This document shows positions 1-64,000 of a DNA stretch of 64,000 nucleotides, piece by piece. This DNA comes from an uncultured Selenomonas sp. (GTDB lineage: Bacteria; Bacillota; Negativicutes; Selenomonadales; Selenomonadaceae). A program made the translations under genes and the position numbers. Position 1 is the first letter of the stretch, and each line of letters opens with the position of its first letter. Location: assembly GCA_902780535.1 (NCBI GenBank), contig CACZFT010000003.1:1-64000 (forward strand). Direction: 5' to 3'. The notes under the pieces were generated by a model, which was given only the letters and a program-made list of their open reading frames with translations, was not told where the DNA came from and ran no database searches.

Positions 1-98
1 GTAGTGCACTACAAAAGTCTGCGGCTTGATAATGCTTGTTGCTGAGAGCCGTATGGTTATGGGAAAAGCTCATGTTTTTCATGTGGGAAGTTTGAGTT

Positions 99-509
99 TC
101 AAATATCATACCCGATGCCGTTTTCCTCGCAGAAGTCCTTGGCCACGACGAGCAGGTGGGAATGGAGGAACGCCTGCCACTTTTTTTCGAGCAGCAGATG
201 ACGCACTTCGCGGCGGAAGCGCGGGGCGGCGCCGGGAGTGGCGAGGATGGCAGCGAGGCGGCCCTTCGTCTCAGGCGGCTGCGCGTCGGCGAACGCCTGC
301 ATGGCGCGGGGCTCTTCGGCGTCGTAGATGTCTGGGAGCGGGATGTAGCGCTCGAAGTCTTCCTCGATGCGCATGGCATGGTCAAAAGCAGCGTCATCCC
401 CCGCCTCGGATTCGATGGTCAAGACGCGGCCAGAGACCGTGTCGATGTAAGAAGTGACGACGTCGGAGCGGGCAATCGCCGCAGCGAGGTCGGTGAGACG
501 GATGTTCAT
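99..509 (-). CDS. UPF0158 family protein
   Basis: This 136-residue acidic protein starts MNIRLTDLAAAI and has the layout of the UPF0158 family: a short N-terminal strand-helix, then helices with many aromatic and charged residues (ERYIPLP near residue 55, a C-terminal VAKDFCEENGI). No catalytic motif is visible and no signal peptide or membrane segment is present, so it is probably a small soluble protein of unknown function. The start is supported by GAGGAAAAAG upstream and by an ATGA overlap with the end of cbiE, so it is probably translationally coupled to the cobalamin genes. Nothing in its sequence links it to B12. The family call is from overall pattern recall. Confidence 0.75.
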   Translation of the reverse strand: MNIRLTDLAAAIARSDVVTSYIDTVSGRVLTIESEAGDDAAFDHAMRIEEDFERYIPLPDIYDAEEPRAMQAFADAQPPETKGRLAAILATPGAAPRFRREVRHLLLEKKWQAFLHSHLLVVAKDFCEENGIGYDI

Positions 510-1156
510 GATGCTTTTTCCTCCACAACAATAATGCAGCTGCCGACGGGGTCGTGTTTTGCCGCCTCGCCGAGCGTCATGCGCTCGACGGTTTCGTCTT
601 CGTACGACAGCCTGGCGCAGATGGCGTAAAATGCGTTTTCGGGCCAGCCATGGGCCAGCAAGGTTTCGGCAATGGTCTTCGAGTTGTGCTGGACGTCCGT
701 CAGCATGCCGAGCTTCCTGCCCGGCGCATAGGCGAGGTCGCTTTCTTTTGGCACGCGGCCGTGAAAGCTCAGGAGCTGCGCGTCATGCCACGGCAGGGCG
801 AGGCGCGAAAATGCGAGCTGGAACGAGCTGATACCCGGTATGACGTCGATACAGCGGGCGTCAAATGTGCGCCGTAAGGCGTCGAGCAGCGAGAAATAGC
901 CCGGGTCACCCGAGACCATGACAACGACGTCGGCTTTTGCGAGCCCTTCGCGCACAAACGCCATGACGCCATCAATATCGCGCGTGACAGCGCACGTCTG
1001 CTGGCCGCCGCTCGCTTTGGCATACTGCGAAAGCGCACGTCGTCCGCCGACGAGATACTTTGCCCCCTCGATGGCCTTTCTTGCCGCTGGCACCATATAC
1101 TCGGGGCTGCCGGGCCCGATGCCGGCCACGATGATGTGATGTTTCAAAGTTTCCAT
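506..1156 (-). CDS. cbiE: Cobalt-precorrin-7 (C5)-methyltransferase CbiE
   Basis: This protein probably methylates C5 of cobalt-precorrin-7 with S-adenosylmethionine in the anaerobic cobalamin pathway. The 216 residues fit a stand-alone CbiE of the tetrapyrrole methylase fold. VAGIGPGSPEYM near residue 10 is the N-terminal glycine-rich signature, VVMVSGDPGYFS near 77 is the SAM-binding GDPG-type loop, and VIPGISSFQLAF near 103 is the family's PGxSS segment. There is no CbiT domain fused at the C-terminus, so decarboxylation/C15 methylation must be encoded elsewhere. It overlaps the 3' end of cbiD by 13 bases, giving an operon cbiD-cbiE-UPF0158. Confidence 0.92.
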   Translation of the reverse strand: METLKHHIIVAGIGPGSPEYMVPAARKAIEGAKYLVGGRRALSQYAKASGGQQTCAVTRDIDGVMAFVREGLAKADVVVMVSGDPGYFSLLDALRRTFDARCIDVIPGISSFQLAFSRLALPWHDAQLLSFHGRVPKESDLAYAPGRKLGMLTDVQHNSKTIAETLLAHGWPENAFYAICARLSYEDETVERMTLGEAAKHDPVGSCIIVVEEKAS

Positions 1157-2346
1157 CCGAGATGCCTCCCGATTTCCCTTGCGGCCTCGTCCATGCCGAG
1201 CACGCGGCCGCTGTATGTGAGGAGCACCGTGCCGACCTTGAGCTTGCCGAACACATGGCGCTCGCTGCGCGCGCTCGCCCGTTCCGCGAGCACCGTGTAG
1301 ACATGCTGGAGCCCTGCGCCATCGATGATCTCAAGCGCGTCCTCCGAGGCATTGGCCGCGAGAATCGCCTGCACGCCCTTCTGCCCCAGCCCTTCGGCCG
1401 CCGCGTAAGCCGCGAGTGTTTCAAGACGCGCATCTGAAATGCGGTTGTGCGTGTAGAAATTGCCGGCTGCAACCTTGACGAGCTTGCCGATATGGCCGAG
1501 CAGCAGCACGCGCTTCGCCCCATGCTCAGCCGCCGCATCGAGCAGGAAGCCGATGAAGTTGCTCGTCTGCACGAGCGATGGCCGCGGCAGGCCGATCTTT
1601 GCCGCAAGCTTCTCGCCGATTTTTCCGGGCACGAAGACGATGTCTTCAAAGCCCGCGGCCAGCGCCACATCAATCTGCGGCACAAGCGAGTTCTTGAACC
1701 CCTCTTCCGACATCGGCCGCAAGACGCCCGTCGTGCCGATGACGGAAATGCCGCCCTCGACGCCGAGCACGGGATTCAGCGTCTGCTTTGCAAGCTCGAC
1801 GCCCGCAGGGATGCTGATTGTCACGGTAAAATCGAGCTTTGCCATCAGGGCGGCCCAATCCACGTCTGGTGGCGCGCCATTCCCCCGAACAGCCGCGCTG
1901 CCGCCAGCTTCCCCGCTGACGTCAATGCCAAGCTCCCGCGCCAGTACGCGCGCAATGAGCTTTCGCGGCCCGGGATTGATGGACGGCTCGCCAACGGGAA
2001 TCTGGAGGCCCGGCTTCGTCACATGCCCGACGCCCTTGCCCGCACGGAACACGAGCCCCTGCCCCGCCGCGCCTTTCTGGAGCGTCGTGAAAACAGAAGC
2101 GCCATTCGTGATGTCCGGGTCGTCGCCCGAAAACTTCACGATTTCAGCCGTCGCGCCGCCCGCGCCCTCGACACCCTCGCCAGCTTTGGCAGGCCGGACT
2201 GCCTTGACGGGAATCTGCAGCATCGTGCCGTCAAGCGCCTCGATCTCGAGTGCCGGACACTCCTCGCCCCGCAGAAATTTCAAAGCGGCCAACGCCCCGG
2301 CCGCCGCACAAGCGCCCGTCGTATAGCCGCCGCGTAACTTCTTCAA
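1144..2346 (-). CDS. cbiD: Cobalt-precorrin-5B (C1)-methyltransferase CbiD
   Basis: CbiD methylates C1 of cobalt-precorrin-5B in anaerobic B12 synthesis. The N-terminal LRGGYTTGACAAA signature is diagnostic. Further conserved parts are ITNGASV, KGVGHVTKPGL, INPGPR and a C-terminal LLGHIGKLVKVAAGNF. An open frame runs further upstream, but the likely start is TTG at 2346: the motif then lies about five residues in, as is usual for CbiD, and GGGGAGG sits six bases upstream. A start at 2397 (ATG) is possible but would add a non-conserved stretch. About 400 residues, slightly long because of Gly/Ala-rich inserts. No cobalamin riboswitch is seen upstream; the gap holds a palindromic repeat. Confidence 0.93.
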   Translation of the reverse strand: MKKLRGGYTTGACAAAGALAALKFLRGEECPALEIEALDGTMLQIPVKAVRPAKAGEGVEGAGGATAEIVKFSGDDPDITNGASVFTTLQKGAAGQGLVFRAGKGVGHVTKPGLQIPVGEPSINPGPRKLIARVLARELGIDVSGEAGGSAAVRGNGAPPDVDWAALMAKLDFTVTISIPAGVELAKQTLNPVLGVEGGISVIGTTGVLRPMSEEGFKNSLVPQIDVALAAGFEDIVFVPGKIGEKLAAKIGLPRPSLVQTSNFIGFLLDAAAEHGAKRVLLLGHIGKLVKVAAGNFYTHNRISDARLETLAAYAAAEGLGQKGVQAILAANASEDALEIIDGAGLQHVYTVLAERASARSERHVFGKLKVGTVLLTYSGRVLGMDEAAREIGRHLGWKL

Positions 2347-2407
2347 AGAAAACCTCCCCCTCCCCTGATTGGACAAATTCGCAACTCCGCGAAGCATCTG
2401 TCCCTTC

Positions 2408-2486
2408 GGGAGGGCGGGGACTTTCCCTCTGGAAATTTTTACACGCGAAGCGCGTACTTTTTCCAGAGGGGAAGCCCCCGCCCGAC
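2408..2486. repeat. Long palindromic repeat, family B copy 1
   Basis: The outer arms (about 2412-2435 and 2460-2483) form a 24-base inverted repeat with only two differences, both able to form G-U pairs. Inside it is a second small hairpin (ACACGCG/CGCGTA). The right end, read on the minus strand, begins GTCGGGCGGGGGCTTC. The same 16-mer recurs on the plus strand at 57570-57585, which marks this as a dispersed element. It lies between the flippase-like gene and cbiD. Confidence 0.7.
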
Positions 2487-2512
2487 GCGAGCAAACGCCC
2501 ATCTTCGCGTGC

Positions 2513-3451
2513 TCACTCTGTCAACTGCCGATTCAAGAAATCCCTTCCAAACACCGTCAGCGTATAATACAGCCCGATCAAAAACGGAATATACTCCGCA
2601 ATCAATCTCCAGCACACGGCGATAATGCCGACGGTACCGGCCGGGACGGTGTTGCTGAACAGCAGCACGAAGCCGCCTTCCGCAACGCCGCTGCCGCCTG
2701 GCGTCGGCATGAAGTACAGCAACATATTAAGGAAGATCATGCGCCCCATAACGCTGTACCAATCCGCATCGTAAACGCCGAGACCGAGCAGCAGGCACGG
2801 CACGATGGCGTAAATGCAGAGCAGGTTCAGCCCCGACTCGAAGAACACAAGCAGCATGGCCCGCGGCGATTTCAGCAGCAGCGAAATCGCGCTCTTCGTG
2901 TCGCGGTAAAATGCGATGATTTTGCGGCCTTTCTGATTCGAGAATTTCCGCGTGAGCCAGATGACGAAATAATCGAGGAAGCCGCGCCGCGCGCCCCAGA
3001 CGATGAAGAGGATGCCGAAGAACGCCGCAAGCGTGATCGCCATGAGGACTTCATTCGAGATGCCCGGCACGATGCCCTTGTCATGCAGGAGAATCAGCGG
3101 CATGCAGCACGCGAGGAAGAAAATCGAGAGCAGCGTCCGCACGATGACGAGCACGGCGGCCTTGCCCGTCGGCACGCCCGCATGGAGCGCGAGGAAATAG
3201 TTGCCGAAAATGACCTGCACGGCCTCATAGAGCGTGATGCTTTCATTTGAAATCTTTACGAGATGCATGAGGCGGCTGCCGTCGAAAAACAGCCCGAGCC
3301 CGACGGCAAAAATAGCCAGCGCAATCGACCACCATTTGAACTCGCCGAGGTTCTTGAGCGTGTTGATGTCCACGGTCGAATAGATGACGACGCCCGAGAT
3401 GATCAGCACGAGGCTGATAAGGAGCACGAAGCGCTTATAAAATTTGTTCAT
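2513..3451 (-). CDS. Flippase-like integral membrane protein (UPF0104 / MprF flippase-domain family)
   Basis: This roughly 312-residue protein has about eight hydrophobic segments. It carries the signature FMPTPGGSGVAEG near residue 255, typical of the lysylphosphatidylglycerol synthase transmembrane (flippase) domain family, PF03706. The synthetase half of MprF is absent. Members are thought to flip lipids or lipid-linked products across the membrane; the substrate cannot be told from sequence. I chose the ATG at 3451 because GAGAGGGG lies upstream. The gene stands just downstream of folE2 on the same strand with a short gap and may be co-transcribed with queC-folE2. Confidence 0.8.
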   Translation of the reverse strand: MNKFYKRFVLLISLVLIISGVVIYSTVDINTLKNLGEFKWWSIALAIFAVGLGLFFDGSRLMHLVKISNESITLYEAVQVIFGNYFLALHAGVPTGKAAVLVIVRTLLSIFFLACCMPLILLHDKGIVPGISNEVLMAITLAAFFGILFIVWGARRGFLDYFVIWLTRKFSNQKGRKIIAFYRDTKSAISLLLKSPRAMLLVFFESGLNLLCIYAIVPCLLLGLGVYDADWYSVMGRMIFLNMLLYFMPTPGGSGVAEGGFVLLFSNTVPAGTVGIIAVCWRLIAEYIPFLIGLYYTLTVFGRDFLNRQLTE

Positions 3452-3475
3452 GACGCAGGGCCCCTCTCTCAAAGG

Positions 3476-4261
3476 TCAGATGGTTTCCTCATGGCTGGCA
3501 TAGGCATTGTGATTGTGGATGGACTCGAAATTCTCGCATTCGACGGAAAACCACGCGATGCCATCAAGCTTTCGCAGCGCGAGCACATTGTCGCGCAGGA
3601 TGTCCTCGACGAACTTCGGGTTGTCATAGGCTGCTTCCGTCACGTATTTCTCGTCGGCGCGCTTGAGCAAAGGATAGATCGGCGACGAGCCCTGCGCCTC
3701 GACAAGCGATGTGAGGTCTTCGATCAGGATACAGTCATGGCCCGGCGCAAAGCGCACGCGCACGCGGCAGATCGAACGCTGGTTGTGCGCGCCATAGTCG
3801 GAAATCTCCTTGCTGCACGGGCAGAGCGACGTGAATGGCACATCGACACCGAGCGTAAAATCAAGTGGCTCCCCTGCCCGCTTGCGGCCGACAAAGCGGC
3901 AGTCGTAGTCGAGCAGCGACGCGCGGCCGCTGACGGGCGCCTGCTTTTCGACGAAATATTTGAACGCGAGCTCGACATCGGCCGCCTGCGCATCAAGGCG
4001 CGTGAGCGCCTCGCCGAGCATCGCATCCATTTCGGGCTCGGCGAGCGGCTTCTGGCTCCAGGGCGTCAGGATCTCGAGGAAGCGTGACATGTGCGTGCCC
4101 TTGTATTTTTCGGGCAGCTCGACCGTGAACTGGATGCGCGCGAGCACGGACTGGAAGCCGCCGTCCTTCGTCTTGATCAGGAACGGCAGGTGCGCGTCGC
4201 GGATGCCGACATGCTGGATGGCGATGCCGCGCGCGTCGGCCTGATTCTGGACGTCGCGCAT
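3476..4261 (-). CDS. folE2: GTP cyclohydrolase FolE2 (type IB)
   Basis: FolE2 converts GTP to 7,8-dihydroneopterin triphosphate, the entry to folate and to queuosine/7-deazaguanine. It starts MRDVQNQADARGIAI, the family hallmark. CPCSKEISDYGAHNQRS near residue 145 carries the metal-binding Cys, and FVEDILRDN near 210 is typical of the C-terminal region. At 261 residues it has the usual length. The gene abuts queC with a one-base overlap, so it most likely serves preQ0 synthesis. queD and queE are not in the window. Type IB enzymes can work with metals other than zinc, which is family knowledge. Confidence 0.94.
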   Translation of the reverse strand: MRDVQNQADARGIAIQHVGIRDAHLPFLIKTKDGGFQSVLARIQFTVELPEKYKGTHMSRFLEILTPWSQKPLAEPEMDAMLGEALTRLDAQAADVELAFKYFVEKQAPVSGRASLLDYDCRFVGRKRAGEPLDFTLGVDVPFTSLCPCSKEISDYGAHNQRSICRVRVRFAPGHDCILIEDLTSLVEAQGSSPIYPLLKRADEKYVTEAAYDNPKFVEDILRDNVLALRKLDGIAWFSVECENFESIHNHNAYASHEETI

Positions 4262-4956
4262 CAGATGTCCCTCGTCTCATACTCGATGGGGTCAACGTAT
4301 CCTGCTTCTTTGAAGCCCTGCAGGCGCAGCTTGCAGCTGTCGCAGACGCCGCAGGCCTTCTCGCCGCCATTGTAGCAGCTGTGCGTGAACTTGTACGGCG
4401 CACCGAGCTTCATGCCGAGCTTGACGATGTCGGCTTTCGAAAGCGTCTGGAGCGGCGTCTCAATCGTGATGGTTTTGCCCTTGACGGCCGTTGCCGTCGT
4501 CGCATAGTTTGCGAGCTCCTGAAAGCGCGAGATGAACTCGGGGCGGCAGTCAGGATAGCCCGAATAATCGACAGAATTGACACCGATGTAGACATGACTC
4601 GCGCCAAGCACTTCGGCATAGCCCATGGCGTAGGACAGGAAAATCATGTTGCGCGCGGGCACGTACGTATCCGGCACTTCCGTGCGGTTGACGTCGCCCT
4701 CGGGCACGTCGATGTTCTTGTCCGTCAGCGCCGAGCCGCCGATGGCGTCCATGTTCGTCTCGATGATCAGGTGGCGCTTGACGCCATAGAACTCCGCAAT
4801 CTTCTTCGCGCCCTCGAGCTCGATGCTGTGGCGCTGGTGGTAGTTGAAGCTGATCGGATAGATGTCATAGCCCTTGCTCTTGGCGACCGCCATGCAGGTG
4901 CAGGAATCGAGCCCGCCAGACAGCAGGACGACGGCTTTTTCTTTCGTATTTTCCAT
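4261..4956 (-). CDS. queC: 7-cyano-7-deazaguanine (preQ0) synthase QueC
   Basis: QueC makes 7-cyano-7-deazaguanine from 7-carboxy-7-deazaguanine using ATP and ammonia. The PP-loop VVLLSGGLDS is at residues 8-17, followed by YPISFNYHQRH. The C-terminal zinc motif CYNGGEKACGVCDSC carries the four-cysteine pattern. The open frame continues upstream to 5073, but that part runs through a palindromic repeat. The ATG at 4956 has AGAGGT ten bases upstream and gives a normal 231-residue protein. First gene of a queC-folE2 unit. Confidence 0.95.
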   Translation of the reverse strand: MENTKEKAVVLLSGGLDSCTCMAVAKSKGYDIYPISFNYHQRHSIELEGAKKIAEFYGVKRHLIIETNMDAIGGSALTDKNIDVPEGDVNRTEVPDTYVPARNMIFLSYAMGYAEVLGASHVYIGVNSVDYSGYPDCRPEFISRFQELANYATTATAVKGKTITIETPLQTLSKADIVKLGMKLGAPYKFTHSCYNGGEKACGVCDSCKLRLQGFKEAGYVDPIEYETRDI

Positions 4957-4988
4957 GTAGATATTTACCTCTTTTATTTCAATGTGCA

Positions 4989-5192
4989 TGGCCCCCTCCC
5001 AGAGGGGGCTGTCACCCGAATGGGTGACTGAGGGAGTCTCACAAGATGGGCGGATGTAATTCTCGACTATCATTTACGCGGGCTTATGACGCTGCTTTCG
5101 ACGCCCGCGTAAAAAACAATCATGCATCTCATATTACGTGCTTGTGAGACTCCCTCCGCCCTTCGGGCACCTCCCTCTGAGAGGGAGGCTTT
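4989..5192. repeat. Inverted pair of family A palindromic repeats
   Basis: Two copies face each other. The left copy (about 4990-5044) has CCCCCTCCCAGAGGGGG, then GTCACCCGAATGGGTGAC, then GAGGGAGTCTCACAAG. The right copy (about 5142-5190) reads the mirror order: CTTGTGAGACTCCCTC, then CCCTTCGGG, then CCTCCCTCTGAGAGGGAGG. The inner part carries TTTACGCGGGC/GCCCGCGTAAA arms (about 5074-5112). The whole therefore looks like a small element of about 200 bases with inverted ends between rpe and queC. No coding capacity is convincing here. Confidence 0.75.
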
Positions 5193-5199
5193 CAAATTC

Positions 5200-5886
5200 T
5201 CACTCTTCGTGATGATGGTCGTGGCAGACGTGCGGCTGTTCGGCGGCGCGGATGGCGTCGATGGCGGCTTTTGCATCGCCCTTGCCATAGATGGCGCTGC
5301 CCGCCACGAGGACATTGGCGCCCGCCGACGTCACGAGCGCGGCCGTCTCTGGGTTGATGCCTCCATCGACTTCGATGTCGCAGTCATAGCCGAGGTCGTG
5401 GATTTCATGCGAGAGCATGTGGATCTTGTCGAGCGTCGAAGGAATGAACTCCTGCCCGCCAAAGCCCGGATTGACCGTCATGATGAGCACCATGTCGACA
5501 TCCTGCACGAGCTCCTCGATCATCGCGAGCGACGTGCCCGGGTCGATGGCGATGCCAGCCTTGCAGCCCGCTTCATTGATTTCCTGGATCAGGCGGTGCG
5601 GATGCTTTGCGGCCTCGACATGGAACGTGATGATGTCGGCACCGGCCTCGGCAAACGCCTTGACCTGCGTCTCGGGATGCTCGACCATGAGGTGCACGTC
5701 GAACGTGGCCTTCGTGGTCTTGCGCAGCGACTTCACGACGGGCGAACCGATCGTGATGTTCGGCACAAACGTTCCGTCCATGACATCGATGTGGACATAG
5801 TCCGCGCCGGCGTCGATGACGCGCCGGACTTCGTCTCCGAGCTTGCTGAAATCAGCGGAAAGGATGGAAGGGGCAATCTTGATCAT
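5200..5886 (-). CDS. rpe: Ribulose-phosphate 3-epimerase
   Basis: Rpe interconverts ribulose-5-phosphate and xylulose-5-phosphate in the pentose phosphate pathway. It is a TIM barrel starting IAPSILSADFSKLG. HIDVMDGTFVPN near residue 32 holds metal-binding His and catalytic Asp, and HLMVEHP, MTVNPGFGGQ and IEVDGGIN follow in the family order. The C-terminus has an unusual HVCHDHHHEE tail that could bind metal. It lies downstream of rsgA, as in many Firmicutes (pknB-rsgA-rpe). Confidence 0.96.
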   Translation of the reverse strand: MIKIAPSILSADFSKLGDEVRRVIDAGADYVHIDVMDGTFVPNITIGSPVVKSLRKTTKATFDVHLMVEHPETQVKAFAEAGADIITFHVEAAKHPHRLIQEINEAGCKAGIAIDPGTSLAMIEELVQDVDMVLIMTVNPGFGGQEFIPSTLDKIHMLSHEIHDLGYDCDIEVDGGINPETAALVTSAGANVLVAGSAIYGKGDAKAAIDAIRAAEQPHVCHDHHHEE

Positions 5887-5917
5887 GTAGTAGACCTTCT
5901 TTCGTTACAGCTTTATC

Positions 5918-6784
5918 TCAATACTTCTTCTGGTTATCATGAATCTCTTCGAGAATCGAAAGGTATGCGTCATACCGCTCCTGCGGGATGCTCCCCGCCG
6001 CAACGGCCTCCTTGACGGCGCAGTCGGGCTCGTGGCTGTGCGAGCACGGCGAAAAGCGGCAGTGGCCGAGATAGGGGCGGAACTCGGGAAAATACGACGG
6101 TAACAGCTGCTCGTCAATCCCGTCAAGCTCCATCGAGGAAAATCCCGGCGTATCGACGATATAGCCGCCCGCGAATGGCAGGAGCTCCGCAACGCGCGTC
6201 GTATGGCGGCCGCGCTTGATCTTTTCGCTGACATGGCCCGTCTGGAGCGAAAGGCCAGGCTCGATGGCGTTCAAAAGCGACGACTTGCCGACACCCGACG
6301 GCCCCGCAAAGCAGGTGATATGGCCCGAAAGCTCGCGCCGCAGCGTATCGACGCCCGCGCCTGTCTGCGCCGAGACATGGAGGACTTGATAGCCCGCCGC
6401 CTCCGAGACTTTGAAAGCTTCCTCGGCCGCTGGCGGCAGGTCGCTCTTGTTGACGCAGACGAGGATGCGCGAGAGCCCCGACCACTCGGCCAGCACGAGA
6501 AAGCGCGAGACGAGCAATGGATGCGGGTCGGGCTGTGCCGCCGCAAATGTCAGCACGACCTGGTCGACATTGGCGACGAGCGGCCGCCGCATGAGGCTTT
6601 CGCGCGGCAGCAGCCGCTCGACGACGCCCGTGCCGTCCGGCAGGAGCGAGACCTCGACGAGGTCGCCCGGATACACGCCCTGGCGCTTCTTGAACTTGCC
6701 GCGAAGCTTGCAGGTGACGAGGGCACCCTCCGTCTTTACGTAGAAGAAACTGTTATACGCTTTGATGACACGGCCTTGTGGCAT
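5918..6784 (-). CDS. rsgA: Ribosome small subunit-dependent GTPase RsgA
   Basis: RsgA (YjeQ/EngC) is a late 30S assembly GTPase. The G motifs are circularly permuted: CVNKSDL (G4) precedes GPSGVGKSSLLNAI (G1), and DTPGFSSME (G3) follows. An N-terminal OB-fold region starts GRVIKAYNSFFYV. The C-terminal zinc site is CRFSPCSHSHEPDC. I chose the ATG at 6784 because GAAAGGAAG lies just upstream. A GTG at 6802 that overlaps the pknB stop is the alternative. About 288 residues, normal length. Confidence 0.95.
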   Translation of the reverse strand: MPQGRVIKAYNSFFYVKTEGALVTCKLRGKFKKRQGVYPGDLVEVSLLPDGTGVVERLLPRESLMRRPLVANVDQVVLTFAAAQPDPHPLLVSRFLVLAEWSGLSRILVCVNKSDLPPAAEEAFKVSEAAGYQVLHVSAQTGAGVDTLRRELSGHITCFAGPSGVGKSSLLNAIEPGLSLQTGHVSEKIKRGRHTTRVAELLPFAGGYIVDTPGFSSMELDGIDEQLLPSYFPEFRPYLGHCRFSPCSHSHEPDCAVKEAVAAGSIPQERYDAYLSILEEIHDNQKKY

Positions 6785-6798
6785 AAATCTTCCTTTCG

Positions 6799-8529
6799 TC
6801 ACTTCGTCTTTGTCGTCTCGTTCTTCTTTGGCGGCTCTTGCTTCTCGGAGGTCTTTGTCTGCTTCTGTTCCTTCGTCTGCGACGATGCTTCGGCGATCAC
6901 GAGATCGACCGTCGTGCCCGCTTCGACTTCGCTGCCGCCCGCGACGGACTGGCTGATGACCGTGCCGGCCGCCTGGCTGCTCTGCTGTTTCGTGACGCTG
7001 CCGACATGGAGGCCGCGGCTTGAGAGCGCATTCTGCGCATTTTCAAGGGTCGCGCCTGTCACGGTCGGCACGGAGACTTTCTTTGTCTTCGGGCCCTTGC
7101 TGACGATGATGTCAACTTCCTGGCCCTTGCTGATCTTGCTGCCGGCCTTCGGGTCCTGCGAAATGACCGTGCCCGCTTCCTCGTCGGAGTTCTTTTCATA
7201 GACGGTGCCGAGCTTCAGCCCCATCTTCTGGAGCTTCGCCTCCGCTTCCGACTTCGAGAGTCCTTGCAGGTCGGGCATCGTGAGCTCTTCGCCGCCCTTG
7301 CTGACGTAGATCGTGACAAGGCGTTCTTCCTTGACTTTCGAGCCCGCCTCCGGCGTCTGCGAGACGACCTGTCCCGGCGGCACGTCGGCGCTGTACGTCT
7401 CCGCGACATTGACGCGGAGCTTCTTGTCTTCGAGGATCTGGCGCGCGAGCGTCATCTGCTTTCCGACGACATCCGGCACGACGACTTCATTCGTGCTCCA
7501 GAACTTGCCAAATGACAGGAACGCGCCGACGCCGAAACCGAGAATCAGCACGAGCACGAGGCCGAAGATGAACTTCTTCGAGCGGAAGAACGACGTCTTC
7601 TCCGGCTCGGGCTCATAGCCCTGCGGTTCATACTGCGGCTGATACGCGGGCTGCTGGGCCGCCCGGCGCGACGGGATGCCGCCCGGCGCCGCGGCGCCGA
7701 CGCGCGGCAAGACCTGCGTCGCATACGGGTCGGGCGCCGCGGCAGGCGCGCTGCCATTCATCATGGCTTTCGCCTGCTCGACTTCATGCACGACCTCTTC
7801 GCTCGACGGCCGCATGGCCGGGTCTTTCGCCATCATGCGCGAGACGAGCGCCTCGACGACGGGCGGGATGTCCGGGTCGATACGGCGCACGGGCGTCGGC
7901 TCGTCCTGCAGGTGCTTCATGGCGATGGAGACGTGAATGGCAGCTCGCCCGTCAGCATTTCATAGAGCACAACGCCGAGAGAATAGACATCGGACTTCGG
8001 CGTGATCATCGTGCCTTTCGCCTGCTCGGGCGAGAAGTAATGCACGGAGCCGATGACGTTGCCGCTGTAGGTCATCGTCGATTCCGTCACGGCGCGCGCG
8101 ATGCCAAAATCCGCCACTTTTGCCGTCTGGCCATTCATCATGAGGATGTTGTGCGGCTTGATATCGCAGTGCACGAGCCCGTGCGCATGCGCGTGCGCAA
8201 GCGCCTCGGCGATTTCGCCCGTGATTGTCAGGGCCTCTTCGGGCGAAAGATGCCCTTTCTGCTGGATAAGCTCCTTGAGCGTGCGGCCCGGCACGTACTC
8301 CATGACGATGTAGTGATCGTCCCCTGAGACGCCGACGTCATAGATGTTGACGATGTTCGGATGGGAGAGGCGGGCCGCCGCCTGCGCTTCCCGATGGAAC
8401 TTCTCGATAAATTCTTCATCGCTTTGGACGGTCGAGCAAGCGGTCCTGCGCTTTGTAGACGTCGGCCATCCCGCCGCCGCCGACCCGTTCCAGCAGCTCA
8501 TAGCGCCGATCCAGAACACGGTTCGTCAT
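6799..8529 (-). pseudogene. pknB: Ser/Thr protein kinase PknB/PrkC with PASTA domains, broken by two out-of-frame deletions
   Basis: Membrane Ser/Thr kinase that senses muropeptides and regulates wall synthesis. It reads in three frames. Frame 1 (8529 to 8417) encodes RRYELLERVGGGGMADVYKAQDRLLDR. Frame 2 (about 8432 to 7926) resumes at DEEFIEKFHREAQ with HCDIKPHNIL and DFGIA. Frame 3 (from about 7935) gives SIAMKHLQDEPTPVRR, a transmembrane segment near 7560 and three PASTA repeats starting VVVPDVVG, LTMPDLQG and VSVPTVTG. At the first junction the VAVK strand with the ATP-binding lysine is missing. At the second, a few residues after GELPFT are lost. As read, the kinase could not work. Assembly error is a strong alternative. 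Confidence 0.85.
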
Positions 8530-8562
8530 ATAGGTCTCCCCCATTCATTCCCTTTCCATTTC

Positions 8563-9978
8563 TCATTCCATGCTGAGCACGATCTTGCGGGCGATTGGCG
8601 CGGCTTCGATGCCGCCGCCGCCGCTGTTTTCCACGATGATGGCAAAGGCGATCTTGCGCCCGCCGACGTCGGCAGACCCGATGAACCACGCATGATCCTT
8701 GCCCTGCGCGTTCTCTGCTGTGCCCGTCTTGCCTGTCACGCGGATGCCGCTCACGCGGGCGGCCGTTCCCGTGCCCTGCGTGACGACTTTTTCCATATAT
8801 GAATCAATGAGCGCGGCGCGCTCCGGTGTCGTCGCATCAAACCATTTTTTCGAAGTGCCCTCGCGCACCGTGAGGCCGCTTGGCGTCACGACGGACTGGA
8901 CAATATAAGGCTCCATGACCGTGCCATGATTGGCAAAGGCGGACGCGAGAAGCGCCATTTCCATCGGCGTCACGAGAAGCGAGCTCTGGCCGATGCCGAC
9001 CTGCGCCATATCGCCTTGTCCGAGGCTTTTGAAATCGGGCAGGTGCGCCGACTCGCTCGCAAGGTCGCCCGTGAGCTCCTTTGTGAAGCCAAAGCGCTCG
9101 AACGCCGTGCCAAGCTTCTTTCCGCCGAGCCGCATGGCCAGCGTGCCGAATGTCACATTGCATGATTCCGTGATGGCCTTTTCGAGGTTCACTTTGCCAT
9201 GCACCTCGCCATGGCTCTCGCGGATGGTCTGGCCGCCGCCGACATCGAGCTGGCCGTCGCAGCCAAAGACTTCCGTTTCATCCGTCACGCCCTCAGCGAG
9301 CGCAGCATCGGCCATCATCGGCTTGATCGTCGAGCCCGGCGGATACATGCCATAGAGCACGCGATTGAGAAGTGCGCCGTCGGCCTGCTGGCTCAGGCTG
9401 TCCCAGTTCGCTTCGACGCTGGCCGGGTCATACGACGGACAGCTCACCATCGCGAGCACGGCGCCCGTCGTCGCATCGAGCACGACGGCCGCGCCGCGCC
9501 GCCCCGCAAATGCATCATAGGCGGCCTGCTGGACATCGGCATTGATCGTCAGATGGACGTCGTTGCCACGATCGGCCTGCAAGAGCTCCGAGACCGGCCC
9601 GAGGCGGTTCATTTCCTCCGTGCGGCCGAGCAGGTCCTGATTGGCCCGTCCCTCGATGCCCGCACTGCCGATGCGCTCGCCGATATAGCCTGTGACGGGC
9701 GCAAGCGCCGCGCCCATCGGGTACGTGCGTTCGCCGGGCGCCGTGCTCTGCGCGAGCGCGCGCCCCTTCGCATCGAGAATCGAGCCGCGCTGGACTTCGG
9801 CCTCAGCCTGCGCGCTGCGCTGGTTCAGCGGATGATGCGCGAGCTTTTCCGCACCGAATGTCTGGAGGTACGCGATGTAGAGCCCGAGCACCAAGAGAAG
9901 CGCGAGCAGGCAGCTCGCGGTATGCAGCACGAAGCGCTTTGTCGCGCGTTCCTTTTCGTGCGATGTCTTCTGCATCAT
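8563..9978 (-). CDS. pbpA: Class B penicillin-binding protein (PbpA-like transpeptidase)
   Basis: This is a 471-residue peptidoglycan transpeptidase with one N-terminal membrane helix (about residues 15-35) and a periplasmic part. The catalytic motifs are in order: PPGSTIKPM (SxxK), ESCNVTF (SxN) and VTGKTGTAEN (KTG). It is short and of the actinobacterial PbpA type rather than a large PBP2. Start ATG at 9978 has GGAGGCGGCAGC upstream and overlaps the correct-frame stop of the ftsW/rodA gene. Because that gene is frameshifted, one open frame runs from ftsW into pbpA; this should not be taken as a fusion protein. It partners the SEDS glycosyltransferase encoded just before it. Confidence 0.92.
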   Translation of the reverse strand: MMQKTSHEKERATKRFVLHTASCLLALLLVLGLYIAYLQTFGAEKLAHHPLNQRSAQAEAEVQRGSILDAKGRALAQSTAPGERTYPMGAALAPVTGYIGERIGSAGIEGRANQDLLGRTEEMNRLGPVSELLQADRGNDVHLTINADVQQAAYDAFAGRRGAAVVLDATTGAVLAMVSCPSYDPASVEANWDSLSQQADGALLNRVLYGMYPPGSTIKPMMADAALAEGVTDETEVFGCDGQLDVGGGQTIRESHGEVHGKVNLEKAITESCNVTFGTLAMRLGGKKLGTAFERFGFTKELTGDLASESAHLPDFKSLGQGDMAQVGIGQSSLLVTPMEMALLASAFANHGTVMEPYIVQSVVTPSGLTVREGTSKKWFDATTPERAALIDSYMEKVVTQGTGTAARVSGIRVTGKTGTAENAQGKDHAWFIGSADVGGRKIAFAIIVENSGGGGIEAAPIARKIVLSME

Positions 9979-11229
9979 GCTGCCGCCTCCTTTCGCGAGA
10001 GGACGGCGAGCAGGCCGAGCAGGATGAAGCCTGAGACCATCGAGCTGCCGCCATAGCTCACGAAGGGCAATGTGATGCCCGTGAGTGGCAGGAATTTCGT
10101 CACGCCGGCCATGATGATGAAGGCCTGCAGCAGGAACACGACGCTCGCGCCGGCCGCGAGCAGGATGCGCTCGACGCTCGTGCAGGCAAGCGCTGTGCGG
10201 ATGCCGCGTCAAAGCGCCGATGAGGCCGAGCTCCTCCGCGACGGCCGCGAAAATGAAGTCCGTATGGACCTCTGGAATCAGGCCCGGATGGCCATGCGCG
10301 AACCCCGTGCCCCAGACGCCGCCCGAACCAAACGCGAACAGCGACTGCACGACCTGATAGGCCATGCCATTCGGGTCGGCCCAGGGATTCCACCAGATGT
10401 CAAAGCGCACGCGCACATGGCCGAACATCGCATAGCTCGCGGCGGCCGCGAGGCCGAAGACCGCGAGTGCGATGACGACATACGAGCGGCTGCCCGTCGC
10501 CATGTACGTCATGAAGATCGCGATGCCGAAAAACAGCAGCGCCGACCCGAGGTCGCGTGCCACGACGAACATCAGGATCGCCATGCCCCAGATGCAGAGC
10601 AGCGGCGCGATGAAGCGGAGCGGCGGCAGACGGAAAAAGCCAAGCCAGCGCCGCGTCTTCGTCAGCACGTCCTGATGGTCTGAAAGATACGCCGAGAGAA
10701 ACAGCACGAGCAGAATTTTTGAAAACTCCGACGGCTGCACCTGCACGGGCCCGAGCACGAGCCAGTTGCGGCTGCCGCCGATTTCCGTGCCAAACACGAG
10801 CGGCAGAGCCAAGAGAACGAGGCACGCAAGCCCCAGAATGTACTGGTACGCCGTGAGCCCTACGATCTGGCGGCCGAGACGCAGCATGATGAGGAAGACT
10901 GCCATGCCGATCAGCAGCCAGCGGAGCTGCGGAATCAAAAGCGAAGGTTTCAGCCGCGCAATCTCGATGACGCCGACGCTCGCAAAGAACAGCGAGAGCG
11001 GCAGCAGCCATGGTGAAAGCCTTGCGCGCAGCACGACGGACTGCAGCAGCACCGCCACGATGGCGACAGCCGCGAGCCACGGCAGCGCGAGGAAATCAAA
11101 CGTTTCCGGCTTTCGAAGATACAGCACGCCGAGACCGAACAGGACGAGGAACAGCGACAGCCCCAGCAGCCCCCAGCTCATCCGCGCCGCGGGAAACGGC
11201 TTCTGCGCCTCATGTTTCCGATGCGTCAT
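9975..11229 (-). pseudogene. FtsW/RodA/SpoVE-type SEDS glycosyltransferase, frameshifted near 10210
   Basis: SEDS proteins polymerise glycan strands with a class B PBP. The first about 340 residues are a clear ten-helix SEDS protein with GGSRNWLVLGPVQVQPSEFSK, FVVARDLGSALLFF and EVHTDFIFAAVAEELGLIGA. After that the frame is lost. The true C-terminus resumes in another frame as ERILLAAGASVVFLL through ITLPFVSYGGSSMVSGF and ends RKEAAA at 9975. Compared with family spacing, a dozen or so residues are missing at the junction, so an out-of-frame deletion rather than a single-base slip is likely. It overlaps the phosphatase gene by ATGA. Confidence 0.85.
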
Positions 11230-11954
11230 GACAGCATCACCACCACAGCCGTGATGTTGTCGCGCCCGCCCGCATCATTCGCGGCCGTGCCGAGCGCGTA
11301 GGCGGGGTCCTTCGGATGTTCCGAAAGGATGCGGGCGATGTCCGCGTCTTCGACCATGTTCGTCAGGCCATCTGTCGCGAGCAGCAGCGTGTCGCCTTTC
11401 TGCAGCGCGAGGCGGCCCGTATCGACTTCGACGTCCGGCTCGACGCCGACGGCGCGCGTCAGCACATTCTTCCGCGGGTGCTTTCGCGCCTCAGCCTCCG
11501 TGATCGAGCCGCTTTCGACGAGGCCCTCGACATACGAATGGTCGCGCGTGATCTGGCGGAGCTCGCTGCCGCGCAGGAGGTACATGCGGCTGTCGCCGAC
11601 ATGCGCCCAGACCGCTTCGCCGCCCGCATTTCCATCCACGCCGACATCAGCATACGACACGAGCGTCGCCGTCGTCCCCATGCCCTCGCAGGCCGGATAC
11701 TTCTCAGCCTCGGCGAGAATCTTTTCATTTGCGAACGCCACCGCCTGCCGCAGGGCTTCCTCGCCCCAGGGCCGCGGCGCCTTTTCAAGAAACTCGCGCA
11801 CGGTCTGCACGAGAAGCGAGCTTGCGACCTCGCCGGCCGCACGGCCGCCCATGCCATCTGCCACGACGGCCACGCCGGGCGCGAAGCAGAGCGCGCTGTC
11901 CTCATTCGTCGGGCGCACGCGTCCGACATCCGTATAGGCAAAGCTTTCTGCCAC
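11226..11954 (-). CDS. prpC: PP2C-family Ser/Thr phosphatase (PrpC/Stp)
   Basis: This metal-dependent phosphatase probably reverses phosphorylation by the PknB-type kinase encoded in the same operon. PP2C motifs are present: RPTNEDSAL near the N-terminus, VADGMGGRAAGEVAS, WAHVGDSRMYLLR, LLATDGLTNMV and GGRDNITAVVV, carrying the Asp and Gly residues that hold Mn. It is about 242 residues long with no membrane segment. The start is uncertain: GTG at 11954 has GAGAGG eight bases upstream, while a GTG at 11963 lies too close to any ribosome site. Confidence 0.93.
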   Translation of the reverse strand: MAESFAYTDVGRVRPTNEDSALCFAPGVAVVADGMGGRAAGEVASSLLVQTVREFLEKAPRPWGEEALRQAVAFANEKILAEAEKYPACEGMGTTATLVSYADVGVDGNAGGEAVWAHVGDSRMYLLRGSELRQITRDHSYVEGLVESGSITEAEARKHPRKNVLTRAVGVEPDVEVDTGRLALQKGDTLLLATDGLTNMVEDADIARILSEHPKDPAYALGTAANDAGGRDNITAVVVMLS

Positions 11955-11959
11955 CGTCT

Positions 11960-12415
11960 TCACCTCTCAAACTCGAATGCGACAAAACCGATGCGGATGA
12001 CATCGCCCGGCGTCAGATACGTGCTGCCGTCAAGCTCCTCGTCATTGACATACGTATGATTGCGGCTGCCGAGGTCTTCGACCACGTACTGATTGCCATG
12101 CTGGTAGATGCGCGCATGATGATGCGACACAAACGCATCGGGAATCGCAATGTCATTGTCCTCGCCGCGCCCGATCGTGATTTCCTCGGAAAACGCAAAC
12201 CGCCGCCCCGCGAGGCCCGAAGACTCCCGCGCGTCGACGACGGTCAGCACGGCCTCATGCGCCTCGGCCTGCACGGTGCGGAGCTCCTTGGCTTCGCGCC
12301 GTACATCGCTCTGCACGATCCGCACGAGACGGTAGAGGACTTTTAAGAGCACGAGCAGCATCCCATACTGGAACACGACGCTCAGTGCCTTGAAAAAGAA
12401 AGCTGTCGATGGCAT
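11960..12415 (-). CDS. fhaB: Membrane-anchored FHA-domain protein (FhaB-like)
   Basis: This protein of about 151 residues has one N-terminal membrane helix (roughly residues 5-30) and a C-terminal FHA domain that reads phosphothreonine. The FHA signature runs TIGRGEDNDIAIPDAFVSHHH, then GSRNHTYVND. It is the counterpart of actinobacterial FhaB/FipA, a binding partner of PASTA kinases and division proteins. ATG at 12415 has GAGGTGATTTG upstream and overlaps the fhaA stop (TGATG), so the two are translationally coupled. Confidence 0.88.
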   Translation of the reverse strand: MPSTAFFFKALSVVFQYGMLLVLLKVLYRLVRIVQSDVRREAKELRTVQAEAHEAVLTVVDARESSGLAGRRFAFSEEITIGRGEDNDIAIPDAFVSHHHARIYQHGNQYVVEDLGSRNHTYVNDEELDGSTYLTPGDVIRIGFVAFEFER

Positions 12416-13164
12416 CAAATCACCTCGTAAAGCAGCACCGTGCTGCCGATCTGGATTTCGTCGCCGGGCGCGAGACAGGCATGGAGCACGGGCTTTCCAT
12501 TGACGAACGTGCCATTCGTGCTCTCGGCATCATGCAGGAAATGACGGTGGCGCTCATACGTCACATAGGCATGCATGCGCGAGGCATTCGGGTCCATCAG
12601 GATGAAGTCATTCTTGTCGAGGCGGCCGATGTAGACCTGCTTCTCGCCAATCGCGAGATACGAGTCCTTGTCGACGCCATTGACAGCCGTCAGCGACGCG
12701 AGCTCGTACGTGCGCGGCAGGTTCAGCGGCCGGCTCATGTCGAACGACGAGCGCTCGAGCACGATCGTATGCGAAGGCGCATCGTCCGCGGCTTCCTCCT
12801 CGGGCGCCGCGTCCTGAAAGCTCGACTGCACCTCGAGCACGCCCTTGCCGCTGCCCTGCTTCTTCATTTCAAGTGAAAGCTCGCCGTCCATGAAGCAGTC
12901 CTCGGCAATGACCTGCCGCTCGATGGTGGCATGGAGCTCGTCGAGCACGCGCTGGCAGCAGAGGCGCTCATAGTCCTCGGCGCCGAGTTCGAGCGTATAC
13001 GCGTTCGGGACGACATGGCCCTCCGCGGCCTTCTTCCGCCGCCGCACGAGCTCGCGCGTCAGCGCCTTGCCAAGCTCGACCGGCTCGAGATGGCTCGAAA
13101 AGCGCCGGTTGAAGAATCCCTCGATATGGTCTTCGAGGAACGATTCCCATTTTGCCATGCCCAT
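12415..13164 (-). CDS. fhaA: DUF3662 and FHA domain protein (FhaA-like)
   Basis: The N-terminal ~110 residues match the DUF3662 domain seen in FhaA (FLEDHIEGFFNRRFSSHLEPVELGKAL). A low-complexity acidic linker (APEEEAADDAP) follows, and then a C-terminal FHA domain with IGRLDKNDFILMDPNASRMH and STNGTFVNG. Actinobacterial FhaA binds phosphorylated wall-synthesis proteins, and the same role is inferred from the neighbours. ATG at 13164 has GGGAG upstream. It is the first gene of the wall/kinase operon, behind a good promoter at 13217-13245. Confidence 0.9.
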   Translation of the reverse strand: MGMAKWESFLEDHIEGFFNRRFSSHLEPVELGKALTRELVRRRKKAAEGHVVPNAYTLELGAEDYERLCCQRVLDELHATIERQVIAEDCFMDGELSLEMKKQGSGKGVLEVQSSFQDAAPEEEAADDAPSHTIVLERSSFDMSRPLNLPRTYELASLTAVNGVDKDSYLAIGEKQVYIGRLDKNDFILMDPNASRMHAYVTYERHRHFLHDAESTNGTFVNGKPVLHACLAPGDEIQIGSTVLLYEVI

Positions 13165-13216
13165 AAAAGCATCTCCCAATGATATGCTGAAATTTCAAAC
13201 AGAAATTTACGTCCCT

Positions 13217-13245
13217 ATTATAGCAGACTTTTCCGCCCGCGTCAT
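13217..13245 (-). promoter_or_regulatory. Promoter of the fhaA-fhaB-prpC-ftsW-pbpA-pknB operon
   Basis: On the minus strand, ATGACG (13240-13245) and a perfect TATAAT (13217-13222) are 17 bases apart. It overlaps the last codons of rlmN and lies about 50 bases before fhaA. Confidence 0.65.
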
Positions 13246-14291
13246 TTTTCCTCGGCATCGAGATGCTGGTTGCGGAGCTGCCCGCAGGCCGCGTTGATGT
13301 CCGTGCCCATCTCGCGGCGCACGGTCACGGCGAGATGGCGGTCGGCGAGCGCCTTCTCGAACGCGTCAATGCGCGCTTGCGATGGCCGCAGCAGATGGCG
13401 CTCGACCACGGGATTGATCGGGATGAGATTCACGCTTGCCAGCTGGCCATGCAGCAGCTTTGCAAGCTCTGCCGCGTGCTGCTCGCCGTCATTGACGCCG
13501 TCGATCAGGATGTACTCATACGTCACGCGGCGCTTCGTCTTGTCGCCATACGCTTTGCCCGCCGCGATGACATCGGCCATCGGATATTTGCGGTTGATCG
13601 GCATGAGCGTCGAGCGCAGCGCGTCTTCGGGCGCATGGAGCGAAATCGAGAGCGACACGGGAATGCCCTCGTCCGCGAGCCGATAGATATTTGGCACGAT
13701 GCCCGACGTCGAGAGCGTGATGCTGCGATAGCTCATGCCGAGAATCGTCTCGTCATGCACGAGGTGCAAAAATGCGAGCACATTGTCATAATTCATGAGC
13801 GGCTCGCCCGAGCCCATGAGCACCATCGTATCGACCTTCTGCCCTTCCTTGCGGAGCAGCTGGTCGATGAAGACGACTTCTGCGAGCATCTCGCCCGCCG
13901 TGAGGTCGCGCGCGCGGCCATGCAGCGTCGAGGCGCAGAACGCACAGCCCATCGCACAGCCGGCCTGCGTCGAAATGCAGATGCTGTTGCCATACGGCTG
14001 CCGCATGAGCACGGACTCGACGGCCGTGCCATCTACAAACGCCAGCAGATACTTGCTCGTCTTGCCGTCCTTCGACTGCAGGATGTCCTTCGGCGTTGCC
14101 AGAAAAATCTCGAACTCGTCCGAAAGCTTTGCGCGCAAGTCCTTTGAGAGATTCGTCATCTCGTCAAACGACATCGCGCCCTTCTCATACATCCACTGCG
14201 CGATCTGCTTCGCCCGGAACTTCGGAAGGCCGAGCGGCACAAGAACGTCCTGCAGTTCCGTCACGTTCTTGCCAAATAAGTTTTGTTTCAT
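13242..14291 (-). CDS. rlmN: Dual-specificity 23S rRNA/tRNA adenine C2-methyltransferase RlmN
   Basis: RlmN is a radical SAM enzyme that methylates A2503 of 23S rRNA and A37 of some tRNAs. The cluster-binding motif CAMGCAFC is near residue 113. STQAGCAMGC, MGSGEPLMNYDNVL and SLHAPEDALR follow in family order. The C-terminal Cys that forms the methyl-enzyme adduct is in INAACGQLR. The 349-residue length is normal. The start ATG at 14291 follows GGAAACAG. It sits between rsmB and the kinase operon, as in many Firmicutes. Confidence 0.96.
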   Translation of the reverse strand: MKQNLFGKNVTELQDVLVPLGLPKFRAKQIAQWMYEKGAMSFDEMTNLSKDLRAKLSDEFEIFLATPKDILQSKDGKTSKYLLAFVDGTAVESVLMRQPYGNSICISTQAGCAMGCAFCASTLHGRARDLTAGEMLAEVVFIDQLLRKEGQKVDTMVLMGSGEPLMNYDNVLAFLHLVHDETILGMSYRSITLSTSGIVPNIYRLADEGIPVSLSISLHAPEDALRSTLMPINRKYPMADVIAAGKAYGDKTKRRVTYEYILIDGVNDGEQHAAELAKLLHGQLASVNLIPINPVVERHLLRPSQARIDAFEKALADRHLAVTVRREMGTDINAACGQLRNQHLDAEEK

Positions 14292-14303
14292 TGATCTGTT
14301 TCC

Positions 14304-15435
14304 TTAATTTGTGTTTCGTTTCATCCGCGCGATGAAGAATCCGTCCGTCCCATCGATATTCGGATAAAGCTGCACCATTTTCGCTTTGCGCGGCTTTGTC
14401 GGCAGGTACTGCCCTGTTTCCTCGATCTCGAACTGCGGATGCGTCGCGAGGAAGGCTTCGACGACTTCTTCATTCTCCTTGCGGTCGATCGTGCAGGTGC
14501 TGTAGACGAGCACGCCGCCGATTTTGACGGCTTCGGCCGCGCTCGTCAGGATGTCGAGCTGGAGCTGCGGGAGCTTTCGGAGCTCTTCTTCATTCTTGCG
14601 CCAGCGCGCGTCTGGCTTGCGGCGCAGGACGCCGAGGCCGCTGCACGGCGCATCGACGAGTAGATGTCGCCCGCGACAATGCGCCCCTCGTTCTTCATGA
14701 GCGCCGCCATGTGCGTCGTTTTTCCGCCCGGCGCACTGCAGCAGTCGATGACGAATTCCCCGGGCTCCGGTGCCACGACATGCGCAACCTGCATCGAGCT
14801 TTCATCCTGCACCTGGAACAGCCCTTCCTGAAGCGACGCCATCTTGTCGAGCGCGCCATGCTTCTGGCAGAGGATGCCTTCAGGCGCCCAGTCCGACGAC
14901 GTGACCTCCGCACCCTCGCGCCCCAGACGCTCGAGCAGTTCTTCGCGCGTGATCTTCAGCGTATTCGTGCGCAGCGACAGCACGGCGTCTTCATTATCAA
15001 ACGCGCAGATGGCCGCGGCCGCATCGTATCCAAACGCTTTGACCCAGCGCTTGACCATCCATTGCGGATGAAATGATTTCAGCGCGAGCTCTTCCGTCGC
15101 ATGACCCTTGCCATGCGGGAACGCACATTTTTCGGGTTCGCGCACGGCCGAGCGCAGCACGGCATTGACGAACTTGACCGTGCCCGGATGGCCGTATTTC
15201 TTTGCGAGCTCGACGCATTCATTGCAGGCCGCCGAATCTGGCACTTTGTCCATATAGAAAATCTGGTAGAAGCGCCCGCTTTGACGGCGCCATAGACGAG
15301 CTCCGTCAGAAAGCGCCGGTCAACGTCCGTGAGCTGCGCCTTGCGCAGGTTCCGCGCCAGCGCGACATTTGCATAGGCGCATTCCTCATGGACTTCATCC
15401 AGCACGCGCACAGCGAGATTGCGAACTTTATCCAT
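14304..15435 (-). pseudogene. rsmB: 16S rRNA (cytosine967-C5)-methyltransferase RsmB, broken by two deletions
   Basis: RsmB methylates C967 of 16S rRNA. The gene reads in three pieces. Piece 1 (15435 to about 15280): MDKVRNLAVRVLDEVHEE to ELVYGAVKAG, the NusB-like domain. Piece 2 (about 15277 to 14665): FYQIFYMDKVPDSAACN to APGGKTTHMAALM and GRIVAGDIY. Piece 3 (about 14664 to 14304): DAPCSGLGVLRRKPDARW and VYSTCTIDRKENEE, with both catalytic cysteines. By family spacing roughly 30-35 residues are missing at each junction, and the frame changes each time. The start overlaps the DUF116 stop by eight bases. The protein could not fold as read; assembly error is a real alternative. Confidence 0.85.
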
Positions 15436-16279
15436 CGTGCTCCGCCTCCTTTTCTTTCTTCTCTTCCTTCTCTGCTTTCGGCTCCGGCTCGGGAATAATG
15501 ATTTCTTCGAGCTGCTTCCGCACAAGCTCCATATCGACATGCGTGTTGTAGCACGGCCCATTTGGCCGGATGTTCAGCACGCCGATGGCCGGCAGCGGAT
15601 AGACGTCCTGGATGCCACTCATGAGGTCGCGCTCGCAGGCGATGGCCAGCACGGCTTTCGGCCGCGTGTCGCGCACGATCTGTCGCGCGAGCGTGCCGCC
15701 CGTCGCGACGAAGAAATGAAAACCCATCTCGTCCGCGAGCGTCACGAGCGCCCCGATGTCGCAGCCGCCGCAGCGATGGCAGTTGTGCGGGTCGCGCGTG
15801 ATCTTGTGCAGACACGAGGCGAGCTGCAGGCAGTGCGGCGTCACGACGAGCAGACGGCTCGCCGGCACGCGGATCTTGCGGCGGCGGAACAGCAGATTGC
15901 TGACCGCGATGAACGACGCCTCGAGCTTCCGACGCCGGATGCCGAACAAGCGGCCGAGATAGACGGCAAAGGGAAACAGCGCATTGATGAGCTCATACGT
16001 CCGCTTCTGCAAGATGCCGAGATATGGCAGGCCGCTGACGGCCAGCACCATGTTGACGATGCCGAAAAACGCCAGCAGCACGACAGCCGAAAATGCCGCG
16101 CCGAGGAGCGTCGGCAGCCATGGCTGGATCTCCGCGAGCCCCGGCACGCCGATATACCAAATGACGAAAAGGACGACCGCCATAAGGAGGGTCGTCAGAG
16201 AAAGCATGCCGAGAAACACCCGTTTCTTCGGGCGTTTCGGCATGATGAAGTTTTTCTTGATATTCTGTGTGGATTCCAT
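15428..16279 (-). CDS. DUF116 domain-containing membrane protein
   Basis: A 283-residue protein with two or three N-terminal membrane helices (about residues 22-75), then a soluble domain with many cysteines: TPHCLQLASCLHKI, HNCHRCGGCDIGAL and AIACERDLMSGI. These match DUF116, a family regularly found between fmt and rsmB in Firmicutes. The clustered Cys residues suggest a metal or Fe-S site. The function is unknown. The C-terminus is a highly charged Glu/Lys tail. ATG at 16279 follows GGAGAAAAGCG. Confidence 0.85.
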   Translation of the reverse strand: MESTQNIKKNFIMPKRPKKRVFLGMLSLTTLLMAVVLFVIWYIGVPGLAEIQPWLPTLLGAAFSAVVLLAFFGIVNMVLAVSGLPYLGILQKRTYELINALFPFAVYLGRLFGIRRRKLEASFIAVSNLLFRRRKIRVPASRLLVVTPHCLQLASCLHKITRDPHNCHRCGGCDIGALVTLADEMGFHFFVATGGTLARQIVRDTRPKAVLAIACERDLMSGIQDVYPLPAIGVLNIRPNGPCYNTHVDMELVRKQLEEIIIPEPEPKAEKEEKKEKEAEHDG

Positions 16280-16320
16280 CGCTTTTCTCCAAAGATGGAA
16301 AATACTTCCGAGTTTGAAAC

Positions 16321-17259
16321 TCAGCCTTCAAAGCGGGCCGGCAGCGTGATGCCATGGCCATTGAGGTAGTCGGCCGCCTTCATGCGCTTCTTGCCCGGCG
16401 CCTGAAGTTCTGTGATTTCAAGCACCTCGCCGCCAGCCGCCACGCGAAGACCTTGCTTTTTGTCGGCGACGAGAATCGTGCCGGCTTCGGCATCGGTCTT
16501 CTCACCCGTGCGGCGCGTCTTCCAGACCTTGTACTTCTTGCCATCGAGGAATGTATAGGCGCCCGGCCACGAATCGAGGCCTCGCACGAGATTGTGGATG
16601 CTCTCGGCGGATTTCTGCCAGTCGATATGGCCTGTCTCCTTGTCAAGCATCGGCGCATAGTTCGATTCGCCCGTCTGCGGCGTGCGCTGGAGCGTGCCGT
16701 CCGACAGCTCTTCGAGCGTCTTTTCAAGCACGCCCGCGCCCATGGCCATCAGGCCGTCGTGCACTTCCTCAAGCGTCGTATCCTCGCCAATCGGAAATGT
16801 TTCCTTCAGCAGCATGTCGCCCGTATCGAGGCCGGCGTCCATGAACATCGTCGTGACGCCCGTCTCCTTCTCACCATTGATGACGCACCACTGCATCGGC
16901 GCGGCACCGCGATAGCGCGGCAGCAGCGACGCATGGACATTGATGCAGCCATACGGCGGGATGTCGAGGATGCGCTGCGAAAGAATCTGGCCGAACGCCA
17001 CGACGACCATGAGGTCGGGCTTCATGGCCTCGAGCTGCGTCGTGAACTCGTCCGTCTTGATTTTCGCGGGCTGGTAGACGGGCAGATCATGCGCCACAGC
17101 ATATTCCTTGACCGGCGAAGGCGTGAGCTTCTGCCCGCGCCCGCGCGGCTTGTCTGGCTGCGTGATGACGGCGATGACGTCGCAGTGCTTGTCGAGCATC
17201 GCAAGGCACGGCACGGAAAATTCCGGCGTACCCATGAAGATGACGCGGAACCGCTTCAT
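16321..17259 (-). CDS. fmt: Methionyl-tRNA formyltransferase
   Basis: Fmt formylates initiator Met-tRNA using 10-formyl-tetrahydrofolate. VIFMGTPEFSVPCL at the N-terminus, INVHASLLPRYRGAAPMQW near residue 107 (catalytic Asn/His region) and ETGVTTMFMDAGLDTGDML define the catalytic domain; a C-terminal OB domain follows. The ATG at 17259 makes an ATGA overlap with def, so it is translationally coupled. 312 residues, normal length. Confidence 0.97.
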   Translation of the reverse strand: MKRFRVIFMGTPEFSVPCLAMLDKHCDVIAVITQPDKPRGRGQKLTPSPVKEYAVAHDLPVYQPAKIKTDEFTTQLEAMKPDLMVVVAFGQILSQRILDIPPYGCINVHASLLPRYRGAAPMQWCVINGEKETGVTTMFMDAGLDTGDMLLKETFPIGEDTTLEEVHDGLMAMGAGVLEKTLEELSDGTLQRTPQTGESNYAPMLDKETGHIDWQKSAESIHNLVRGLDSWPGAYTFLDGKKYKVWKTRRTGEKTDAEAGTILVADKKQGLRVAAGGEVLEITELQAPGKKRMKAADYLNGHGITLPARFEG

Positions 17260-17723
17260 GATTCTGCCCCCTTGTGGACGCTCTTTGCGATGTCGATGAA
17301 GAGCTGGCCCTCGAGGTGGTCGCACTCATGCTGGATGCAGCGCGCGAGCAGGCCCGTCGCCGTCAGATGCTGCTTCTTGCCGCGGCGGTTCTCGTACTCG
17401 ACCTTGACCTTGGCCGCGCGCTCAACCTCGCCATAGATGTCCGGCACGGAGAGGCAGCCCTCGGTATCGACGGCCGTGCCCTCGCGGTACGTGATGACGG
17501 GGTTGATGAGCTCCAAAAGGCCGTGGTCGTCCTGCACGTCGATGACGATCATGCGGATGGGCTCGCCGACCTGCGGTGCCGCGAGGCCAACGCCGTCCGC
17601 CTCATACATCGTCTCGGCCATATCGTCAAGAAGCTTCTTGAGACGCTTGTCAACGCGCTCCACCGGCGCACAGTGCTCCTTGAGGACGGGATTGCCGGCC
17701 TTCTTGATATCCAGTAATGCCAA
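17256..17723 (-). CDS. def: Peptide deformylase
   Basis: Def removes the N-formyl group from nascent proteins. The three motifs are present: GVGLAAPQVG, EGCLSVPDI and QHECDHLEG, which carry the metal-binding Cys and two His. The start is an unusual TTG at 17723, strongly supported by AGGAGG five bases upstream and by the family's N-terminus (ALLDIKKAGNPVL). 155 residues. First gene of def-fmt-DUF116-rsmB-rlmN. Confidence 0.97.
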   Translation of the reverse strand: MALLDIKKAGNPVLKEHCAPVERVDKRLKKLLDDMAETMYEADGVGLAAPQVGEPIRMIVIDVQDDHGLLELINPVITYREGTAVDTEGCLSVPDIYGEVERAAKVKVEYENRRGKKQHLTATGLLARCIQHECDHLEGQLFIDIAKSVHKGAES

Positions 17724-17769
17724 ATTGTTTCCTCCTGTAAATGTTCAAATCGTACTCTTGGACAGCAGG

Positions 17770-17787
17770 CCCCCTCTAGAGGGAGGC
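17770..17787. repeat. Remnant of a family A palindromic repeat
   Basis: CCCCCTCTAGAGGGAGG matches the first palindrome of the family A repeats. The other parts are missing. It lies between the amidohydrolase gene and def. Confidence 0.45.
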
Positions 17788-17794
17788 TTCCGTG

Positions 17795-18625
17795 TTAAGT
17801 CAGCTGATAGATGCGCTTTGCATTTTCAAAAAATACCGCATCCCAGTGCTTTTCGGGAATGATGTCTTTCGTAAATGTGATATAGTCTTCGAGATTCGCG
17901 AGCGGCCAGTCCGTGCCGAACATGAAGCGGTCGTAGCTGTCGAGATACGAAATCCAGCCCTTGAGCTGCTCGATATAATATTTCTGCTTGCGGTAGAATG
18001 CCGGGAAATCCCAGATCTTGCCTTCGAGGATGCCCGAAAGGTCCGCGGCGACATTCGGGTTCTTTTCGAGCACGGCCGCTGCATCCGTATACCACGGCTC
18101 GCCGAAATGGCACATGACGAACTGCACGTCGCGGAACTTCGTCGCGGCCTCGTCCATCACGGAGGGATGGCTGTATTTGAGGTATGCATCCCCCGAAGCC
18201 GTGAGACCCGTATGGACGGCGACAGGCTTGCCATACTCTGCGGCGAGACGGTAAAGCGGCGCAAACGCATCGTCATAAATCCAGTACTGATGATAGCCCG
18301 GATACAGCTTGATGCCGACGCATTCCTTCCGCTTCAAATGCTGCTCCACAAGCGGCAGCGCTTCCTCGCGGACAGCAGGATCGAGCCAGTCGCCCGAGCC
18401 CGGCAGCGTAAAGCGCTCGATGCCGACGCAGTAATGGAGCATCGACGGGTATGTCGTCGTTACATCCGCGACAGGACGGTTGCCCATGACGACGCCGCCG
18501 ACGATGCCAAGCCGCGCATATTCCTGGCGCAGATGCGCTTCGGTATTTTCATGCTGCGCCTTGCGCGCAATGTCGTCGAAATACGGCTCCTTGCCAAAAT
18601 GAAGATGGGCGTCGATGATACGCAT
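17795..18625 (-). CDS. Amidohydrolase-2 family metal-dependent hydrolase
   Basis: A 276-residue TIM-barrel hydrolase of the amidohydrolase-2 family (PF04909). The N-terminal IIDAHLHFG carries the HxH metal motif. GIKLYPGYHQY, VAVHTGL, FVMCHFGEPW and FGTDWPLANLEDY carry the later His and Asp ligands, and ENAKRIYQL is the typical end. The substrate is unknown; relatives decarboxylate or hydrolyse small cyclic acids. It lies two bases downstream of pepT, probably in one transcript. Confidence 0.85.
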   Translation of the reverse strand: MRIIDAHLHFGKEPYFDDIARKAQHENTEAHLRQEYARLGIVGGVVMGNRPVADVTTTYPSMLHYCVGIERFTLPGSGDWLDPAVREEALPLVEQHLKRKECVGIKLYPGYHQYWIYDDAFAPLYRLAAEYGKPVAVHTGLTASGDAYLKYSHPSVMDEAATKFRDVQFVMCHFGEPWYTDAAAVLEKNPNVAADLSGILEGKIWDFPAFYRKQKYYIEQLKGWISYLDSYDRFMFGTDWPLANLEDYITFTKDIIPEKHWDAVFFENAKRIYQLT

Positions 18626-18626
18626 G

Positions 18627-19883
18627 TTATTTTGCCTTTTTGCCAGCCAGAACCATCAGATACAGCGTCGTCTCGCCGGCCGCTTTGAGCGACGGCAGCG
18701 GCAGATACTCGTAGCGGCCATGGTAGTTGAGGCCGCCCGTGAAGAGGTTCGGGCACGGCAGGCCGCGGAACGAGAGCTGCGAGCCATCCGTGCCGCCGCG
18801 CACCGGTGAAATGACCGGCTCGATACCCGCCTCGCGCATGGCCTCTTTCGCGAGATCGACGACATACATGTTGCCGTCCTCGATCTTCTCGCGCATGTTG
18901 TAGTAAACATCATGCGGCGTGACCTCGACCGTGCCAGCGCCATAGCGCTCGTTGAAGAATGCGGCGAGCTTGTCGAGGAATGCTTTGCGCTCCTCGAACT
19001 TCGCGCGGTCATGGTCGCGCACGAGCATGTGCATCGTGCAGGTCTCGACGCCGCCCGAAATCTTGTAGACATGGAAGAAGCCTTCATAGCCTTCCGTGTA
19101 CTCCGGCTTCTCGCCAGCCGGCAGCAGATTCTGCCACTCGGCAGCAAGCGTCAGCGCATTGAGCATCTTGCCCTTCGCATCGCCCGTATGGACACTGCGG
19201 CCATGGAACGTGATGATCGGGTTCGCGGCATTGAACGTCTCATACTCGAGGCCGCCAATGGCGCCGCCATCGACCGTATACGCAAAGTCCGCGCCGAATT
19301 TTTCAACATCGAACAGCGTCGCGCTGCGGCCCGTCTCCTCGTCCGGCGTCACGCCGATGCGGATCGTGCCATGCTGGACCTCGGGATGGTTGACGAGGTA
19401 TTCCGCCGCCGTGACGATGGCCGTCAGGCCCGCCTTGTCATCCGCGCCGAGCAGCGTCAGGCCGTCCGTGACCATGATGTCCTGGCCCTTGTAGTCCAGG
19501 AGCTCCGGGAACTCGTTTGGAGAAAGAATGACATTTTCCTTCTCGTTCAGCATGATGTCCTTGCCGTCATAATCCTTGACGATGCGCGGATGCATCGGGC
19601 CGCCCGGCGCATCGGGCGCCGTGTCGAGATGCGAGATAAAGCCGACCGTCTTGCCAGCGCCGCCGTCATTCGCGGGCAGCGTTGCCATGATATAGCCATG
19701 CGCGTCGAGCGTGACATCCGAAAGGCCGATGTCCTTGAGCTCTTCGGCCAGATGCTTTGCAAACACCATCTGCCCCGGCGTCGACGGGCATTCCTTGTCA
19801 TTGTCCTCGTCCGACTGCGTGTTGTACGAAATGTAATCCTTGAAACGCTTGACCAGCGTCTCCATCGAAAGTTCGAGTTCCAT
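18627..19883 (-). CDS. pepT: Peptidase T (tripeptide aminopeptidase)
   Basis: PepT cleaves the N-terminal residue from tripeptides. It is an M20-family di-zinc enzyme: FISHLDTAPDAPG near residue 78 (His and Asp), GADDKAGLTAIV near 140, VTPDEETGRSA near 175 (catalytic Glu), YTVDGGAIG and PVRGGTDGSQLS. 418 residues, the usual length. AGGAG lies about 12 bases before the ATG. No signal peptide, so cytoplasmic. Confidence 0.96.
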   Translation of the reverse strand: MELELSMETLVKRFKDYISYNTQSDEDNDKECPSTPGQMVFAKHLAEELKDIGLSDVTLDAHGYIMATLPANDGGAGKTVGFISHLDTAPDAPGGPMHPRIVKDYDGKDIMLNEKENVILSPNEFPELLDYKGQDIMVTDGLTLLGADDKAGLTAIVTAAEYLVNHPEVQHGTIRIGVTPDEETGRSATLFDVEKFGADFAYTVDGGAIGGLEYETFNAANPIITFHGRSVHTGDAKGKMLNALTLAAEWQNLLPAGEKPEYTEGYEGFFHVYKISGGVETCTMHMLVRDHDRAKFEERKAFLDKLAAFFNERYGAGTVEVTPHDVYYNMREKIEDGNMYVVDLAKEAMREAGIEPVISPVRGGTDGSQLSFRGLPCPNLFTGGLNYHGRYEYLPLPSLKAAGETTLYLMVLAGKKAK

Positions 19884-19907
19884 GATATTGAAAATCTCCT
19901 TTTTATA

Positions 19908-20807
19908 TCACTTCGGCTCGTTGCCGGAGCGGAATGTCATCATCATTTCATGCGTGAGGCTGAAGTCATCTGTCTGGCCGACGACATCTCTGCGCGGCAC
20001 CCAGACGGCCTCGCGCAATTCGTCGCGCGCGAGCCGGATGTCCGCGCTGCCGTCCACATCGCAGTAGAACCCCGCGAGGATGTCCTGCACGTTGCCCCAG
20101 GGCTGCGATTTGTAATAGCGCAGGTTCTTGACGCGCAGGCCGACTTCTTCGTAGACTTCGCGCTCCACGCATTCTTCCAGCGTCTCGCCGATTTCCGTGA
20201 AGCCCGCAATCAGCGCATAGAACGGCATCTTGCGGTGCGCGTATTTCGTCAAAAGAATCCGGTCGCCATCAATGACCCCGGCAATGATGGCCGGAATGAG
20301 CTGCGGGTAAATGATGCGGCCGCAGCGTGGGCAGACGAGCGCGCGTTCCGTTTCCGAATGTATCGTCTCGCAGCCGCATCTGCCGCAGAAGCGGTTGTTT
20401 TCATACCAGATGGCAAGATGCATGGCTGTATACGCCGCATAAAACGCTTCGCGCGAGCCATGCCCGTCCTGCCGCAGCTGCCGGAGCTTCGCATAATGCC
20501 AGCCCGCCGGCGCCGTGACGGTACCGCGCACAAGATAGAAATCCGTATCATCGACGGAAAAGAGATATGGCATCGCCTCAGGCGAAAGCAGTGCCGAAAC
20601 GTCCCAGGCGGCCGCCGCGACGTCCGCCTCTGGCGCAACGCCTGAAAGCCCCGTCGCAAGCTCGCGATAACGCGGAAACCGCAGCGCCCCCACCTTCGGG
20701 ACAAGCAGCGCCCCATCGCGTGCGCAGACGACGAAATCTTCCCGCCCGCAGCGCTTTCCCGGCGCATACTGATTCTTCAGCCGATGCGGTGCAATATCCT
20801 GAATCAT
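19908..20807 (-). CDS. nudC: NADH pyrophosphatase NudC (Nudix hydrolase)
   Basis: NudC hydrolyses NADH, and in some bacteria removes NAD caps from RNA. The middle zinc ribbon is FCGRCGCET with CPRCGRIIYPQ. The Nudix box GFTEIGETLEECVEREVYEEVG starts near residue 190. The NudC-specific segment is SQPWGNVQDILAGF, slightly different from the usual SQPWPFPxS. 299 residues. ATG at 20807 follows GGAGG, and a promoter lies at 20843-20872. Confidence 0.92.
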   Translation of the reverse strand: MIQDIAPHRLKNQYAPGKRCGREDFVVCARDGALLVPKVGALRFPRYRELATGLSGVAPEADVAAAAWDVSALLSPEAMPYLFSVDDTDFYLVRGTVTAPAGWHYAKLRQLRQDGHGSREAFYAAYTAMHLAIWYENNRFCGRCGCETIHSETERALVCPRCGRIIYPQLIPAIIAGVIDGDRILLTKYAHRKMPFYALIAGFTEIGETLEECVEREVYEEVGLRVKNLRYYKSQPWGNVQDILAGFYCDVDGSADIRLARDELREAVWVPRRDVVGQTDDFSLTHEMMMTFRSGNEPK

Positions 20808-20842
20808 CCCAAGACCTCCGTCCGATGAAATCTCCGTCCTTC

Positions 20843-20872
20843 ATTATACCATCCTTGCGCAACCGTTTTCAA
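20843..20872 (-). promoter_or_regulatory. Promoter of nudC
   Basis: Minus strand TTGAAA (20867-20872), 18-base spacer, TATAAT (20843-20848), with a TG one base before the -10 box. Confidence 0.65.
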
Positions 20873-20909
20873 TCCCCCGCCCGCCGCGTCTGCAGCCATA
20901 TCGCGTGAT

Positions 20910-21653
20910 TCACAATTTCTGAAGGAAGGATAACGACCGCAGCGGATGGCTGAGCAGCCGCTGCAGGTAGCCGATCAGGATGGCTTCTGCGGCAAGCAGG
21001 TCTTTTGTCGCAATCGTCAGCTTTTCCCCGCTCTGCCAGTCAAAGGCCAGCGCGGCGGCGATGAATCGCCGGAGCGCCGCAGGATACGGCTGAGCGCCTC
21101 CCCCTTCCTGGGCATGACATTCCACGCAGAGCGCTCCGCCCGCAGGTTCGCTGAAAAAAGCATCCTCTGCCCCCGAAAGCAGCCTGCCGCAATGGACACA
21201 GCGCTCATAGCTGAGCTGCAAGCCTGTAAATTCCATGAGCTGATACACGCCGAGCAGAGCGACAATGCGCGGATTCCGCGTTTCGAAGGCGGAAAAGACC
21301 GCGCGCAGCAAATCGTAGACACGAGGTTCTGGCTGCTTTTCTGGCAGAAATTCGCTGACGCACTCGGCGACGAATGAGCCATAGGCCATCGCGATGATGT
21401 CCTCGCTGAGCTTTTTCGGATGGTGCTGAATGCTCGCCGTGCGCACGGTGTCGAGGCGCTGCCCCTCCGTGAGGCTCACGTCGAGCTCGTTGAAGAGCTG
21501 GAGCGCCGCCGCGAGCGCACTCTTCGGACGGCGGCTGCCGAACGCGGCCGCCCGCACGCGCCCCTTTTCCGCCGTGAAGAGCTCGACGACTTTGTCAGCA
21601 TCGCCCCAGGGATGCACGCCGATGACGAGCGCATGCGCCGGATAACGGGCCAT
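20910..21653 (-). CDS. recO: DNA repair protein RecO
   Basis: RecO works with RecF/RecR to load RecA at gaps and anneals SSB-coated DNA. The N-terminal OB-fold is VIGVHPWGDADKVVELFTAEKG. KSALAAALQLFNELDV and a helical C-terminal part with the zinc-type CVHCGRLL and CVECH pairs follow. The ATG at 21653 shares a base with the DUF502 stop (TGATG). About 247 residues, normal length. Confidence 0.94.
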   Translation of the reverse strand: MARYPAHALVIGVHPWGDADKVVELFTAEKGRVRAAAFGSRRPKSALAAALQLFNELDVSLTEGQRLDTVRTASIQHHPKKLSEDIIAMAYGSFVAECVSEFLPEKQPEPRVYDLLRAVFSAFETRNPRIVALLGVYQLMEFTGLQLSYERCVHCGRLLSGAEDAFFSEPAGGALCVECHAQEGGGAQPYPAALRRFIAAALAFDWQSGEKLTIATKDLLAAEAILIGYLQRLLSHPLRSLSFLQKL

Positions 21654-22306
21654 CAGCGACGCTCCTCCTTGCACGATTCGCGGCATTCCTTGGCGCGCTC
21701 GATGGCGGACTCGGCGTTCTCCGCTTCGAGCTTCTGCGGCATGACGGCACCGGCCGTCAGCATGTACTGGAGCGCCGACTCGCTCGAAATGTCGAGATAG
21801 ATGACATCGCTCTTTTTGACGAAAAGGTTCGTGCCCGACGTCATGTTGAGGCTCCACGGCACGAAGACGCAGACATAGTCATCGCCGAGCTTTTCTTTGA
21901 GCGCCTCCGGCACATCGGCCATGAGGAAGCCGAGCGCCTTTGACTGATGGAATGGCACGAGCACGACGCGGTCGAACATGCTGTTCGACTCGAAGACGGC
22001 CGTCGAGAGGTGTTTGACGCTGTTGTAAATGAATTTGACGACTGGAATCTTGCCGACAATCGCCTCGCCATAGCGGATGACGCGGCGCATGAACCAGTAC
22101 GACGACAGCCAGCCCGTGATGTAGATGACGGCCAGGAGCGTCAGGATGCCGAGCCCCGGAAAATAGAAAGGGAGGTGCCTACCGAGCACCCCTTCCGTGA
22201 AATTGAGTGTTTCGCTCACCACGAAGAGCGTGATGGCGATGGGAACGAGCAGGATGAGCCCGTTGATGAAGCGGCGCGTGATGCGCTGCGAAATCTTACG
22301 ATTCAT
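21653..22306 (-). CDS. DUF502 family membrane protein
   Basis: A 217-residue protein with two N-terminal membrane helices (about residues 14-32 and 48-68), separated by a short loop. A soluble domain with IPVVKFIYNSVKHL, VVLVPFHQSKALGFLMADV and VCVFVPWSLNMTSGTNLFV follows. These are the DUF502 signatures. Function unknown; relatives in plants are membrane-trafficking associated. It overlaps era by 11 bases and recO by one. Confidence 0.9.
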   Translation of the reverse strand: MNRKISQRITRRFINGLILLVPIAITLFVVSETLNFTEGVLGRHLPFYFPGLGILTLLAVIYITGWLSSYWFMRRVIRYGEAIVGKIPVVKFIYNSVKHLSTAVFESNSMFDRVVLVPFHQSKALGFLMADVPEALKEKLGDDYVCVFVPWSLNMTSGTNLFVKKSDVIYLDISSESALQYMLTAGAVMPQKLEAENAESAIERAKECRESCKEERR

Positions 22307-23222
22307 TGCCGAAGCCGAAACCTTTCAATACGCTGTCGCGGTCACGCCAGCCCTTCTTGACCTTGACCCAGAGATCGAGGTAGCAGCGGCCGCCGAGCAG
22401 CATTTCGATGTCCGTGCGCGCGAGCTTGCCGATTTCGCGAAGCATCGCGCCCTTCGCGCCAATGATGATGCCCTTCTGCGAGTCGCGCTCGACATAAATC
22501 GTCGCGCGGACATAGACGTCGCCATTGTCGCGCGTCTTCATCTCATCGACATCGACAGCGATGGCATGCGGCACCTCGTCGCGCGTGAGCTGCAACGCCT
22601 TTTCGCGCACGAGCTCGGCAACAATCAGGCGCTCCGGCTGGTCTGTCACCATGTCGTCAGGATAATACTGCGGCCCCTCGGGCAGGTATTTCTCGACTTC
22701 TTCGATCAGCGCATCGAGGTTTTCCTCCTGTTTCGCCGAAATCGGCACGACGCCGACGAACGGATACTTTTCTGCGTAGTTCGAGATGATGGGCAGCACG
22801 TCCTGCTTCTCGATGAGATCGAGCTTGTTGACGACAAGGATGACCGGCTTTGCCGTCGCCTGCAGGCGTTCGAGGATATAATACTCACCCGGCCCCATCT
22901 TTTCCGTCGCATCAACGACGAAGAAAATGGCGTCGACTTCCTTCAGCGTGCCCTCGGCCGCCTTTACCATGTACTCGCCGAGCTTGTGCTTCGGCTTGTG
23001 GATGCCCGGCGTGTCGAGGAAGACGATCTGCGCCTCGGGCCGCGTCAGGATGCAGAGAATGCGGTTGCGCGTCGTCTGAGGCTTGTCGCTCATGATGGCG
23101 ATTTTCTGCCCGATCAGGCTGTTGATCAGCGTCGACTTGCCGACATTCGGCCGCCCGATGACGGCGATAAAGCCAGACTTATGCGGCTGGTTCTGCTGGT
23201 TCTTTACGTTCTCTTTTTCCAT
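22296..23222 (-). CDS. era: GTPase Era
   Basis: Era binds 16S rRNA and helps 30S maturation. G1 GRPNVGKSTL, G3 DTPGIHKPKHKLGEYM and G4 NKLDL, then a C-terminal KH domain with KGIIIGAKGAMLREIGKLAR. 308 residues. It sits in the phoH-ybeY-era-DUF502-recO order common in Firmicutes, with a repeat-bearing gap from ybeY. Confidence 0.97.
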   Translation of the reverse strand: MEKENVKNQQNQPHKSGFIAVIGRPNVGKSTLINSLIGQKIAIMSDKPQTTRNRILCILTRPEAQIVFLDTPGIHKPKHKLGEYMVKAAEGTLKEVDAIFFVVDATEKMGPGEYYILERLQATAKPVILVVNKLDLIEKQDVLPIISNYAEKYPFVGVVPISAKQEENLDALIEEVEKYLPEGPQYYPDDMVTDQPERLIVAELVREKALQLTRDEVPHAIAVDVDEMKTRDNGDVYVRATIYVERDSQKGIIIGAKGAMLREIGKLARTDIEMLLGGRCYLDLWVKVKKGWRDRDSVLKGFGFGNES

Positions 23223-23254
23223 TCTGTCCCTGCTTTCTATTATGCAAAATTCAG

Positions 23255-23309
23255 CCTCCCTCTCAGAGGGAGGGGGACCGCGAAGCGGTGGTGGGAGTGT
23301 CGAAGGTAG
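23255..23309. repeat. Family A palindromic repeat
   Basis: CCTCCCTCTCAGAGGGAGG, then ACCGCGAAGCGGT, then GGGAGTGTCGAAGGTAG. This is the same three-part layout as the copies near 5.0 and 47.2 kb. It lies between ybeY and era. Confidence 0.75.
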
Positions 23310-23349
23310 TTCGTGAATCGTTCATCGATTGTGCAGTCGAAGATTACAC

Positions 23350-23814
23350 TTATTCTCTCGGAATCCCCAATTTCTCCATCACAAACCTCTGCTCGGCCTC
23401 CATCTCAATGCGGTCTTCTTCCTCCATGTGGTCATAACCCAACAGATGCAGCATCCCATGCACGGTCAGAAACGCAATTTCGCGCTTCACGCTATGTCCG
23501 TAGTCCGCCGCCTGCTCCTTTGCCCGCTCGACGGAAATCACGAGGTCGCCGAGCACATTGACATCCGGCCCGTCCTCGACCTCCGGCTCCTCGCTCTCAT
23601 TGAGCGCGAACGACAGCACGTCTGTCGGCCGGTCGATGCCGCGATACTCTCTGTTGAGCGTATGGATGTATTCATTGTTTGTCAGCGTCACGCTGACCTC
23701 GCCGTTCTCGACGCCATAGAGCTCGCCGACCTTCTCCGCCGCCGCGCGCACATTTTCCTCGATGTCCGTCGGAAATTCGAGTTCCTCCGGATAGTTGCTG
23801 ATCATGACGTTCAT
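23350..23814 (-). CDS. ybeY: Endoribonuclease YbeY (rRNA maturation factor)
   Basis: YbeY is a zinc endoribonuclease needed for 16S rRNA maturation. The metal motif is [16 protein letters not shown] near the C-terminus (three His). TDVLSFAL is the other conserved block. 154 residues. It overlaps phoH by ATGA. Confidence 0.96.
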
Positions 23815-24806
23815 GCGCGTGCCTCCCGTTCCCGTTTTCTCTTTTCCTCATACGCGCCATACGCCTTGACGATGCGCGTCACGACATCGTGGCGGATGAC
23901 ATCGAGCGGCGCAAGGCGCACGATGCCGATGCCCTCAACACCATCGAAGATCTCGCTCGCCTGCCGCAGTCCCGACGTCACGCCGCGCGGCAGATCGACC
24001 TGCCCGAGGTCGCCCGTGACCACCATCTTCGAGCCAAAACCGAGGCGCGTCAAAAACATTTTCATCTGCTTGTCCGTCGTGTTCTGCGCCTCGTCGAGAA
24101 TGATGAACGCATCTTCGAGCGTTCGGCCGCGCATATAGGCGAGCGGCGCAATCTCGATGATGCCGCGCGCCATGAATTTCTGATACATGTCAAGCCCGAG
24201 GATATCCTGCAATGCATCGTAGAGCGGCCGCAGATACGGATCGACCTTGTCCTGCAAATCGCCGGGCAGGAAGCCGAGCCGCTCCCCCGCCTCGACAGCC
24301 GGGCGCGTCAGGATGATACGCTGCACTTCCTTCGTGCGCAGCGCCGCGACCGCCATGACGACCGCGAGATACGTCTTGCCCGTGCCTGCAGGGCCGATGC
24401 CGAACGTGATGCTGTTATGACGGATCGCATCGAGATAAACGCGCTGGCCGAGCGTCTTCGGCCGCACATGACGCCCCTTTGACGTCACGAGGATCGTGTC
24501 CGAAAACAGCGTGTGGAGCGCTTCGCCTTTGCCATTCTTTTCAAGCTGGATGCCATAGCGCACCTCGTGCATCGTGATCGTCGTGCCCTGGCGGTAAAGA
24601 TACTGCAGCTCCTCAAGCACATGCGCCGCCGCCGCCACGACCTCCGGCGCGCCGAGCAATTCCAGCCGGTCACCGCGGCTCACCATCTGGCAGTCGAAAT
24701 TCTCCTGAAACACCCGCATATATTCATCGCGGCTCCCGAGCAGGCTCACGGCCTCCTTCTGATCCTCGAAGTAAATCGTCTTTTCCACAGGCTCTGCTTT
24801 CTGCAA
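23811..24806 (-). CDS. phoL: PhoH-like ATPase (PhoL)
   Basis: A cytoplasmic ATPase of the PhoH family with Walker [15 protein letters not shown] near residue 140, [19 protein letters not shown] and Walker [13 protein letters not shown], then [12 protein letters not shown]. An N-terminal KH-like region precedes the ATPase core. Its neighbour YbeY suggests a role in rRNA processing. The start is uncertain: TTG at 24806 has AAAGGTGG seven bases upstream, and GTG at 24839 is possible but would leave almost no leader after the promoter at 24860-24887. Confidence 0.93.
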
Positions 24807-24859
24807 AGACAAGCCACCTTTCATAACCATAACATTCACGAAATCATCTCACGGTTATC

Positions 24860-24887
24860 ATTTTACAACACCGGCGTGTTTTGTCAA
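24860..24887 (-). promoter_or_regulatory. Promoter of phoL-ybeY-era operon
   Basis: Minus strand TTGACA (24882-24887, perfect), 16-base spacer, TAAAAT (24860-24865). Confidence 0.7.
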
Positions 24888-24913
24888 CGATGGCGGCGCA
24901 AAGGCACATGGAC

Positions 24914-24941
24914 AAAAAAGAAAGCGAGGCTTTCCGCCTCG
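24914..24941 (-). terminator. Terminator of the polysaccharide locus
   Basis: On the minus strand CGAGGC-GGAAA-GCCTCG is followed by CTTTCTTTTTT. It begins right after the stop of the zinc-ribbon gene. Confidence 0.85.
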
Positions 24942-24944
24942 TCT

Positions 24945-25418
24945 TCAATCGTCGTCTTTCTGCCTCGTGCTCTTTGTGTCCGCGCCTTTCCTGCCAGCTA
25001 CATCCTTCGCCCGCTGCGCCCATGCCCGGCTCTGCTGGCGGTCCGATTCCTTGTACGCCGCCTTCGCACAGTCCGGACAGTACCGCTGCCCGCCGCCCCT
25101 CACGACGAACGGCTTGCCGCAGACCTCGCAGTTCATGATGGTCTTGCCGAGCTCGACCGCCTTTCCCGCGCGCTTGCGCTCGACATAGTTCCGGTAGTTC
25201 ACATGCCGCTTCACGATGCGGCACGCTGGGCAGTACAGCGACCGCGGCGACCCGACGAACTCCTTCCCGCACAATGTGCAATGCCGCGTCACCTTCACAT
25301 TCGCCTGCATCCTCTTCTTCCGGCACGCCGGACAGAACCGCGCCGTCGGGCTCGCCACAAACTCCGCCCCGCAGTCCTCGCAGATATGCTTCATCGGACG
25401 TTTCACCACATGCGCCAT
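24945..25418 (-). CDS. Small protein with three zinc ribbons, function unknown
   Basis: About 157 residues carrying three CxxC...CxxC pairs in tandem: CEDCGAEF with FCPACRK, CTLCGKEF with YCPACR, and CEVCGKPF with YCPDC. Each can bind one zinc. A basic, polar tail follows (AYKESDRQQSRAWAQ) and ends in Asp residues. Tandem ribbons of this kind are common in nucleic-acid binding or small regulatory proteins; I do not recognise the family. It is the last gene of the polysaccharide operon, 22 bases after GT2a. ATG at 25418 has GAGGTGG upstream. Confidence 0.7.
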   Translation of the reverse strand: MAHVVKRPMKHICEDCGAEFVASPTARFCPACRKKRMQANVKVTRHCTLCGKEFVGSPRSLYCPACRIVKRHVNYRNYVERKRAGKAVELGKTIMNCEVCGKPFVVRGGGQRYCPDCAKAAYKESDRQQSRAWAQRAKDVAGRKGADTKSTRQKDDD

Positions 25419-25440
25419 AGGCGCCACCTCGCTTTCTGAT

Positions 25441-26721
25441 TCACGCTAACGCTTCCTGCAGTTCCTTCGTCAGCACAATCACGTTCCGATACCCCGCCTG
25501 CTCGAGCTGGAAGAAGATTTCCTGCTGCACCTCGGGCTTTCTCGGCGTCACGGCGATGACAACGAGGTCGTGCTCGCGGTCGGCAGATGCCTCCTGCCAT
25601 GCTTCCACGGGAACGCCAGCAACCGATGCTGGGTTTCCCGCCAGATTCTGCACGAGCAACCCCGTCACAGAAATCTCCTTCATTCCGAAGAATTGCAGCA
25701 TCCTCTTTGCGACCTTTCCCGCGCCATAGAGATAGACGTACGATGCATCCCGAAGTGTCTTGCAGAATCCCTCAGCAAGAAAGATCTTCTGTTGAGCCTC
25801 GGAAACACGCTGTACAATCCAGCCCTGCGGATCCTCTAAGAGCTTGTGATCAAAATATCTATGCTTCTTCGCCCATACCAGCTGAGAAGCTGCACGCTTC
25901 CAATATGCCAGGACATGCTCGGGAGCAATCCGCGCCTCGTTCTCCAGAATGGCCGAAAAGAAGAGCTTTGCAGCCCAGATGTGCTGGGCTTTGTCCCGTT
26001 TCTGCTCCTGCAGGAATGCCTCGATGGCATCATACTCATCGCTGATGCAGAAGACCTTGTCCTTGGAATGCACGGAGGAAGCTGCGTTGTCCATGCGGTA
26101 ATGCAGCCAGGCATCTTTCACAATGAAATACCTTTTGGCACTCGAAACCACTTCGAAGGCGAAGGATACGTCCTGATAAGAAGCTCCTGGTGTCTCATGG
26201 AACCAAATGTCATTTTCTGCGAGAAAGTCGCGTCGATAAACAGAGCTCCAGATGGTTGGCAGAGCCATAATGAGCTCTGGAGCTTCTTCCATTGGGCAGA
26301 ACACTCTATTATAAGGCTGCCCCGCACACGATTCCCAAAATGTCGAACCTTCTTGCGTCGTCGCCCAGAAATTCGAACGCACAACTTCTGCCTGCTGCAC
26401 CTCTGCAACGTCATAGAGCCGCTCAAACATCTCTGCATCGGCAAAGTCATCCGACTCGACAATGCCAATATACTTTCCCCGTGCCGCACGCAGTCCGACG
26501 TTCATTGACGCACCATACCCTGAGTTCTCTTTGTGGATGACACGGAATCTCTCATCCTGCGCTGCATACGCATCGAGAATCTCGCTGCATCCATCCGTCG
26601 ATCCGTCATCGATGCAGACGAATTCGATTCCATCAAGTGTCTGCGCTGCGAGGCTGTCGAGGCACTGCCGAAGATACTTCTTCACGTTATAGACCGGCAC
26701 GAGAACGGAAACCTTCACCAT
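25441..26721 (-). CDS. Family 2 glycosyltransferase with C-terminal Rossmann-like module (GT2a)
   Basis: 426 residues. The N-terminal GT-A domain starts VSVLVPVYNVKKYLRQC, with CIDDGSTDGCSEIL and a GIVESDDFADAEMF metal/nucleotide motif near residue 90. From about residue 335 a separate module begins YVYLYGAGKVAKRM, which looks like a dinucleotide-binding beta-alpha-beta start and recurs in other genes of this locus. It probably transfers a sugar onto the growing surface glycan; donor and acceptor are unknown. ATG at 26721 lies four bases after the capG stop with a purine-rich site before it. Confidence 0.88.
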   Translation of the reverse strand: MVKVSVLVPVYNVKKYLRQCLDSLAAQTLDGIEFVCIDDGSTDGCSEILDAYAAQDERFRVIHKENSGYGASMNVGLRAARGKYIGIVESDDFADAEMFERLYDVAEVQQAEVVRSNFWATTQEGSTFWESCAGQPYNRVFCPMEEAPELIMALPTIWSSVYRRDFLAENDIWFHETPGASYQDVSFAFEVVSSAKRYFIVKDAWLHYRMDNAASSVHSKDKVFCISDEYDAIEAFLQEQKRDKAQHIWAAKLFFSAILENEARIAPEHVLAYWKRAASQLVWAKKHRYFDHKLLEDPQGWIVQRVSEAQQKIFLAEGFCKTLRDASYVYLYGAGKVAKRMLQFFGMKEISVTGLLVQNLAGNPASVAGVPVEAWQEASADREHDLVVIAVTPRKPEVQQEIFFQLEQAGYRNVIVLTKELQEALA

Positions 26722-26725
26722 GCTC

Positions 26726-27853
26726 TCACTTCCCCCATGTCGTCCGGCAGACGATGTCCGTATAGCTCTGGATGATCCGCACGACCTTTTCCGAGACGTT
26801 CGTCGCGAGATAGTCCTGCGGCAGCGGTCGATGAATATGTTCCTCTGCCATCGCAACAGCCATCTCGATGGCCTGCCCGATGCTCTCTTCCGTGATGCCT
26901 CCGATGACGATCGTGCCGGCATCGAGCACTTCCGGCCGTTCCGTCGATGTGCGGATGAGGACGGCGGGGAAATCCAGGAGCGCGCTTTCTTCCGAGAGCG
27001 TCCCGCTGTCGGAGAGGACGCAGGCGGCACTTCGCTGGAGCTTGTTGTAGTCGAGATAGCCGAAGGGCTTCAGGCTGCGAACGAGCGGATGGAACTGGAA
27101 GCTTCTCTGCTCGATGAACTTCCTGCTTCTTGGATGCGTGGAATAGATGACGGGCATCTGATACCGTTCTGCAATGCCGTTGATGGCATTCATGAGGCTC
27201 AGGAAGTTTTCTTCGTTGTCGATGTTTTCTTCGCGGTGCGCCGAAAGCAGGAAATACTTCCCAGCTTCGAGGCCGAGACGGTCGAGCACGTCACTCGCTT
27301 CGATCTGCTCCTGATGCGCTTCGAGGACTTCCTTCATCGGCGAGCCCGTGACGAACATGGTCTTGCCGTCGATGCCCTCGCTCAGGAGGTAGCGCCGCGA
27401 GTTCTCGGTATACGGCAGGTTGATGTCGGAGATGTGGTCGACAATCGTGCGGTTCACCATCTCGGAGACGTTCCAATCCCAGCAGCGGTTGCCCGCTTCC
27501 ATGTGGAAGATGGGGATTTTGAGGCGCTTGGCGGAAATAGCCGAGAGCGCGGAGTTCGTGTCGCCGAGGACGAGCAGGGCGTCAGGGCGTTCTTCCTGCA
27601 GCACGTCGTAGGATTTTGCGAGGATGTTCCCCATCGAAGCACCGAGATTCTTCCCCGCACAGTCGAGGTAGTGGTCGGGTGCCCGCAGGCCGAGCTCTTC
27701 GAAAAAGACCTGGTTGAGTTCGTAGTCGTAGTTCTGCCCCGTATGGACGAGAACGTGGTCGAAATACCGGTCGGCGCACTTGATGACTTCGGACAGCCGG
27801 ATGATCTCGGGGCGCGTGCCGAGGATCGTCATGAGCTTGAGCTTTCTTGCCAT
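26726..27853 (-). CDS. capG: UDP-L-FucNAc synthesis: UDP-GlcNAc 2-epimerase-family enzyme CapG/FnlC/WbjD
   Basis: Last step of UDP-N-acetyl-L-fucosamine synthesis (C2 epimerisation of UDP-L-PneNAc/TalNAc-type intermediate). Family motifs: TILGTRPEIIRLSEVI at the N-terminus, VLVHTGQNYDYELN, LVLGDTNSAL, IFHMEAGNR, LSAHREENIDN and VLSDSGTLSEES. 375 residues. The call CapG, rather than plain WecB, rests on its position directly after capE and capF in the same operon. Confidence 0.92.
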   Translation of the reverse strand: MARKLKLMTILGTRPEIIRLSEVIKCADRYFDHVLVHTGQNYDYELNQVFFEELGLRAPDHYLDCAGKNLGASMGNILAKSYDVLQEERPDALLVLGDTNSALSAISAKRLKIPIFHMEAGNRCWDWNVSEMVNRTIVDHISDINLPYTENSRRYLLSEGIDGKTMFVTGSPMKEVLEAHQEQIEASDVLDRLGLEAGKYFLLSAHREENIDNEENFLSLMNAINGIAERYQMPVIYSTHPRSRKFIEQRSFQFHPLVRSLKPFGYLDYNKLQRSAACVLSDSGTLSEESALLDFPAVLIRTSTERPEVLDAGTIVIGGITEESIGQAIEMAVAMAEEHIHRPLPQDYLATNVSEKVVRIIQSYTDIVCRTTWGK

Positions 27854-27854
27854 G

Positions 27855-28964
27855 TCATACCTCCATGCGATAGGTGTCGGGATGCGCGGGGTCGAAGTTC
27901 TCGTTGACCCACATGAGTGTCACCATGTCGGTCTCTCCCGTGTTCTCGATTTCGTGGGTGTAGCCGGGCGGAATCTCGACGACTTTGAGCTTGTCACCCG
28001 AGACGTCGTACGTGAGGATCTTGTCGCTCCCGACCTTCCGCAGGCGGATGACGCCCGTACCTGCAACGACGAGGAATTTCTCGTGCTTCGACTGGTGCCA
28101 GTGTCCCCCCTTCACAATATGCGGATGCGAGAGGTTGACAGAAATCTGCCCCTGCCCTTCCGTCCGCAGAAATTCCGTGAAAGCGCCGCGCGCATCCGTA
28201 TGCGATTGGAGCGGATAGGAAAAGCCGTCTTCCGGCAAATAGCTCAGATACGTGCTGTAGAGCTTCTGGATGAACGCATCACTGAGGGCCGGGACGCCGA
28301 GCGTCTGCCGGTCATCGCGGAAGCTCCGAATGAGCTCTGCGAGCTTTCCGACGGTACAGTCATAGACGGGCTCGGTTGAATAAAAGCCATCTGCCATTTT
28401 CCCCTTGCCGCAAAGTGCGTCAAAAAACGAAGCAATGACATCATCAACATAGACGAGATGCAGCTCATGACGAGCATCGTCGATGCGGATGGGCAGGCCG
28501 TGCGCGATGTGGTGGCAGAACGTCGCGACGACGCTGTTGTATTCCGGGCGACACCATTTTCCGAAGACGTTCGGCAGGCGATAGACCATGGCCTTCGTTC
28601 CTGCTTCCGCTGCATAAGCTCGCAGGATGCGCTCGGCCTCCCGCTTGCTACAGCCATAGGCATTGTCCTGCTCCGCCTGTGTCGAGGAGGCAAACAGGAC
28701 GGGACAGCCTGCAGAACGCTTTTTCAGGCATTCCACCAATGCCTGCGTGAAGCCGACATTGCCATCGGCAAAGCCCTGATCCGTCTCCGGCCGGTTGACG
28801 CCCGCGAGATGCACAATGGCATCCACATCCTCGCACATCGCCGCAAGCGCATCTTCTCCCATTTCATGGTGATATGCGAGAACCTCCAGGTCTTCGGCCT
28901 GCCGCGCGGCCCAGAGGAAGTTCTTCCCGAGGAAGCCGCCAGCGCCGGTCAAAAGAATCTTCAT
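27855..28964 (-). CDS. capF: UDP-L-FucNAc synthesis: bifunctional reductase/epimerase CapF/FnlB/WbjC
   Basis: CapF reduces and epimerises the CapE product. The N-terminal SDR domain begins ILLTGAGGFLGKNFL, with VHLAGVNRPE, the catalytic YGCSK and YRLPNVFGKWCRPEYNS. From about residue 250 a cupin domain follows, with SHPHIVKGGHWHQSKHEKFLV carrying metal-binding His, and HEIEN. 369 residues. It overlaps capE by ATGA. Confidence 0.94.
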   Translation of the reverse strand: MKILLTGAGGFLGKNFLWAARQAEDLEVLAYHHEMGEDALAAMCEDVDAIVHLAGVNRPETDQGFADGNVGFTQALVECLKKRSAGCPVLFASSTQAEQDNAYGCSKREAERILRAYAAEAGTKAMVYRLPNVFGKWCRPEYNSVVATFCHHIAHGLPIRIDDARHELHLVYVDDVIASFFDALCGKGKMADGFYSTEPVYDCTVGKLAELIRSFRDDRQTLGVPALSDAFIQKLYSTYLSYLPEDGFSYPLQSHTDARGAFTEFLRTEGQGQISVNLSHPHIVKGGHWHQSKHEKFLVVAGTGVIRLRKVGSDKILTYDVSGDKLKVVEIPPGYTHEIENTGETDMVTLMWVNENFDPAHPDTYRMEV

Positions 28965-29986
28965 GCTTTCTCCCAGCTTTCCAGTTCGTTCTGCACGTAA
29001 TCGACAGAGAGCAATTTCGCTTTCACGCCATCGACATCGAGCTGTTCCGTGTTGCTCGACGTATAGGGCACGGCCGTACGCACGGCATCGTCGCCCGTCG
29101 AGAAATACTTCTCGTAATTGAGGTTGCGCTCATCGCGCGGGATGCGGAAATAGCGTCCCATGTCGATGGCTTTCACGCGCTCTTCCGAGGTCATGAGCGT
29201 CTCATAGAGTTTTTCCCCGTGGCGCGTGCCGATGTACTGGATGCCCGTGTCGCCGAAGAGCGCCTGCACGCCTTTCGCGAGGTCGCCGATTGTGCTGGCG
29301 GGCGCTTTCTGGATGAAGAGGTCACCCGTGTGTGCATGTTCGAATGCGAATAGCACGAGATCGACGGCCTCGTCGAGACTCATGAGAAAGCGCGTCATGT
29401 CGGGGTTTGTAATCGTGACGGGCTTGCCTTTTTTGATCTGCTCGATGAAGAGTGGGATGACGCTGCCGCGCGAGCACATGACGTTGCCGTAGCGCGTGCA
29501 GCAGATGGTTGTCCGCGCCTCGTCGACGTTGCGCGATTTCGAGAGCACGACTTTCTCCATCATGGCTTTCGAGATGCCCATCGCATTGATCGGGTACGCC
29601 GCCTTGTCCGTCGAGAGGCAGACAACTTTCCGGACGCCTGCGCGGATGGCCGCCGAGAGCACGTTGTCCGTGCCGAGCACGTTTGTCCGCACGGCCTCAA
29701 CGGGGAAGAACTCACACGACGGCACCTGCTTCAGCGCGGCTGCATGGAAGATGTAGTCGACGCCATGCATCGCATCCTCCACGCTGCGCGGGTCGCGCAC
29801 GTCGCCGATGTAGTACTGGATCTTGTCGCTCCGGTAATGGCGGCGCATGTCGTCCTGCTTCTTCTCATCCCGCGAGAAGATGCGGATTTCCCCGATATCC
29901 GTCGCGAGGAACCGCCGCAGCACCGCATTGCCGAACGACCCCGTGCCGCCCGTAATCAGCAACACTTTTTCTGAAAAGATTCCCAT
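28961..29986 (-). CDS. capE: UDP-L-FucNAc synthesis: UDP-GlcNAc 4,6-dehydratase/5-epimerase CapE/FnlA/WbjB
   Basis: CapE starts UDP-L-FucNAc synthesis. LLITGGTGSFGNAVL is the NAD(P) loop, and IFSRDEKKQDDMRRHY, HAAALKQVPSCEFFPVEA and STDKAAYPINAMGISK follow. The MGxSK in place of the usual YxxxK is what this dehydratase group shows. 341 residues, cytoplasmic. FnlA/CapE-type proteins share the length and the RHGEKLYETLM segment seen near residue 260. Confidence 0.93.
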   Translation of the reverse strand: MGIFSEKVLLITGGTGSFGNAVLRRFLATDIGEIRIFSRDEKKQDDMRRHYRSDKIQYYIGDVRDPRSVEDAMHGVDYIFHAAALKQVPSCEFFPVEAVRTNVLGTDNVLSAAIRAGVRKVVCLSTDKAAYPINAMGISKAMMEKVVLSKSRNVDEARTTICCTRYGNVMCSRGSVIPLFIEQIKKGKPVTITNPDMTRFLMSLDEAVDLVLFAFEHAHTGDLFIQKAPASTIGDLAKGVQALFGDTGIQYIGTRHGEKLYETLMTSEERVKAIDMGRYFRIPRDERNLNYEKYFSTGDDAVRTAVPYTSSNTEQLDVDGVKAKLLSVDYVQNELESWEKA

Positions 29987-29989
29987 CGA

Positions 29990-31270
29990 TCATCTGCTCC
30001 CTTCCCGGCTCGTTTCTTCATAGATGGAAAGCACCTGCCGGACGATGGCGTCCGGATCATGCCGATCGTGCATCGTCTTCTGCGCACGGGAAGACATTGC
30101 CGTCGCCAGCGCATCATCCTCGAACACTTTCCGCACATACGCCGCCAGCATGTATGGCGCATCTGCCTGGTACAGCAGTCCGCTTCGTCCATGCTCGATG
30201 AGCGTCGCGAGCCCGCCGACAAGCGAGGCGACGACCGGCACGCCGAGCATCATCGCCTCGGCCACAGAGTTCGGCGAGTTCTCGATGGTCGAAGCCGAAA
30301 CGAAGACATGCGCCCGCAGATACTCCCTGCGCATCTCCTCTGCCGAAAGCCGCCCGAGGAACGTAATGCAATCGCTGACGCCAAGGCTCTCAGCCAAATC
30401 AGAGAGATACGCTCCATACGTCGAACGATGCCCCTCTGCATCCGGCTGCATCGGATTTGTGCCGCCGACAAAGACACGGAGGTCTGGATACCATGCTTTC
30501 AGAATCTGAAGCGCTGGCAGGACAAAATGGAATCCCTTGACGGGATAGCCTGCCTGACTCAAGAAGATGGTATGGCGTGTGCAAGCCCGGATATCCCACC
30601 GATGACCGGCCTCGTAAAACTCCGGCCGCAGGATTTCTTCGCAGAAGCGATAGCGAACCTCTGGGCAAAGCACCCGCGCACAGCTCTCATCCCAGAACGT
30701 CCGTCCGAGGACAACTCCCGCACCGCGCACGACATCCTGTTCGCGCACCGCCTGCCGCTGGAAAGCCGCGATGTCTCGCGCGATGCTGTTCCCATGCGCA
30801 TCGACTTCATGAACGACGGACGCAGGAAGACCGAGTGCATAGTGCTGCTGACAGAACGACAGAATCCCCTGCAGATGGCAGACGATCCGCTGCTCCATCC
30901 CGAGTTTCCGGCACGCCTGCAGCATCGCCCAAGCATGCGGATACTCCGTCCCCCAGATGTGCACGACGTCCGGCTGGAAGTCTGCAAGAATCCGCAAGAA
31001 GTCCGCCACCATCTGCCCGCAGGAAGCATCGTCCTGCAGCATGTCATCCCGGCTCGCATCGAAGGCATAGTAGCGGATGCCGTCATGGACGCCGTCATGA
31101 CGACGGGCAGCATCGCGGATGGGGAACGCCATCGCAATCTCGCAAACATCTCGTTCACGGAGTTTCGCCAAAAGCCCTTCCATCCAGCCGCCGAAGACCG
31201 TCCTTCGAATCTGAAACGCATCACAGAATTCTGGCAGAACGACATTGCAGAGCCAGAGCACACGCATCAC
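29990..31270 (-). CDS. Family 4 glycosyltransferase (GT4b)
   Basis: 426 residues, GT-B fold. N-terminal VLWLCNVVLPEFCDAF and the FGGWMEGLL loop; C-terminal HTIFLSQAGYPVKGFHFVLPAL, ITFLGRLSAEEM, and the GT4 ExxE region ASTIENSPNSVAEAMMLGVPVVAS. No membrane segment. It probably adds a hexose or amino sugar to the glycan repeat. It overlaps GT2c by ATGA. It has no extra Rossmann module, unlike most genes here. Confidence 0.9.
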   Translation of the reverse strand: MMRVLWLCNVVLPEFCDAFQIRRTVFGGWMEGLLAKLRERDVCEIAMAFPIRDAARRHDGVHDGIRYYAFDASRDDMLQDDASCGQMVADFLRILADFQPDVVHIWGTEYPHAWAMLQACRKLGMEQRIVCHLQGILSFCQQHYALGLPASVVHEVDAHGNSIARDIAAFQRQAVREQDVVRGAGVVLGRTFWDESCARVLCPEVRYRFCEEILRPEFYEAGHRWDIRACTRHTIFLSQAGYPVKGFHFVLPALQILKAWYPDLRVFVGGTNPMQPDAEGHRSTYGAYLSDLAESLGVSDCITFLGRLSAEEMRREYLRAHVFVSASTIENSPNSVAEAMMLGVPVVASLVGGLATLIEHGRSGLLYQADAPYMLAAYVRKVFEDDALATAMSSRAQKTMHDRHDPDAIVRQVLSIYEETSREGSR

Positions 31271-32469
31271 TGGAGCACCTCGCAGAGTTCCTTCTTGATG
31301 GGCGTCATCAGGAGATCATGCTCCCATACAGCATAAGACTCAACATGCGTGAATCCCTGCGGCTGGAGCTGCGCAAGAATTTCATCCGCATAGAGATTGG
31401 TAACAATGATATGAGCATCTTTCGGAAGCTCTGCTGGCGACAAGCACGGAACTCCGTCAAGAGATGTTCCCCATACCTTCGGATTGCTGTCTGAAACTCC
31501 GTCCACCGGAATACCGCGCCATCGGAGCGATGCGAGAAAGCGCCGTCCAATGCGCCCGGCACAATAGATATACGTCCCCGCAGCCCCCGAATGAAGCTTG
31601 CGCCTCAGTTGCTCGCGCAACGCTTCCCCGTCAGCCGGCTCTTCCAACTTTTGCAAAGCATTCACCAAAACCTGCTCCGCCCGATGCCATCCTTTGAAAG
31701 AAAAGCGCGACAGCAGCGTCGAATAAAGAAGATACGGTGAAACGCCGCTCCGCTTCACCCCTGCATCCTGTAAGCCCTCCAGAATCCATGTCCAAAGCTG
31801 CTCTTCCTCTGCTGACATGCCCGCATAAGTGGCTGTCACCTGCTTCTCATGCACGCGCGAGCCCACAAGGCTCTTGTCAACATAAGCAAGCTTCTGATTC
31901 TTGAACATCCGGAACCACTGCTCATAGTCATTGACCGCGCGCACACGCTCATCAAAACCGCCGAACTCCTCGAAATACGATTTTGGAATTAGGAGCGTAC
32001 AACCGCTGATGAGACCCATCGCTACTGCAAACCATCCCGTCTCAACGAGATTTCTTCCAAAGCGCAGATTCTTCATCCGATAGCGGGTTCCGCTCGGATA
32101 CCGAACAAAATCGCAGTCCGAAAACACTGCCCGGTTCCAGTCGCCACAATCACGGAGCGCATCTACTTCCGCTTCAATCTTGTCCGGCGCATACCAGTCA
32201 TCATGCGACAGCCATGAAAAATACGCGCCCTTCATTTCCCGAATAGCCAGATTCAACGCCGTCGCCACGCCGCCATTTTCCTTCTCGAAATAACGAATCT
32301 TGTCGCCATACGACAAAGCAATCTCGCGCGTATCATCCGTAGAACCATCATTCACGACGAGAATCTCAATATTCGAATATGTCTGCGCGAGCGCGCTGTC
32401 AATGGCCTCACGCATGAAGTTGCTGCCATTGTAGACAGGAATGACGATAGAAACGAGTGGATCTTGCAC
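31267..32469 (-). CDS. Family 2 glycosyltransferase with C-terminal Rossmann-like module (GT2c)
   Basis: About 400 residues. The GT-A domain starts VSIVIPVYNGSNFMREAID, with VVNDGSTDDTREI and WLSHDDWYAPDKIEAEV. The C-terminal third begins GTYIYCAGRIGRRFL, the recurring YGxGxxG module. The start is chosen at GTG 32469, which has GGGAGGTC upstream; an earlier TTG would leave the ribosome site inside the gene. It is separated from the rest of the operon by the antisense rpn gene. Confidence 0.88.
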   Translation of the reverse strand: MQDPLVSIVIPVYNGSNFMREAIDSALAQTYSNIEILVVNDGSTDDTREIALSYGDKIRYFEKENGGVATALNLAIREMKGAYFSWLSHDDWYAPDKIEAEVDALRDCGDWNRAVFSDCDFVRYPSGTRYRMKNLRFGRNLVETGWFAVAMGLISGCTLLIPKSYFEEFGGFDERVRAVNDYEQWFRMFKNQKLAYVDKSLVGSRVHEKQVTATYAGMSAEEEQLWTWILEGLQDAGVKRSGVSPYLLYSTLLSRFSFKGWHRAEQVLVNALQKLEEPADGEALREQLRRKLHSGAAGTYIYCAGRIGRRFLASLRWRGIPVDGVSDSNPKVWGTSLDGVPCLSPAELPKDAHIIVTNLYADEILAQLQPQGFTHVESYAVWEHDLLMTPIKKELCEVLQ

Positions 32470-32525
32470 CCTTATGACCTCCCATTGCAAAACCGAGGAA
32501 ATATCTCTTCGCCACCTCGATTATC

Positions 32526-32554
32526 TTGCCAACCAAGAAAAATCTATGTAAAAT
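32526..32554 (+). promoter_or_regulatory. Promoter of rpn
   Basis: TTGCCA (32526-32531), 17-base spacer, TAAAAT (32549-32554) on the plus strand, about 25 bases before the start codon. Confidence 0.65.
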
Positions 32555-32578
32555 AAGAATTATAAAGGAAGTGACAGT

Positions 32579-33481
32579 ATGGCGAACCGGCAAGTCAAGG
32601 ATTCTGTCTTTCGCAAGCTCTTCAACAACCGCAAGGAACTCGCGGAACTCTATCAGGCCATCCAGCCAGACATCGAAGTGCTTCCCCAAGACCTCAAAAT
32701 CACGACGTTGCGGAACGTCTTCCTCGACAGCCAGAAGAACGACCTCTCATTCCTCTGGAAAGGCAAGTCCGTCGTCCTCATCGAGCACCAGAGCACATGG
32801 AACGAAAACATGCCGCTCCGGATGCTGCCGTACATCGACAAGATGTATCGAAAAATCATCAAAGAACGGGATGCCAAGCGCGCCATCTACCTCTCGAAAC
32901 TCGTCAAAATCCCGACACCGAAGTTCTACATCCTCTACAACGGCCCGAAACTTCCCGAGCCCCGTCCAGAACTCAGGCTTTCCGATGCTTTCGAGGACCC
33001 ACAGAATGGCGACCTTGAGCTCATCTGCCATGTCATCGATATTTCTTATGACTGCAACAACAAAATCCTGAATGCCTGCCGGCCGTTACGCGACTATAGC
33101 TATCTTGTCTACCTCATTCATGAGAACAAGCACGCTGGCATGACTGATGACGAGGCCATCCGTCATGCGGTGCTCGCCTGCATCGACCAAGGCATCCTAA
33201 AGAATTTCCTCAAGCAATACGGCAAGGAGGTTATCAACATGTTTTCACTGCAATGGAACGAAGAAGAAGCCAGGAAATACCGCGAAGAATACGCTGAAGA
33301 AGTCGGTCTACAGAAAGGTCTACAGAAGGGACGCTCGGAAGGACGTACAGAAGGAAAAGGTGAGATGATCCTCAACATGCTCAAAGAGCACATGCACCTC
33401 GATGCCATCGAGCGTTTCTCCGGCTGGTCTGCCGAACAGATTCGCGCGCTCGCGAAGAAGAACGGGCTTGCAGTTGAATGA
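32579..33481 (+). CDS. Rpn-family recombination-promoting nuclease (PD-(D/E)XK, putative transposase)
   Basis: 300 residues. N-terminal DSVFRKLFNNRKELAELYQAI, then NDLSFLWKGKSVVLIEHQST, which carries the D...ExQ nuclease core of the PD-(D/E)XK type, then PTPKFYILYNGP and a C-terminal KGLQKGRSEGRTEGKGEM repeat rich in Gly/Lys/Glu that is typical of this group. Relatives are RpnA-E nucleases that stimulate RecA-independent recombination. It is antisense to the surrounding operon, with its own promoter and AAAGGAAG ribosome site. No terminal inverted repeats were seen. Confidence 0.85.
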   Translation: MANRQVKDSVFRKLFNNRKELAELYQAIQPDIEVLPQDLKITTLRNVFLDSQKNDLSFLWKGKSVVLIEHQSTWNENMPLRMLPYIDKMYRKIIKERDAKRAIYLSKLVKIPTPKFYILYNGPKLPEPRPELRLSDAFEDPQNGDLELICHVIDISYDCNNKILNACRPLRDYSYLVYLIHENKHAGMTDDEAIRHAVLACIDQGILKNFLKQYGKEVINMFSLQWNEEEARKYREEYAEEVGLQKGLQKGRSEGRTEGKGEMILNMLKEHMHLDAIERFSGWSAEQIRALAKKNGLAVE

Positions 33482-33495
33482 ACCTTGTGATGCCA

Positions 33496-34620
33496 TCATT
33501 TTCTCTCTACATATGCATCTAATAATTCCACGATTGGAAAGTCGTGCGAATCTTCCCCATCTAGAACAATCATCAAAATTTCTCGTTGAACAATATCGCG
33601 ATAGTACTGCAGTTCAAAAGCCACCCACTTTGAAGCGCGAGACCGCTCCGAGCTCAGATACGCGAGCCTTTTCGCGTGTTGCATGCGAAATTTCAATACT
33701 TCTTCCGTATACTGTGACACCAAGCTCCGCCGCAGGAACTCACGATCTGCTGTCCAGTCGACATAGCAGCTCAATCCCGCCGCATTTGCTTTCTTTACAA
33801 AGGAACGAACCTGTTCCTTGTCCTGATAGCTATGTGACACAAACAAATCATACATCTTGACATACTGTACGGATTTTTGCTGTCGCAATTGCTGCGCCAG
33901 CAATTCCGGCGTTCCCACAAGATCAGCTTCCTCACGCATATACGATTTCTGCTTCCCTTTGAAATGTTTCCGAAGCCGTACATAATGCCCTATACGCTGC
34001 AAGACATGGAATGCATATTCGCGAATCTGATCGTTCCTCTCGCTATCATTCAACTTCCAGAAAAACGCCCACACTTTTTCACAATCGAATTTCTGGATTT
34101 CCTTGCAGATTTCCATCTTATCATTCGTTGTCGCTCCTCGCTGATGATATGCAACCATCATGGCATCCAGAAAGCCAGGGTCGATTTCTTGCAAATCCAA
34201 ATGCTGTTCTTCGCGCTTTCTTCTCATTTCCGCATTTTTGTGTTCGCGCTTCTGGCGATATGCGAGCTCCAGCCGCACTCGTTCGGCTTCATCATATTCT
34301 CGTTCATGCTTGACGCGATACCCACGGCTCAACAGCTGCTTGACTTTCTGCAAGCTGAAGAAAAACTGCTCCGCCCTCACTGGGTGATATCGCGTCTTTT
34401 TCCCCTTGCGTTTCAAAAATGCATCTTTCGCGCGATAGAGGCGATACCTCTCTTCCAGCATCTCCCATACATACGGATAATATTCCCGATAGCAATCTAG
34501 CAGGTCTTTCTCTGTATAGCCAGGCTTCAATGTCTTGACAATCTGATTCAATGGACGCGTCATGCTCTTGGAAATCCGCATGTTTTCCGCCTGATATTTC
34601 CGCTTCGTTTTTCCTGACAT
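33496..34620 (-). CDS. TIR-domain protein, candidate immune effector
   Basis: 374 residues. Residues 1-255 are highly charged and helical, with long Lys/Arg/Glu runs (HEREYDEAERVRLELAYRQKREHKNAEM), perhaps coiled coil. The C-terminal ~115 residues look like a bacterial TIR domain: YDLFVSHSYQDKEQVRSF, GLSCYVDWTADREFLRRSL and RASKWVAFELQYYRDI, where Glu near 336 may be the NADase residue. Bacterial TIR domains commonly cleave NAD or make cyclic ADP-ribose signals. It follows a small membrane protein by 18 bases, and its DNA looks more A/T-rich than its flanks. Alternative: a regulatory or scaffolding TIR protein. Confidence 0.8.
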   Translation of the reverse strand: MSGKTKRKYQAENMRISKSMTRPLNQIVKTLKPGYTEKDLLDCYREYYPYVWEMLEERYRLYRAKDAFLKRKGKKTRYHPVRAEQFFFSLQKVKQLLSRGYRVKHEREYDEAERVRLELAYRQKREHKNAEMRRKREEQHLDLQEIDPGFLDAMMVAYHQRGATTNDKMEICKEIQKFDCEKVWAFFWKLNDSERNDQIREYAFHVLQRIGHYVRLRKHFKGKQKSYMREEADLVGTPELLAQQLRQQKSVQYVKMYDLFVSHSYQDKEQVRSFVKKANAAGLSCYVDWTADREFLRRSLVSQYTEEVLKFRMQHAKRLAYLSSERSRASKWVAFELQYYRDIVQREILMIVLDGEDSHDFPIVELLDAYVERK

Positions 34621-34638
34621 AGCGGATTTCTCCCTTCG

Positions 34639-35073
34639 TCAAGCAACCAAAAAATAGAACAGGAACATCGTCACAGCGATGCCACCATAAAACCAAAATT
34701 CCGTTTTTGAAAACAGGCAGTTGCGATAACGGATGCAACGCACTTCTGCATGATCTTTGCAGGCAATGTTTCGCACATCCATATCAAAATCAATGCTGTC
34801 ATTTGACAACTCAATGACCCTCTTGAAAAGCACCCTATACTTTCTTTCCGTTCGAAGGTACCATGCATCCAGCAACCAAAATGACAGGAGAGGAACGAAT
34901 GCCAAAAGAAAGCATCGCTTGTCATTCGCTTGCGTGGAAATCGTCCCCACAAGCGAAATCAGCGCAACAGCCCATCCTTTCAGCTTGAAGCTGTTGCTTC
35001 CCATCCGACCGATCACAGCCTCGATCATTTCCAGATGCTTGATCTTGCAGTCACAGGAATTGCCGTCCATCAT
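34639..35073 (-). CDS. Small three-helix membrane protein paired with the TIR protein
   Basis: 144 residues with three hydrophobic segments: GWAVALISLVGTIS near 33-48, FLLAFVPLLSFWLLDAWYL near 55-74, and WFYGGIAVTMFLFYFLVA at the very C-terminus. An amphipathic N-terminal helix (KHLEMIEAVIGRMGSNSFKLK) precedes them. The plan resembles small SLATT-like membrane effectors but is not a firm match. The start overlaps the end of GT2b by 23 bases, so it is translationally coupled to it. With the next gene it forms a two-gene TIR/membrane pair. Confidence 0.7.
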   Translation of the reverse strand: MMDGNSCDCKIKHLEMIEAVIGRMGSNSFKLKGWAVALISLVGTISTQANDKRCFLLAFVPLLSFWLLDAWYLRTERKYRVLFKRVIELSNDSIDFDMDVRNIACKDHAEVRCIRYRNCLFSKTEFWFYGGIAVTMFLFYFLVA

Positions 35074-36304
35074 TTCCCATCCTCACATTTGGTTTCTTTA
35101 TCACCGATCCAGCCAGTTCCCGCTCTGCAGCTTCACGGATCAACTTCGCATCGATCCTTCGAATTTTCTCTTGGGGGACGCCGAGCTGCTTCAGGTCTTC
35201 GACGGCCTCGTCGGCGATGTTTGCCTTGATGATGCTGATGAGGACGATGTCGTATGTGATCGACTGGATATTCTCCCTCGCGATGACGCCTGGCCGATTC
35301 GGCGACTTGTCCGCCCAGGCTACGACGCGATAGCCATGGTGGTCAAGATATACTTTAATCTCCTTACCCACTTTTCCTGCACCGTACAAAATGATATCCG
35401 CCCACTGCGGGACAAGGCCGAACGGGTACAGATAATCCCCATCCTGCAATATGACCGCCTCTGCATCACGAATCATCATCACACACGTCCAGATGAAACA
35501 GTACTGCCGCAGAATATTCGGGATGCGTTCTTCCGCCTCTAGGAACTTCCTCCGCAAGGTTCGAAAATAAAGCGCAATACGCTCAGCATCATCTATCCGC
35601 TTCGTTCCGACAATCGAGTCGTTTCGTAGACAATAATGGTATAAAAGTTTTCCAGACACGCAAATGCAGTTTGCATGCAACATCGCAGGAATCACCACGA
35701 CATAATCTTCACCAAAAACAATACGGGGATTCACATCATTTTGGAAACGGCGAAGAACCTCTGTACGAAAAACTTTTCCGCACAAGGACAAGACCACCGA
35801 CGATTGATAAAAACGATCGAGAAAAATGATATGAGACAGCAACCACTCAATCCGTTCACTGCGATAAACACCTGCCGGCGCGGATTCTGGATCCTCCATC
35901 CGATATGTCTCATAGTCGCGATAAAATCCAGAAGTCACAATGTCCGCGTCCTCACGCAACGCAATGTCCATCAGCGTTGCGAACATATCTGGCTCTACAA
36001 AATCATCTGAATCGATGCAGGCAACGTAAGGACTTGTTACTAGCTTAAGTCCCGCAATTCGTGCGCTGACAAGCCCACCGTTTTCTTTATGCAGAACGGT
36101 AAGCTGCGGGTATCTTTCTGCATACTGATCTAATATCTCTCCACTGCGATCTGTCGAGCCGTCATCCACGCAGATAATTTCTCGCACCAGCTGCGTCTGC
36201 CCAAGGATGCTCTCAAGGCAGCGACTCAAATACGGTCCGACATTATAAACAGGAGCAACAACGGAAAGCGGCAACTTGGCAGCACTCTTTTTTACGCACT
36301 GCAT
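35051..36304 (-). CDS. Family 2 glycosyltransferase with C-terminal Rossmann-like module (GT2b)
   Basis: 417 residues. The GT-A domain begins LSVVAPVYNVGPYLSRCLESIL, with CVDDGSTDRSGEIL and ACIDSDDFVEPDMF. From about residue 310 the module ADIILYGAGKVGKEIKVYL begins, with WADKSPNRPG after it. ATG at 36304 is chosen because GGAGGG lies six bases upstream; the ATG at 36310 touches it. A G8 tract 50 bases upstream could change the coupling with the preceding gene. Role: sugar transfer to the surface glycan; donor unknown. Confidence 0.88.
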   Translation of the reverse strand: MQCVKKSAAKLPLSVVAPVYNVGPYLSRCLESILGQTQLVREIICVDDGSTDRSGEILDQYAERYPQLTVLHKENGGLVSARIAGLKLVTSPYVACIDSDDFVEPDMFATLMDIALREDADIVTSGFYRDYETYRMEDPESAPAGVYRSERIEWLLSHIIFLDRFYQSSVVLSLCGKVFRTEVLRRFQNDVNPRIVFGEDYVVVIPAMLHANCICVSGKLLYHYCLRNDSIVGTKRIDDAERIALYFRTLRRKFLEAEERIPNILRQYCFIWTCVMMIRDAEAVILQDGDYLYPFGLVPQWADIILYGAGKVGKEIKVYLDHHGYRVVAWADKSPNRPGVIARENIQSITYDIVLISIIKANIADEAVEDLKQLGVPQEKIRRIDAKLIREAAERELAGSVIKKPNVRMGNDGRQFL

Positions 36305-36349
36305 TTGCATCCCTCCATTGTGGATAATTCAAAATTGATTAATTTTTGA

Positions 36350-37786
36350 TTACCCCCCCCGTTTTTTATTTTTTAATTTTTTATAGTTCATTTTGCAATG
36401 ATCCAGTTCCCTTTCCAGGCGCTCTCCAAATTTCTCGATAGAAAAATGCCTTTCGTAAACTTTCCGCCCGCATGCGCCGATTGATTGCCATTGCTGTTTT
36501 GCCGCCAGCACGCGTTCCATAGCACTCGCCAGATGACCTGGCTGGTTGTCCTCGCAGACAAATGCATTGACTCCATCCGCAAGATATGATACCAAGCCGT
36601 TGTTCCTTACTGTCAGGCAAACCTTCGCATGCATCAACCCCTCCACGCAAACCGTGGAAAGCATCTCCTCATGCGAAGCACAAACAACAACATCGATATA
36701 TCGATAGGCCTCTTCCATCTCGCTGCGCGTCAAAACGCCTTTGCATTTCACGCAAGAGAGAGCTTGTGCCCGCTCCACCACCTCGCGCCCATAGGCACTG
36801 GAACTCTGCGCACCAATAATCCAAAACTCCGCAGCTACATCAGGATGTCCTTCCTTTAGGATTCGCACCGCATCTAAAAATTCTCGCTGTCCTTTGTTGG
36901 CGTCGCAATACCCGATGATAGCAAATACAGGACGACCTCCTACCATATTCCATTTATCCCATGTATCGGGGATGCCATACGGCATTACGCCAATCGAAAC
37001 GCTTGGGTAATGTCGTAAAAAGACCGAGGCCGCCAAACGACTCACAGCCATGACGTGTATGCCATCCATCTCACGTTCTGAATCATGCGCATGAAATTGA
37101 TAGCGCATACTAGGATAGTTATTGGCATACGGCTCCCCTGCATCATGTATCCACCAGAAGGTTGGCATCATTCGCCGCATGGTACACGCTACGCGAATAT
37201 TTGAAAAAACGTTGACAAGCAAGATATCATATTGCGCAATCCACGTCTCTTCAGTCGCAGAAAGATACGGGATTGTTGGACAGCAAACGAATGTAATGCC
37301 ATTCGATTGAAGTTCTGCTTCCATATCTGGATGCATATAAGGGGCAGAAATCGTTACCTGGTAGCCACGTCGTTGCAAAGCACGCGCTGCAAACGTCAAT
37401 ACGACACTCGCGCCATCATACTTCATTTCATCCGAAAGCATCAGCACAGATGGCCGGCCGTCCTTCACAACCACAGGTAGTTGAAATGTACCACGCACCT
37501 TTTGAGCGCGATACTCCCCAAAGAACGAAATTTTTTCTGCAGGAACGTCCATTTCCAATAATTGTTCGCGCATTTCATGAACGCTGTTGCTCATGAGCAA
37601 GATTCGATCATACGAGACTTCGCGGATTTCCTTTGGCAAGTAAACGGGACGCCCGTCTATTACCTGCCCCGCGCTGGAATGATTATCCAAAAAACCGACA
37701 ATTTTGTCATCACCGAGGACATCCGCAAGCGCTACTTTCCGATTTGCGTAAAAAATGCCCGTCCCAAATAACAAGATTTTTTCCAT
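36350..37786 (-). CDS. Family 4 glycosyltransferase with N-terminal Rossmann-like module (GT4a)
   Basis: 478 residues. Residues 1-95 form the shared module (MEKILLFGTGIFYANRK, VGFLDNHSSAGQ, GRPVYLPKEI). The GT-B part follows with SVLMLSDEMKYDGASVVL, WWIHDAGEPYANNYPS, VFAIIGYCDANKGQREFLDAV and VCASHEEMLSTVCVEGLMHAK. The C-terminus, KKLKNKKRGG, is encoded by the A-rich and G8 tract at 36353-36360, so its length depends on the tract. A G7 tract lies just before the start. Confidence 0.88.
   Translation of the reverse strand: MEKILLFGTGIFYANRKVALADVLGDDKIVGFLDNHSSAGQVIDGRPVYLPKEIREVSYDRILLMSNSVHEMREQLLEMDVPAEKISFFGEYRAQKVRGTFQLPVVVKDGRPSVLMLSDEMKYDGASVVLTFAARALQRRGYQVTISAPYMHPDMEAELQSNGITFVCCPTIPYLSATEETWIAQYDILLVNVFSNIRVACTMRRMMPTFWWIHDAGEPYANNYPSMRYQFHAHDSEREMDGIHVMAVSRLAASVFLRHYPSVSIGVMPYGIPDTWDKWNMVGGRPVFAIIGYCDANKGQREFLDAVRILKEGHPDVAAEFWIIGAQSSSAYGREVVERAQALSCVKCKGVLTRSEMEEAYRYIDVVVCASHEEMLSTVCVEGLMHAKVCLTVRNNGLVSYLADGVNAFVCEDNQPGHLASAMERVLAAKQQWQSIGACGRKVYERHFSIEKFGERLERELDHCKMNYKKLKNKKRGG
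36353..36360 (-). repeat. G8 homopolymer at the GT4a/GT2b junction
   Basis: Eight G on the minus strand inside the last codons of GT4a (CGG GGG GGG TAA). With one G fewer, the frame runs on and stops at 36292, past the GT2b start codon, which would couple the two genes. Confidence 0.8.
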
Positions 37787-37799
37787 GATGGATGTTCCT

Positions 37800-37806
37800 C
37801 CCCCCC
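37800..37806 (-). repeat. G7 homopolymer just upstream of GT4a
   Basis: Seven G on the minus strand, 13 bases before the GT4a ATG. An upstream ATG preceded by GAGGGA reads through the tract. With six or nine G it would be in frame with GT4a. Confidence 0.75.
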
Positions 37807-37884
37807 TTGCGAACCATCAACTGTATCCCTCGATAGTAGAGTAAGCGATTCACCACACCTTATTCCGCCGATCCCATGATGTTT

Positions 37885-38935
37885 TTAAATCGCGTACAGC
37901 ACTGTATCAAAATACCCCAGCGAATAATGCCGCAAGTAGAACTTGTAATCTGGATGATAGCTCAGCAAGAGATCTGGCAGAGTGAAGATGTCCTCGGGAC
38001 GATGGTAGATGGAAATTGCGAGCTTCGGACGATACTTGTGGATGGACTGTTCTGCGCCTTTGAGCGCGCGCAGTTCCGAACCCTCGATGTCCATCTTGAT
38101 GAACGTCGGCCGGACGTCGCCGAGGATGTGTTCAATCGTATCGACGGGCACGATGGCGTCGCCTTCGTCTCCTACATGCGACTGCTTGCGGCCGTCGGCA
38201 ACGAAGCGAAGTTCTGTCTCCTTATCCCATGCACCTTTCGGCACGATGGTGACATGCTCGTGCCCTGCCATGCGCTCACGAATCTTCTGCTGGTTCGCCG
38301 GGTCTGGTTCCAAACAGAAAATCTGCTGATAATCGCCATTCGCCCAGTCGATAAAGAAACACGCCGATTCCCCGTCATAGCTGCCGACATCCACGAAAAC
38401 TTCATTCGGTACATGCGGCAGCTCTGGCAGATCAAAGTAGATGGACGTATAGACAACGTCCTCCACCCAGCCGCCAACGTCCAGAATCGATGATTCTTCG
38501 ACACCCAGCGAAAGAAGCTGTTCCTTCATCTCTTTATGATAAGGTCGCGACGTGATGACAACGGTTGCATTTGGATGCTCTCGGATGTCTTTTGGCGCAA
38601 TCACGGGCTTTCCCATGAGCAGCGTTCCCTGTTTTGCCTTCGCATTGTCAAGGAATCCTGCGAGCTTCATCGGCCAGAGGTCGGCAATCATCCGACCGTA
38701 ATCGCCCGTGCCAAACAACCAGATTTCTTCGGCACTAAAGATACGGTTGCGCAAATACCCCCCCCGAGTTGAACAAAGGTACACTGTCACGAATCATTTC
38801 TTTCAAATATCGATCGTCGCCCGTCATCGCGTACTGAACGCGATTGTCATAAATGCGTCGCGAGACCTCATCCATGAAATGTGCGCGACGATTTTCTGCA
38901 TTGGCTTTTACGGGATCAAAAATGTCTTTATCCAT
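37885..38935 (-). pseudogene. FkbM-family methyltransferase with Rossmann-like module, split at a G8 tract (phase-variable)
   Basis: FkbM enzymes O-methylate sugars with SAM. The N-terminal 60 residues (MDKDIFDPVKANAENRRAHF) end NSGG at the G8 tract at 38758-38765. As read, the frame then stops after VFAQPYL. With seven G, the same frame gives NSGGYLRNRIFSAEEIWLF and the complete ~350-residue protein: the shared module EIWLFGTGDYGRMIADL, then FVDVGSYDGESACFF (SAM site), FCLEPDP and TFIKMDIEGSELRALKG. A one-base change therefore switches it on. ATG at 38935 has GAGGTG upstream. Confidence 0.85.
38758..38765 (-). repeat. G8 homopolymer inside the second FkbM gene
   Basis: Eight G on the minus strand break the FkbM frame; seven would restore it. 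Confidence 0.85.
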
Positions 38936-38943
38936 AACGAATA

Positions 38944-40107
38944 TCACCTCGTGATTCCATGTGGGCTTGAAACGGCGTTTTTGCGAGCCTGTCGTCCAGC
39001 AGGCACCAATTTGTCGTTATCCTGTCCACAGCCACCACAAATCTGGCACAGCCCGACAAATCCACCTGCGAGCTCGCCGAGGCAGTGGCAGGCAATTTCG
39101 TGGCGGTCTTCTCTTTTCAACGTGTGAAGATCCACGCAGTCTCTCGCCTGAAGTCGATAGCGGCCGATGTTCGCTGCACTCCACACAACATGGCAATAAA
39201 AGATTTTTCCTTCGTTGTAGCCATGGAAGATTGGGGAACAGGCAATCCGATGTGCTTCACACGCTTCTGTCGCAAACTGAAACGGCTTCTCTGGAAATCC
39301 GAAATCACGCCACTCTTTCATCCTTGTGACCGTTGTCTGGATTGCCTTCTCATTCAGTAAAGATTGCAACTCTTTCAGACGCTTCTCGTACGGTACTTCC
39401 TGCGTATAATCGCTGATGCTGACCCATGTATCTGCGGCCGCAAGAAACGTAAGCAAACGTTCATCCGGCAGCAAGGTCCCGTTCGTGATAATCTTGATGA
39501 CACCGATACGATTGCGATAGGATGTTTTTAAAACTTCAAGAAACTCGGCAAGATTTTCATACAAGAATGGTTCTCCGCCAAGGAGCGTCAAACAGCCAAG
39601 GTAATCCACATACTGAAACAAGAGCTTGATTTCTTCTTTCAGTTGGCGCAGAGGAAATGTCACGGGATTGGAATAATATGGCACGAACATATTGCAATTC
39701 GCACATTTGAGCGTGCACTGCATCGTCAGTGCCATATGGAGTTCCATCAGAACATTTTCCTGCCGATATGTCCAATACCACCAGGTAAGGAAATATTCAA
39801 TGGCACAAAAATCTCTGTATTCCTTCAATCCAGCTACTATCAGAGAGGCTGCGATTTCTTGATAAACCCGGCCGCCGGTCATGACAAGGATTTTTTGTCC
39901 TGTACGACGCGCCAGACCTGATTCCGGTGCCAAGAGTTGATGTCCCTTCCAGCTATCCTGCTGCTCCCCCATCTTATCCATGATATAGTCCACTGAGAAG
40001 TCTCGCTGAATCTTTGACAGGCATGCTTGTGCAACATTGCCGCATCCATAGAGAATGACATGTCTCACGTCCTCCCAATCCGGCGTCAGTCTGTTTTCCA
40101 TCCTCAT
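38944..40107 (-). CDS. Radical SAM enzyme with N-terminal Rossmann-like module
   Basis: 387 residues. Residues 15-105 carry the shared module (HVILYGCGNVAQACLSKI). From about residue 125 a radical SAM domain begins: LTMQCTLKCANCNMF gives the CxxxCxxC cluster site, then LTLLGGEPFLYENLAEFLEVL. The C-terminal Cys cluster CHCLGELAGGFVGLCQICGGC suggests an auxiliary Fe-S cluster of SPASM/twitch type. Its substrate is unknown; the locus suggests a sugar or glycan-linked group. AGGAG lies just before the start. Confidence 0.85.
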   Translation of the reverse strand: MRMENRLTPDWEDVRHVILYGCGNVAQACLSKIQRDFSVDYIMDKMGEQQDSWKGHQLLAPESGLARRTGQKILVMTGGRVYQEIAASLIVAGLKEYRDFCAIEYFLTWWYWTYRQENVLMELHMALTMQCTLKCANCNMFVPYYSNPVTFPLRQLKEEIKLLFQYVDYLGCLTLLGGEPFLYENLAEFLEVLKTSYRNRIGVIKIITNGTLLPDERLLTFLAAADTWVSISDYTQEVPYEKRLKELQSLLNEKAIQTTVTRMKEWRDFGFPEKPFQFATEACEAHRIACSPIFHGYNEGKIFYCHVVWSAANIGRYRLQARDCVDLHTLKREDRHEIACHCLGELAGGFVGLCQICGGCGQDNDKLVPAGRQARKNAVSSPHGITR

Positions 40108-40114
40108 GTCACTC

Positions 40115-42265
40115 CTATACCTCCAACGGAACTTCCTTGCTCCCTACCATGTCATTGTCAAAATAAAATCCTTTCAGGATGTCTGACGAGATTTGCGCAC
40201 CTCCGTCCAGGAAGGCATAATACGCAGCAGCCTCGACACCATCCGCCCCGCTTTCAGAATCCATAGGCAAAATTTCGACGGCGTCCGCCATGTATTCGCA
40301 AATGCCTTCATTCACACGTTCTTTGATTGCAAACTGCTTCTGGTTCTCCCGATCTGGTTCCGTAACCATGTTGCCATCATCATCAATCAAGCGAATCATT
40401 CCATATGGAGCTGTCAGAAAGCTTTCCAAGAAATTCCCCTTCTTCCGCAATACACACACCGTTGCCTTCGGATCGCTATCGGATTGGAAACAAGCTTCCA
40501 TATCATTCACCTGACGATACGGATTTTGCTCCGATAAGTCTGCAAGAAAATAGAACCCAGGAAGCTCCATCTTCACAAACCGCTGGAAGTAATACTGCGT
40601 TGTCCCATAAAAACTAAAATCAACGATTCCTGCAGGCTGCTCCAAATTTCCCAGAATTCCTGAAAGGTACCTGCGATAATTGCGTTCTTGCCGCTTCTGT
40701 TCTGTCCAGATACGCGACTCATATGGCTGAAGCCATTTCAGCAAAGTGTCATCTTCATCCGTATGGACATCTTCTGACGCATGCACATCAGCTTCATCCA
40801 CCTTCAGATTGAAGCGCTGGAACAGATAATCACGAAAAGATCCAAGAAAAGCAAATGATGCAACCCGGCGGTAATCTGCCTCGGTATGCATGGTTGCCAG
40901 ATAAATGAGCTGTCTCGAAATAGGCACAAATTTTGTATGAATATCCGGCAGAGTTTCTCTCAAACGGAGAAAGTAGCGAAAATCGCGCTCCAAAAAATAT
41001 CCATCCCGAGCAAAAAACAACAACGTACGCAAATGACACGTTTTCACACGCGCTGCTAGCCACTCACAAAAACGCAGCATGACGCCGCCAAAAACGGCAT
41101 AACCAAACGTCTCCGCATCTCGGAATGGGACTTTTCCTCGGGTATCATGCAAAACAAAAGGATTCTGAAAAAGTCTTGCTGTTGAAAGTCCCAACCGAAC
41201 ATCGTCGCGCCAATTTTTCGCTACTGCCACAACACGGCCGACAGAAGATGCTTTGAGCATGTCCGACGAACTCATGAGGTAAAACGCATCAATCTCATGT
41301 TTCCGAGCCTGCTCGATATCGCTTTTCCAATTGTCGCCTATGTGCAAGATGCGTGCATCCGGATATGTTGCTTTTAAGAGCGCAAACAGTTCTCCATCCG
41401 CCTTGCTCTTCTGCAGCTCCGAAGAAAGAAGCACCTGCCGCTCCGGCAAAATGTCCAATGCACGATGGGACAACAATTGATAAAATTGTTTGCCGGAAAC
41501 ATACGTGTCACTCGTAATAAAAACTTGCTTCCCCATCTGGATCGCGCGGCGAAATGCCTCCACAACGGGAACGCGCACAACCATCAGTTCTTCTTCCAAA
41601 GAAAGTTCGAGTTCTTCGATGTGCCATGCCACCTCTGGCGACATGCCCGTCCTATTCACAATCCCTTCATAGAGTTCGTCTAAGGTTGCAAAGGGCGAAC
41701 AGGAAGCTGCAATCGTCTGGCGCAAGGTCGCGAAATCAATCCCGAGATGAAATTTCCTCTCCACCCTATCGCCTAGAATCGCAAATGCATCCGTCGGGGT
41801 CATTGCCTTGCGCGTAACGAGCGTATCGAAAAAATCAAAGGAGACAATATCATGGGCGTCTATCGCCATCTGCAAATCTTGCAACGTCTTTCCCCAATAA
41901 GGATTCGTTGCATAAGAAGTCTCCCGCCTTGCAGCACGTTCCCCATTTGCATAATAAACTGGAATCTCCACATCATTTGCGATGCGTTCATAAATAACAC
42001 GGAAGTTGCTCGGATCGGAATTGATGATGATGATATCCGCGATTCGATTGACCTCATCGAGCGCACAGATAGGAATCCCGTTGATTTCTTTTCCAATGCT
42101 TTCTTTCGCACGATCCAAAAGGGCTATAACATGAAAATCACGAATCGCCGGCAAGAGCGTCATCGTTCGGCGACCGATGCCATAAAGCGCAATCGCCTTC
42201 CCCTTTAGACGGGAAAATTTTTCACGGAAATCTTTCTGTTCCTTTTGATACTGGTCGCCAGCCAT
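40115..42265 (-). CDS. Large HAD-superfamily protein with N-terminal Rossmann-like module
   Basis: 716 residues. An N-terminal module (KAIALYGIGRRTMTLLP) precedes a HAD domain: SFDFFDTLVTRK near residue 145 (nucleophile Asp), VFITSDTYVSGK near 245 and HIGDNWKSDIEQARK near 315 (acidic motif). A long C-terminal region follows (LLFFARDGYFLERDF, FVPISRQLIYLA, IVDFSFYGTTQYYFQRF). It matches the polysaccharide-cluster predicted hydrolases COG5610. Substrate unknown; a sugar- or polyol-phosphate is plausible. It contains no membrane segment. Confidence 0.85.
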   Translation of the reverse strand: MAGDQYQKEQKDFREKFSRLKGKAIALYGIGRRTMTLLPAIRDFHVIALLDRAKESIGKEINGIPICALDEVNRIADIIIINSDPSNFRVIYERIANDVEIPVYYANGERAARRETSYATNPYWGKTLQDLQMAIDAHDIVSFDFFDTLVTRKAMTPTDAFAILGDRVERKFHLGIDFATLRQTIAASCSPFATLDELYEGIVNRTGMSPEVAWHIEELELSLEEELMVVRVPVVEAFRRAIQMGKQVFITSDTYVSGKQFYQLLSHRALDILPERQVLLSSELQKSKADGELFALLKATYPDARILHIGDNWKSDIEQARKHEIDAFYLMSSSDMLKASSVGRVVAVAKNWRDDVRLGLSTARLFQNPFVLHDTRGKVPFRDAETFGYAVFGGVMLRFCEWLAARVKTCHLRTLLFFARDGYFLERDFRYFLRLRETLPDIHTKFVPISRQLIYLATMHTEADYRRVASFAFLGSFRDYLFQRFNLKVDEADVHASEDVHTDEDDTLLKWLQPYESRIWTEQKRQERNYRRYLSGILGNLEQPAGIVDFSFYGTTQYYFQRFVKMELPGFYFLADLSEQNPYRQVNDMEACFQSDSDPKATVCVLRKKGNFLESFLTAPYGMIRLIDDDGNMVTEPDRENQKQFAIKERVNEGICEYMADAVEILPMDSESGADGVEAAAYYAFLDGGAQISSDILKGFYFDNDMVGSKEVPLEV

Positions 42266-42298
42266 TCCTAACTCGCCCCCTTGTCTGGATTCGTCATT

Positions 42299-43327
42299 TT
42301 ACAAGCAATACAAGACCGTCTCGGATTTCATCAATGCGTAGTGTCGCAGATACATCCGATATTTCGGATTGAGCGACAAAATATAGTGAGGAAGTTCAAG
42401 AATATCTTCTGGCTTGTGATAAATGCTGATTGCTAATTTGGGATGCTGCATGCGAATCGTTTTCGCCGCTCCCTGCAACGCTTCCATTTCAGAGCCTTCG
42501 ATATCCATCTTGATAAACGTAATTCGCTTGCCTGCAAGTTCTTCATCAATCGATGTCACGGGAACACAAATATTGCCATGTTCCGCAACATTGCTTCCAA
42601 CTTTGCCCAGTCCATTAAACCGTAACTCGCGCCGATCACGCCAAACGCCGTAGGGCAGGAGTGTTGTTCGTTCTTCCGAAATCGTCTTCAACGTTTCTTT
42701 GCACGCGGAAATGTTTTGCGGATCTGGCTCGAATGCATAGATATGGCAGAAATCTCTTGCCCATTCTGCAAAGGCTCGCGAAGATGCCCCATCAAAGGCT
42801 CCTGCATCGACAAAAGTTTCGTCCTTTTCATGAGGAAGGTTTGTCAGATCAAAATATGCTTTCTGTTCAAGCGCATCTATGATCTTATCTACCCGTACGA
42901 TACGTTCTTCTCGAATGCCCATATCTGCAAGTTGTTTGGCAATCTCATTTTGATAATGCTTCCCCAGTTTCCGTACGGAAAGAAAAATACGACTATCTGG
43001 ATGTGCATAAATCTCTTTGGGTGGGGACAATTGTCACCCCCCCAATTTTTCTCCCCACTTTTTTACATCATTGTCACAGATGCCTATGAAATGATCTGTT
43101 GCAAGGGCACAAACAACCTTTCCATAGCCACCAGCACCAAAAATAAGATTGTTGCGTTGTTGGTCAATCAGTGCCTTCAGTGCCTGCACCTCGGGAATTG
43201 ATGCGATGATGTCCAAGATATGGCGCTCATCTCCCGTTGCAGAATAAAGTAATCGCTTCTCAAAAATGTATTTCGAGAAATCATCCTGCAAGTGTTGATA
43301 AATTTTTCTTCCGTCCGTGATATTCAT
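42299..43327 (-). pseudogene. FkbM-family methyltransferase with Rossmann-like module, interrupted near 43037
   Basis: The N-terminal part (MNITDGRKIYQHLQDDFSKYIF) carries the shared module NNLIFGAGGYGKVVCAL and ends EKLGG followed by TGA in a G7 tract. Downstream, in the same frame, come PPKEIYAHPDSRIF, TFVDAGAFDGASSRAF, YAFEPDPQ and FIKMDIEGSEMEALQG, a complete FkbM core. If the G tract had eight G and the next C run three C, the protein would read GGVTIVPPKEIYA without a stop. So two small changes, or one internal restart, separate it from an intact gene. A paralogue of the gene at 37885-38935. AGAGGAATC lies before the start. Confidence 0.8.
43037..43043 (-). repeat. G7 homopolymer inside the first FkbM gene
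   Basis: Seven G on the minus strand directly before the in-frame TGA at 43034-43036. Confidence 0.75.
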
Positions 43328-43368
43328 GTAGATTCCTCTGCTATTGCATGTAACTCTTTTTCCGCAAA

Positions 43369-44556
43369 TCATGCCAAGTGTTGCTCAATTACATCCGCCA
43401 CGCGCTTGCTCGCCTCTCCGCTTTCTTCGACGCCACATTCGCGAAAAAGCTTTCCGAGCTTTTCGAGATACGCTGTCTGCTGGAATCCCGCAATCCGTCG
43501 TCCCATTTCGCCGTCATCTTCCGCGAGCGGGAATGGCAGGTCTCTGAGATCCCACAGCAGCTTGCCGCGCTCGCCTTCGTATGCGCTGTAGTCGTCGCAG
43601 TAGAGGAAGACGGGGATGTTCATGACGGCGGCGTCGAAGGCGGCGCTGCTGTAGTCAGTAAGGAAGGCGTCGCAGGCGGCGAGGAGTTCGTACATGTCGT
43701 CGACGGTGCTGACGTCGATGAGGTCTTGATTCTCGGCGTGTGCGGCGATGTGGCGAGCGGTGAGCTGCGGGTGGAGGCGGAGGAAGATGACCCAGCGGCC
43801 GCCGAATTTTTCGCACAGGGCGCAGAGCAATCGGTTGTAGTCAGGCGCGTGATCGCCTTTTTCAATCGTGCGGTTCGTCGCCTGGCTGCCGCCGCGGAAC
43901 GTCGGGCAGTACATGAGGATGCGGGTGTCCGGCGCGAGGCGGTATTGCTCGCGGATGCTGCGCCGCTGCGCGTCGCGGCCGCCGATGAGGATATCGCATC
44001 TCGGCGAGCCGCTACGGAGTGTCGGGCCGGTGTAGATCATGCCGGTCGGGAGCGTGCGGTCATACCAGTCGGAGTTCGAGAGCACGAGGTCGATCATGGC
44101 GGAGTCGTGGCGGCTGACGAGCTCGGCGATGCGCGAGAACGAGGCGCCGCGATCGAGGCAGGTCGGCTTGAATCCGAGCTTCGCATGCCAGGTCTGGAGG
44201 TAGAACTGGCCTTTGCGCTTGCGGACTTCGAGCTGCTTGCGACTGTTGTCCACCCAGACAGCGGCCGTCGAGAGTTCTCTTGCCCGATTCCAGAGCGTGT
44301 TGTGCACTTTGCGGATGCCCTTCGGAAACGGCTTCGTCATGTCGTTGACGAGCCAGACGAGGTCATAGCCCTTGCTGCGCCGCAGGAGTTCGAGCGCGAT
44401 GTATTTCGGGTTGCAGGTGAAGCCTGTCGTGCCTTCGATGGTCGTGAAGACGATCTTGCTGCGCTGGATGGGACGGAGCCGCCAGAGATAGAACGGGAGG
44501 CTCTGGATGGCGGCTTTGAGCTTGCGCTTCCAGAGATAGAACGTATCGCTCGCCAT
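43369..44556 (-). CDS. CDP-glycerol glycerophosphotransferase-family protein (TarF/TagF-like)
   Basis: About 395 residues, matching the family that transfers glycerol- or ribitol-phosphate from CDP-polyols to build teichoic-acid-like chains. Markers: VFTTIEGTTGFTCNPKYI, WVDNSRKQ, YLQTWHAKLGFKPTCLD with the conserved TWHG-like site, and MYCPTFRGGS, FLRLHPQ and AFLTDYSSAAFDAAV. No membrane helix is seen, so it would act at the membrane surface. It overlaps or abuts the SDR gene; ATG at 44556 has GGAG seven bases upstream. Confidence 0.9.
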   Translation of the reverse strand: MASDTFYLWKRKLKAAIQSLPFYLWRLRPIQRSKIVFTTIEGTTGFTCNPKYIALELLRRSKGYDLVWLVNDMTKPFPKGIRKVHNTLWNRARELSTAAVWVDNSRKQLEVRKRKGQFYLQTWHAKLGFKPTCLDRGASFSRIAELVSRHDSAMIDLVLSNSDWYDRTLPTGMIYTGPTLRSGSPRCDILIGGRDAQRRSIREQYRLAPDTRILMYCPTFRGGSQATNRTIEKGDHAPDYNRLLCALCEKFGGRWVIFLRLHPQLTARHIAAHAENQDLIDVSTVDDMYELLAACDAFLTDYSSAAFDAAVMNIPVFLYCDDYSAYEGERGKLLWDLRDLPFPLAEDDGEMGRRIAGFQQTAYLEKLGKLFRECGVEESGEASKRVADVIEQHLA

Positions 44557-44558
44557 GG

Positions 44559-45605
44559 TCACGCTCCTTCGTAGTTCTGCAGGAGGTATTCGAGCGTGTA
44601 CTGGAAAGCTTTTTTGAGACCGACGCGCGGCTGCCAGCCGAGCGCCTGCACATTGGAGACGTCCATGATCGCGAGCTTAAAAGGCAGATACTGGAGCTTG
44701 CTTTTTTCATCCGCAAACCGGACACGGACGCGCTGGCGCGGGTCGAGGCTCGCGATGAGCTCGGCGAGGTCTCGGATGCTGACGAGGTTGTCGAGGTTCG
44801 CGACGTTGTAAAAAGCGCCGTTTTCGCCATTCGTGGCGATGAGCAGCATGGCGCCGACGGCGTCAGCAACGTAGGTGTATGTGCGCATGGCGCTGCCGTC
44901 GGACTGCAAGACGATGTCCTCGCCGCGCACGACATCGCGCAAAAACTCAGCGAATGCGCGGCCGTCATCGAGCGCGATGCCGGGGCCGAACGTATGGCAG
45001 AGGCGGACGCCGTTGTACGTGACGCCATACTGTGCGGCGTAGCTCGCGAGCATGGTCTCGCAGAGGCGCTTGGCCTCGGGGTAGCAGGCGCGGGCGCGGT
45101 TGCAGATTATCAGGCCCATGTCGGTTTCCTTGATCTTTTCGTCATGCTCCCAGGCGCCATAGGTTTCGACGGTGGAAACGTAAAAGACGTGGCAGGCAGG
45201 CTGTTTCCGCGCGAGCTCGAGGACATTGCGCGTGCCCTGCACATGCCCCCAGAGCGTGCCGACGGGATTCTCTGTGAAGTCTTTCGGACTCGCAAGGCCG
45301 GCGGTGTGAAAAATATAATCGACGGCAGGCACGCTTTCAAACGATGCCGTGATGTCCTGCACGATGGTGCTGACGTTCGGCAGGCCGAGGGTCTCGCCAA
45401 AGACGCGCTGGAGCTTTTCGGCGCTGCGCGCCATGGCGATGGTGTGCAGGCTGAGGTTCCATTCGATGTCAGCATGGGCCAGCGTCTCGACAATGTACAT
45501 GCCGAGGCGTCCTGTTGCGCCGGTGACGAGGACGGTCTTGCCGCGAAATTTCTCCCAATCAATCGGGCTTTCGAGAATGATGCCGATGTCGCGCTGTTCT
45601 ACCAT
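44559..45605 (-). CDS. NAD-dependent epimerase/dehydratase (extended SDR)
   Basis: 348 residues. TVLVTGATGRLGMYIVETL gives the NAD loop, VDYIFHTAGLASPKDF the SDR core, and YPEAKRLCETM the catalytic YxxxK. TFGPGIALDDGRAF and YNVANLDNLVSI are typical of nucleotide-sugar epimerases. It sits between a CDP-polyol cytidylyltransferase and a polyol-phosphate transferase, so its substrate may be a CDP-activated polyol or sugar; this is inference. AGGAGACTTTTC precedes ATG. Confidence 0.88.
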   Translation of the reverse strand: MVEQRDIGIILESPIDWEKFRGKTVLVTGATGRLGMYIVETLAHADIEWNLSLHTIAMARSAEKLQRVFGETLGLPNVSTIVQDITASFESVPAVDYIFHTAGLASPKDFTENPVGTLWGHVQGTRNVLELARKQPACHVFYVSTVETYGAWEHDEKIKETDMGLIICNRARACYPEAKRLCETMLASYAAQYGVTYNGVRLCHTFGPGIALDDGRAFAEFLRDVVRGEDIVLQSDGSAMRTYTYVADAVGAMLLIATNGENGAFYNVANLDNLVSIRDLAELIASLDPRQRVRVRFADEKSKLQYLPFKLAIMDVSNVQALGWQPRVGLKKAFQYTLEYLLQNYEGA

Positions 45606-45620
45606 GAAAAGTCTCCTGTC

Positions 45621-46349
45621 TCACAGACCAAAAACAAATTTATTTTCTTCGAGTTCGATCATGGCCTTGAGGTAATAGAAATCTTCCGGCGTCGTGATCT
45701 TGATGTTGCGGTTCTGTTCCTTGACGAGATGCATCTTTTTCCCCGTGCTGGCATAGACCATGGCCGCATCAAGGAGCGGCATGCCGCCCGCGCTTTCCTG
45801 CGCGGACCGATAGGCCGCACGGATGTCGCCGAGACGGAAGGACTGGGGCGCGGTCAGCGAATACGTGGCCGCGCGCTTCTTGACGTCCTGCATCTCCGCG
45901 TCCGTGTTCTCCGTGATGACGACGGACTCGATAACGGGCGCGACGGTCACGGCGCAGCCGTACTGCTGCGCGACACGGACGTTCTCGCGGATGGTGCGTT
46001 CCTCGACGAGCGGCCGGACGCCGTCGTGGATCAGGACGATGTCATCCGCCTGCCCGCCGATGTCCTCTGCGGCCTCGAGACCACGTTGCAGGCTCTCCTG
46101 CCGGTCGCGCCCGCCGACGACGATGCGCTGCACTTTGCCGATATGGTAAAGCGCGAGCAGGCTCCGCATGTGGTCGAGGTAGCCTTCGCGGCAGACGATG
46201 ACAACGCAGTCGACGTCGTCGCACTGCTCGAATTTTTCCAGCGTATAGATGATGATGGGCTTGCCGAAAAGCTTCAGGAACTGCTTCGGCAGGCCCGCCG
46301 ACCGCATGCGCTGCCCGACCCCGGCCGCAAGGATGATGGCAATGTTCAT
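45621..46349 (-). CDS. IspD/TarI-family cytidylyltransferase (probable CDP-polyol synthase)
   Basis: 242 residues of the IspD/TarI group: IAIILAAGVGQRMRSAGLPKQFL at the N-terminus (CTP loop), VVGGRDRQESLQRGL, VLIHDGVRPLVEE and TAPQSFRLGDI. Following it are an SDR and a polyol-phosphate transferase, so making CDP-ribitol or a related CDP-polyol is more likely than the isoprenoid step. It is the first structural gene of the locus. ATG at 46349 overlaps the stop of a 76-codon leader ORF (ATGA), with GGAGG before it. Confidence 0.88.
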   Translation of the reverse strand: MNIAIILAAGVGQRMRSAGLPKQFLKLFGKPIIIYTLEKFEQCDDVDCVVIVCREGYLDHMRSLLALYHIGKVQRIVVGGRDRQESLQRGLEAAEDIGGQADDIVLIHDGVRPLVEERTIRENVRVAQQYGCAVTVAPVIESVVITENTDAEMQDVKKRAATYSLTAPQSFRLGDIRAAYRSAQESAGGMPLLDAAMVYASTGKKMHLVKEQNRNIKITTPEDFYYLKAMIELEENKFVFGL

Positions 46350-46576
46350 GCAGCGCCTCCGTTCCCGGATTTTCCAAGCTTCCACGATGTTCCAGGCACG
46401 ACAAAAAGGCACGCCATCTCGACCGTCCCGGTTCTCTTCGATGGAAAAGAATGGAAACGGCCAAGATGGCGTGCCTGATATGCGGTTTTGATGGAATCGT
46501 CAGGTGTGGATAAAGCGAGGTTTAGAGAATCATTCTTACCCCCCCCGTTTATGAATTTTACGTTATAAAAATTCAT
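46346..46576 (-). CDS. Leader ORF with G8 tract, coupled to the cytidylyltransferase
   Basis: A 76-codon ORF that starts MNFYNVKFINGGG. AAAGGAA lies just before its ATG, and the ATG is in a 9-base inverted repeat (46551-46559/46568-46576). Codons 11-13 are the G8 tract. With seven or nine G, the frame stops within ten codons. The in-frame version crosses a terminator-like hairpin and ends TGA inside the next gene's start (ATGA). The amino acid sequence resembles nothing I know, so it is probably regulatory translation rather than a working protein. That is inference. Confidence 0.55.
   Translation of the reverse strand: MNFYNVKFINGGGKNDSLNLALSTPDDSIKTAYQARHLGRFHSFPSKRTGTVEMACLFVVPGTSWKLGKSGNGGAA
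46403..46476 (-). terminator. Terminator-like attenuator hairpin in the polysaccharide leader
   Basis: On the minus strand AGGCACGCCATCT (46464-46476) pairs with AGATGGCGTGCCT (46407-46419). The stem extends inward with few mismatches, and five T follow at once. It lies inside the leader ORF, about 55 bases before the first structural gene. Confidence 0.7.
46539..46546 (-). repeat. G8 homopolymer in the leader ORF
   Basis: Eight G on the minus strand forming codons 11-13 (GGG GGG GGT) of the leader ORF. Seven or nine G leads to an early stop. Confidence 0.8.
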
Positions 46577-46606
46577 TTCCTTTCACCCCTGACGTTTGAT
46601 ACTCTT

Positions 46607-46635
46607 ATCATAGCATATCGTCCGGAGTTTGTGAA
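46607..46635 (-). promoter_or_regulatory. Promoter of the polysaccharide operon
   Basis: Minus strand TTCACA (46630-46635), 17-base spacer, TATGAT (46607-46612). Predicted start near 46600, about 25 bases before the leader ATG. Confidence 0.7.
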
Positions 46636-46645
46636 CCCAGGATTT

Positions 46646-47137
46646 TCAGCTATGAGCCTTCATTGTCTCGTGAGAGCCTTTGCGCTTCTCCCGCCGCTCG
46701 CGAAAGAAGCGCTTCATGATGGCTGCGCATTCTTCCTGCAAGACGCCTGCCGTCATCGCGGGTGCATGATTGAGCGCGGGATGGCCCGGGATGTTGAAGA
46801 GCGATTCGCAGGCGCCGGCTTTTGCGTCCGTGCTGCCGTAGACGACGCGGTCGACGCGGCTCATGACAATGGCGCCCGCGCACATCGGGCATGGCTCGAT
46901 CGTCACGTAGAGCGTGAGGCCCGAAAGGCGCCAGCGGCCGAGTGTTTCGCAGGCCGCGCGGATGGCGATCATCTCGGCATGCGCCGTCGCGTCGTGCTCG
47001 GTCTCGCGCAGGTTGTGGCCGCGTGAGATGATTTCTCCTGTTTCGTCAACGAGCACGGCGCCAATCGGCACTTCGCCGATGTCGTAGGCGGCCTGTGCCT
47101 CGCGCAAAGCTTCTCGCATGTAGTCTTCGTCTGTCAT
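46646..47137 (-). CDS. tadA: tRNA-specific adenosine deaminase TadA
   Basis: TadA converts A34 to inosine in tRNA-Arg(ACG). The zinc deaminase motif is HAEMIAI with catalytic Glu, and EPCPMCAGAIVMSRVDRVVYG holds the two Cys. 163 residues, normal. The C-terminus is basic. It lies between mdh and the polysaccharide promoter on the same strand, but the promoter suggests it is a separate unit. Confidence 0.95.
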   Translation of the reverse strand: MTDEDYMREALREAQAAYDIGEVPIGAVLVDETGEIISRGHNLRETEHDATAHAEMIAIRAACETLGRWRLSGLTLYVTIEPCPMCAGAIVMSRVDRVVYGSTDAKAGACESLFNIPGHPALNHAPAMTAGVLQEECAAIMKRFFRERREKRKGSHETMKAHS

Positions 47138-47149
47138 CGAATTTCACCT

Positions 47150-47201
47150 CGAAAATAAAAAATTCGAGCCGGAGGTACGTTTCTACCTTCGACTCGAATT
47201 T
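47150..47201 (-). terminator. Terminator of mdh
   Basis: An 18-base stem (47184-47201 with 47160-47177, two G-U pairs) is followed on the minus strand by a T-rich run (TTTTTTATTTTC). Confidence 0.85.
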
Positions 47202-47211
47202 CTTACAAAAA

Positions 47212-47273
47212 GTGTGTACCTACCTTCGACACACCCTCAGGCCCTTCGGGCCAGCTCCCTCTGAGAGGGAGCC
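47212..47273. repeat. Family A palindromic repeat
   Basis: Read on the minus strand: GCTCCCTCTCAGAGGGAGC, then GGCCCGAAGGGCC, then GAGGGTGTGTCGAAGGTAGG. This is the same order as the copy at 23.26 kb. It also contains GTGTGT/ACACAC arms. It lies between mdh and its terminator. Confidence 0.75.
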
Positions 47274-47281
47274 TTCAAATC

Positions 47282-48231
47282 TTATTTCAGTGCATCGCCG
47301 AGCTTGGAGTTCGTGTTGCGAGCTGCCTGGACGGACTCGTCGAACTTGGCTTTCTCGTCGCCATCGAGCTTGTACTCGACGATCTTCTCGACGCCGTTCT
47401 TGCCGAGCATGACCGGAACACCGATGCAGAGGTCTTTCTCACCATACTCGCCATCGAGGTAGACGCAGCACGGGATGAGCTTCTTGGCATCGAGAGCGAT
47501 GGCCTCGACCATAGCTGCAGCAGCAGCGCCCGGAGCATACCAAGCGGACGTGCCAAGGAGCTTCGTCAGCGTAGCGCCGCCGACCTTCGTGGACTCGACA
47601 GCTTCCTTGAGCTGGTCAGCCGTGAGGAGCTCTTTGACAGGGATGCCGCGATACGTAGCAACGCTCGTCAGAGGAACCATCGTCTTGTCGCTGTGGCCGC
47701 CGATGACCATGCCGTCGATGTCCGTCGGCGTAGCCGGATAGCCAGCCTTCTGGAGAGCCTTGCTGAGGAAATAAGCATGCCGCCCTGACCGATGACGCGG
47801 TTGCGCGGAAGCTTGCTGTCTTTGAGCGTGAGGAACGTCATAGCATCCATCGGGTTCGAGATGATGATGAAGATGGCGTCCGGGGAATATTTGAGGGCCT
47901 GATCGACAACGCTCTTGACGATCTTCGCGTTGACGCCGATGAGGTCTTCGCGGCTCATGCCCGGCTTGCGCGGCATGCCGGAGGTGATGACGACGACGTC
48001 GGAGCCAGCCGTCGGAGCGTAGCCTTCCTCATCGCCAATCTTCGCCGTGACGCCCGTGACCGTCGTGTCGAAGTTCAGCAGATGTGCCGTCTGCATGATG
48101 TCCATAGCCTTGCCTTCGGAAACGCCTTCCTTGATATCGACGAGGACGACTTCGCTGGCAAAGTTCTTCTGCGCGAGGACGTTTGCGACCGTAGCACCGA
48201 CATTACCTGCACCAACAACTGTTACTTTCAT
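47282..48231 (-). pseudogene. mdh: Malate dehydrogenase, frameshifted near 47775
   Basis: NAD-dependent malate dehydrogenase of the LDH-like type: KVTVVGAGNVGATVANVLAQ, VVLVDIKEG, VVITSGMPRKPGMSREDL and ISNPMDAMT, ending RVIGQGGML in one frame. The other frame resumes YFLSKALQKAGYP, then GMVIGGHSDKTMVPL (catalytic His) to the C-terminus. About six residues (typically DSSRFA) are missing at the junction, and the frame changes. So a deletion of about 16-17 bases is inferred. AAGGAGG precedes the ATG. Confidence 0.85.
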
Positions 48232-48308
48232 AATTCAAACAGCCTCCTTAAAGCTAGACGACGCATCTCTCAACTGATCCATGAGGAACGCTCCATCTTC
48301 TTCTATCA

Positions 48309-48333
48309 TCAAGGCCTGCGCTTGCACGGCCTT
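48309..48333. promoter_or_regulatory. Hairpin in the mdh 5' leader
   Basis: CAAGGCC and GGCCTTG arms separated by 11 bases, between the mdh promoter and the mdh start. It may affect mRNA stability; function is not known. Confidence 0.4.
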
Positions 48334-48351
48334 GTGATTTACTACGTCTTG

Positions 48352-48380
48352 ATTATAGCAAACTGCCGTCGAAAAAGCAA
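48352..48380 (-). promoter_or_regulatory. Promoter of mdh
   Basis: Minus strand TTGCTT (48375-48380), 17-base spacer, TATAAT (48352-48357). Confidence 0.7.
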
Positions 48381-48429
48381 CGAAAAAATACACAATTTCT
48401 ATTTTACCATCAACAAGGATTATATCGCC

Positions 48430-49317
48430 TTACGCCAGACATTCCTGCTTCGGCAGCAGATATTTTTTCACACACTCCGTAACGCCTGTGAAAATGCGGC
48501 TCGGGATGGCAAGTTCGTCCCCGAGGCCGCTTCCCATGTCGATCTCGGGCCGGTTCGTGCCATGAAAATCCGTACCTGCCGTCGGCAGCAGGTCATAAGT
48601 TTCGATGAGATGCGCGGCGAACGCGCGGTCATCATCCGTATAGTTCGGATACCAGCACTCCATGCCGTCGAGGCCGAGCGCATGGAGCTCGGCGACCGTG
48701 GCCTCCTGCTCGTCGCGCGTCATGCCCTTGAGGCCGATGCGCTTGTGGAAATGCGCGAGCGATGTGATGCCGCCCGCCTCATGGATGATGGGCAGCGCCT
48801 CCTCGGGCTCGATGATGCCGTCGAGGCCGAGGGCATGGACGGCCGGGTCGAGATAGTTGTCCCAGAGCGGCTGCGCGTGCTCATAGAGGTGGAGCGAGAC
48901 GAGGTAGCGCATGATGGCATAGCGATCCGCCAGACCATAGGCAAAGCGCTCGACGTCCTCCATCGTGATCTTGATGCCGCGCGCGCGCACGAACGAGACG
49001 ATTTCATGAATCTTCGCCTCTTTCGAAGCACGCACCTTTTTGTAGAACTTTTGAAACGATGGATGCTCGCGGTCAAAGCCGAGGCAGACGATATGGAGCT
49101 TGCGCCCATGAAAGCGCACGGAAAGCTCCATCCCGGGCACGAAGCCGAGGCCGAGCTCGCGCGCCGCTTTTTCGGCCGCCACGTCGCCTGCGATGTTGTC
49201 GTGATCCGTCAGCGCGAAAGCCGAAAGGCCGCGCTTCTTTGCATACGCAGCAATCTCTTCCGGCGTCATGCTGCCGTCGGAGACGAGCGAGTGGATATGT
49301 AAATCGGTATATGTCAT
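48430..49317 (-). CDS. PHP-domain metal-dependent phosphoesterase (RNase AM / nucleoside bisphosphate phosphatase type)
   Basis: 295 residues. TDLHIHSLVSDGSMTPEEI gives the N-terminal metal motif, FALTDHDNIAG the second, and GMELSVRFHGRKLHIV the third; TAGTDFHGTNRP closes the active site. This layout matches the YciV/RNase AM and 3',5'-nucleoside bisphosphate phosphatase group. The ATG at 49317 overlaps the uvrC stop by ATGA and has AAAGGAGAG upstream. Confidence 0.9.
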   Translation of the reverse strand: MTYTDLHIHSLVSDGSMTPEEIAAYAKKRGLSAFALTDHDNIAGDVAAEKAARELGLGFVPGMELSVRFHGRKLHIVCLGFDREHPSFQKFYKKVRASKEAKIHEIVSFVRARGIKITMEDVERFAYGLADRYAIMRYLVSLHLYEHAQPLWDNYLDPAVHALGLDGIIEPEEALPIIHEAGGITSLAHFHKRIGLKGMTRDEQEATVAELHALGLDGMECWYPNYTDDDRAFAAHLIETYDLLPTAGTDFHGTNRPEIDMGSGLGDELAIPSRIFTGVTECVKKYLLPKQECLA

Positions 49318-51128
49318 GCATGCTCTCCTTTCCATGCGCGCTGTGCGGCGAAAAATTGATAGACGGCTTCGGCGGCCGGACGGTTCATGCCCTGCGCCTG
49401 CGCGAGCTCGTCGATGCTCGCGGCCTTGATTTTAGCCATCGTGCCAAATGTGTTCCAGAGCGACTTGCGGCGCGCGGGGCCGATGCCGACGATGTGGTCG
49501 AGCACCGAGACGAGGTTGCGCTTGCCGCGCAGATTGCGGTGATACGTGATGGCGAAGCGGTGCGCCTCATCGCGGATGCGCTCGATGAGGTAGAGCGCCT
49601 GGCTGTGGCGCGGCAGCACGACAGGATCGCTCTCGCCTTCGCGGAACACGAGTTCGAACTGCTTTGCGAGGCCGACGACCGGCACGTCCTTGTGTCCTGC
49701 GCCACGGATGATTTCAAACGCCGACGAGAGCTGTCCTTTGCCGCCGTCGATGACGATGAGGTCAGGGAGCTCCTCCTCTGGCAAATCGCCATAGCGCCGC
49801 TGCGTGACCTCGCGCATCGAAAGGAAGTCGTCGGGCTTGCCCTCCGTGCTGTTGATCTTGAAACGGCGGTAATCCGATTTCTTTGGCAGGCCGCCCTCGA
49901 ACACGACCATCGAGGCGACGGTCTCCGAGCCCTGGATATGCGAAATATCGAAGCACTCCATGCCGAGATAGCGGCCGAGCTCTTCGACGGCGCCGAGCGT
50001 CTGCGCGTTCGCCTGCCGGATGCGCGCGGCCTCGTCGGAAAGGAATTTTTCGGCGTTGCTCGCGGCCATCGCGACGATGTCATGCTTCGTGCCGCGCTGC
50101 GGGACGAGCAGCTCCACTTTCGCGCCCTTCTTCTCGGCCAGCCAGGTTTCAAGGAGCGCTGCCTCTGTCAGCTCCATCGGCAGAAGGATTTCGCGCGGAA
50201 TGAATGTCGCACGATGATAATACTGCTGAAGGAACGCCGCGAGAAGTGCCTCGTCTGACTCGTCCTCGCTGCCCTGCAGCAAAAAGTGTTCGCGGCCAAT
50301 CATCTTGCCCGCGCGGATGAAGAAGACCTGCACGCAGACGCCGATTTCCGACCGCGCCATGCCGATAGCGTCCTGGTCACCTGCGCCCGTCACGATGTTC
50401 TGCTTCTCCGCGACTTTTCGGACGGCCGCGAGCTGGTCGCGCAGCCGTGCCGCGAGCTCGAAATGATAGGCTTCGGCCGCCTTTTTCATGCGGTACTCGA
50501 GCTCTTTTTCGACGTCGGCCGTGCGGCCTTCGAGGAACAGCAGCACGGAACGGATCATCCCGTCGTATTCCTCTTTCGAAATTTTTCCGGCGCACGGCGC
50601 CAGGCAGCGCTTGATATGGTATTCGAGGCATGGCCGGTCCTGGAGCGTCTTGCAGTTCCGCAGCGGGAACAGCCGCCGCAAGAGCTTCAGGCTTTCGTGC
50701 ACGGCCGTCACATTCGTATACGGGCCGAAGTAGCGTGCGCCGTCTTTCCGAATGTGGTGCGTCAGGAAGACGCGCGGAAAGTCATCTTGCAGCGTGACTT
50801 TGACGTAAGGATACGACTTGTCATCCTTCAGGCTGATGTTGTAGCGCGGCCGATGCTTCTTGATGAGGTTGCACTCGAGGATCAGCGCCTCGACCTCGCT
50901 TGCCGTCATGATGAACTCGAAGTCCGCGACTTTCGCGACCATCGCGCGGACTTTCGGCGTATGGTTGCGCTGGCTCTGGAAATACTGCCGCACGCGGTTC
51001 TTGAGCACGACGGCCTTGCCGACATAGATGATCTTGCCCGCCGCGTCCTTCATGATGTAGACGCCGGGATTGTCGGGCAGGAGCTTCAGCTTTTCCCGGA
51101 CGACCTCGGGGATGACTCTTTCTTCCAT
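49314..51128 (-). CDS. uvrC: UvrABC excinuclease subunit C
   Basis: UvrC makes both cuts in nucleotide excision repair. The N-terminal GIY-YIG domain is NPGVYIMKDAAGKIIYVGKA. The UVR region near residue 205 and the C-terminal RNase H-like domain ECFDISHIQGSETVASMVVFEGG, PDLIVIDGGKGQLSSA and a final helix-hairpin-helix (IVGIGPARRKSLW) follow. 604 residues. ATG at 51128 is chosen because GGAG is upstream; the frame runs on into the tRNA gene but that part is not coding. Confidence 0.96.
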   Translation of the reverse strand: MEERVIPEVVREKLKLLPDNPGVYIMKDAAGKIIYVGKAVVLKNRVRQYFQSQRNHTPKVRAMVAKVADFEFIMTASEVEALILECNLIKKHRPRYNISLKDDKSYPYVKVTLQDDFPRVFLTHHIRKDGARYFGPYTNVTAVHESLKLLRRLFPLRNCKTLQDRPCLEYHIKRCLAPCAGKISKEEYDGMIRSVLLFLEGRTADVEKELEYRMKKAAEAYHFELAARLRDQLAAVRKVAEKQNIVTGAGDQDAIGMARSEIGVCVQVFFIRAGKMIGREHFLLQGSEDESDEALLAAFLQQYYHRATFIPREILLPMELTEAALLETWLAEKKGAKVELLVPQRGTKHDIVAMAASNAEKFLSDEAARIRQANAQTLGAVEELGRYLGMECFDISHIQGSETVASMVVFEGGLPKKSDYRRFKINSTEGKPDDFLSMREVTQRRYGDLPEEELPDLIVIDGGKGQLSSAFEIIRGAGHKDVPVVGLAKQFELVFREGESDPVVLPRHSQALYLIERIRDEAHRFAITYHRNLRGKRNLVSVLDHIVGIGPARRKSLWNTFGTMAKIKAASIDELAQAQGMNRPAAEAVYQFFAAQRAWKGEHA

Positions 51129-51151
51129 GCGATGAATGTTCTCCATATAGC

Positions 51152-51182
51152 AAGAAACGGCATGCCCGTTGCAGGCGTGCCG
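51152..51182 (-). terminator. Possible terminator after tRNA-Leu
   Basis: Minus strand CGGCACGCC and GGCATGCCG (one G-U pair) with a 7-base loop, followed by TTTCTT. It is weak and lies before uvrC. Confidence 0.45.
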
Positions 51183-51191
51183 TGAAATTTC

Positions 51192-51276
51192 TGGTGCGGA
51201 TGAAGGGGGTCGAACCCATACGCCTTGCGGCACTGGATCCTAAATCCAGCGCGTCTGCCAGTTCCGCCACATCCGC
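51192..51276 (-). tRNA. tRNA-Leu(UAG), with encoded CCA
   Basis: Minus strand acceptor GCGGATG pairs with CATCCGC, then A and CCA. The anticodon stem CTGGA/TCCAG encloses TTTAGGA, so the anticodon is UAG. A long variable arm (GTGCCGCAAGGCGTAT) and GGTTCGACC T-loop fit a leucine tRNA. Confidence 0.95.
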
Positions 51277-51288
51277 AGGAATGTCCTC

Positions 51289-51318
51289 ATTATAGCAAGA
51301 AAAATGGCGCTGCGTCAA
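51289..51318 (-). promoter_or_regulatory. Promoter of tRNA-Leu
   Basis: Minus strand TTGACG (51313-51318), 18-base spacer, TATAAT (51289-51294), 12 bases before the tRNA. Confidence 0.75.
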
Positions 51319-51341
51319 CCGTTCGCGCACCATTTTGGCGC

Positions 51342-52508
51342 TCAGAGGCGCGGCAGCATCCAGCCGAAAATCGAGACGAGGGACGAGCCGACCGAAAAGC
51401 CTTTGTCGGCCTTTTCCGCCGCGAGATCGACCGTGCCGACAGGCTTGCCGTCATAGCGCAGGACGAGCTTGCCGACGACCGCGCCATCCTTGACAGGAGC
51501 GTCAATCACTTTCGGCAGGTCATACGTGACCGTGTAGCGCTTCGGGTCTTCATTTCCAATAACGGGATAGTTCACGTCCTCGACAGGATGCACGGCAACC
51601 GTCGCCTGCGTCCCGCCGCGAACCCAGACGGATTTTTTCAGATGGTCGCGGCGGATGCCCCGCTTGAGCTTCGTCTGCGCGAATCCATAATCGAGAAGCT
51701 TGCGCGCATCATCAAAGCGCACATGCGCATCCGGTGCCTTCATGACGACGGCAATGAGCTCGAGGCCGTTGCGCTTTGCCGAGGCCGCGAGGCAGCCGCC
51801 CGCCGCCGCCGTCCAGCCCGTCTTGATGCCTGTCATGCCGTCATAGTGGCCGAGCAGCTTGTTCGAGTTCTCGACCATCAGCACCTTGTTTTTCGGCAAC
51901 GACCAGCGCACAGGTGCCTGCTGGATGCCGACGATGTCGCGGAATTCCTTCTTCGTCATCGCGTAACGTGCGAGCTTCGCCATGTCGCGCGCCGTCGAAT
52001 AGTGGCCGGGGAGCGTCAGGCCATTTGGATTCGCGAAATGCGTGTCCTTCATGTCGAGCTTTTTCGCCTCGTCATTCATCTGCGCGACGAATTTGCCGAC
52101 GGAGCCCGCCGATGCCTCGGCAATCGCGACGGCCGCGCCATTGTCCGATGCGAGCATCATGCCGCGCAGGAGCTCGTCGGCCGAAAAGACATCTCCCGCC
52201 GCAAGGCCGAGCGGCACGTCCTCCGTCTCGGCCGCATTCTTTGAAATCATGACATCCTGATGACGCCCGAGCTCGTCGAGCGCGAGCAGGCACGTCATCA
52301 TCTTCGTCATGCTCGCCGGCGAGCCCTGCATGTCCGCATTCTTTTCATAGACGACGCGTCCCGTCGACGCTTCGACGACGATGGCCGACTCTGCCGCAAT
52401 GACAGGCTCCGCGGCCTCCGACGCAAACGCCGTCCCCATCGTGACAAGGGACAGGCACACGGCAACAACAACAATCCAAAGCTTTCGCAAAACAAATCCT
52501 TTCCCCAT
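51342..52508 (-). CDS. dacA: D-alanyl-D-alanine carboxypeptidase (DacA/DacF type PBP)
   Basis: This trims the terminal D-Ala of peptidoglycan stem peptides. A signal peptide (LRKLWIVVVAVCLSLVTMGTAFA) precedes the mature part. Catalytic motifs: PASMTKMMT (SxxK), LASDNGAAVAIAE (SxN) and GIKTGWTAAAGG (KTG). A C-terminal domain (VWVRGGTQATVAV) and an amphipathic end (SIFGWMLPRL) that may hold it to the membrane follow. 388 residues. The start may be TTG at 52490, which has GGGGAAAGGA upstream. Confidence 0.94.
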   Translation of the reverse strand: MGKGFVLRKLWIVVVAVCLSLVTMGTAFASEAAEPVIAAESAIVVEASTGRVVYEKNADMQGSPASMTKMMTCLLALDELGRHQDVMISKNAAETEDVPLGLAAGDVFSADELLRGMMLASDNGAAVAIAEASAGSVGKFVAQMNDEAKKLDMKDTHFANPNGLTLPGHYSTARDMAKLARYAMTKKEFRDIVGIQQAPVRWSLPKNKVLMVENSNKLLGHYDGMTGIKTGWTAAAGGCLAASAKRNGLELIAVVMKAPDAHVRFDDARKLLDYGFAQTKLKRGIRRDHLKKSVWVRGGTQATVAVHPVEDVNYPVIGNEDPKRYTVTYDLPKVIDAPVKDGAVVGKLVLRYDGKPVGTVDLAAEKADKGFSVGSSLVSIFGWMLPRL

Positions 52509-52530
52509 TTTCCGATTTCAAAACACTCCC

Positions 52531-52559
52531 ATTATACAAGAACCGCCGGACACCTTCAA
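52531..52559 (-). promoter_or_regulatory. Promoter of dacA, overlapping a terminator
   Basis: Minus strand TTGAAG (52554-52559), 17-base spacer, TATAAT (52531-52536). The spacer lies inside the terminator stem at 52538-52579. Confidence 0.7.
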
Positions 52560-52579
52560 TAGGCTCCGGCGGTTCTTTT
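52538..52579 (-). terminator. Terminator of the CBS-domain gene
   Basis: AAGAACCGCCGGA and TCCGGCGGTTCTT are a perfect 13-base stem with a 14-base loop. T follows on both strands (TTTT on plus; TTCTTG on minus), so it may work both ways. Confidence 0.7.
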
Positions 52580-52598
52580 GGGATTTCCTGTGAAATTT

Positions 52599-53045
52599 TC
52601 AGAGCAGCATCTTCACAATGTCCTGGCGGCTCACGATGCCGATGAGATGTCCTTCGTCATCGAGCACGGGCACACGCTTGATATGCTTGTCACGCATGAT
52701 GCGCGCGACGTCGCTGATGTCGTCATAGGCCTTGACCGTGATGACCTTCTTCGTCATGAGCGCTGCCGCCGTGTTTGCCGCCATGCGGTCGAACGCATCC
52801 TTGTACTCGCGCAGGCCGTTGTAATAGATGACAGCGCCGAGGATGCAGAACTCCGCGGGCGGCTCGGGCAGGATCTCCTTGCTCATGAGGTCGCCCTCGC
52901 TGACGATACCGACGAGCCTGCCGTCGTCCTCCACAACCGGCACGCCCGAAATCTTGTGATTCACGAGAATCTCCGCCACCTCGCGCACCGTCGTCTCGGG
53001 ACGAACGGTCAGCACTTTTTTCGTCATGATGTCCTGTACTTGCAT
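52599..53045 (-). CDS. Two-CBS-domain protein
   Basis: 148 residues with two CBS repeats: VQDIMTKKVLTVRPETTVREVAEIL with GVPVVEDDGRLVGIVSEGDLM, and ALMTKKVITVKAYDDISDVARIM with RVPVLDDEGHLIGIVSRQDIVKM. CBS pairs bind adenine nucleotides and regulate partner proteins; no effector domain is attached. ATG at 53045 follows GGAGGTG. Downstream is a clear terminator. Confidence 0.93.
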   Translation of the reverse strand: MQVQDIMTKKVLTVRPETTVREVAEILVNHKISGVPVVEDDGRLVGIVSEGDLMSKEILPEPPAEFCILGAVIYYNGLREYKDAFDRMAANTAAALMTKKVITVKAYDDISDVARIMRDKHIKRVPVLDDEGHLIGIVSRQDIVKMLL

Positions 53046-53085
53046 GATCAACACCTCCAAAACATGGATAAAAGTTCTTGCTTCC

Positions 53086-53571
53086 TCACAACCGGTCGGG
53101 ATATGCCTCTCCGTGCACCTGCTTGTAGACGAGCTTGAACATGTAGTATTCATAGGGATGGTACGCCCGGATATACGATTTGTAGCCGAACTGCTTCAGA
53201 TACGCCGTGATGGCGTCTTTGTCGTAATCCGGCAGCTTGACCCAGTCTTTTGCCGCCTCGTCGTAATATTCCGGCGCCGAGCCGCCGTCCGTGGACTGGC
53301 GGAAGCGGCGCACTTTGTACGTGCGCGTCACTTTTTCGCCGTTCACATGATAGCTGACATAGCCTGCACCATAATACTGATAGCCTTTCGCCTCGTACGT
53401 ATTACACGATTCGAGATCAACATACTCCCGGTCGTCTGCATAGTAATAAGACACGGGATACATCGGATTGTTGTCGAGGTATTGCGGCGACGCCTCTGCC
53501 GCGGGCTGACACATCATCACCACCGCCAGCAGCAGCGACGCCATCCAGAATCGGAACCATCGAACTGTCAT
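53086..53571 (-). CDS. Secreted protein of unknown function
   Basis: 161 residues. A signal peptide (WFRFWMASLLLAVVMMCQPAAEA) is followed by a Tyr-rich mature domain (YPVSYYYADDREYVDLESC, YQYYGAGYVSYHVNGEKV, YHPYEYYMFKLVY). No family is recognised. I chose ATG at 53571, which puts AAAGGTG in place and gives a normal signal; ATG at 53589 is possible. It stands alone, upstream of the CBS gene on the same strand. Confidence 0.6.
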   Translation of the reverse strand: MTVRWFRFWMASLLLAVVMMCQPAAEASPQYLDNNPMYPVSYYYADDREYVDLESCNTYEAKGYQYYGAGYVSYHVNGEKVTRTYKVRRFRQSTDGGSAPEYYDEAAKDWVKLPDYDKDAITAYLKQFGYKSYIRAYHPYEYYMFKLVYKQVHGEAYPDRL

Positions 53572-53626
53572 GTACAACACACCTTTCATTCTTCTGGTCT
53601 CTATTCTACCACAAGAACGGAATCCA

Positions 53627-53635
53627 TGATATAAT
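53627..53635 (+). promoter_or_regulatory. Extended -10 promoter of the AI-2E permease gene
   Basis: TGATATAAT on the plus strand: TATAAT (53630-53635) with TG at the extended position, about 35 bases before the start. Confidence 0.6.
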
Positions 53636-53670
53636 GTTTCCAATTCCTTCTTTGACGAAAGGAGACCTCC

Positions 53671-54720
53671 ATGTCCCTCCGACCTTATCGCACGTCCATC
53701 CTGCTCGGCATCACGTTCACGCTCGTCCTTTCGACGTTCTGGTTCTTGCCGCAGCTAGCGTTCATCATCTTCATCTCCATGCTGCTGCAGCTCCTGCTGA
53801 CGCCGCTCGTCGACCGGATGGAGCGGAAGATTCCACGCGGCGTTGCCTGCGGCATCGCGCTTTTATTGCTGCTCTTCATCCTCTTCGGCATCCTGACGCT
53901 CGTCACGAGTTCGTTCATCCCGACGTTCACGCGCTTCATCACGGATTTCCCCGAGATTTCGGAAAAAGTGGAGCAGCTGCCGGTCTTCCAGAACTCGCCC
54001 GTGCTCGAGGACGGGCTCGACAATCTCTGGATCGAGCTCAAGAACGCGAGCGTCGATGCGCTCAAAGGCTCGCTGACGATTCTCGTCTCGCTCTTCAGCA
54101 AGGTCATCGACTTCGTCATCGTGATGTTCGTGACGTTCTACCTGTTGAAGGACGGCGAGGAAATCAAATCGTATCTCGCGAGCCGTTTTCCGCGCCGCGA
54201 TTACACGCGCGTGCTGCGCCTTTTTGACCGCATCCTGCAAGCGCTGCGCGCTTACATCGTGAGCCAGCTCGTCATCTGCTGCATCACGGCGACGATTGTC
54301 TTTCTTTACTACACCGTGCGCGGCCTGCCGTATGCGTCCGTCTTCGCCGTCGTCTCGGGCACGTGCGAATTCATTCCTGTGCTCGGCCCGACCGTTGCCT
54401 CGGCGTTCGGTACCATCCTGACAGCCACGGTCTCGCCAATGGTCGCGCTCCAGACGATCTGCTTCTACCTCGTGCTGACGCAGGTCAACCACAACCTCGT
54501 CTATCCGACGCTGATTGGCAAGACGCTGAACCTCCACCCGATTGCCATCATCCTCGGCATCATCCTCGGCGGCGAGCTTCTCGGCCCTCCGGGCATGTTC
54601 CTCGCCGTGCCATTCATCGTCATCTGCAAGCTCGTCATCGAAGACATCTACCGCGACCGCATCGAGACGCATGAAAAGATGAAGTGCTCACGCTGGCTGA
54701 ATCACAAATCGAGTGATTAA
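53671..54720 (+). CDS. AI-2E family transporter (PerM/YdiK-type permease)
   Basis: 349 residues with about seven membrane segments, beginning SILLGITFTLVLSTFWFLPQLAFIIF. Conserved parts are VMFVTFYLLKDGEEI, FIPVLGPTVAS and VYPTLIGKTLNLHPIAIILGIILGGELLGPPGMFLAVPF, which mark the PF01594 family. Substrate is not predictable: the family includes exporters of AI-2 and sodium-driven transporters. AAAGGAG precedes ATG. Its stop overlaps the stop of the opposite DUF2971 gene. Confidence 0.9.
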   Translation: MSLRPYRTSILLGITFTLVLSTFWFLPQLAFIIFISMLLQLLLTPLVDRMERKIPRGVACGIALLLLLFILFGILTLVTSSFIPTFTRFITDFPEISEKVEQLPVFQNSPVLEDGLDNLWIELKNASVDALKGSLTILVSLFSKVIDFVIVMFVTFYLLKDGEEIKSYLASRFPRRDYTRVLRLFDRILQALRAYIVSQLVICCITATIVFLYYTVRGLPYASVFAVVSGTCEFIPVLGPTVASAFGTILTATVSPMVALQTICFYLVLTQVNHNLVYPTLIGKTLNLHPIAIILGIILGGELLGPPGMFLAVPFIVICKLVIEDIYRDRIETHEKMKCSRWLNHKSSD

Positions 54721-55673
54721 CGCAAAGGAATATTCGATTTCACGACGCGCTTGGCGGCGTCTGTGATGCCGAGCTCGCTGAGGCAGCGCGTGAACGCGAC
54801 CTCGATGACGTCGGCGTACTGGCTCGGGCCGATGATGATCTGCTCGAGCGCATCCGCAATCGGCAGCCCTGCCCCGCTTTCGCCGACAGCGCGCCATGGC
54901 AGTTTGTAGATGACCTGCGGGATGCCGTCGACGCTCACAATGTCGCTCGCGAGCGTGCTGCTCGCCGTGTCCTGATAGATGAAACGCCACTCGCGTTCCT
55001 CGATGAAGCCGGGATTCTTGATGGAGAAAATCGACGTCAACATCATGTTGATGAATGCTTCGAGCAGGACGGCGGGTTCTCCGGCCTTGAGGTCGTCGAT
55101 ATGATCCTCGACATTGTTCATCATGCGGTCGAAACCGCGCGTGAACTGCTCGCCCGTCAGGTATTCGACCGGCGCGATGCGCAGCGCCAGATTTTTTGTC
55201 GATGTGATGACGGCCTGCGGATTCAGGATGAACGCGACACCCGTCTTGCGGCCATAGGCGCGCCACATCGAGAGACGTCCTTTTGCATCGCCCTCGAAAT
55301 CGTGCTCCGAGACACAGGCGAGATACGTATGCGTCGTGAATTTCCGCTCGTTGCGGTTGAGGTCGGCGAGAATGGAACCAATCATATTCTCGCCCCAGCC
55401 GAGCTGCTGCGCGATGCGCTTCATCTGCGCCTGCCGCCGCGCCGAACCCTGCACGGCCGAGTTGATGAGCTGGATGCCATAGTCGATTTCGCGATAGTCA
55501 TTCATGCAGGCCGCCGAACGCATCCAGAGCGAGCGCCCGCGCAGGATGCTCATGCCCGTCGTCGCGCTCGTGTAGTACGCGAAATGCATCCTCGAAAAAT
55601 CCGCCCGCTCGAGCCTCCGCGCATAAATCGGACGAAAAATCTTGAGGAAGCCGAGTTCGTCGAATCCGTTCAT
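54717..55673 (-). CDS. DUF2971 domain-containing protein
   Basis: 318 residues. YYTSATTGMSILRGRSLWMRSAACMNDYREIDYG, then YLACVSEHDFEGDAKGRLSMWRAYG and EEREWRFIYQ, is the DUF2971 pattern. Members are soluble and of unknown function; some occur in accessory regions. The ATG at 55673 has GGAGGTG upstream. It converges with the AI-2E gene, sharing the TTAA stop palindrome. Confidence 0.85.
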   Translation of the reverse strand: MNGFDELGFLKIFRPIYARRLERADFSRMHFAYYTSATTGMSILRGRSLWMRSAACMNDYREIDYGIQLINSAVQGSARRQAQMKRIAQQLGWGENMIGSILADLNRNERKFTTHTYLACVSEHDFEGDAKGRLSMWRAYGRKTGVAFILNPQAVITSTKNLALRIAPVEYLTGEQFTRGFDRMMNNVEDHIDDLKAGEPAVLLEAFINMMLTSIFSIKNPGFIEEREWRFIYQDTASSTLASDIVSVDGIPQVIYKLPWRAVGESGAGLPIADALEQIIIGPSQYADVIEVAFTRCLSELGITDAAKRVVKSNIPLR

Positions 55674-55700
55674 ACAAATACCGCACCTCCTGCAAAAGCC

Positions 55701-55747
55701 AAAAGGAGGCATCCTACGGGCTCACGCCTGCAAGATGCCTCCTTTTT
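55701..55747 (-). terminator. Terminator of uspA
   Basis: AAAAGGAGGCATC and GATGCCTCCTTTT are a perfect 13-base stem. On minus it ends in TTTT. It lies between uspA and the DUF2971 gene. Confidence 0.8.
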
Positions 55748-55766
55748 CAGAGCCAAATAACTTCTG

Positions 55767-56147
55767 TCATTTGATGACCATGACCGGAATCGGCGACTCC
55801 TCGACGACTTTCTGGCTCACGGAGCCAATCAGTGCGCCTTTGAAAAGGCCGAGCCCGCGGCTGCCCATGATGATCATGTCGCTGTGCTCCTGTGCCGCGA
55901 CGCGCAGGATGGCTTTCGGGATGCTGCCCGTCTCGACATGCTTCGATGCCTTGAGATCATCCGGCAGCTTTTCCCAGATGCGGTCAAAAACGATATGGCT
56001 TGGGATGTCCTTGTTGATGTTGCTCGCCACATAGACGAAATCGAGGTCTGCCTTGCACTTCTCCGCAAAGAAGATGGCTTCATCCGTTGCCTTGCAGCCG
56101 TTGACCGAACCATCGACCGGAACGAGGATCTTGTTGATCTTTCCCAT
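55767..56147 (-). CDS. Universal stress protein
   Basis: 126 residues of the UspA fold: KILVPVDGSVNGCKATDEAIFFA at the N-terminus and the ATP-binding IIMGSRGLGLFKGALIGSVSQKVVEESPIPVMVI at the C-terminus (G-2x-G-9x-GS). Soluble, probably cytoplasmic. GAGGGGG lies upstream of ATG. A GCCACAG/CTGTGGC hairpin is in its leader at 56181-56205. Confidence 0.94.
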   Translation of the reverse strand: MGKINKILVPVDGSVNGCKATDEAIFFAEKCKADLDFVYVASNINKDIPSHIVFDRIWEKLPDDLKASKHVETGSIPKAILRVAAQEHSDMIIMGSRGLGLFKGALIGSVSQKVVEESPIPVMVIK

Positions 56148-56309
56148 GGTAAAACCCCCTCACGAACTATTGGAATTCCTGCCACAGAGCCTGTGTTCCT
56201 GTGGCTTTCTTCGTTCTTTCTATAAAGAAGTATTCGATACGCAGGGAAAAAATCCTGTCAGGCCCTGATTAATTTTTCAAATTTTCTCTCGGCGGCTGCA
56301 CGTTCCCTG

Positions 56310-56338
56310 TTGCATTCACCGGCAGAACCCACTAGAAT
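56310..56338 (+). promoter_or_regulatory. Promoter of thiT
   Basis: TTGCAT (56310-56315), 17-base spacer, TAGAAT (56333-56338) on the plus strand. The leader is too short for a riboswitch. Confidence 0.65.
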
Positions 56339-56366
56339 AAGGGAAATGAAAGGAGTCTTCTACATT

Positions 56367-56885
56367 ATGAAATTGCATCTGACAACGCGGCAGATCGTCT
56401 TTGCCGCGCTGATGATTGCAGCGACGCTCGTCCTCGAGCAGCTGCGCATCTTCCATATGCCGCAGGGCGGCAGCGTCACGCTCGGCGGCATGGTGCCGCT
56501 CATCCTGCTCGCCTACCTCGAAGGGCCGATCGTCGGCGCGGTTGGCGGCTGCCTCTACGGCTTTCTCAACATGATGCAGGATCCCTTCATCCTGCATCCC
56601 GTGCAGGTGCTGTTCGACTATCCGCTGCCGTACATGTGCATGGGGCTTGCGGGGCTCCTGCCCGCGCACCGCATCGCTTCGACAGCGCTCGCGTTCGTCG
56701 CGCGCTTCGCCTGCCACTTCATCTCGGGCGTCGTGTTCTTCGCGAGCTACGCGCCCGAGGGTATGAACCCGGCCGTGTATTCGATGGTGTTCAATGCGAC
56801 ATATCTCGTGACGGACTTCATCATCTGCTTCATTATTTTGAAACTGCTGCCAGTCAGACGGATTTTCCAGTCGCTGCAGAAATGA
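56367..56885 (+). CDS. thiT: ECF transporter S component for thiamine (ThiT-like)
   Basis: 172 residues with about six membrane segments. LTTRQIVFAALMIAATLVLEQL, GGSVTLGGMVPLILLAYLEGPIVGAVGGCLYGFLN and FICHFISGVVFF-like FACHFISGVVFFAS are the ThiT pattern (Gly-rich and Trp/Tyr binding region). It would bind thiamine and use the shared EcfAA'T energy module, which is not in the window. ATG at 56367 has AAAGGAG 11 bases upstream. Confidence 0.85.
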   Translation: MKLHLTTRQIVFAALMIAATLVLEQLRIFHMPQGGSVTLGGMVPLILLAYLEGPIVGAVGGCLYGFLNMMQDPFILHPVQVLFDYPLPYMCMGLAGLLPAHRIASTALAFVARFACHFISGVVFFASYAPEGMNPAVYSMVFNATYLVTDFIICFIILKLLPVRRIFQSLQK

Positions 56886-56888
56886 AAC

Positions 56889-56926
56889 GAGCCTGCGAAG
56901 GTGTTTCCTTTTTCCTTCGCAGGCTC
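56889..56926. terminator. Bidirectional terminator between thiT and pyrR
   Basis: GAGCCTGCGAAGG and CCTTCGCAGGCTC are a perfect 13-base stem with ATTTTG after it on plus and CGTTTC on minus. It separates convergent thiT and pyrR. Confidence 0.8.
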
Positions 56927-56932
56927 ATTTTG

Positions 56933-57490
<558 letters not shown>

Positions 57491-57520
57491 TCACGCTCCT
57501 ATCTGTGGGAAAGAAAATGT

Positions 57521-57554
57521 TGTGGTCGCGAAGAAGGTTGTGTGGTCGCGAAGA
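57521..57554. repeat. 14-base direct repeat with 20-base period upstream of pyrR
   Basis: TGTGGTCGCGAAGA at 57521-57534 and again at 57541-57554. Two helical turns apart, 37 bases from the pyrR start. Confidence 0.6.
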
Positions 57555-57566
57555 TTGGCTCTCGCT

Positions 57567-57714
57567 TGGGTCGGGCGGGGGCTTCAACGAAAACAACGCT
57601 GTCGCGGCATGTGCAGCCTTGCGGAAAAGCATTGTTCGTCGTACATCTCTAGGAGATGATTTTTTGCCTTACCGCACAGCTAAAAGTTTTCTTATGAAGT
57701 CCCCCGCCCTCCCA
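57567..57714. repeat. Family B repeat copy 2
   Basis: GTCGGGCGGGGGCTTC (57570-57585) and an imperfect inverted partner GAAGTCCCCCGCCCTCCC (57696-57713) enclose about 110 bases. The left end is identical to part of the element at 2.4 kb. No gene is supported inside it. Confidence 0.65.
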
Positions 57715-57724
57715 AAGATGATGC

Positions 57725-58645
57725 TTAATCGCGAAGTTCTGATAGAATCTTCTCCATATCTTCGGGCAACGGCGCTTCAAAGCTCATCCGCTCGCCCGTT
57801 CTCGGATGGGTGAGGATGAGATTCTTCGAGTGGAGCGCCTGCCCGGCAATCTGGAACGGGTTCTTGCGGTTGCCATACTTCGGGTCGCCGACGAGGGGGT
57901 GGCCGATGCTGGTCATGTGGACGCGGATCTGGTGGGTGCGGCCGGTTTCGAGGCGGCATTCGACGAGGGTGTATTTGCCGTAGCGTTCGAGGACGCGGAA
58001 ATGGGTGACGGCGGGCTTGCCGCCTTCTACGATGGCCATCTGCTTGCGCTCGGTCGGATGGCGGCCGATGGCGCCTTTGATCGTGCCGGCTTCCTCAGTG
58101 ATGTTGCCGTGGACGATGGCGATGTAGGTGCGCGTCGCGGTCTTTTCCTTGATCTGCTCGGCGAGGCTGACATGGGCACGGTCGTTCTTGGCGCAGACCA
58201 TGACGCCCGAGGTATCCTTGTCGAGGCGGTGGACGATGCCGGGACGGATTTCGCCATTGATACCCGAAAGGTCTTTGCAATGATAGAGCAGTGCGTTGAC
58301 GAGCGTGCCGTGCATGACGCCTGCGGCCGGGTGGACGACCATGCCGCGCGCCTTGTTGACGACGATGATGTCTTCGTCTTCATAAAGGATGTCGAGCGGC
58401 AAATCTTCGGGCAGGACTTCCGTCGCTTCGGGTGCGGGGAGCACGAGCGTGACGGTCTCGCCGCCGCGGCTCTTGTAGCCGGGCTTCTGTGCGTGGCCAT
58501 CGACTCTGACATCGCCCGAGGCGATGAGCTTCTGGATATGAGAGCGCGTGAGCTCGGGCTGCATGCGCGTGAGGAAGCGGTCGAGGCGCTCGCCTGCCGT
58601 GTCCATGCGGCAGGTGACAGCATTTTCCGCAGATGTTTCGCTCAC
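57725..58645 (-). CDS. rluD: 23S rRNA pseudouridine synthase RluD
   Basis: RluD makes pseudouridines 1911, 1915 and 1917. An N-terminal S4 domain (RLDRFLTRMQPELTRSHIQKLI) precedes the catalytic part with GIVHRLDKDTSGVMVCAKN, which has the catalytic Asp, and LVECRLETGRTHQIRVHM. The GTG start at 58645 has GAGGGAG upstream and overlaps the lspA stop (GTGA). About 306 residues. Confidence 0.95.
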   Translation of the reverse strand: MSETSAENAVTCRMDTAGERLDRFLTRMQPELTRSHIQKLIASGDVRVDGHAQKPGYKSRGGETVTLVLPAPEATEVLPEDLPLDILYEDEDIIVVNKARGMVVHPAAGVMHGTLVNALLYHCKDLSGINGEIRPGIVHRLDKDTSGVMVCAKNDRAHVSLAEQIKEKTATRTYIAIVHGNITEEAGTIKGAIGRHPTERKQMAIVEGGKPAVTHFRVLERYGKYTLVECRLETGRTHQIRVHMTSIGHPLVGDPKYGNRKNPFQIAGQALHSKNLILTHPRTGERMSFEAPLPEDMEKILSELRD

Positions 58646-59148
58646 AGGTATCTCCCTCCTCGGAAGCCGCCCCATCCCTCGATGCGGCCGAGCGGGCCGG
58701 CCTTCGATTCCCCGCCGAAGCGCGTCGGAAACAGGATGGCGAGGATCATGCAGGCAACGCCGCCGCAGATGGCGATGTCGGCGATGTTGAAGACGGGCCA
58801 GATGCGCAGGTCGAGGAAATCGACGACGAGGCCCGTCGTGATGCGGTCAATGAGGTTGCCGACGGCACCGGCGACGAGCGCGACAGCACCGTAGCGCAGC
58901 ATGGGTGCCTCGCCGCGCAAACGCGGATAGAGGAACGCCGCGAGCACGAGCAGGAGCGCCCCTGCTGCGATGAAGAACATGCGCTCATGCGCAAAGATGC
59001 CAAACGCCGCGCCGGGATTCAGCACGTAGGTGATATGGAAGACATGCGAGATGACTGGGAGCGATTCGCCGGGCAGGAACGTCATGCGGATGAACGCCTT
59101 GACGAGCTGGTCGAGCGCGAGAATGCAGAAAAAGAGGACGATGGCCAT
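58642..59148 (-). CDS. lspA: Lipoprotein signal peptidase (signal peptidase II)
   Basis: LspA cleaves prolipoproteins at the lipobox. Four membrane helices. The two catalytic Asp are in GNLIDRITTG and FNIADIAI, and VLNPGAAFGIF is the other signature. 168 residues. The start at 59148 shares a base with the divIVA stop. It is in the divIVA-lspA-rluD order common in Firmicutes. Confidence 0.96.
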   Translation of the reverse strand: MAIVLFFCILALDQLVKAFIRMTFLPGESLPVISHVFHITYVLNPGAAFGIFAHERMFFIAAGALLLVLAAFLYPRLRGEAPMLRYGAVALVAGAVGNLIDRITTGLVVDFLDLRIWPVFNIADIAICGGVACMILAILFPTRFGGESKAGPLGRIEGWGGFRGGRYL

Positions 59149-59825
59149 CACGCGTGATGTTCCTCCGTCATCGTGGCAGTCGCGGCAGCCGCAGCTGCCT
59201 CAACGCTGGCCGTCGCGGCTGCTGCCGGCGCCTTTTCTGCGACAGGCGCCGCCACGCTCTCCGCACGGCTCTTTGCCTCGGAGGCTGCACGGTCGGCCGC
59301 CGACGGATCCGGCACTTCCTTCATCGTCTGGTCGATGATGGCGAGCTGCTGGACGAGCGACGTGCGGACTTTCGTCATGTAGTCGTTCTTGTCGCGGACG
59401 AGACGGTCGTATTCATCGACGATGCGGCGCACGCGCTCGCGGGCCTCGGTCACGATGCGGCGGGCATCGTCTTCGGCCTTGTGGCGCGCTTCCTTGCAGT
59501 CGATTTCCGTCTGGCGGCGCATGTTCTGGCAGTCGCGCGCCGTCGTCTCCTTCAACGCATCGGCGTTCTCCTTCGCGCTCTTCGTGACTTCCTCGGCCGT
59601 CTTCTGCGCCATGACGAGCGTGTCCTTGATGGTCTGCTCGCGGCTGACGTAATCAACATTTGCCTTCTTGCTGAGCTCGAGATCCTTCTTGAGCTGGTCG
59701 TTCTCGCGATAGAGGCGCTCGTAGTCATTGACGACCTGATCGAGGAATTCGTCGATCTCGTCTTCGTTGTACCCGCGGAAGCTCCGCTTGAACTCCTTGT
59801 TGTGGATATCCATTGGTGTAAGCAA
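59148..59825 (-). CDS. divIVA: Cell-division/polarity protein DivIVA
   Basis: 225 residues. The membrane-targeting N-terminus is LTPMDIHNKEFKRSFRGYNEDEIDEFLDQV, followed by a long coiled coil (residues about 30-165) and an Ala/Glu-rich tail. The start is TTG at 59825: the conserved LTPxDIHNK would be cut by starting at the later ATG (59813), and GGAG lies ten bases upstream. It marks curved membranes and recruits division proteins. After ylmH, before lspA. Confidence 0.95.
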   Translation of the reverse strand: MLTPMDIHNKEFKRSFRGYNEDEIDEFLDQVVNDYERLYRENDQLKKDLELSKKANVDYVSREQTIKDTLVMAQKTAEEVTKSAKENADALKETTARDCQNMRRQTEIDCKEARHKAEDDARRIVTEARERVRRIVDEYDRLVRDKNDYMTKVRTSLVQQLAIIDQTMKEVPDPSAADRAASEAKSRAESVAAPVAEKAPAAAATASVEAAAAAATATMTEEHHA

Positions 59826-59875
59826 AACAGAAAATCTCCTTTATCTCGTGTCCCTTTATCCTATGTTTCCTGTTT

Positions 59876-60664
59876 TCAAAGGTAGCGCTTGAGCACGACG
59901 CTCGTGCGGCCTTTCTTCGTGAGGCCGCGAATCTCCTCGACCTCGAGGCGGCCGCGGCCGCGCATCGAGAGCACGTCGCCCTGCTTGACCGTCTGCGAAG
60001 CGCTCTTGACGCTCTGCCAGTTGAGCTTGAGCTTCTCGGCCTTGATGTCGGCAGCGGCACGGCTCCGCGAGAAACCGAAGCCCGCCGCCGCGATGCTGTC
60101 AACGCGCAGCGATGCGACTGTCGCGCGGATTTCTTTCGCGCGTTCCTCTTTCGGCGCGATGGCCGCGAGGTCGTCTTCCGCAACCTCGACAGCGGCCGAG
60201 CCGATTTCCTTGAGGTTCGCGATGAGGTATTCCGCCATCTTCTTGTCGCAGAGGATGCGCGCACTGTCGCCCGTCGCGAGGATGTCACCGATCTTGCCGC
60301 GCTCGATGCCGAGCCCCATGAGCGAGCCGAGCACGTCGCGGTGGCCGAGCCGCACGAATGTGCCGTTCCACGTCGCGCGCACAACGGCGATGTCATAGGC
60401 AGGCGAGCCGCCGAAATCGCGGTCGCGGAACATCGCGCGGCAACGCTCGGCACCCTGGTAGCCGCCGTCGAAATCGATGACGAGCGACGGATAGTTCGCC
60501 GCTATCGTCTCGGCGATTTCCTGCCCGAACGGGTCAAGGAAGTCCGTCAGACGGAACTTCTGGCTCTTTTCCGCCTGCTCGGCGAGGTCGACGAGGTGTT
60601 CGGCCTCCTCGGCTCCCTCCGTGCCGCGATAGTAGCGCAGGAGCTTTTCACGTTGTTCTCCCAT
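59876..60664 (-). CDS. ylmH: S4-domain RNA-binding protein YlmH
   Basis: 262 residues. An N-terminal region with VIDFDGGYQGAERCR and a C-terminal S4 RNA-binding domain (GFSRSRAAADIKAEKLKLNWQ, GDVLSMRGRGRLEV). YlmH family proteins bind stalled 50S subunits and act in quality control. It follows sepF and precedes divIVA, as in B. subtilis. Confidence 0.92.
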   Translation of the reverse strand: MGEQREKLLRYYRGTEGAEEAEHLVDLAEQAEKSQKFRLTDFLDPFGQEIAETIAANYPSLVIDFDGGYQGAERCRAMFRDRDFGGSPAYDIAVVRATWNGTFVRLGHRDVLGSLMGLGIERGKIGDILATGDSARILCDKKMAEYLIANLKEIGSAAVEVAEDDLAAIAPKEERAKEIRATVASLRVDSIAAAGFGFSRSRAAADIKAEKLKLNWQSVKSASQTVKQGDVLSMRGRGRLEVEEIRGLTKKGRTSVVLKRYL

Positions 60665-60680
60665 AAACTGCAGATTCCCC

Positions 60681-61205
60681 TTACTTCTTGAGCCACGGCA
60701 TCTCAGCCGAGACTTTCTTTTCCTCTTCCGTATACGTCACGTTGACGTTCGACGGCGCGCAGAGGAAGACATTGCGGCCGACTTTCTTGATCTCGCCATT
60801 CAGCGCATACGTCGTGCCGCTGATGAAGTCGATGATGCGCTTTGCGGCATCGGCATCCGTATTCTCGAAATTGATGACGACAGGCTTCTTCTCGCGCAGG
60901 CAGTTCGCGACCTGCTGGGCGTCGTCAAACGATTTCGGCTCGATGACGATGACGCGCAGCTTGATATTGCCCTGCGCACTTTCCCGCGCGGACTGGGCGC
61001 TCGAAAAGTCAACGACGTTGCGCGCCGATGGTTCCGAGCGGCTCGGACGTTCAAACTTTGGCACGGATGGTTCTTCCTCCTCTTCCTCTTCTTCCTGCTG
61101 TTCCTGCTCTTTTTGTTCTTCTTCGTCGATCTCGTCTTGCAGGCGTTTCTCTTCCTCGCTGTCGATCAGGCCGATCTTCCCGCAGAACTTGTCGATGATC
61201 TTCAT
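60681..61205 (-). CDS. sepF: Cell-division protein SepF
   Basis: 174 residues. An N-terminal amphipathic membrane-binding helix (MKIIDKFCGKIGL), a highly acidic linker, and the SepF domain (RVIVIEPKSFDDAQQVANCLREKKPVVINFEN, FISGTTYALNGEIKKV). SepF bundles FtsZ and ties it to the membrane. It overlaps yggS by ATGA. Confidence 0.96.
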   Translation of the reverse strand: MKIIDKFCGKIGLIDSEEEKRLQDEIDEEEQKEQEQQEEEEEEEEPSVPKFERPSRSEPSARNVVDFSSAQSARESAQGNIKLRVIVIEPKSFDDAQQVANCLREKKPVVINFENTDADAAKRIIDFISGTTYALNGEIKKVGRNVFLCAPSNVNVTYTEEEKKVSAEMPWLKK

Positions 61206-61900
61206 AATCCGTCACTTCCTTCAGTGGGGAGTTTTTCCATATTGGCGCGGGCCGAAAATCGCCGTTCGATGGCCATCTCGTAATCATGCGACATCCCCAT
61301 CGATAAATATTTTATATTCGACGCCGCAAAGGGCATTTCCTTTGCTTCCATGAAAATTTCATGCATCCGGCGGAACAGCGGACGGCAGCGTTCGCGATCC
61401 TCATAGTCAGGCGCAATCATCATGAGGCCGCAGAGATGGAGGTGCGGCAGTTCGTCGCAGAGCTTCAGGAGCTCCGGCAGGTCCTCTTCAAAGACGCCGC
61501 TCTTCTGCGGCTCCTTCGCGAGGTTCACCTGCACGAGGACGTCCTGCACCTTGCCGATCTTGCCCGCTTCTTTGTCGAGCGCCTTGGCGAGGTGCGTCGA
61601 ATCGACGGATTCGATGATGTCGAAAATCTTGACGGCCTGCTTCGCCTTGTTCGTCTGCAGGTGGCCGATCAGATGCCACGTCGCAGCATCTGGGCCGACG
61701 ACTTTGTACTTGCCCTGTGCCTCCTGCACGCGGTTCTCGCCGACGTTCGTGACGCCGGCCGCGAGCGCCTCCTGCATAGCCGAGACGTCATGATTCTTCG
61801 TCACGGCGACGAGCGTCACGTCATCCGTGAGCTCCGGCGCGCGGCGCGCTTTCGCCGCCGCAATCTTCTCTTCGACTTCCTGCAATTTTTCTGCGATCAT
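61202..61900 (-). CDS. yggS: PLP homeostasis protein YggS/YlmE
   Basis: 232 residues, PLP-binding alanine-racemase-like barrel: VTLVAVTKNHDVSAM with the PLP lysine, GENRVQEAQGK, WHLIGHLQTNKAKQAVKIF, LVQVNLAKEPQKSGV and LSMGMSHDYEMAIE. It regulates pyridoxal phosphate levels and has no racemase activity. GGAGG lies before the ATG. It starts the sepF-ylmH-divIVA group. Confidence 0.96.
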   Translation of the reverse strand: MIAEKLQEVEEKIAAAKARRAPELTDDVTLVAVTKNHDVSAMQEALAAGVTNVGENRVQEAQGKYKVVGPDAATWHLIGHLQTNKAKQAVKIFDIIESVDSTHLAKALDKEAGKIGKVQDVLVQVNLAKEPQKSGVFEEDLPELLKLCDELPHLHLCGLMMIAPDYEDRERCRPLFRRMHEIFMEAKEMPFAASNIKYLSMGMSHDYEMAIERRFSARANMEKLPTEGSDGL

Positions 61901-61954
61901 CGATGCTGCCTCCCCGCAAAAATCCTCATGATGATGTTGCTGTCAAAATCGTGC

Positions 61955-62779
61955 TCACGCCTCGGGCTTCAGCGCAATCATAGCCGCGATGCGGCCCGTC
62001 CTGCCGCCATCGGCGCGGTACGAATAATACCACTTGTGGCGGCAGCAGGTGCATTCACCCGCCACCTGGATGTTTTCCTCCGGCACGCCCGCGCACAGCA
62101 TCTGCTGGCGGTTCGCTTCCCAGAGGTTCAGGTGGATGTGGCCGTCCTGCTCCTTCAGAAGTTTTTCATCTGCATACGGGAACGCCGCGCGGAACTTGTC
62201 GGCGACCTCGGTGCCGACTTCATAGCAGCATGGCCCGATGGCCGGCCCGATGCCGACGAGCACGCCCTTCGGCTGCGTGCCGAATTCCTCACCCATGCGA
62301 TGGAGCGTCTTTTCCGCAATGCTTGCCACCGTGCCCTTCCAGCCGCCATGTGCGATGCCCGCCGCATGATGCTCGGGATCGAGGAACAGGATCGGCGTGC
62401 AGTCTGCAAAGCAGAGCAGGAGCGGCAGGTTCGGCGTGTCCGTGATCAGCGCATCCGTCGCATGGATGCAGTCCGCATAATCCGTCGCGCCGCGTCCGGC
62501 ATCGTCCTCCGTGACGCGCGCAACGACGTCGCCATGCACCTGTTCGGGCGTCACGATGCGCGCGGCATCGAGGCCGAGACTCGCGGCAAAGCGGCGGCGA
62601 TTCTCGCAGACATCCTTGGCATCGTCGCCAACATGCAACGCAAGATCGAGGCTGTCATACGGCGGCTGACTCACGCCGCCGAGGCGCGTCGAGATAGCAT
62701 GAACAGCCACATCTTCGGGAAAAATCGAAAACTTGCCATGCCAGATGTTCTCATGGATATGTTTCAGAAAGTATGCCAT
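61955..62779 (-). CDS. pgeF: Multicopper-oxidase-like purine nucleoside/PgeF family protein (YlmD/YfiH)
   Basis: 274 residues of the laccase-domain family: STRLGGVSQPPYDSLDLALHVGDD, PEQVHGDVVARV, DALITDTPNLPLLLCFADCTPI and GIAHGGWKGTVASI with the Cys/His ligands. Members hydrolyse or phosphorolyse purine nucleosides and edit peptidoglycan precursors. ATG at 62779 follows AAGGGGAAGG. Just before yggS in the operon. Confidence 0.93.
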   Translation of the reverse strand: MAYFLKHIHENIWHGKFSIFPEDVAVHAISTRLGGVSQPPYDSLDLALHVGDDAKDVCENRRRFAASLGLDAARIVTPEQVHGDVVARVTEDDAGRGATDYADCIHATDALITDTPNLPLLLCFADCTPILFLDPEHHAAGIAHGGWKGTVASIAEKTLHRMGEEFGTQPKGVLVGIGPAIGPCCYEVGTEVADKFRAAFPYADEKLLKEQDGHIHLNLWEANRQQMLCAGVPEENIQVAGECTCCRHKWYYSYRADGGRTGRIAAMIALKPEA

Positions 62780-62814
62780 AAAGACCTTCCCCTTTCTGTT
62801 TTTTGCAAATAAAT

Positions 62815-64000
62815 TCAGCAGACGCCGCAGCGGTGGCAGCCTGCAAAGCACGGAATCGTGCGTTCAAGCGATGCCGCTTTTTCGAGCTCCTGATAGAGAT
62901 ACGCTTTCCGGAAGCCCATGTCGAGCCGTTCCCATGGAAAGATTTCGTCTTCCGTGCGCTCGCGCGAAAGATAGAACAAGGGATCGAGCCCCGCCTCCTT
63001 CATCGCGCGCTTGAACGCCTTCGCGCCGCCGAGCTCGCAGGCGCGCACGAGCACGTCAGCGACGCGGCGGTCACCGCGCGAGAGCACACCCTGCACATAC
63101 GATTCGCGCGGGCTCTCGGCGATGATGTGGATATGCTTGCGGCGGCGCAGCGACTGTTCGATGCGTTTGAGGCGTTGCTCGACCGTCTTCTTGTCGCACA
63201 TCGGCTTCCACTGGAACGGCGTGAACGGCTTCGGGATAAATGGATTGATGGAAAGCGTCAAGCGGCCTTTTGCGCCATGCGCTTCCATGTAGTCCTTGAG
63301 CCGGTTCGCGAGGTCAATGATCGCGTCGATGTCCTCTTCTTCCTCGAACGGCAGGCCGATCATGAGATAAAGGCGGTAATTCGGGATTCCTGCTGCGATG
63401 CCGAGATCCATCGAGTGGAAGAGATGCTCTTCCTCGATGCCTTTGTTGATGACGGCGCGCATCTTGGGGCTTCCCGCCTCGGGCGCCATCGTCAGCGTCT
63501 GCAGACCGCTCTTTGCGAGCGACTCCACGAGCTCCTGCGTCACGGAATCGGCGCGGAAAGACGCGACCGACATCGAAAGCCCTTCGCCGAGAATGTCCTT
63601 GCAGAGCGCGTCGATTTCGGGGTAATCCGAGATAGCCGCGCCCATGAGGCCGATGCGCTTCTTATACTGGAGCGCGTCGCGCACTTCCTCGTTGATGACA
63701 TCGAGGCTGCGGTTGCGCGGCACGCGGAAGCAATACCCTGCCATGCAGAAGCGGCAGTGGCGGCCGCAGCCGCGCGCCGTCTCGATGAGGTAGAGGTTGA
63801 ACTCCGTGTCCTCCGTGACGACGACCGTATGCGCAGGCCATTCGTCGAGGTTCTTCACCCATTGACGCGAGACATGCTCCGGCGCGCCAGAGAGCGGCAC
63901 GATGTCAGCGATGCGGCCGTCCGCGTCGTAATGATGCTCATAAAGCGCGGGCACATAGACGCCCGGTACCTGTGCCAGCCGCCGCAGAAGCTCTTTGCGC
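62815..64000 (-). CDS. Radical SAM protein, B12-binding/rSAM fusion type (5' end outside the window)
   Basis: Partial: the gene continues past 64000. The visible 395 or so residues include a radical SAM core, ARGCGRHCRFCMAGYCFRVPRN (CxxxCxxC), TMAPEAGSPKMRAVINKG and IGLPFEEEEDIDAI, and a C-terminal Cys pair region CFAGCHRCGVC. It resembles the TIGR03960-type fusion proteins that precede ribosomal and wall genes in Firmicutes. Substrate unknown. A short gap separates it from pgeF. Confidence 0.8.
   Translation of the reverse strand, partial: RKELLRRLAQVPGVYVPALYEHHYDADGRIADIVPLSGAPEHVSRQWVKNLDEWPAHTVVVTEDTEFNLYLIETARGCGRHCRFCMAGYCFRVPRNRSLDVINEEVRDALQYKKRIGLMGAAISDYPEIDALCKDILGEGLSMSVASFRADSVTQELVESLAKSGLQTLTMAPEAGSPKMRAVINKGIEEEHLFHSMDLGIAAGIPNYRLYLMIGLPFEEEEDIDAIIDLANRLKDYMEAHGAKGRLTLSINPFIPKPFTPFQWKPMCDKKTVEQRLKRIEQSLRRRKHIHIIAESPRESYVQGVLSRGDRRVADVLVRACELGGAKAFKRAMKEAGLDPLFYLSRERTEDEIFPWERLDMGFRKAYLYQELEKAASLERTIPCFAGCHRCGVC

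Follow-up and report, generated by a model that had tools for sequence, protein, structure and literature searches.

A probable G-tract-switched, translation-coupled attenuator leader of a polysaccharide operon in an uncultured Selenomonas sp. and related Selenomonadaceae

We report that an uncultured Selenomonas sp. carries, in front of a polysaccharide operon, a leader that is probably a slippage-switched transcription attenuator combined with translational coupling. The leader lies in a stretch of 64,000 nucleotides (contig CACZFT010000003.1 of assembly GCA_902780535.1, positions 1 to 64,000), which was analyzed as a whole and is called the window. This reading draws on the layout of the reading frames, a covarying hairpin, conservation of the element in related copies, differences in tract length between these copies and a leader peptide under little or no amino-acid selection, all as they appear in the DNA. 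Table 1 lists the features of the leader and of the gene cluster behind it.

Table 1. Features of the leader and the polysaccharide gene cluster in the window
Feature	Coordinates	Strand	Remark
Leader promoter, TTCACA-N17-TATGAT, extended -10 (TG)	46607..46635	-	Consensus match only
Leader ORF	46346..46576	-	76 codons (aa) at G8
9-bp hairpin enclosing the leader start codon	46551..46576	-	Arms ATGAATTTT/AAAATTCAT
G8 tract	46539..46546	-	Predicted to select one of three frames for the leader ribosome
Staggered stops, TAA 46538-46536 and TAA 46524-46522	46522..46538	-	Close both other frames
DnaA-box-like site, TTATCCACA	46505..46513	-	25 nt past the G8 tract
Terminator-like hairpin (23 bp + internal loop + 8 bp), then U5	46403..46476	-	Within the leader ORF
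ATGA overlap	46346..46349	-	Leader stop TGA with ATG (46349) of the next gene
First structural gene, IspD-family cytidylyltransferase	45621..46349	-	242 aa
Polysaccharide gene cluster	25441..46349	-	Interrupted by antisense gene 32579-33481
Third G8 tract, within FkbM-methyltransferase gene	38758..38765	-	
Second element: G8 (36353-36360), TAA and TTATCCACA (36319-36327)	36319..36360	-	End of a glycosyltransferase gene

The first-pass annotation of this DNA had proposed a phase-variable, translation-coupled attenuator composed of a promoter, a 76-codon leader ORF, a G8 tract, a hairpin followed by T5 and an ATGA overlap with the first structural gene. All of these parts were found on the minus strand, and the leader ATG was indeed enclosed in a 9-bp stem. 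The frame arithmetic was also correct: G8 gives the full 76 codons, while G7 leads to a stop after 17 codons and G9 to a stop after 13. The staggered stops that close the other two frames are 60 and 46 nt upstream of the hairpin. The gene upstream of the leader has a deaminase match, and we take it to be TadA-like. Since the window contains three G8 tracts where 0.82 would be expected, a single G8 tract is by itself unremarkable.

The long hairpin (46476-46407, with T5 after it) has a predicted folding energy of -51.5 kcal/mol and a z-score of -10.6, and none of 200 shuffled sequences folded as well as the window leader. The hairpin was absent from the calls of a simple terminator scanner, and its role as a terminator is therefore argued from the stem, the U-run and conservation. 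The efficiency of termination is uncertain because the stem is far longer than that of a usual intrinsic terminator and the U-run has only 5 residues.

From this layout we infer slippage (and its rate), termination, ribosome-mediated read-through and coupling, which would work together as follows. RNA polymerase would start just upstream of the leader, as the promoter match suggests, and a ribosome would enter the leader ORF and reach the G tract, which begins after 10 leader codons. When the tract belongs to the G8 class (hence also G5 or G11), the frame would stay open, and the ribosome would traverse the hairpin behind RNA polymerase and finish at the ATGA where the first polysaccharide gene begins, so that the operon is ON. 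When one G is added or lost, the ribosome would stop 3-17 nt past the tract, with 46-60 nt still to go to the hairpin. This structure would then form, transcription would end, and no ribosome would be delivered to the next start, so that the operon is OFF. The assembly carries the ON tract length (G8). The first-pass annotation envisaged a switch that needs no protein factor, but a trans factor may act at the DnaA-box-like site, which has a fixed spacing from the tract.

Including the one in the window, searches of related genomes gave 10 copies of the leader, all at polysaccharide loci. They are distributed over the window genome, two congeners (G006 and G001) and a further genus of the Selenomonadaceae. 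The DNA search of relatives yielded C32 in the window genome, G006:C14, G001 C182, C133, C167 and C117, and G020:C25. The copy at G006:C14 is the orthologue of the window leader (87% identity over the matched part), and that at G020:C25 is a distant copy from the other genus. The profile search added C84 (G001) and touched C59, which the covariance model matched as a short copy without a tract. No further clear leader copies were found with the covariance model across 189 genomes of the family. Weak profile matches in G144 and G024 and weak covariance-model matches in G090 and G142 lacked the features of the leader and were discarded. The family has a narrow distribution, being present in 3 of the 7 genomes of the genus and in one other genus.

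Seven copies besides the window leader have their own promoters at different loci (G006:C14; G001:C182, C133, C167, C117 and C84; G020:C25), with a -10 region TATGAT or TAAGAT in the same place. The start-codon hairpin appeared similar by inspection in G006, C182 and G020, and was weak or absent in the others. Where the first downstream gene was identified, it was polysaccharide-type or plausibly so: IspD-type behind the window leader and in G006, a CDP-glycerol transferase in C182 and C32, a nucleotidyl transferase in C167, LicD in C84, and an MptE-like protein in C133 and G020. In C117 it is presumably a SIS/phosphoheptose-isomerase-like protein, as read from its sequence.

We compared the frames of those congeneric copies that are full-length and retain an intact tract, seven in all (the window leader, G006, C182, C133, C167, C117 and C84). 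Each of them has a single frame that continues across the hairpin, and the remaining two frames meet a stop 3-23 nt past the tract, at a distance of 39-66 nt upstream of the hairpin. In five copies (the window leader, G006, C182, C133 and C167) the open frame terminates at the ATGA of the next gene. In C84 it runs a few nt past the point where that gene begins, and in C117 it falls about 9 nt short of it. The tract-to-stop distances are 160, 171, 172, 190 and 217 nt, and their phase is constant across the copies, allowing for a one-base difference after the tract in C182.

The first-pass annotation had expected a leader frame that is maintained in relatives and a tract that is not of fixed length. 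The related sequences lend support to its overall reading. The first expectation was borne out, in that relatives retain the open frame as well as the stop/start overlap. The second held between species and between loci, the range covered with one genome per species: the tract has 7, 8, 9 or 10 G across species and paralogues. By present tract length, two of the seven copies would be ON (the window leader and C167, both G8) and five would be OFF (G006 with G7, C182 with G10, C133 with G8 after an extra A, C117 with G10, and C84 with G9). As for the other copies, the tract of C32 is broken and its upstream part replaced, with an open frame. C59 has lost the tract; its hairpin is shortened to -23 kcal/mol, and its frame is open and overlaps the start of the next gene as ATGA. 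In G020 none of the frames extends across the hairpin, the longest one reaching as far as its base, which indicates that coupling is not universal.

We then analyzed what is conserved in the leader, the hairpin or the peptide. The hairpin energies in the folded copies were between -47 and -61 kcal/mol, and 10 of the 33 pairs were changed on both sides. In the alignment, 93% of the hairpin cells were paired, compared with 44-57% when the structure was slid along the sequence, and none of 500 shuffles was as good. For the leader peptide, pN/pS between copies was 0.55-1.07, and the changes were distributed evenly over the codon positions, which suggests that there is little or no clear amino-acid selection and that the frame is kept instead; the reading of the leader as a functional protein was dropped on these grounds. 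When the observed number of substitutions (for C84, a guessed number) was placed at random in simulations, the frame stayed open in 21-62% of the trials per lineage. The openness of the frame by itself is therefore moderate evidence for a maintained frame, and together with the kept phase it makes a stronger case.

The first-pass annotation had placed about 22 kb of genes under the control of the switch. The minus-strand gene run behind the leader encodes epimerases, a CDP-glycerol transferase, FkbM methyltransferases, a radical SAM protein, glycosyltransferases and capsule-type NDP-sugar enzymes; beyond 25441 there are housekeeping genes (PhoH-like, Era-like GTPase and RecO). However, because the antisense gene at 32579-33481 breaks the run, control of the whole 22 kb is not assured, and the extent of the controlled region is uncertain. 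The antisense gene (plus strand) has a weak PD-(D/E)XK nuclease/transposase match. The cluster also encodes a TIR-like domain protein (33496-34620, minus strand), for which PF13676 scored just below and PF08937 above the cut-off.

Two further G8 tracts lie in the cluster. In the second element, a G7 tract would carry the frame of the glycosyltransferase gene 18 nt beyond the start of the next gene. No hairpin was seen at 36319-36360, and the element is possibly a coupling switch without a hairpin. The gene with the third tract would encode, from the ATG at 38875, 329 aa at G7 versus 46 aa at the present, out-of-frame G8; with its tract in a structural gene, it looks like the plain poly-G contingency form. 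A G12 tract is found in apparent coding sequence just outside the window (G000:C3:72422-72433, minus strand).

It may be that the leader tract acts by coupling without attenuation. The tract would then decide whether a ribosome arrives at the next gene, transcription would be little altered except via later polarity, and the hairpin would be an RNase III or stability element or a structure that blocks the start. We regard this as rather unlikely. The ATGA overlaps retained in most leader copies would be consistent with it, as would the leader stem, which exceeds the typical terminator length, and the second tract of the cluster, which has the stop layout and the read-through to the next start with no hairpin. 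On the other hand, the U-run directly after the stem is kept in the leader copies, and G020 has retained the hairpin without coupling, its frame ending at the hairpin base, as attenuation alone predicts. Another use of a G run is known from H. pylori, in which control of tlpB by RepG through a G-repeat is gradual and antisense-RNA-based (PMC8295292). It is very unlikely that a C-rich small RNA binds the leader G run in the same way, with the length of the run tuning expression. The variable-length G run in an mRNA leader at a surface-polysaccharide locus resembles this precedent, but the Selenomonadaceae tract follows 10 codons of an open frame, staggered stops are present, and the frame across the hairpin is kept in phase, none of which RepG requires; control of tlpB is not frame-based, whereas that of the leader would be.

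There is equally little to recommend a dispersed, MITE-like repeat, or a plain end-of-gene terminator of the upstream gene, with an ORF present by chance. The element is multicopy and palindromic, and the window copy is located just after the presumed TadA-like gene. However, each intact copy comes with a -10 region of its own and with a leader start at a constant offset, and directly precedes a polysaccharide-type gene, in phase with its start. Still less probable is an attenuator that responds to a ligand or to starvation (a riboswitch or a trp-type leader), with the G run as an invariant part of its structure. A closed leader fold around the start codon and, in several copies, a suggestive Shine-Dalgarno complementarity to a site past the tract would agree with such a device. 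Against it, the Rfam scan of the leader returned no family match at gathering score, only sub-threshold chance matches, and no obvious run of regulatory codons was seen. A fixed-leader riboswitch was dropped because the length of the G run varies between copies. The helix that would sequester the Shine-Dalgarno sequence had single-copy p values of 0.01 to 0.35, which is suggestive only, and was omitted from the mechanism. As in trp- and his-type attenuators, leader translation would decide whether the terminator forms; the signal in those systems is charged tRNA, whereas here it would be the heritable tract length.

The slippage-switched attenuator proposed here has a known counterpart. In Streptococcus gallolyticus, the leaders of the pil1 and pil3 pilus genes contain GCAGA repeats (Danne et al. 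2014, PMC3894217). For pil1 the logic was shown by mutation, in that out-of-frame changes in the GCAGA repeats extend the leader as far as the hairpin or into it; the short frames of pil1 and pil3 end 39-49 nt before the hairpin, the hairpin energies are -18.7 and -28.2 kcal/mol, and one variant has a frame that stops at the base of the hairpin (PMC3894217), which is also the case in G020. In both systems a short leader ORF, located behind an operon promoter (by consensus only in Selenomonadaceae), contains a simple sequence repeat, and the long frames reach or cross the hairpin. In the Selenomonadaceae the short frames stop 39-66 nt before it and the long frame crosses it or, in G020, reaches its base. 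The predicted outcome is likewise ON/OFF control of a surface-structure operon via ribosome-mediated antitermination.

The two systems also differ. The Selenomonadaceae leader has a mono-G tract and polysaccharide genes, and not the pentanucleotide GCAGA repeats and pilus genes of the S. gallolyticus family proper. Its hairpin is about twice as strong or more, its stop overlaps the start of the first gene, it is present at up to seven loci in one genome, and it has a DnaA-box-like site past the tract. By analogy, the leader would work like that of pil1 without being a member of its family, and homology is not expected. The poly-G/C contingency loci of Campylobacter and Neisseria have the tract in a structural gene or promoter. 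The leader would resemble them in G-tract slippage and frame-dependent ON/OFF switching, and it shares with them an association with surface loci. However, its tract is in a leader, placed to control an operon, and the product shows no clear selection (pN/pS 0.55-1.07), so that it is not a structural-gene locus of that kind. To our knowledge, repeat-switched attenuation has so far come only from streptococcal pili. Compared with the pil1 kind, the mono-G tract, the predicted translational coupling, the multiple copies, the polysaccharide target and the occurrence in Selenomonadaceae are new.

The association between the G tract and the DnaA-box-like site is the most novel part of our findings. 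We searched 189 Selenomonadaceae genomes for tracts of G7 or longer with TWTCCACA behind them, allowing 31 different spacings, and counts per spacing were transcribed by hand from the listings for the statistics. Of the 53 matches, 42 were within three neighbouring spacings of about 25 bp (binomial p about 6e-33). Among other Negativicutes and other Bacillota, the same band contained 1 of 31 matches (Fisher p about 2e-12). Both p-values are inflated by related copies, as the counts take in the leader family and some pairs of orthologues, but several genera are represented and the sequences of the sites are otherwise unlike. CCACA is invariant in all 8 aligned leaders. The motif is found in leader ORFs, at coding starts (a TPS adhesin and a capsule-synthesis protein) and in promoter-like sequences with TATAAT between the tract and the box; genes nearby encode an SLH porin, flagellin, MBOAT acyltransferases, an FhaC-type transporter and a GNAT acetyltransferase. 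In a genus sample of 30 G8 tracts, drawn regardless of the box, only 2 had the exact box at this spacing, indicating that the box is not general to G tracts. The fixed spacing of TTWTCCACA after G tracts suggests a DNA-level element.

At one tract-and-box locus, two 1.95-kb stretches that are 99.7% identical (3 substitutions and 3 gap positions) have G8 and G11, respectively; at another motif locus, sequences with 97% identity over 1.6 kb and a single gap have G8 and G7. As judged from these alignments, some motif loci show a tract that changes faster than its surroundings. It is conceivable, if doubtful, that in Selenomonadaceae the G tract and a box about 25 bp away form a portable phase-variation module at the DNA level, used equally in promoter-like regions, in leader attenuators and within coding sequences, in which a box-bound protein, possibly DnaA, raises or times slippage. 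No literature joining phase variation, a homopolymeric tract and a DnaA box was found, and among papers naming phase variation and Selenomonas none was, by title, on Selenomonas phase variation.

Other arrangements were seen among the sites. A match outside the spacing band (L178) lies in an origin-like sequence with several boxes. At G002:C177:9213 and C213:4735, the tract and box lie upstream of a TATAAT that points leftward; the C run falls in the region of the -35/-10 spacer, and tract and box are slightly farther apart. Six tracts of the genus sample without the exact box (L237, L241, L252, L257, L259 and L264) have TGTCTT or a similar hexamer, G8 or G9, and a TATAAT-like hexamer about 10-13 nt on, and are apparently phase-variable promoters.

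If the attenuator reading is true, repeat-switched attenuation would also operate at several polysaccharide loci of rumen-type Selenomonadaceae (we infer the rumen origin). The natural copies with G7, G8, G9 and G10, together with the tract-less copy, make the mechanism directly testable. If the box is functional, it would raise the rarely asked question of whether slippage at contingency loci is targeted by a bound protein, and if the module reading is true, mutation at loci with a G tract and box would be programmed and not passive. Leader switches at several loci would give these bacteria combinatorial variation of the cell surface.
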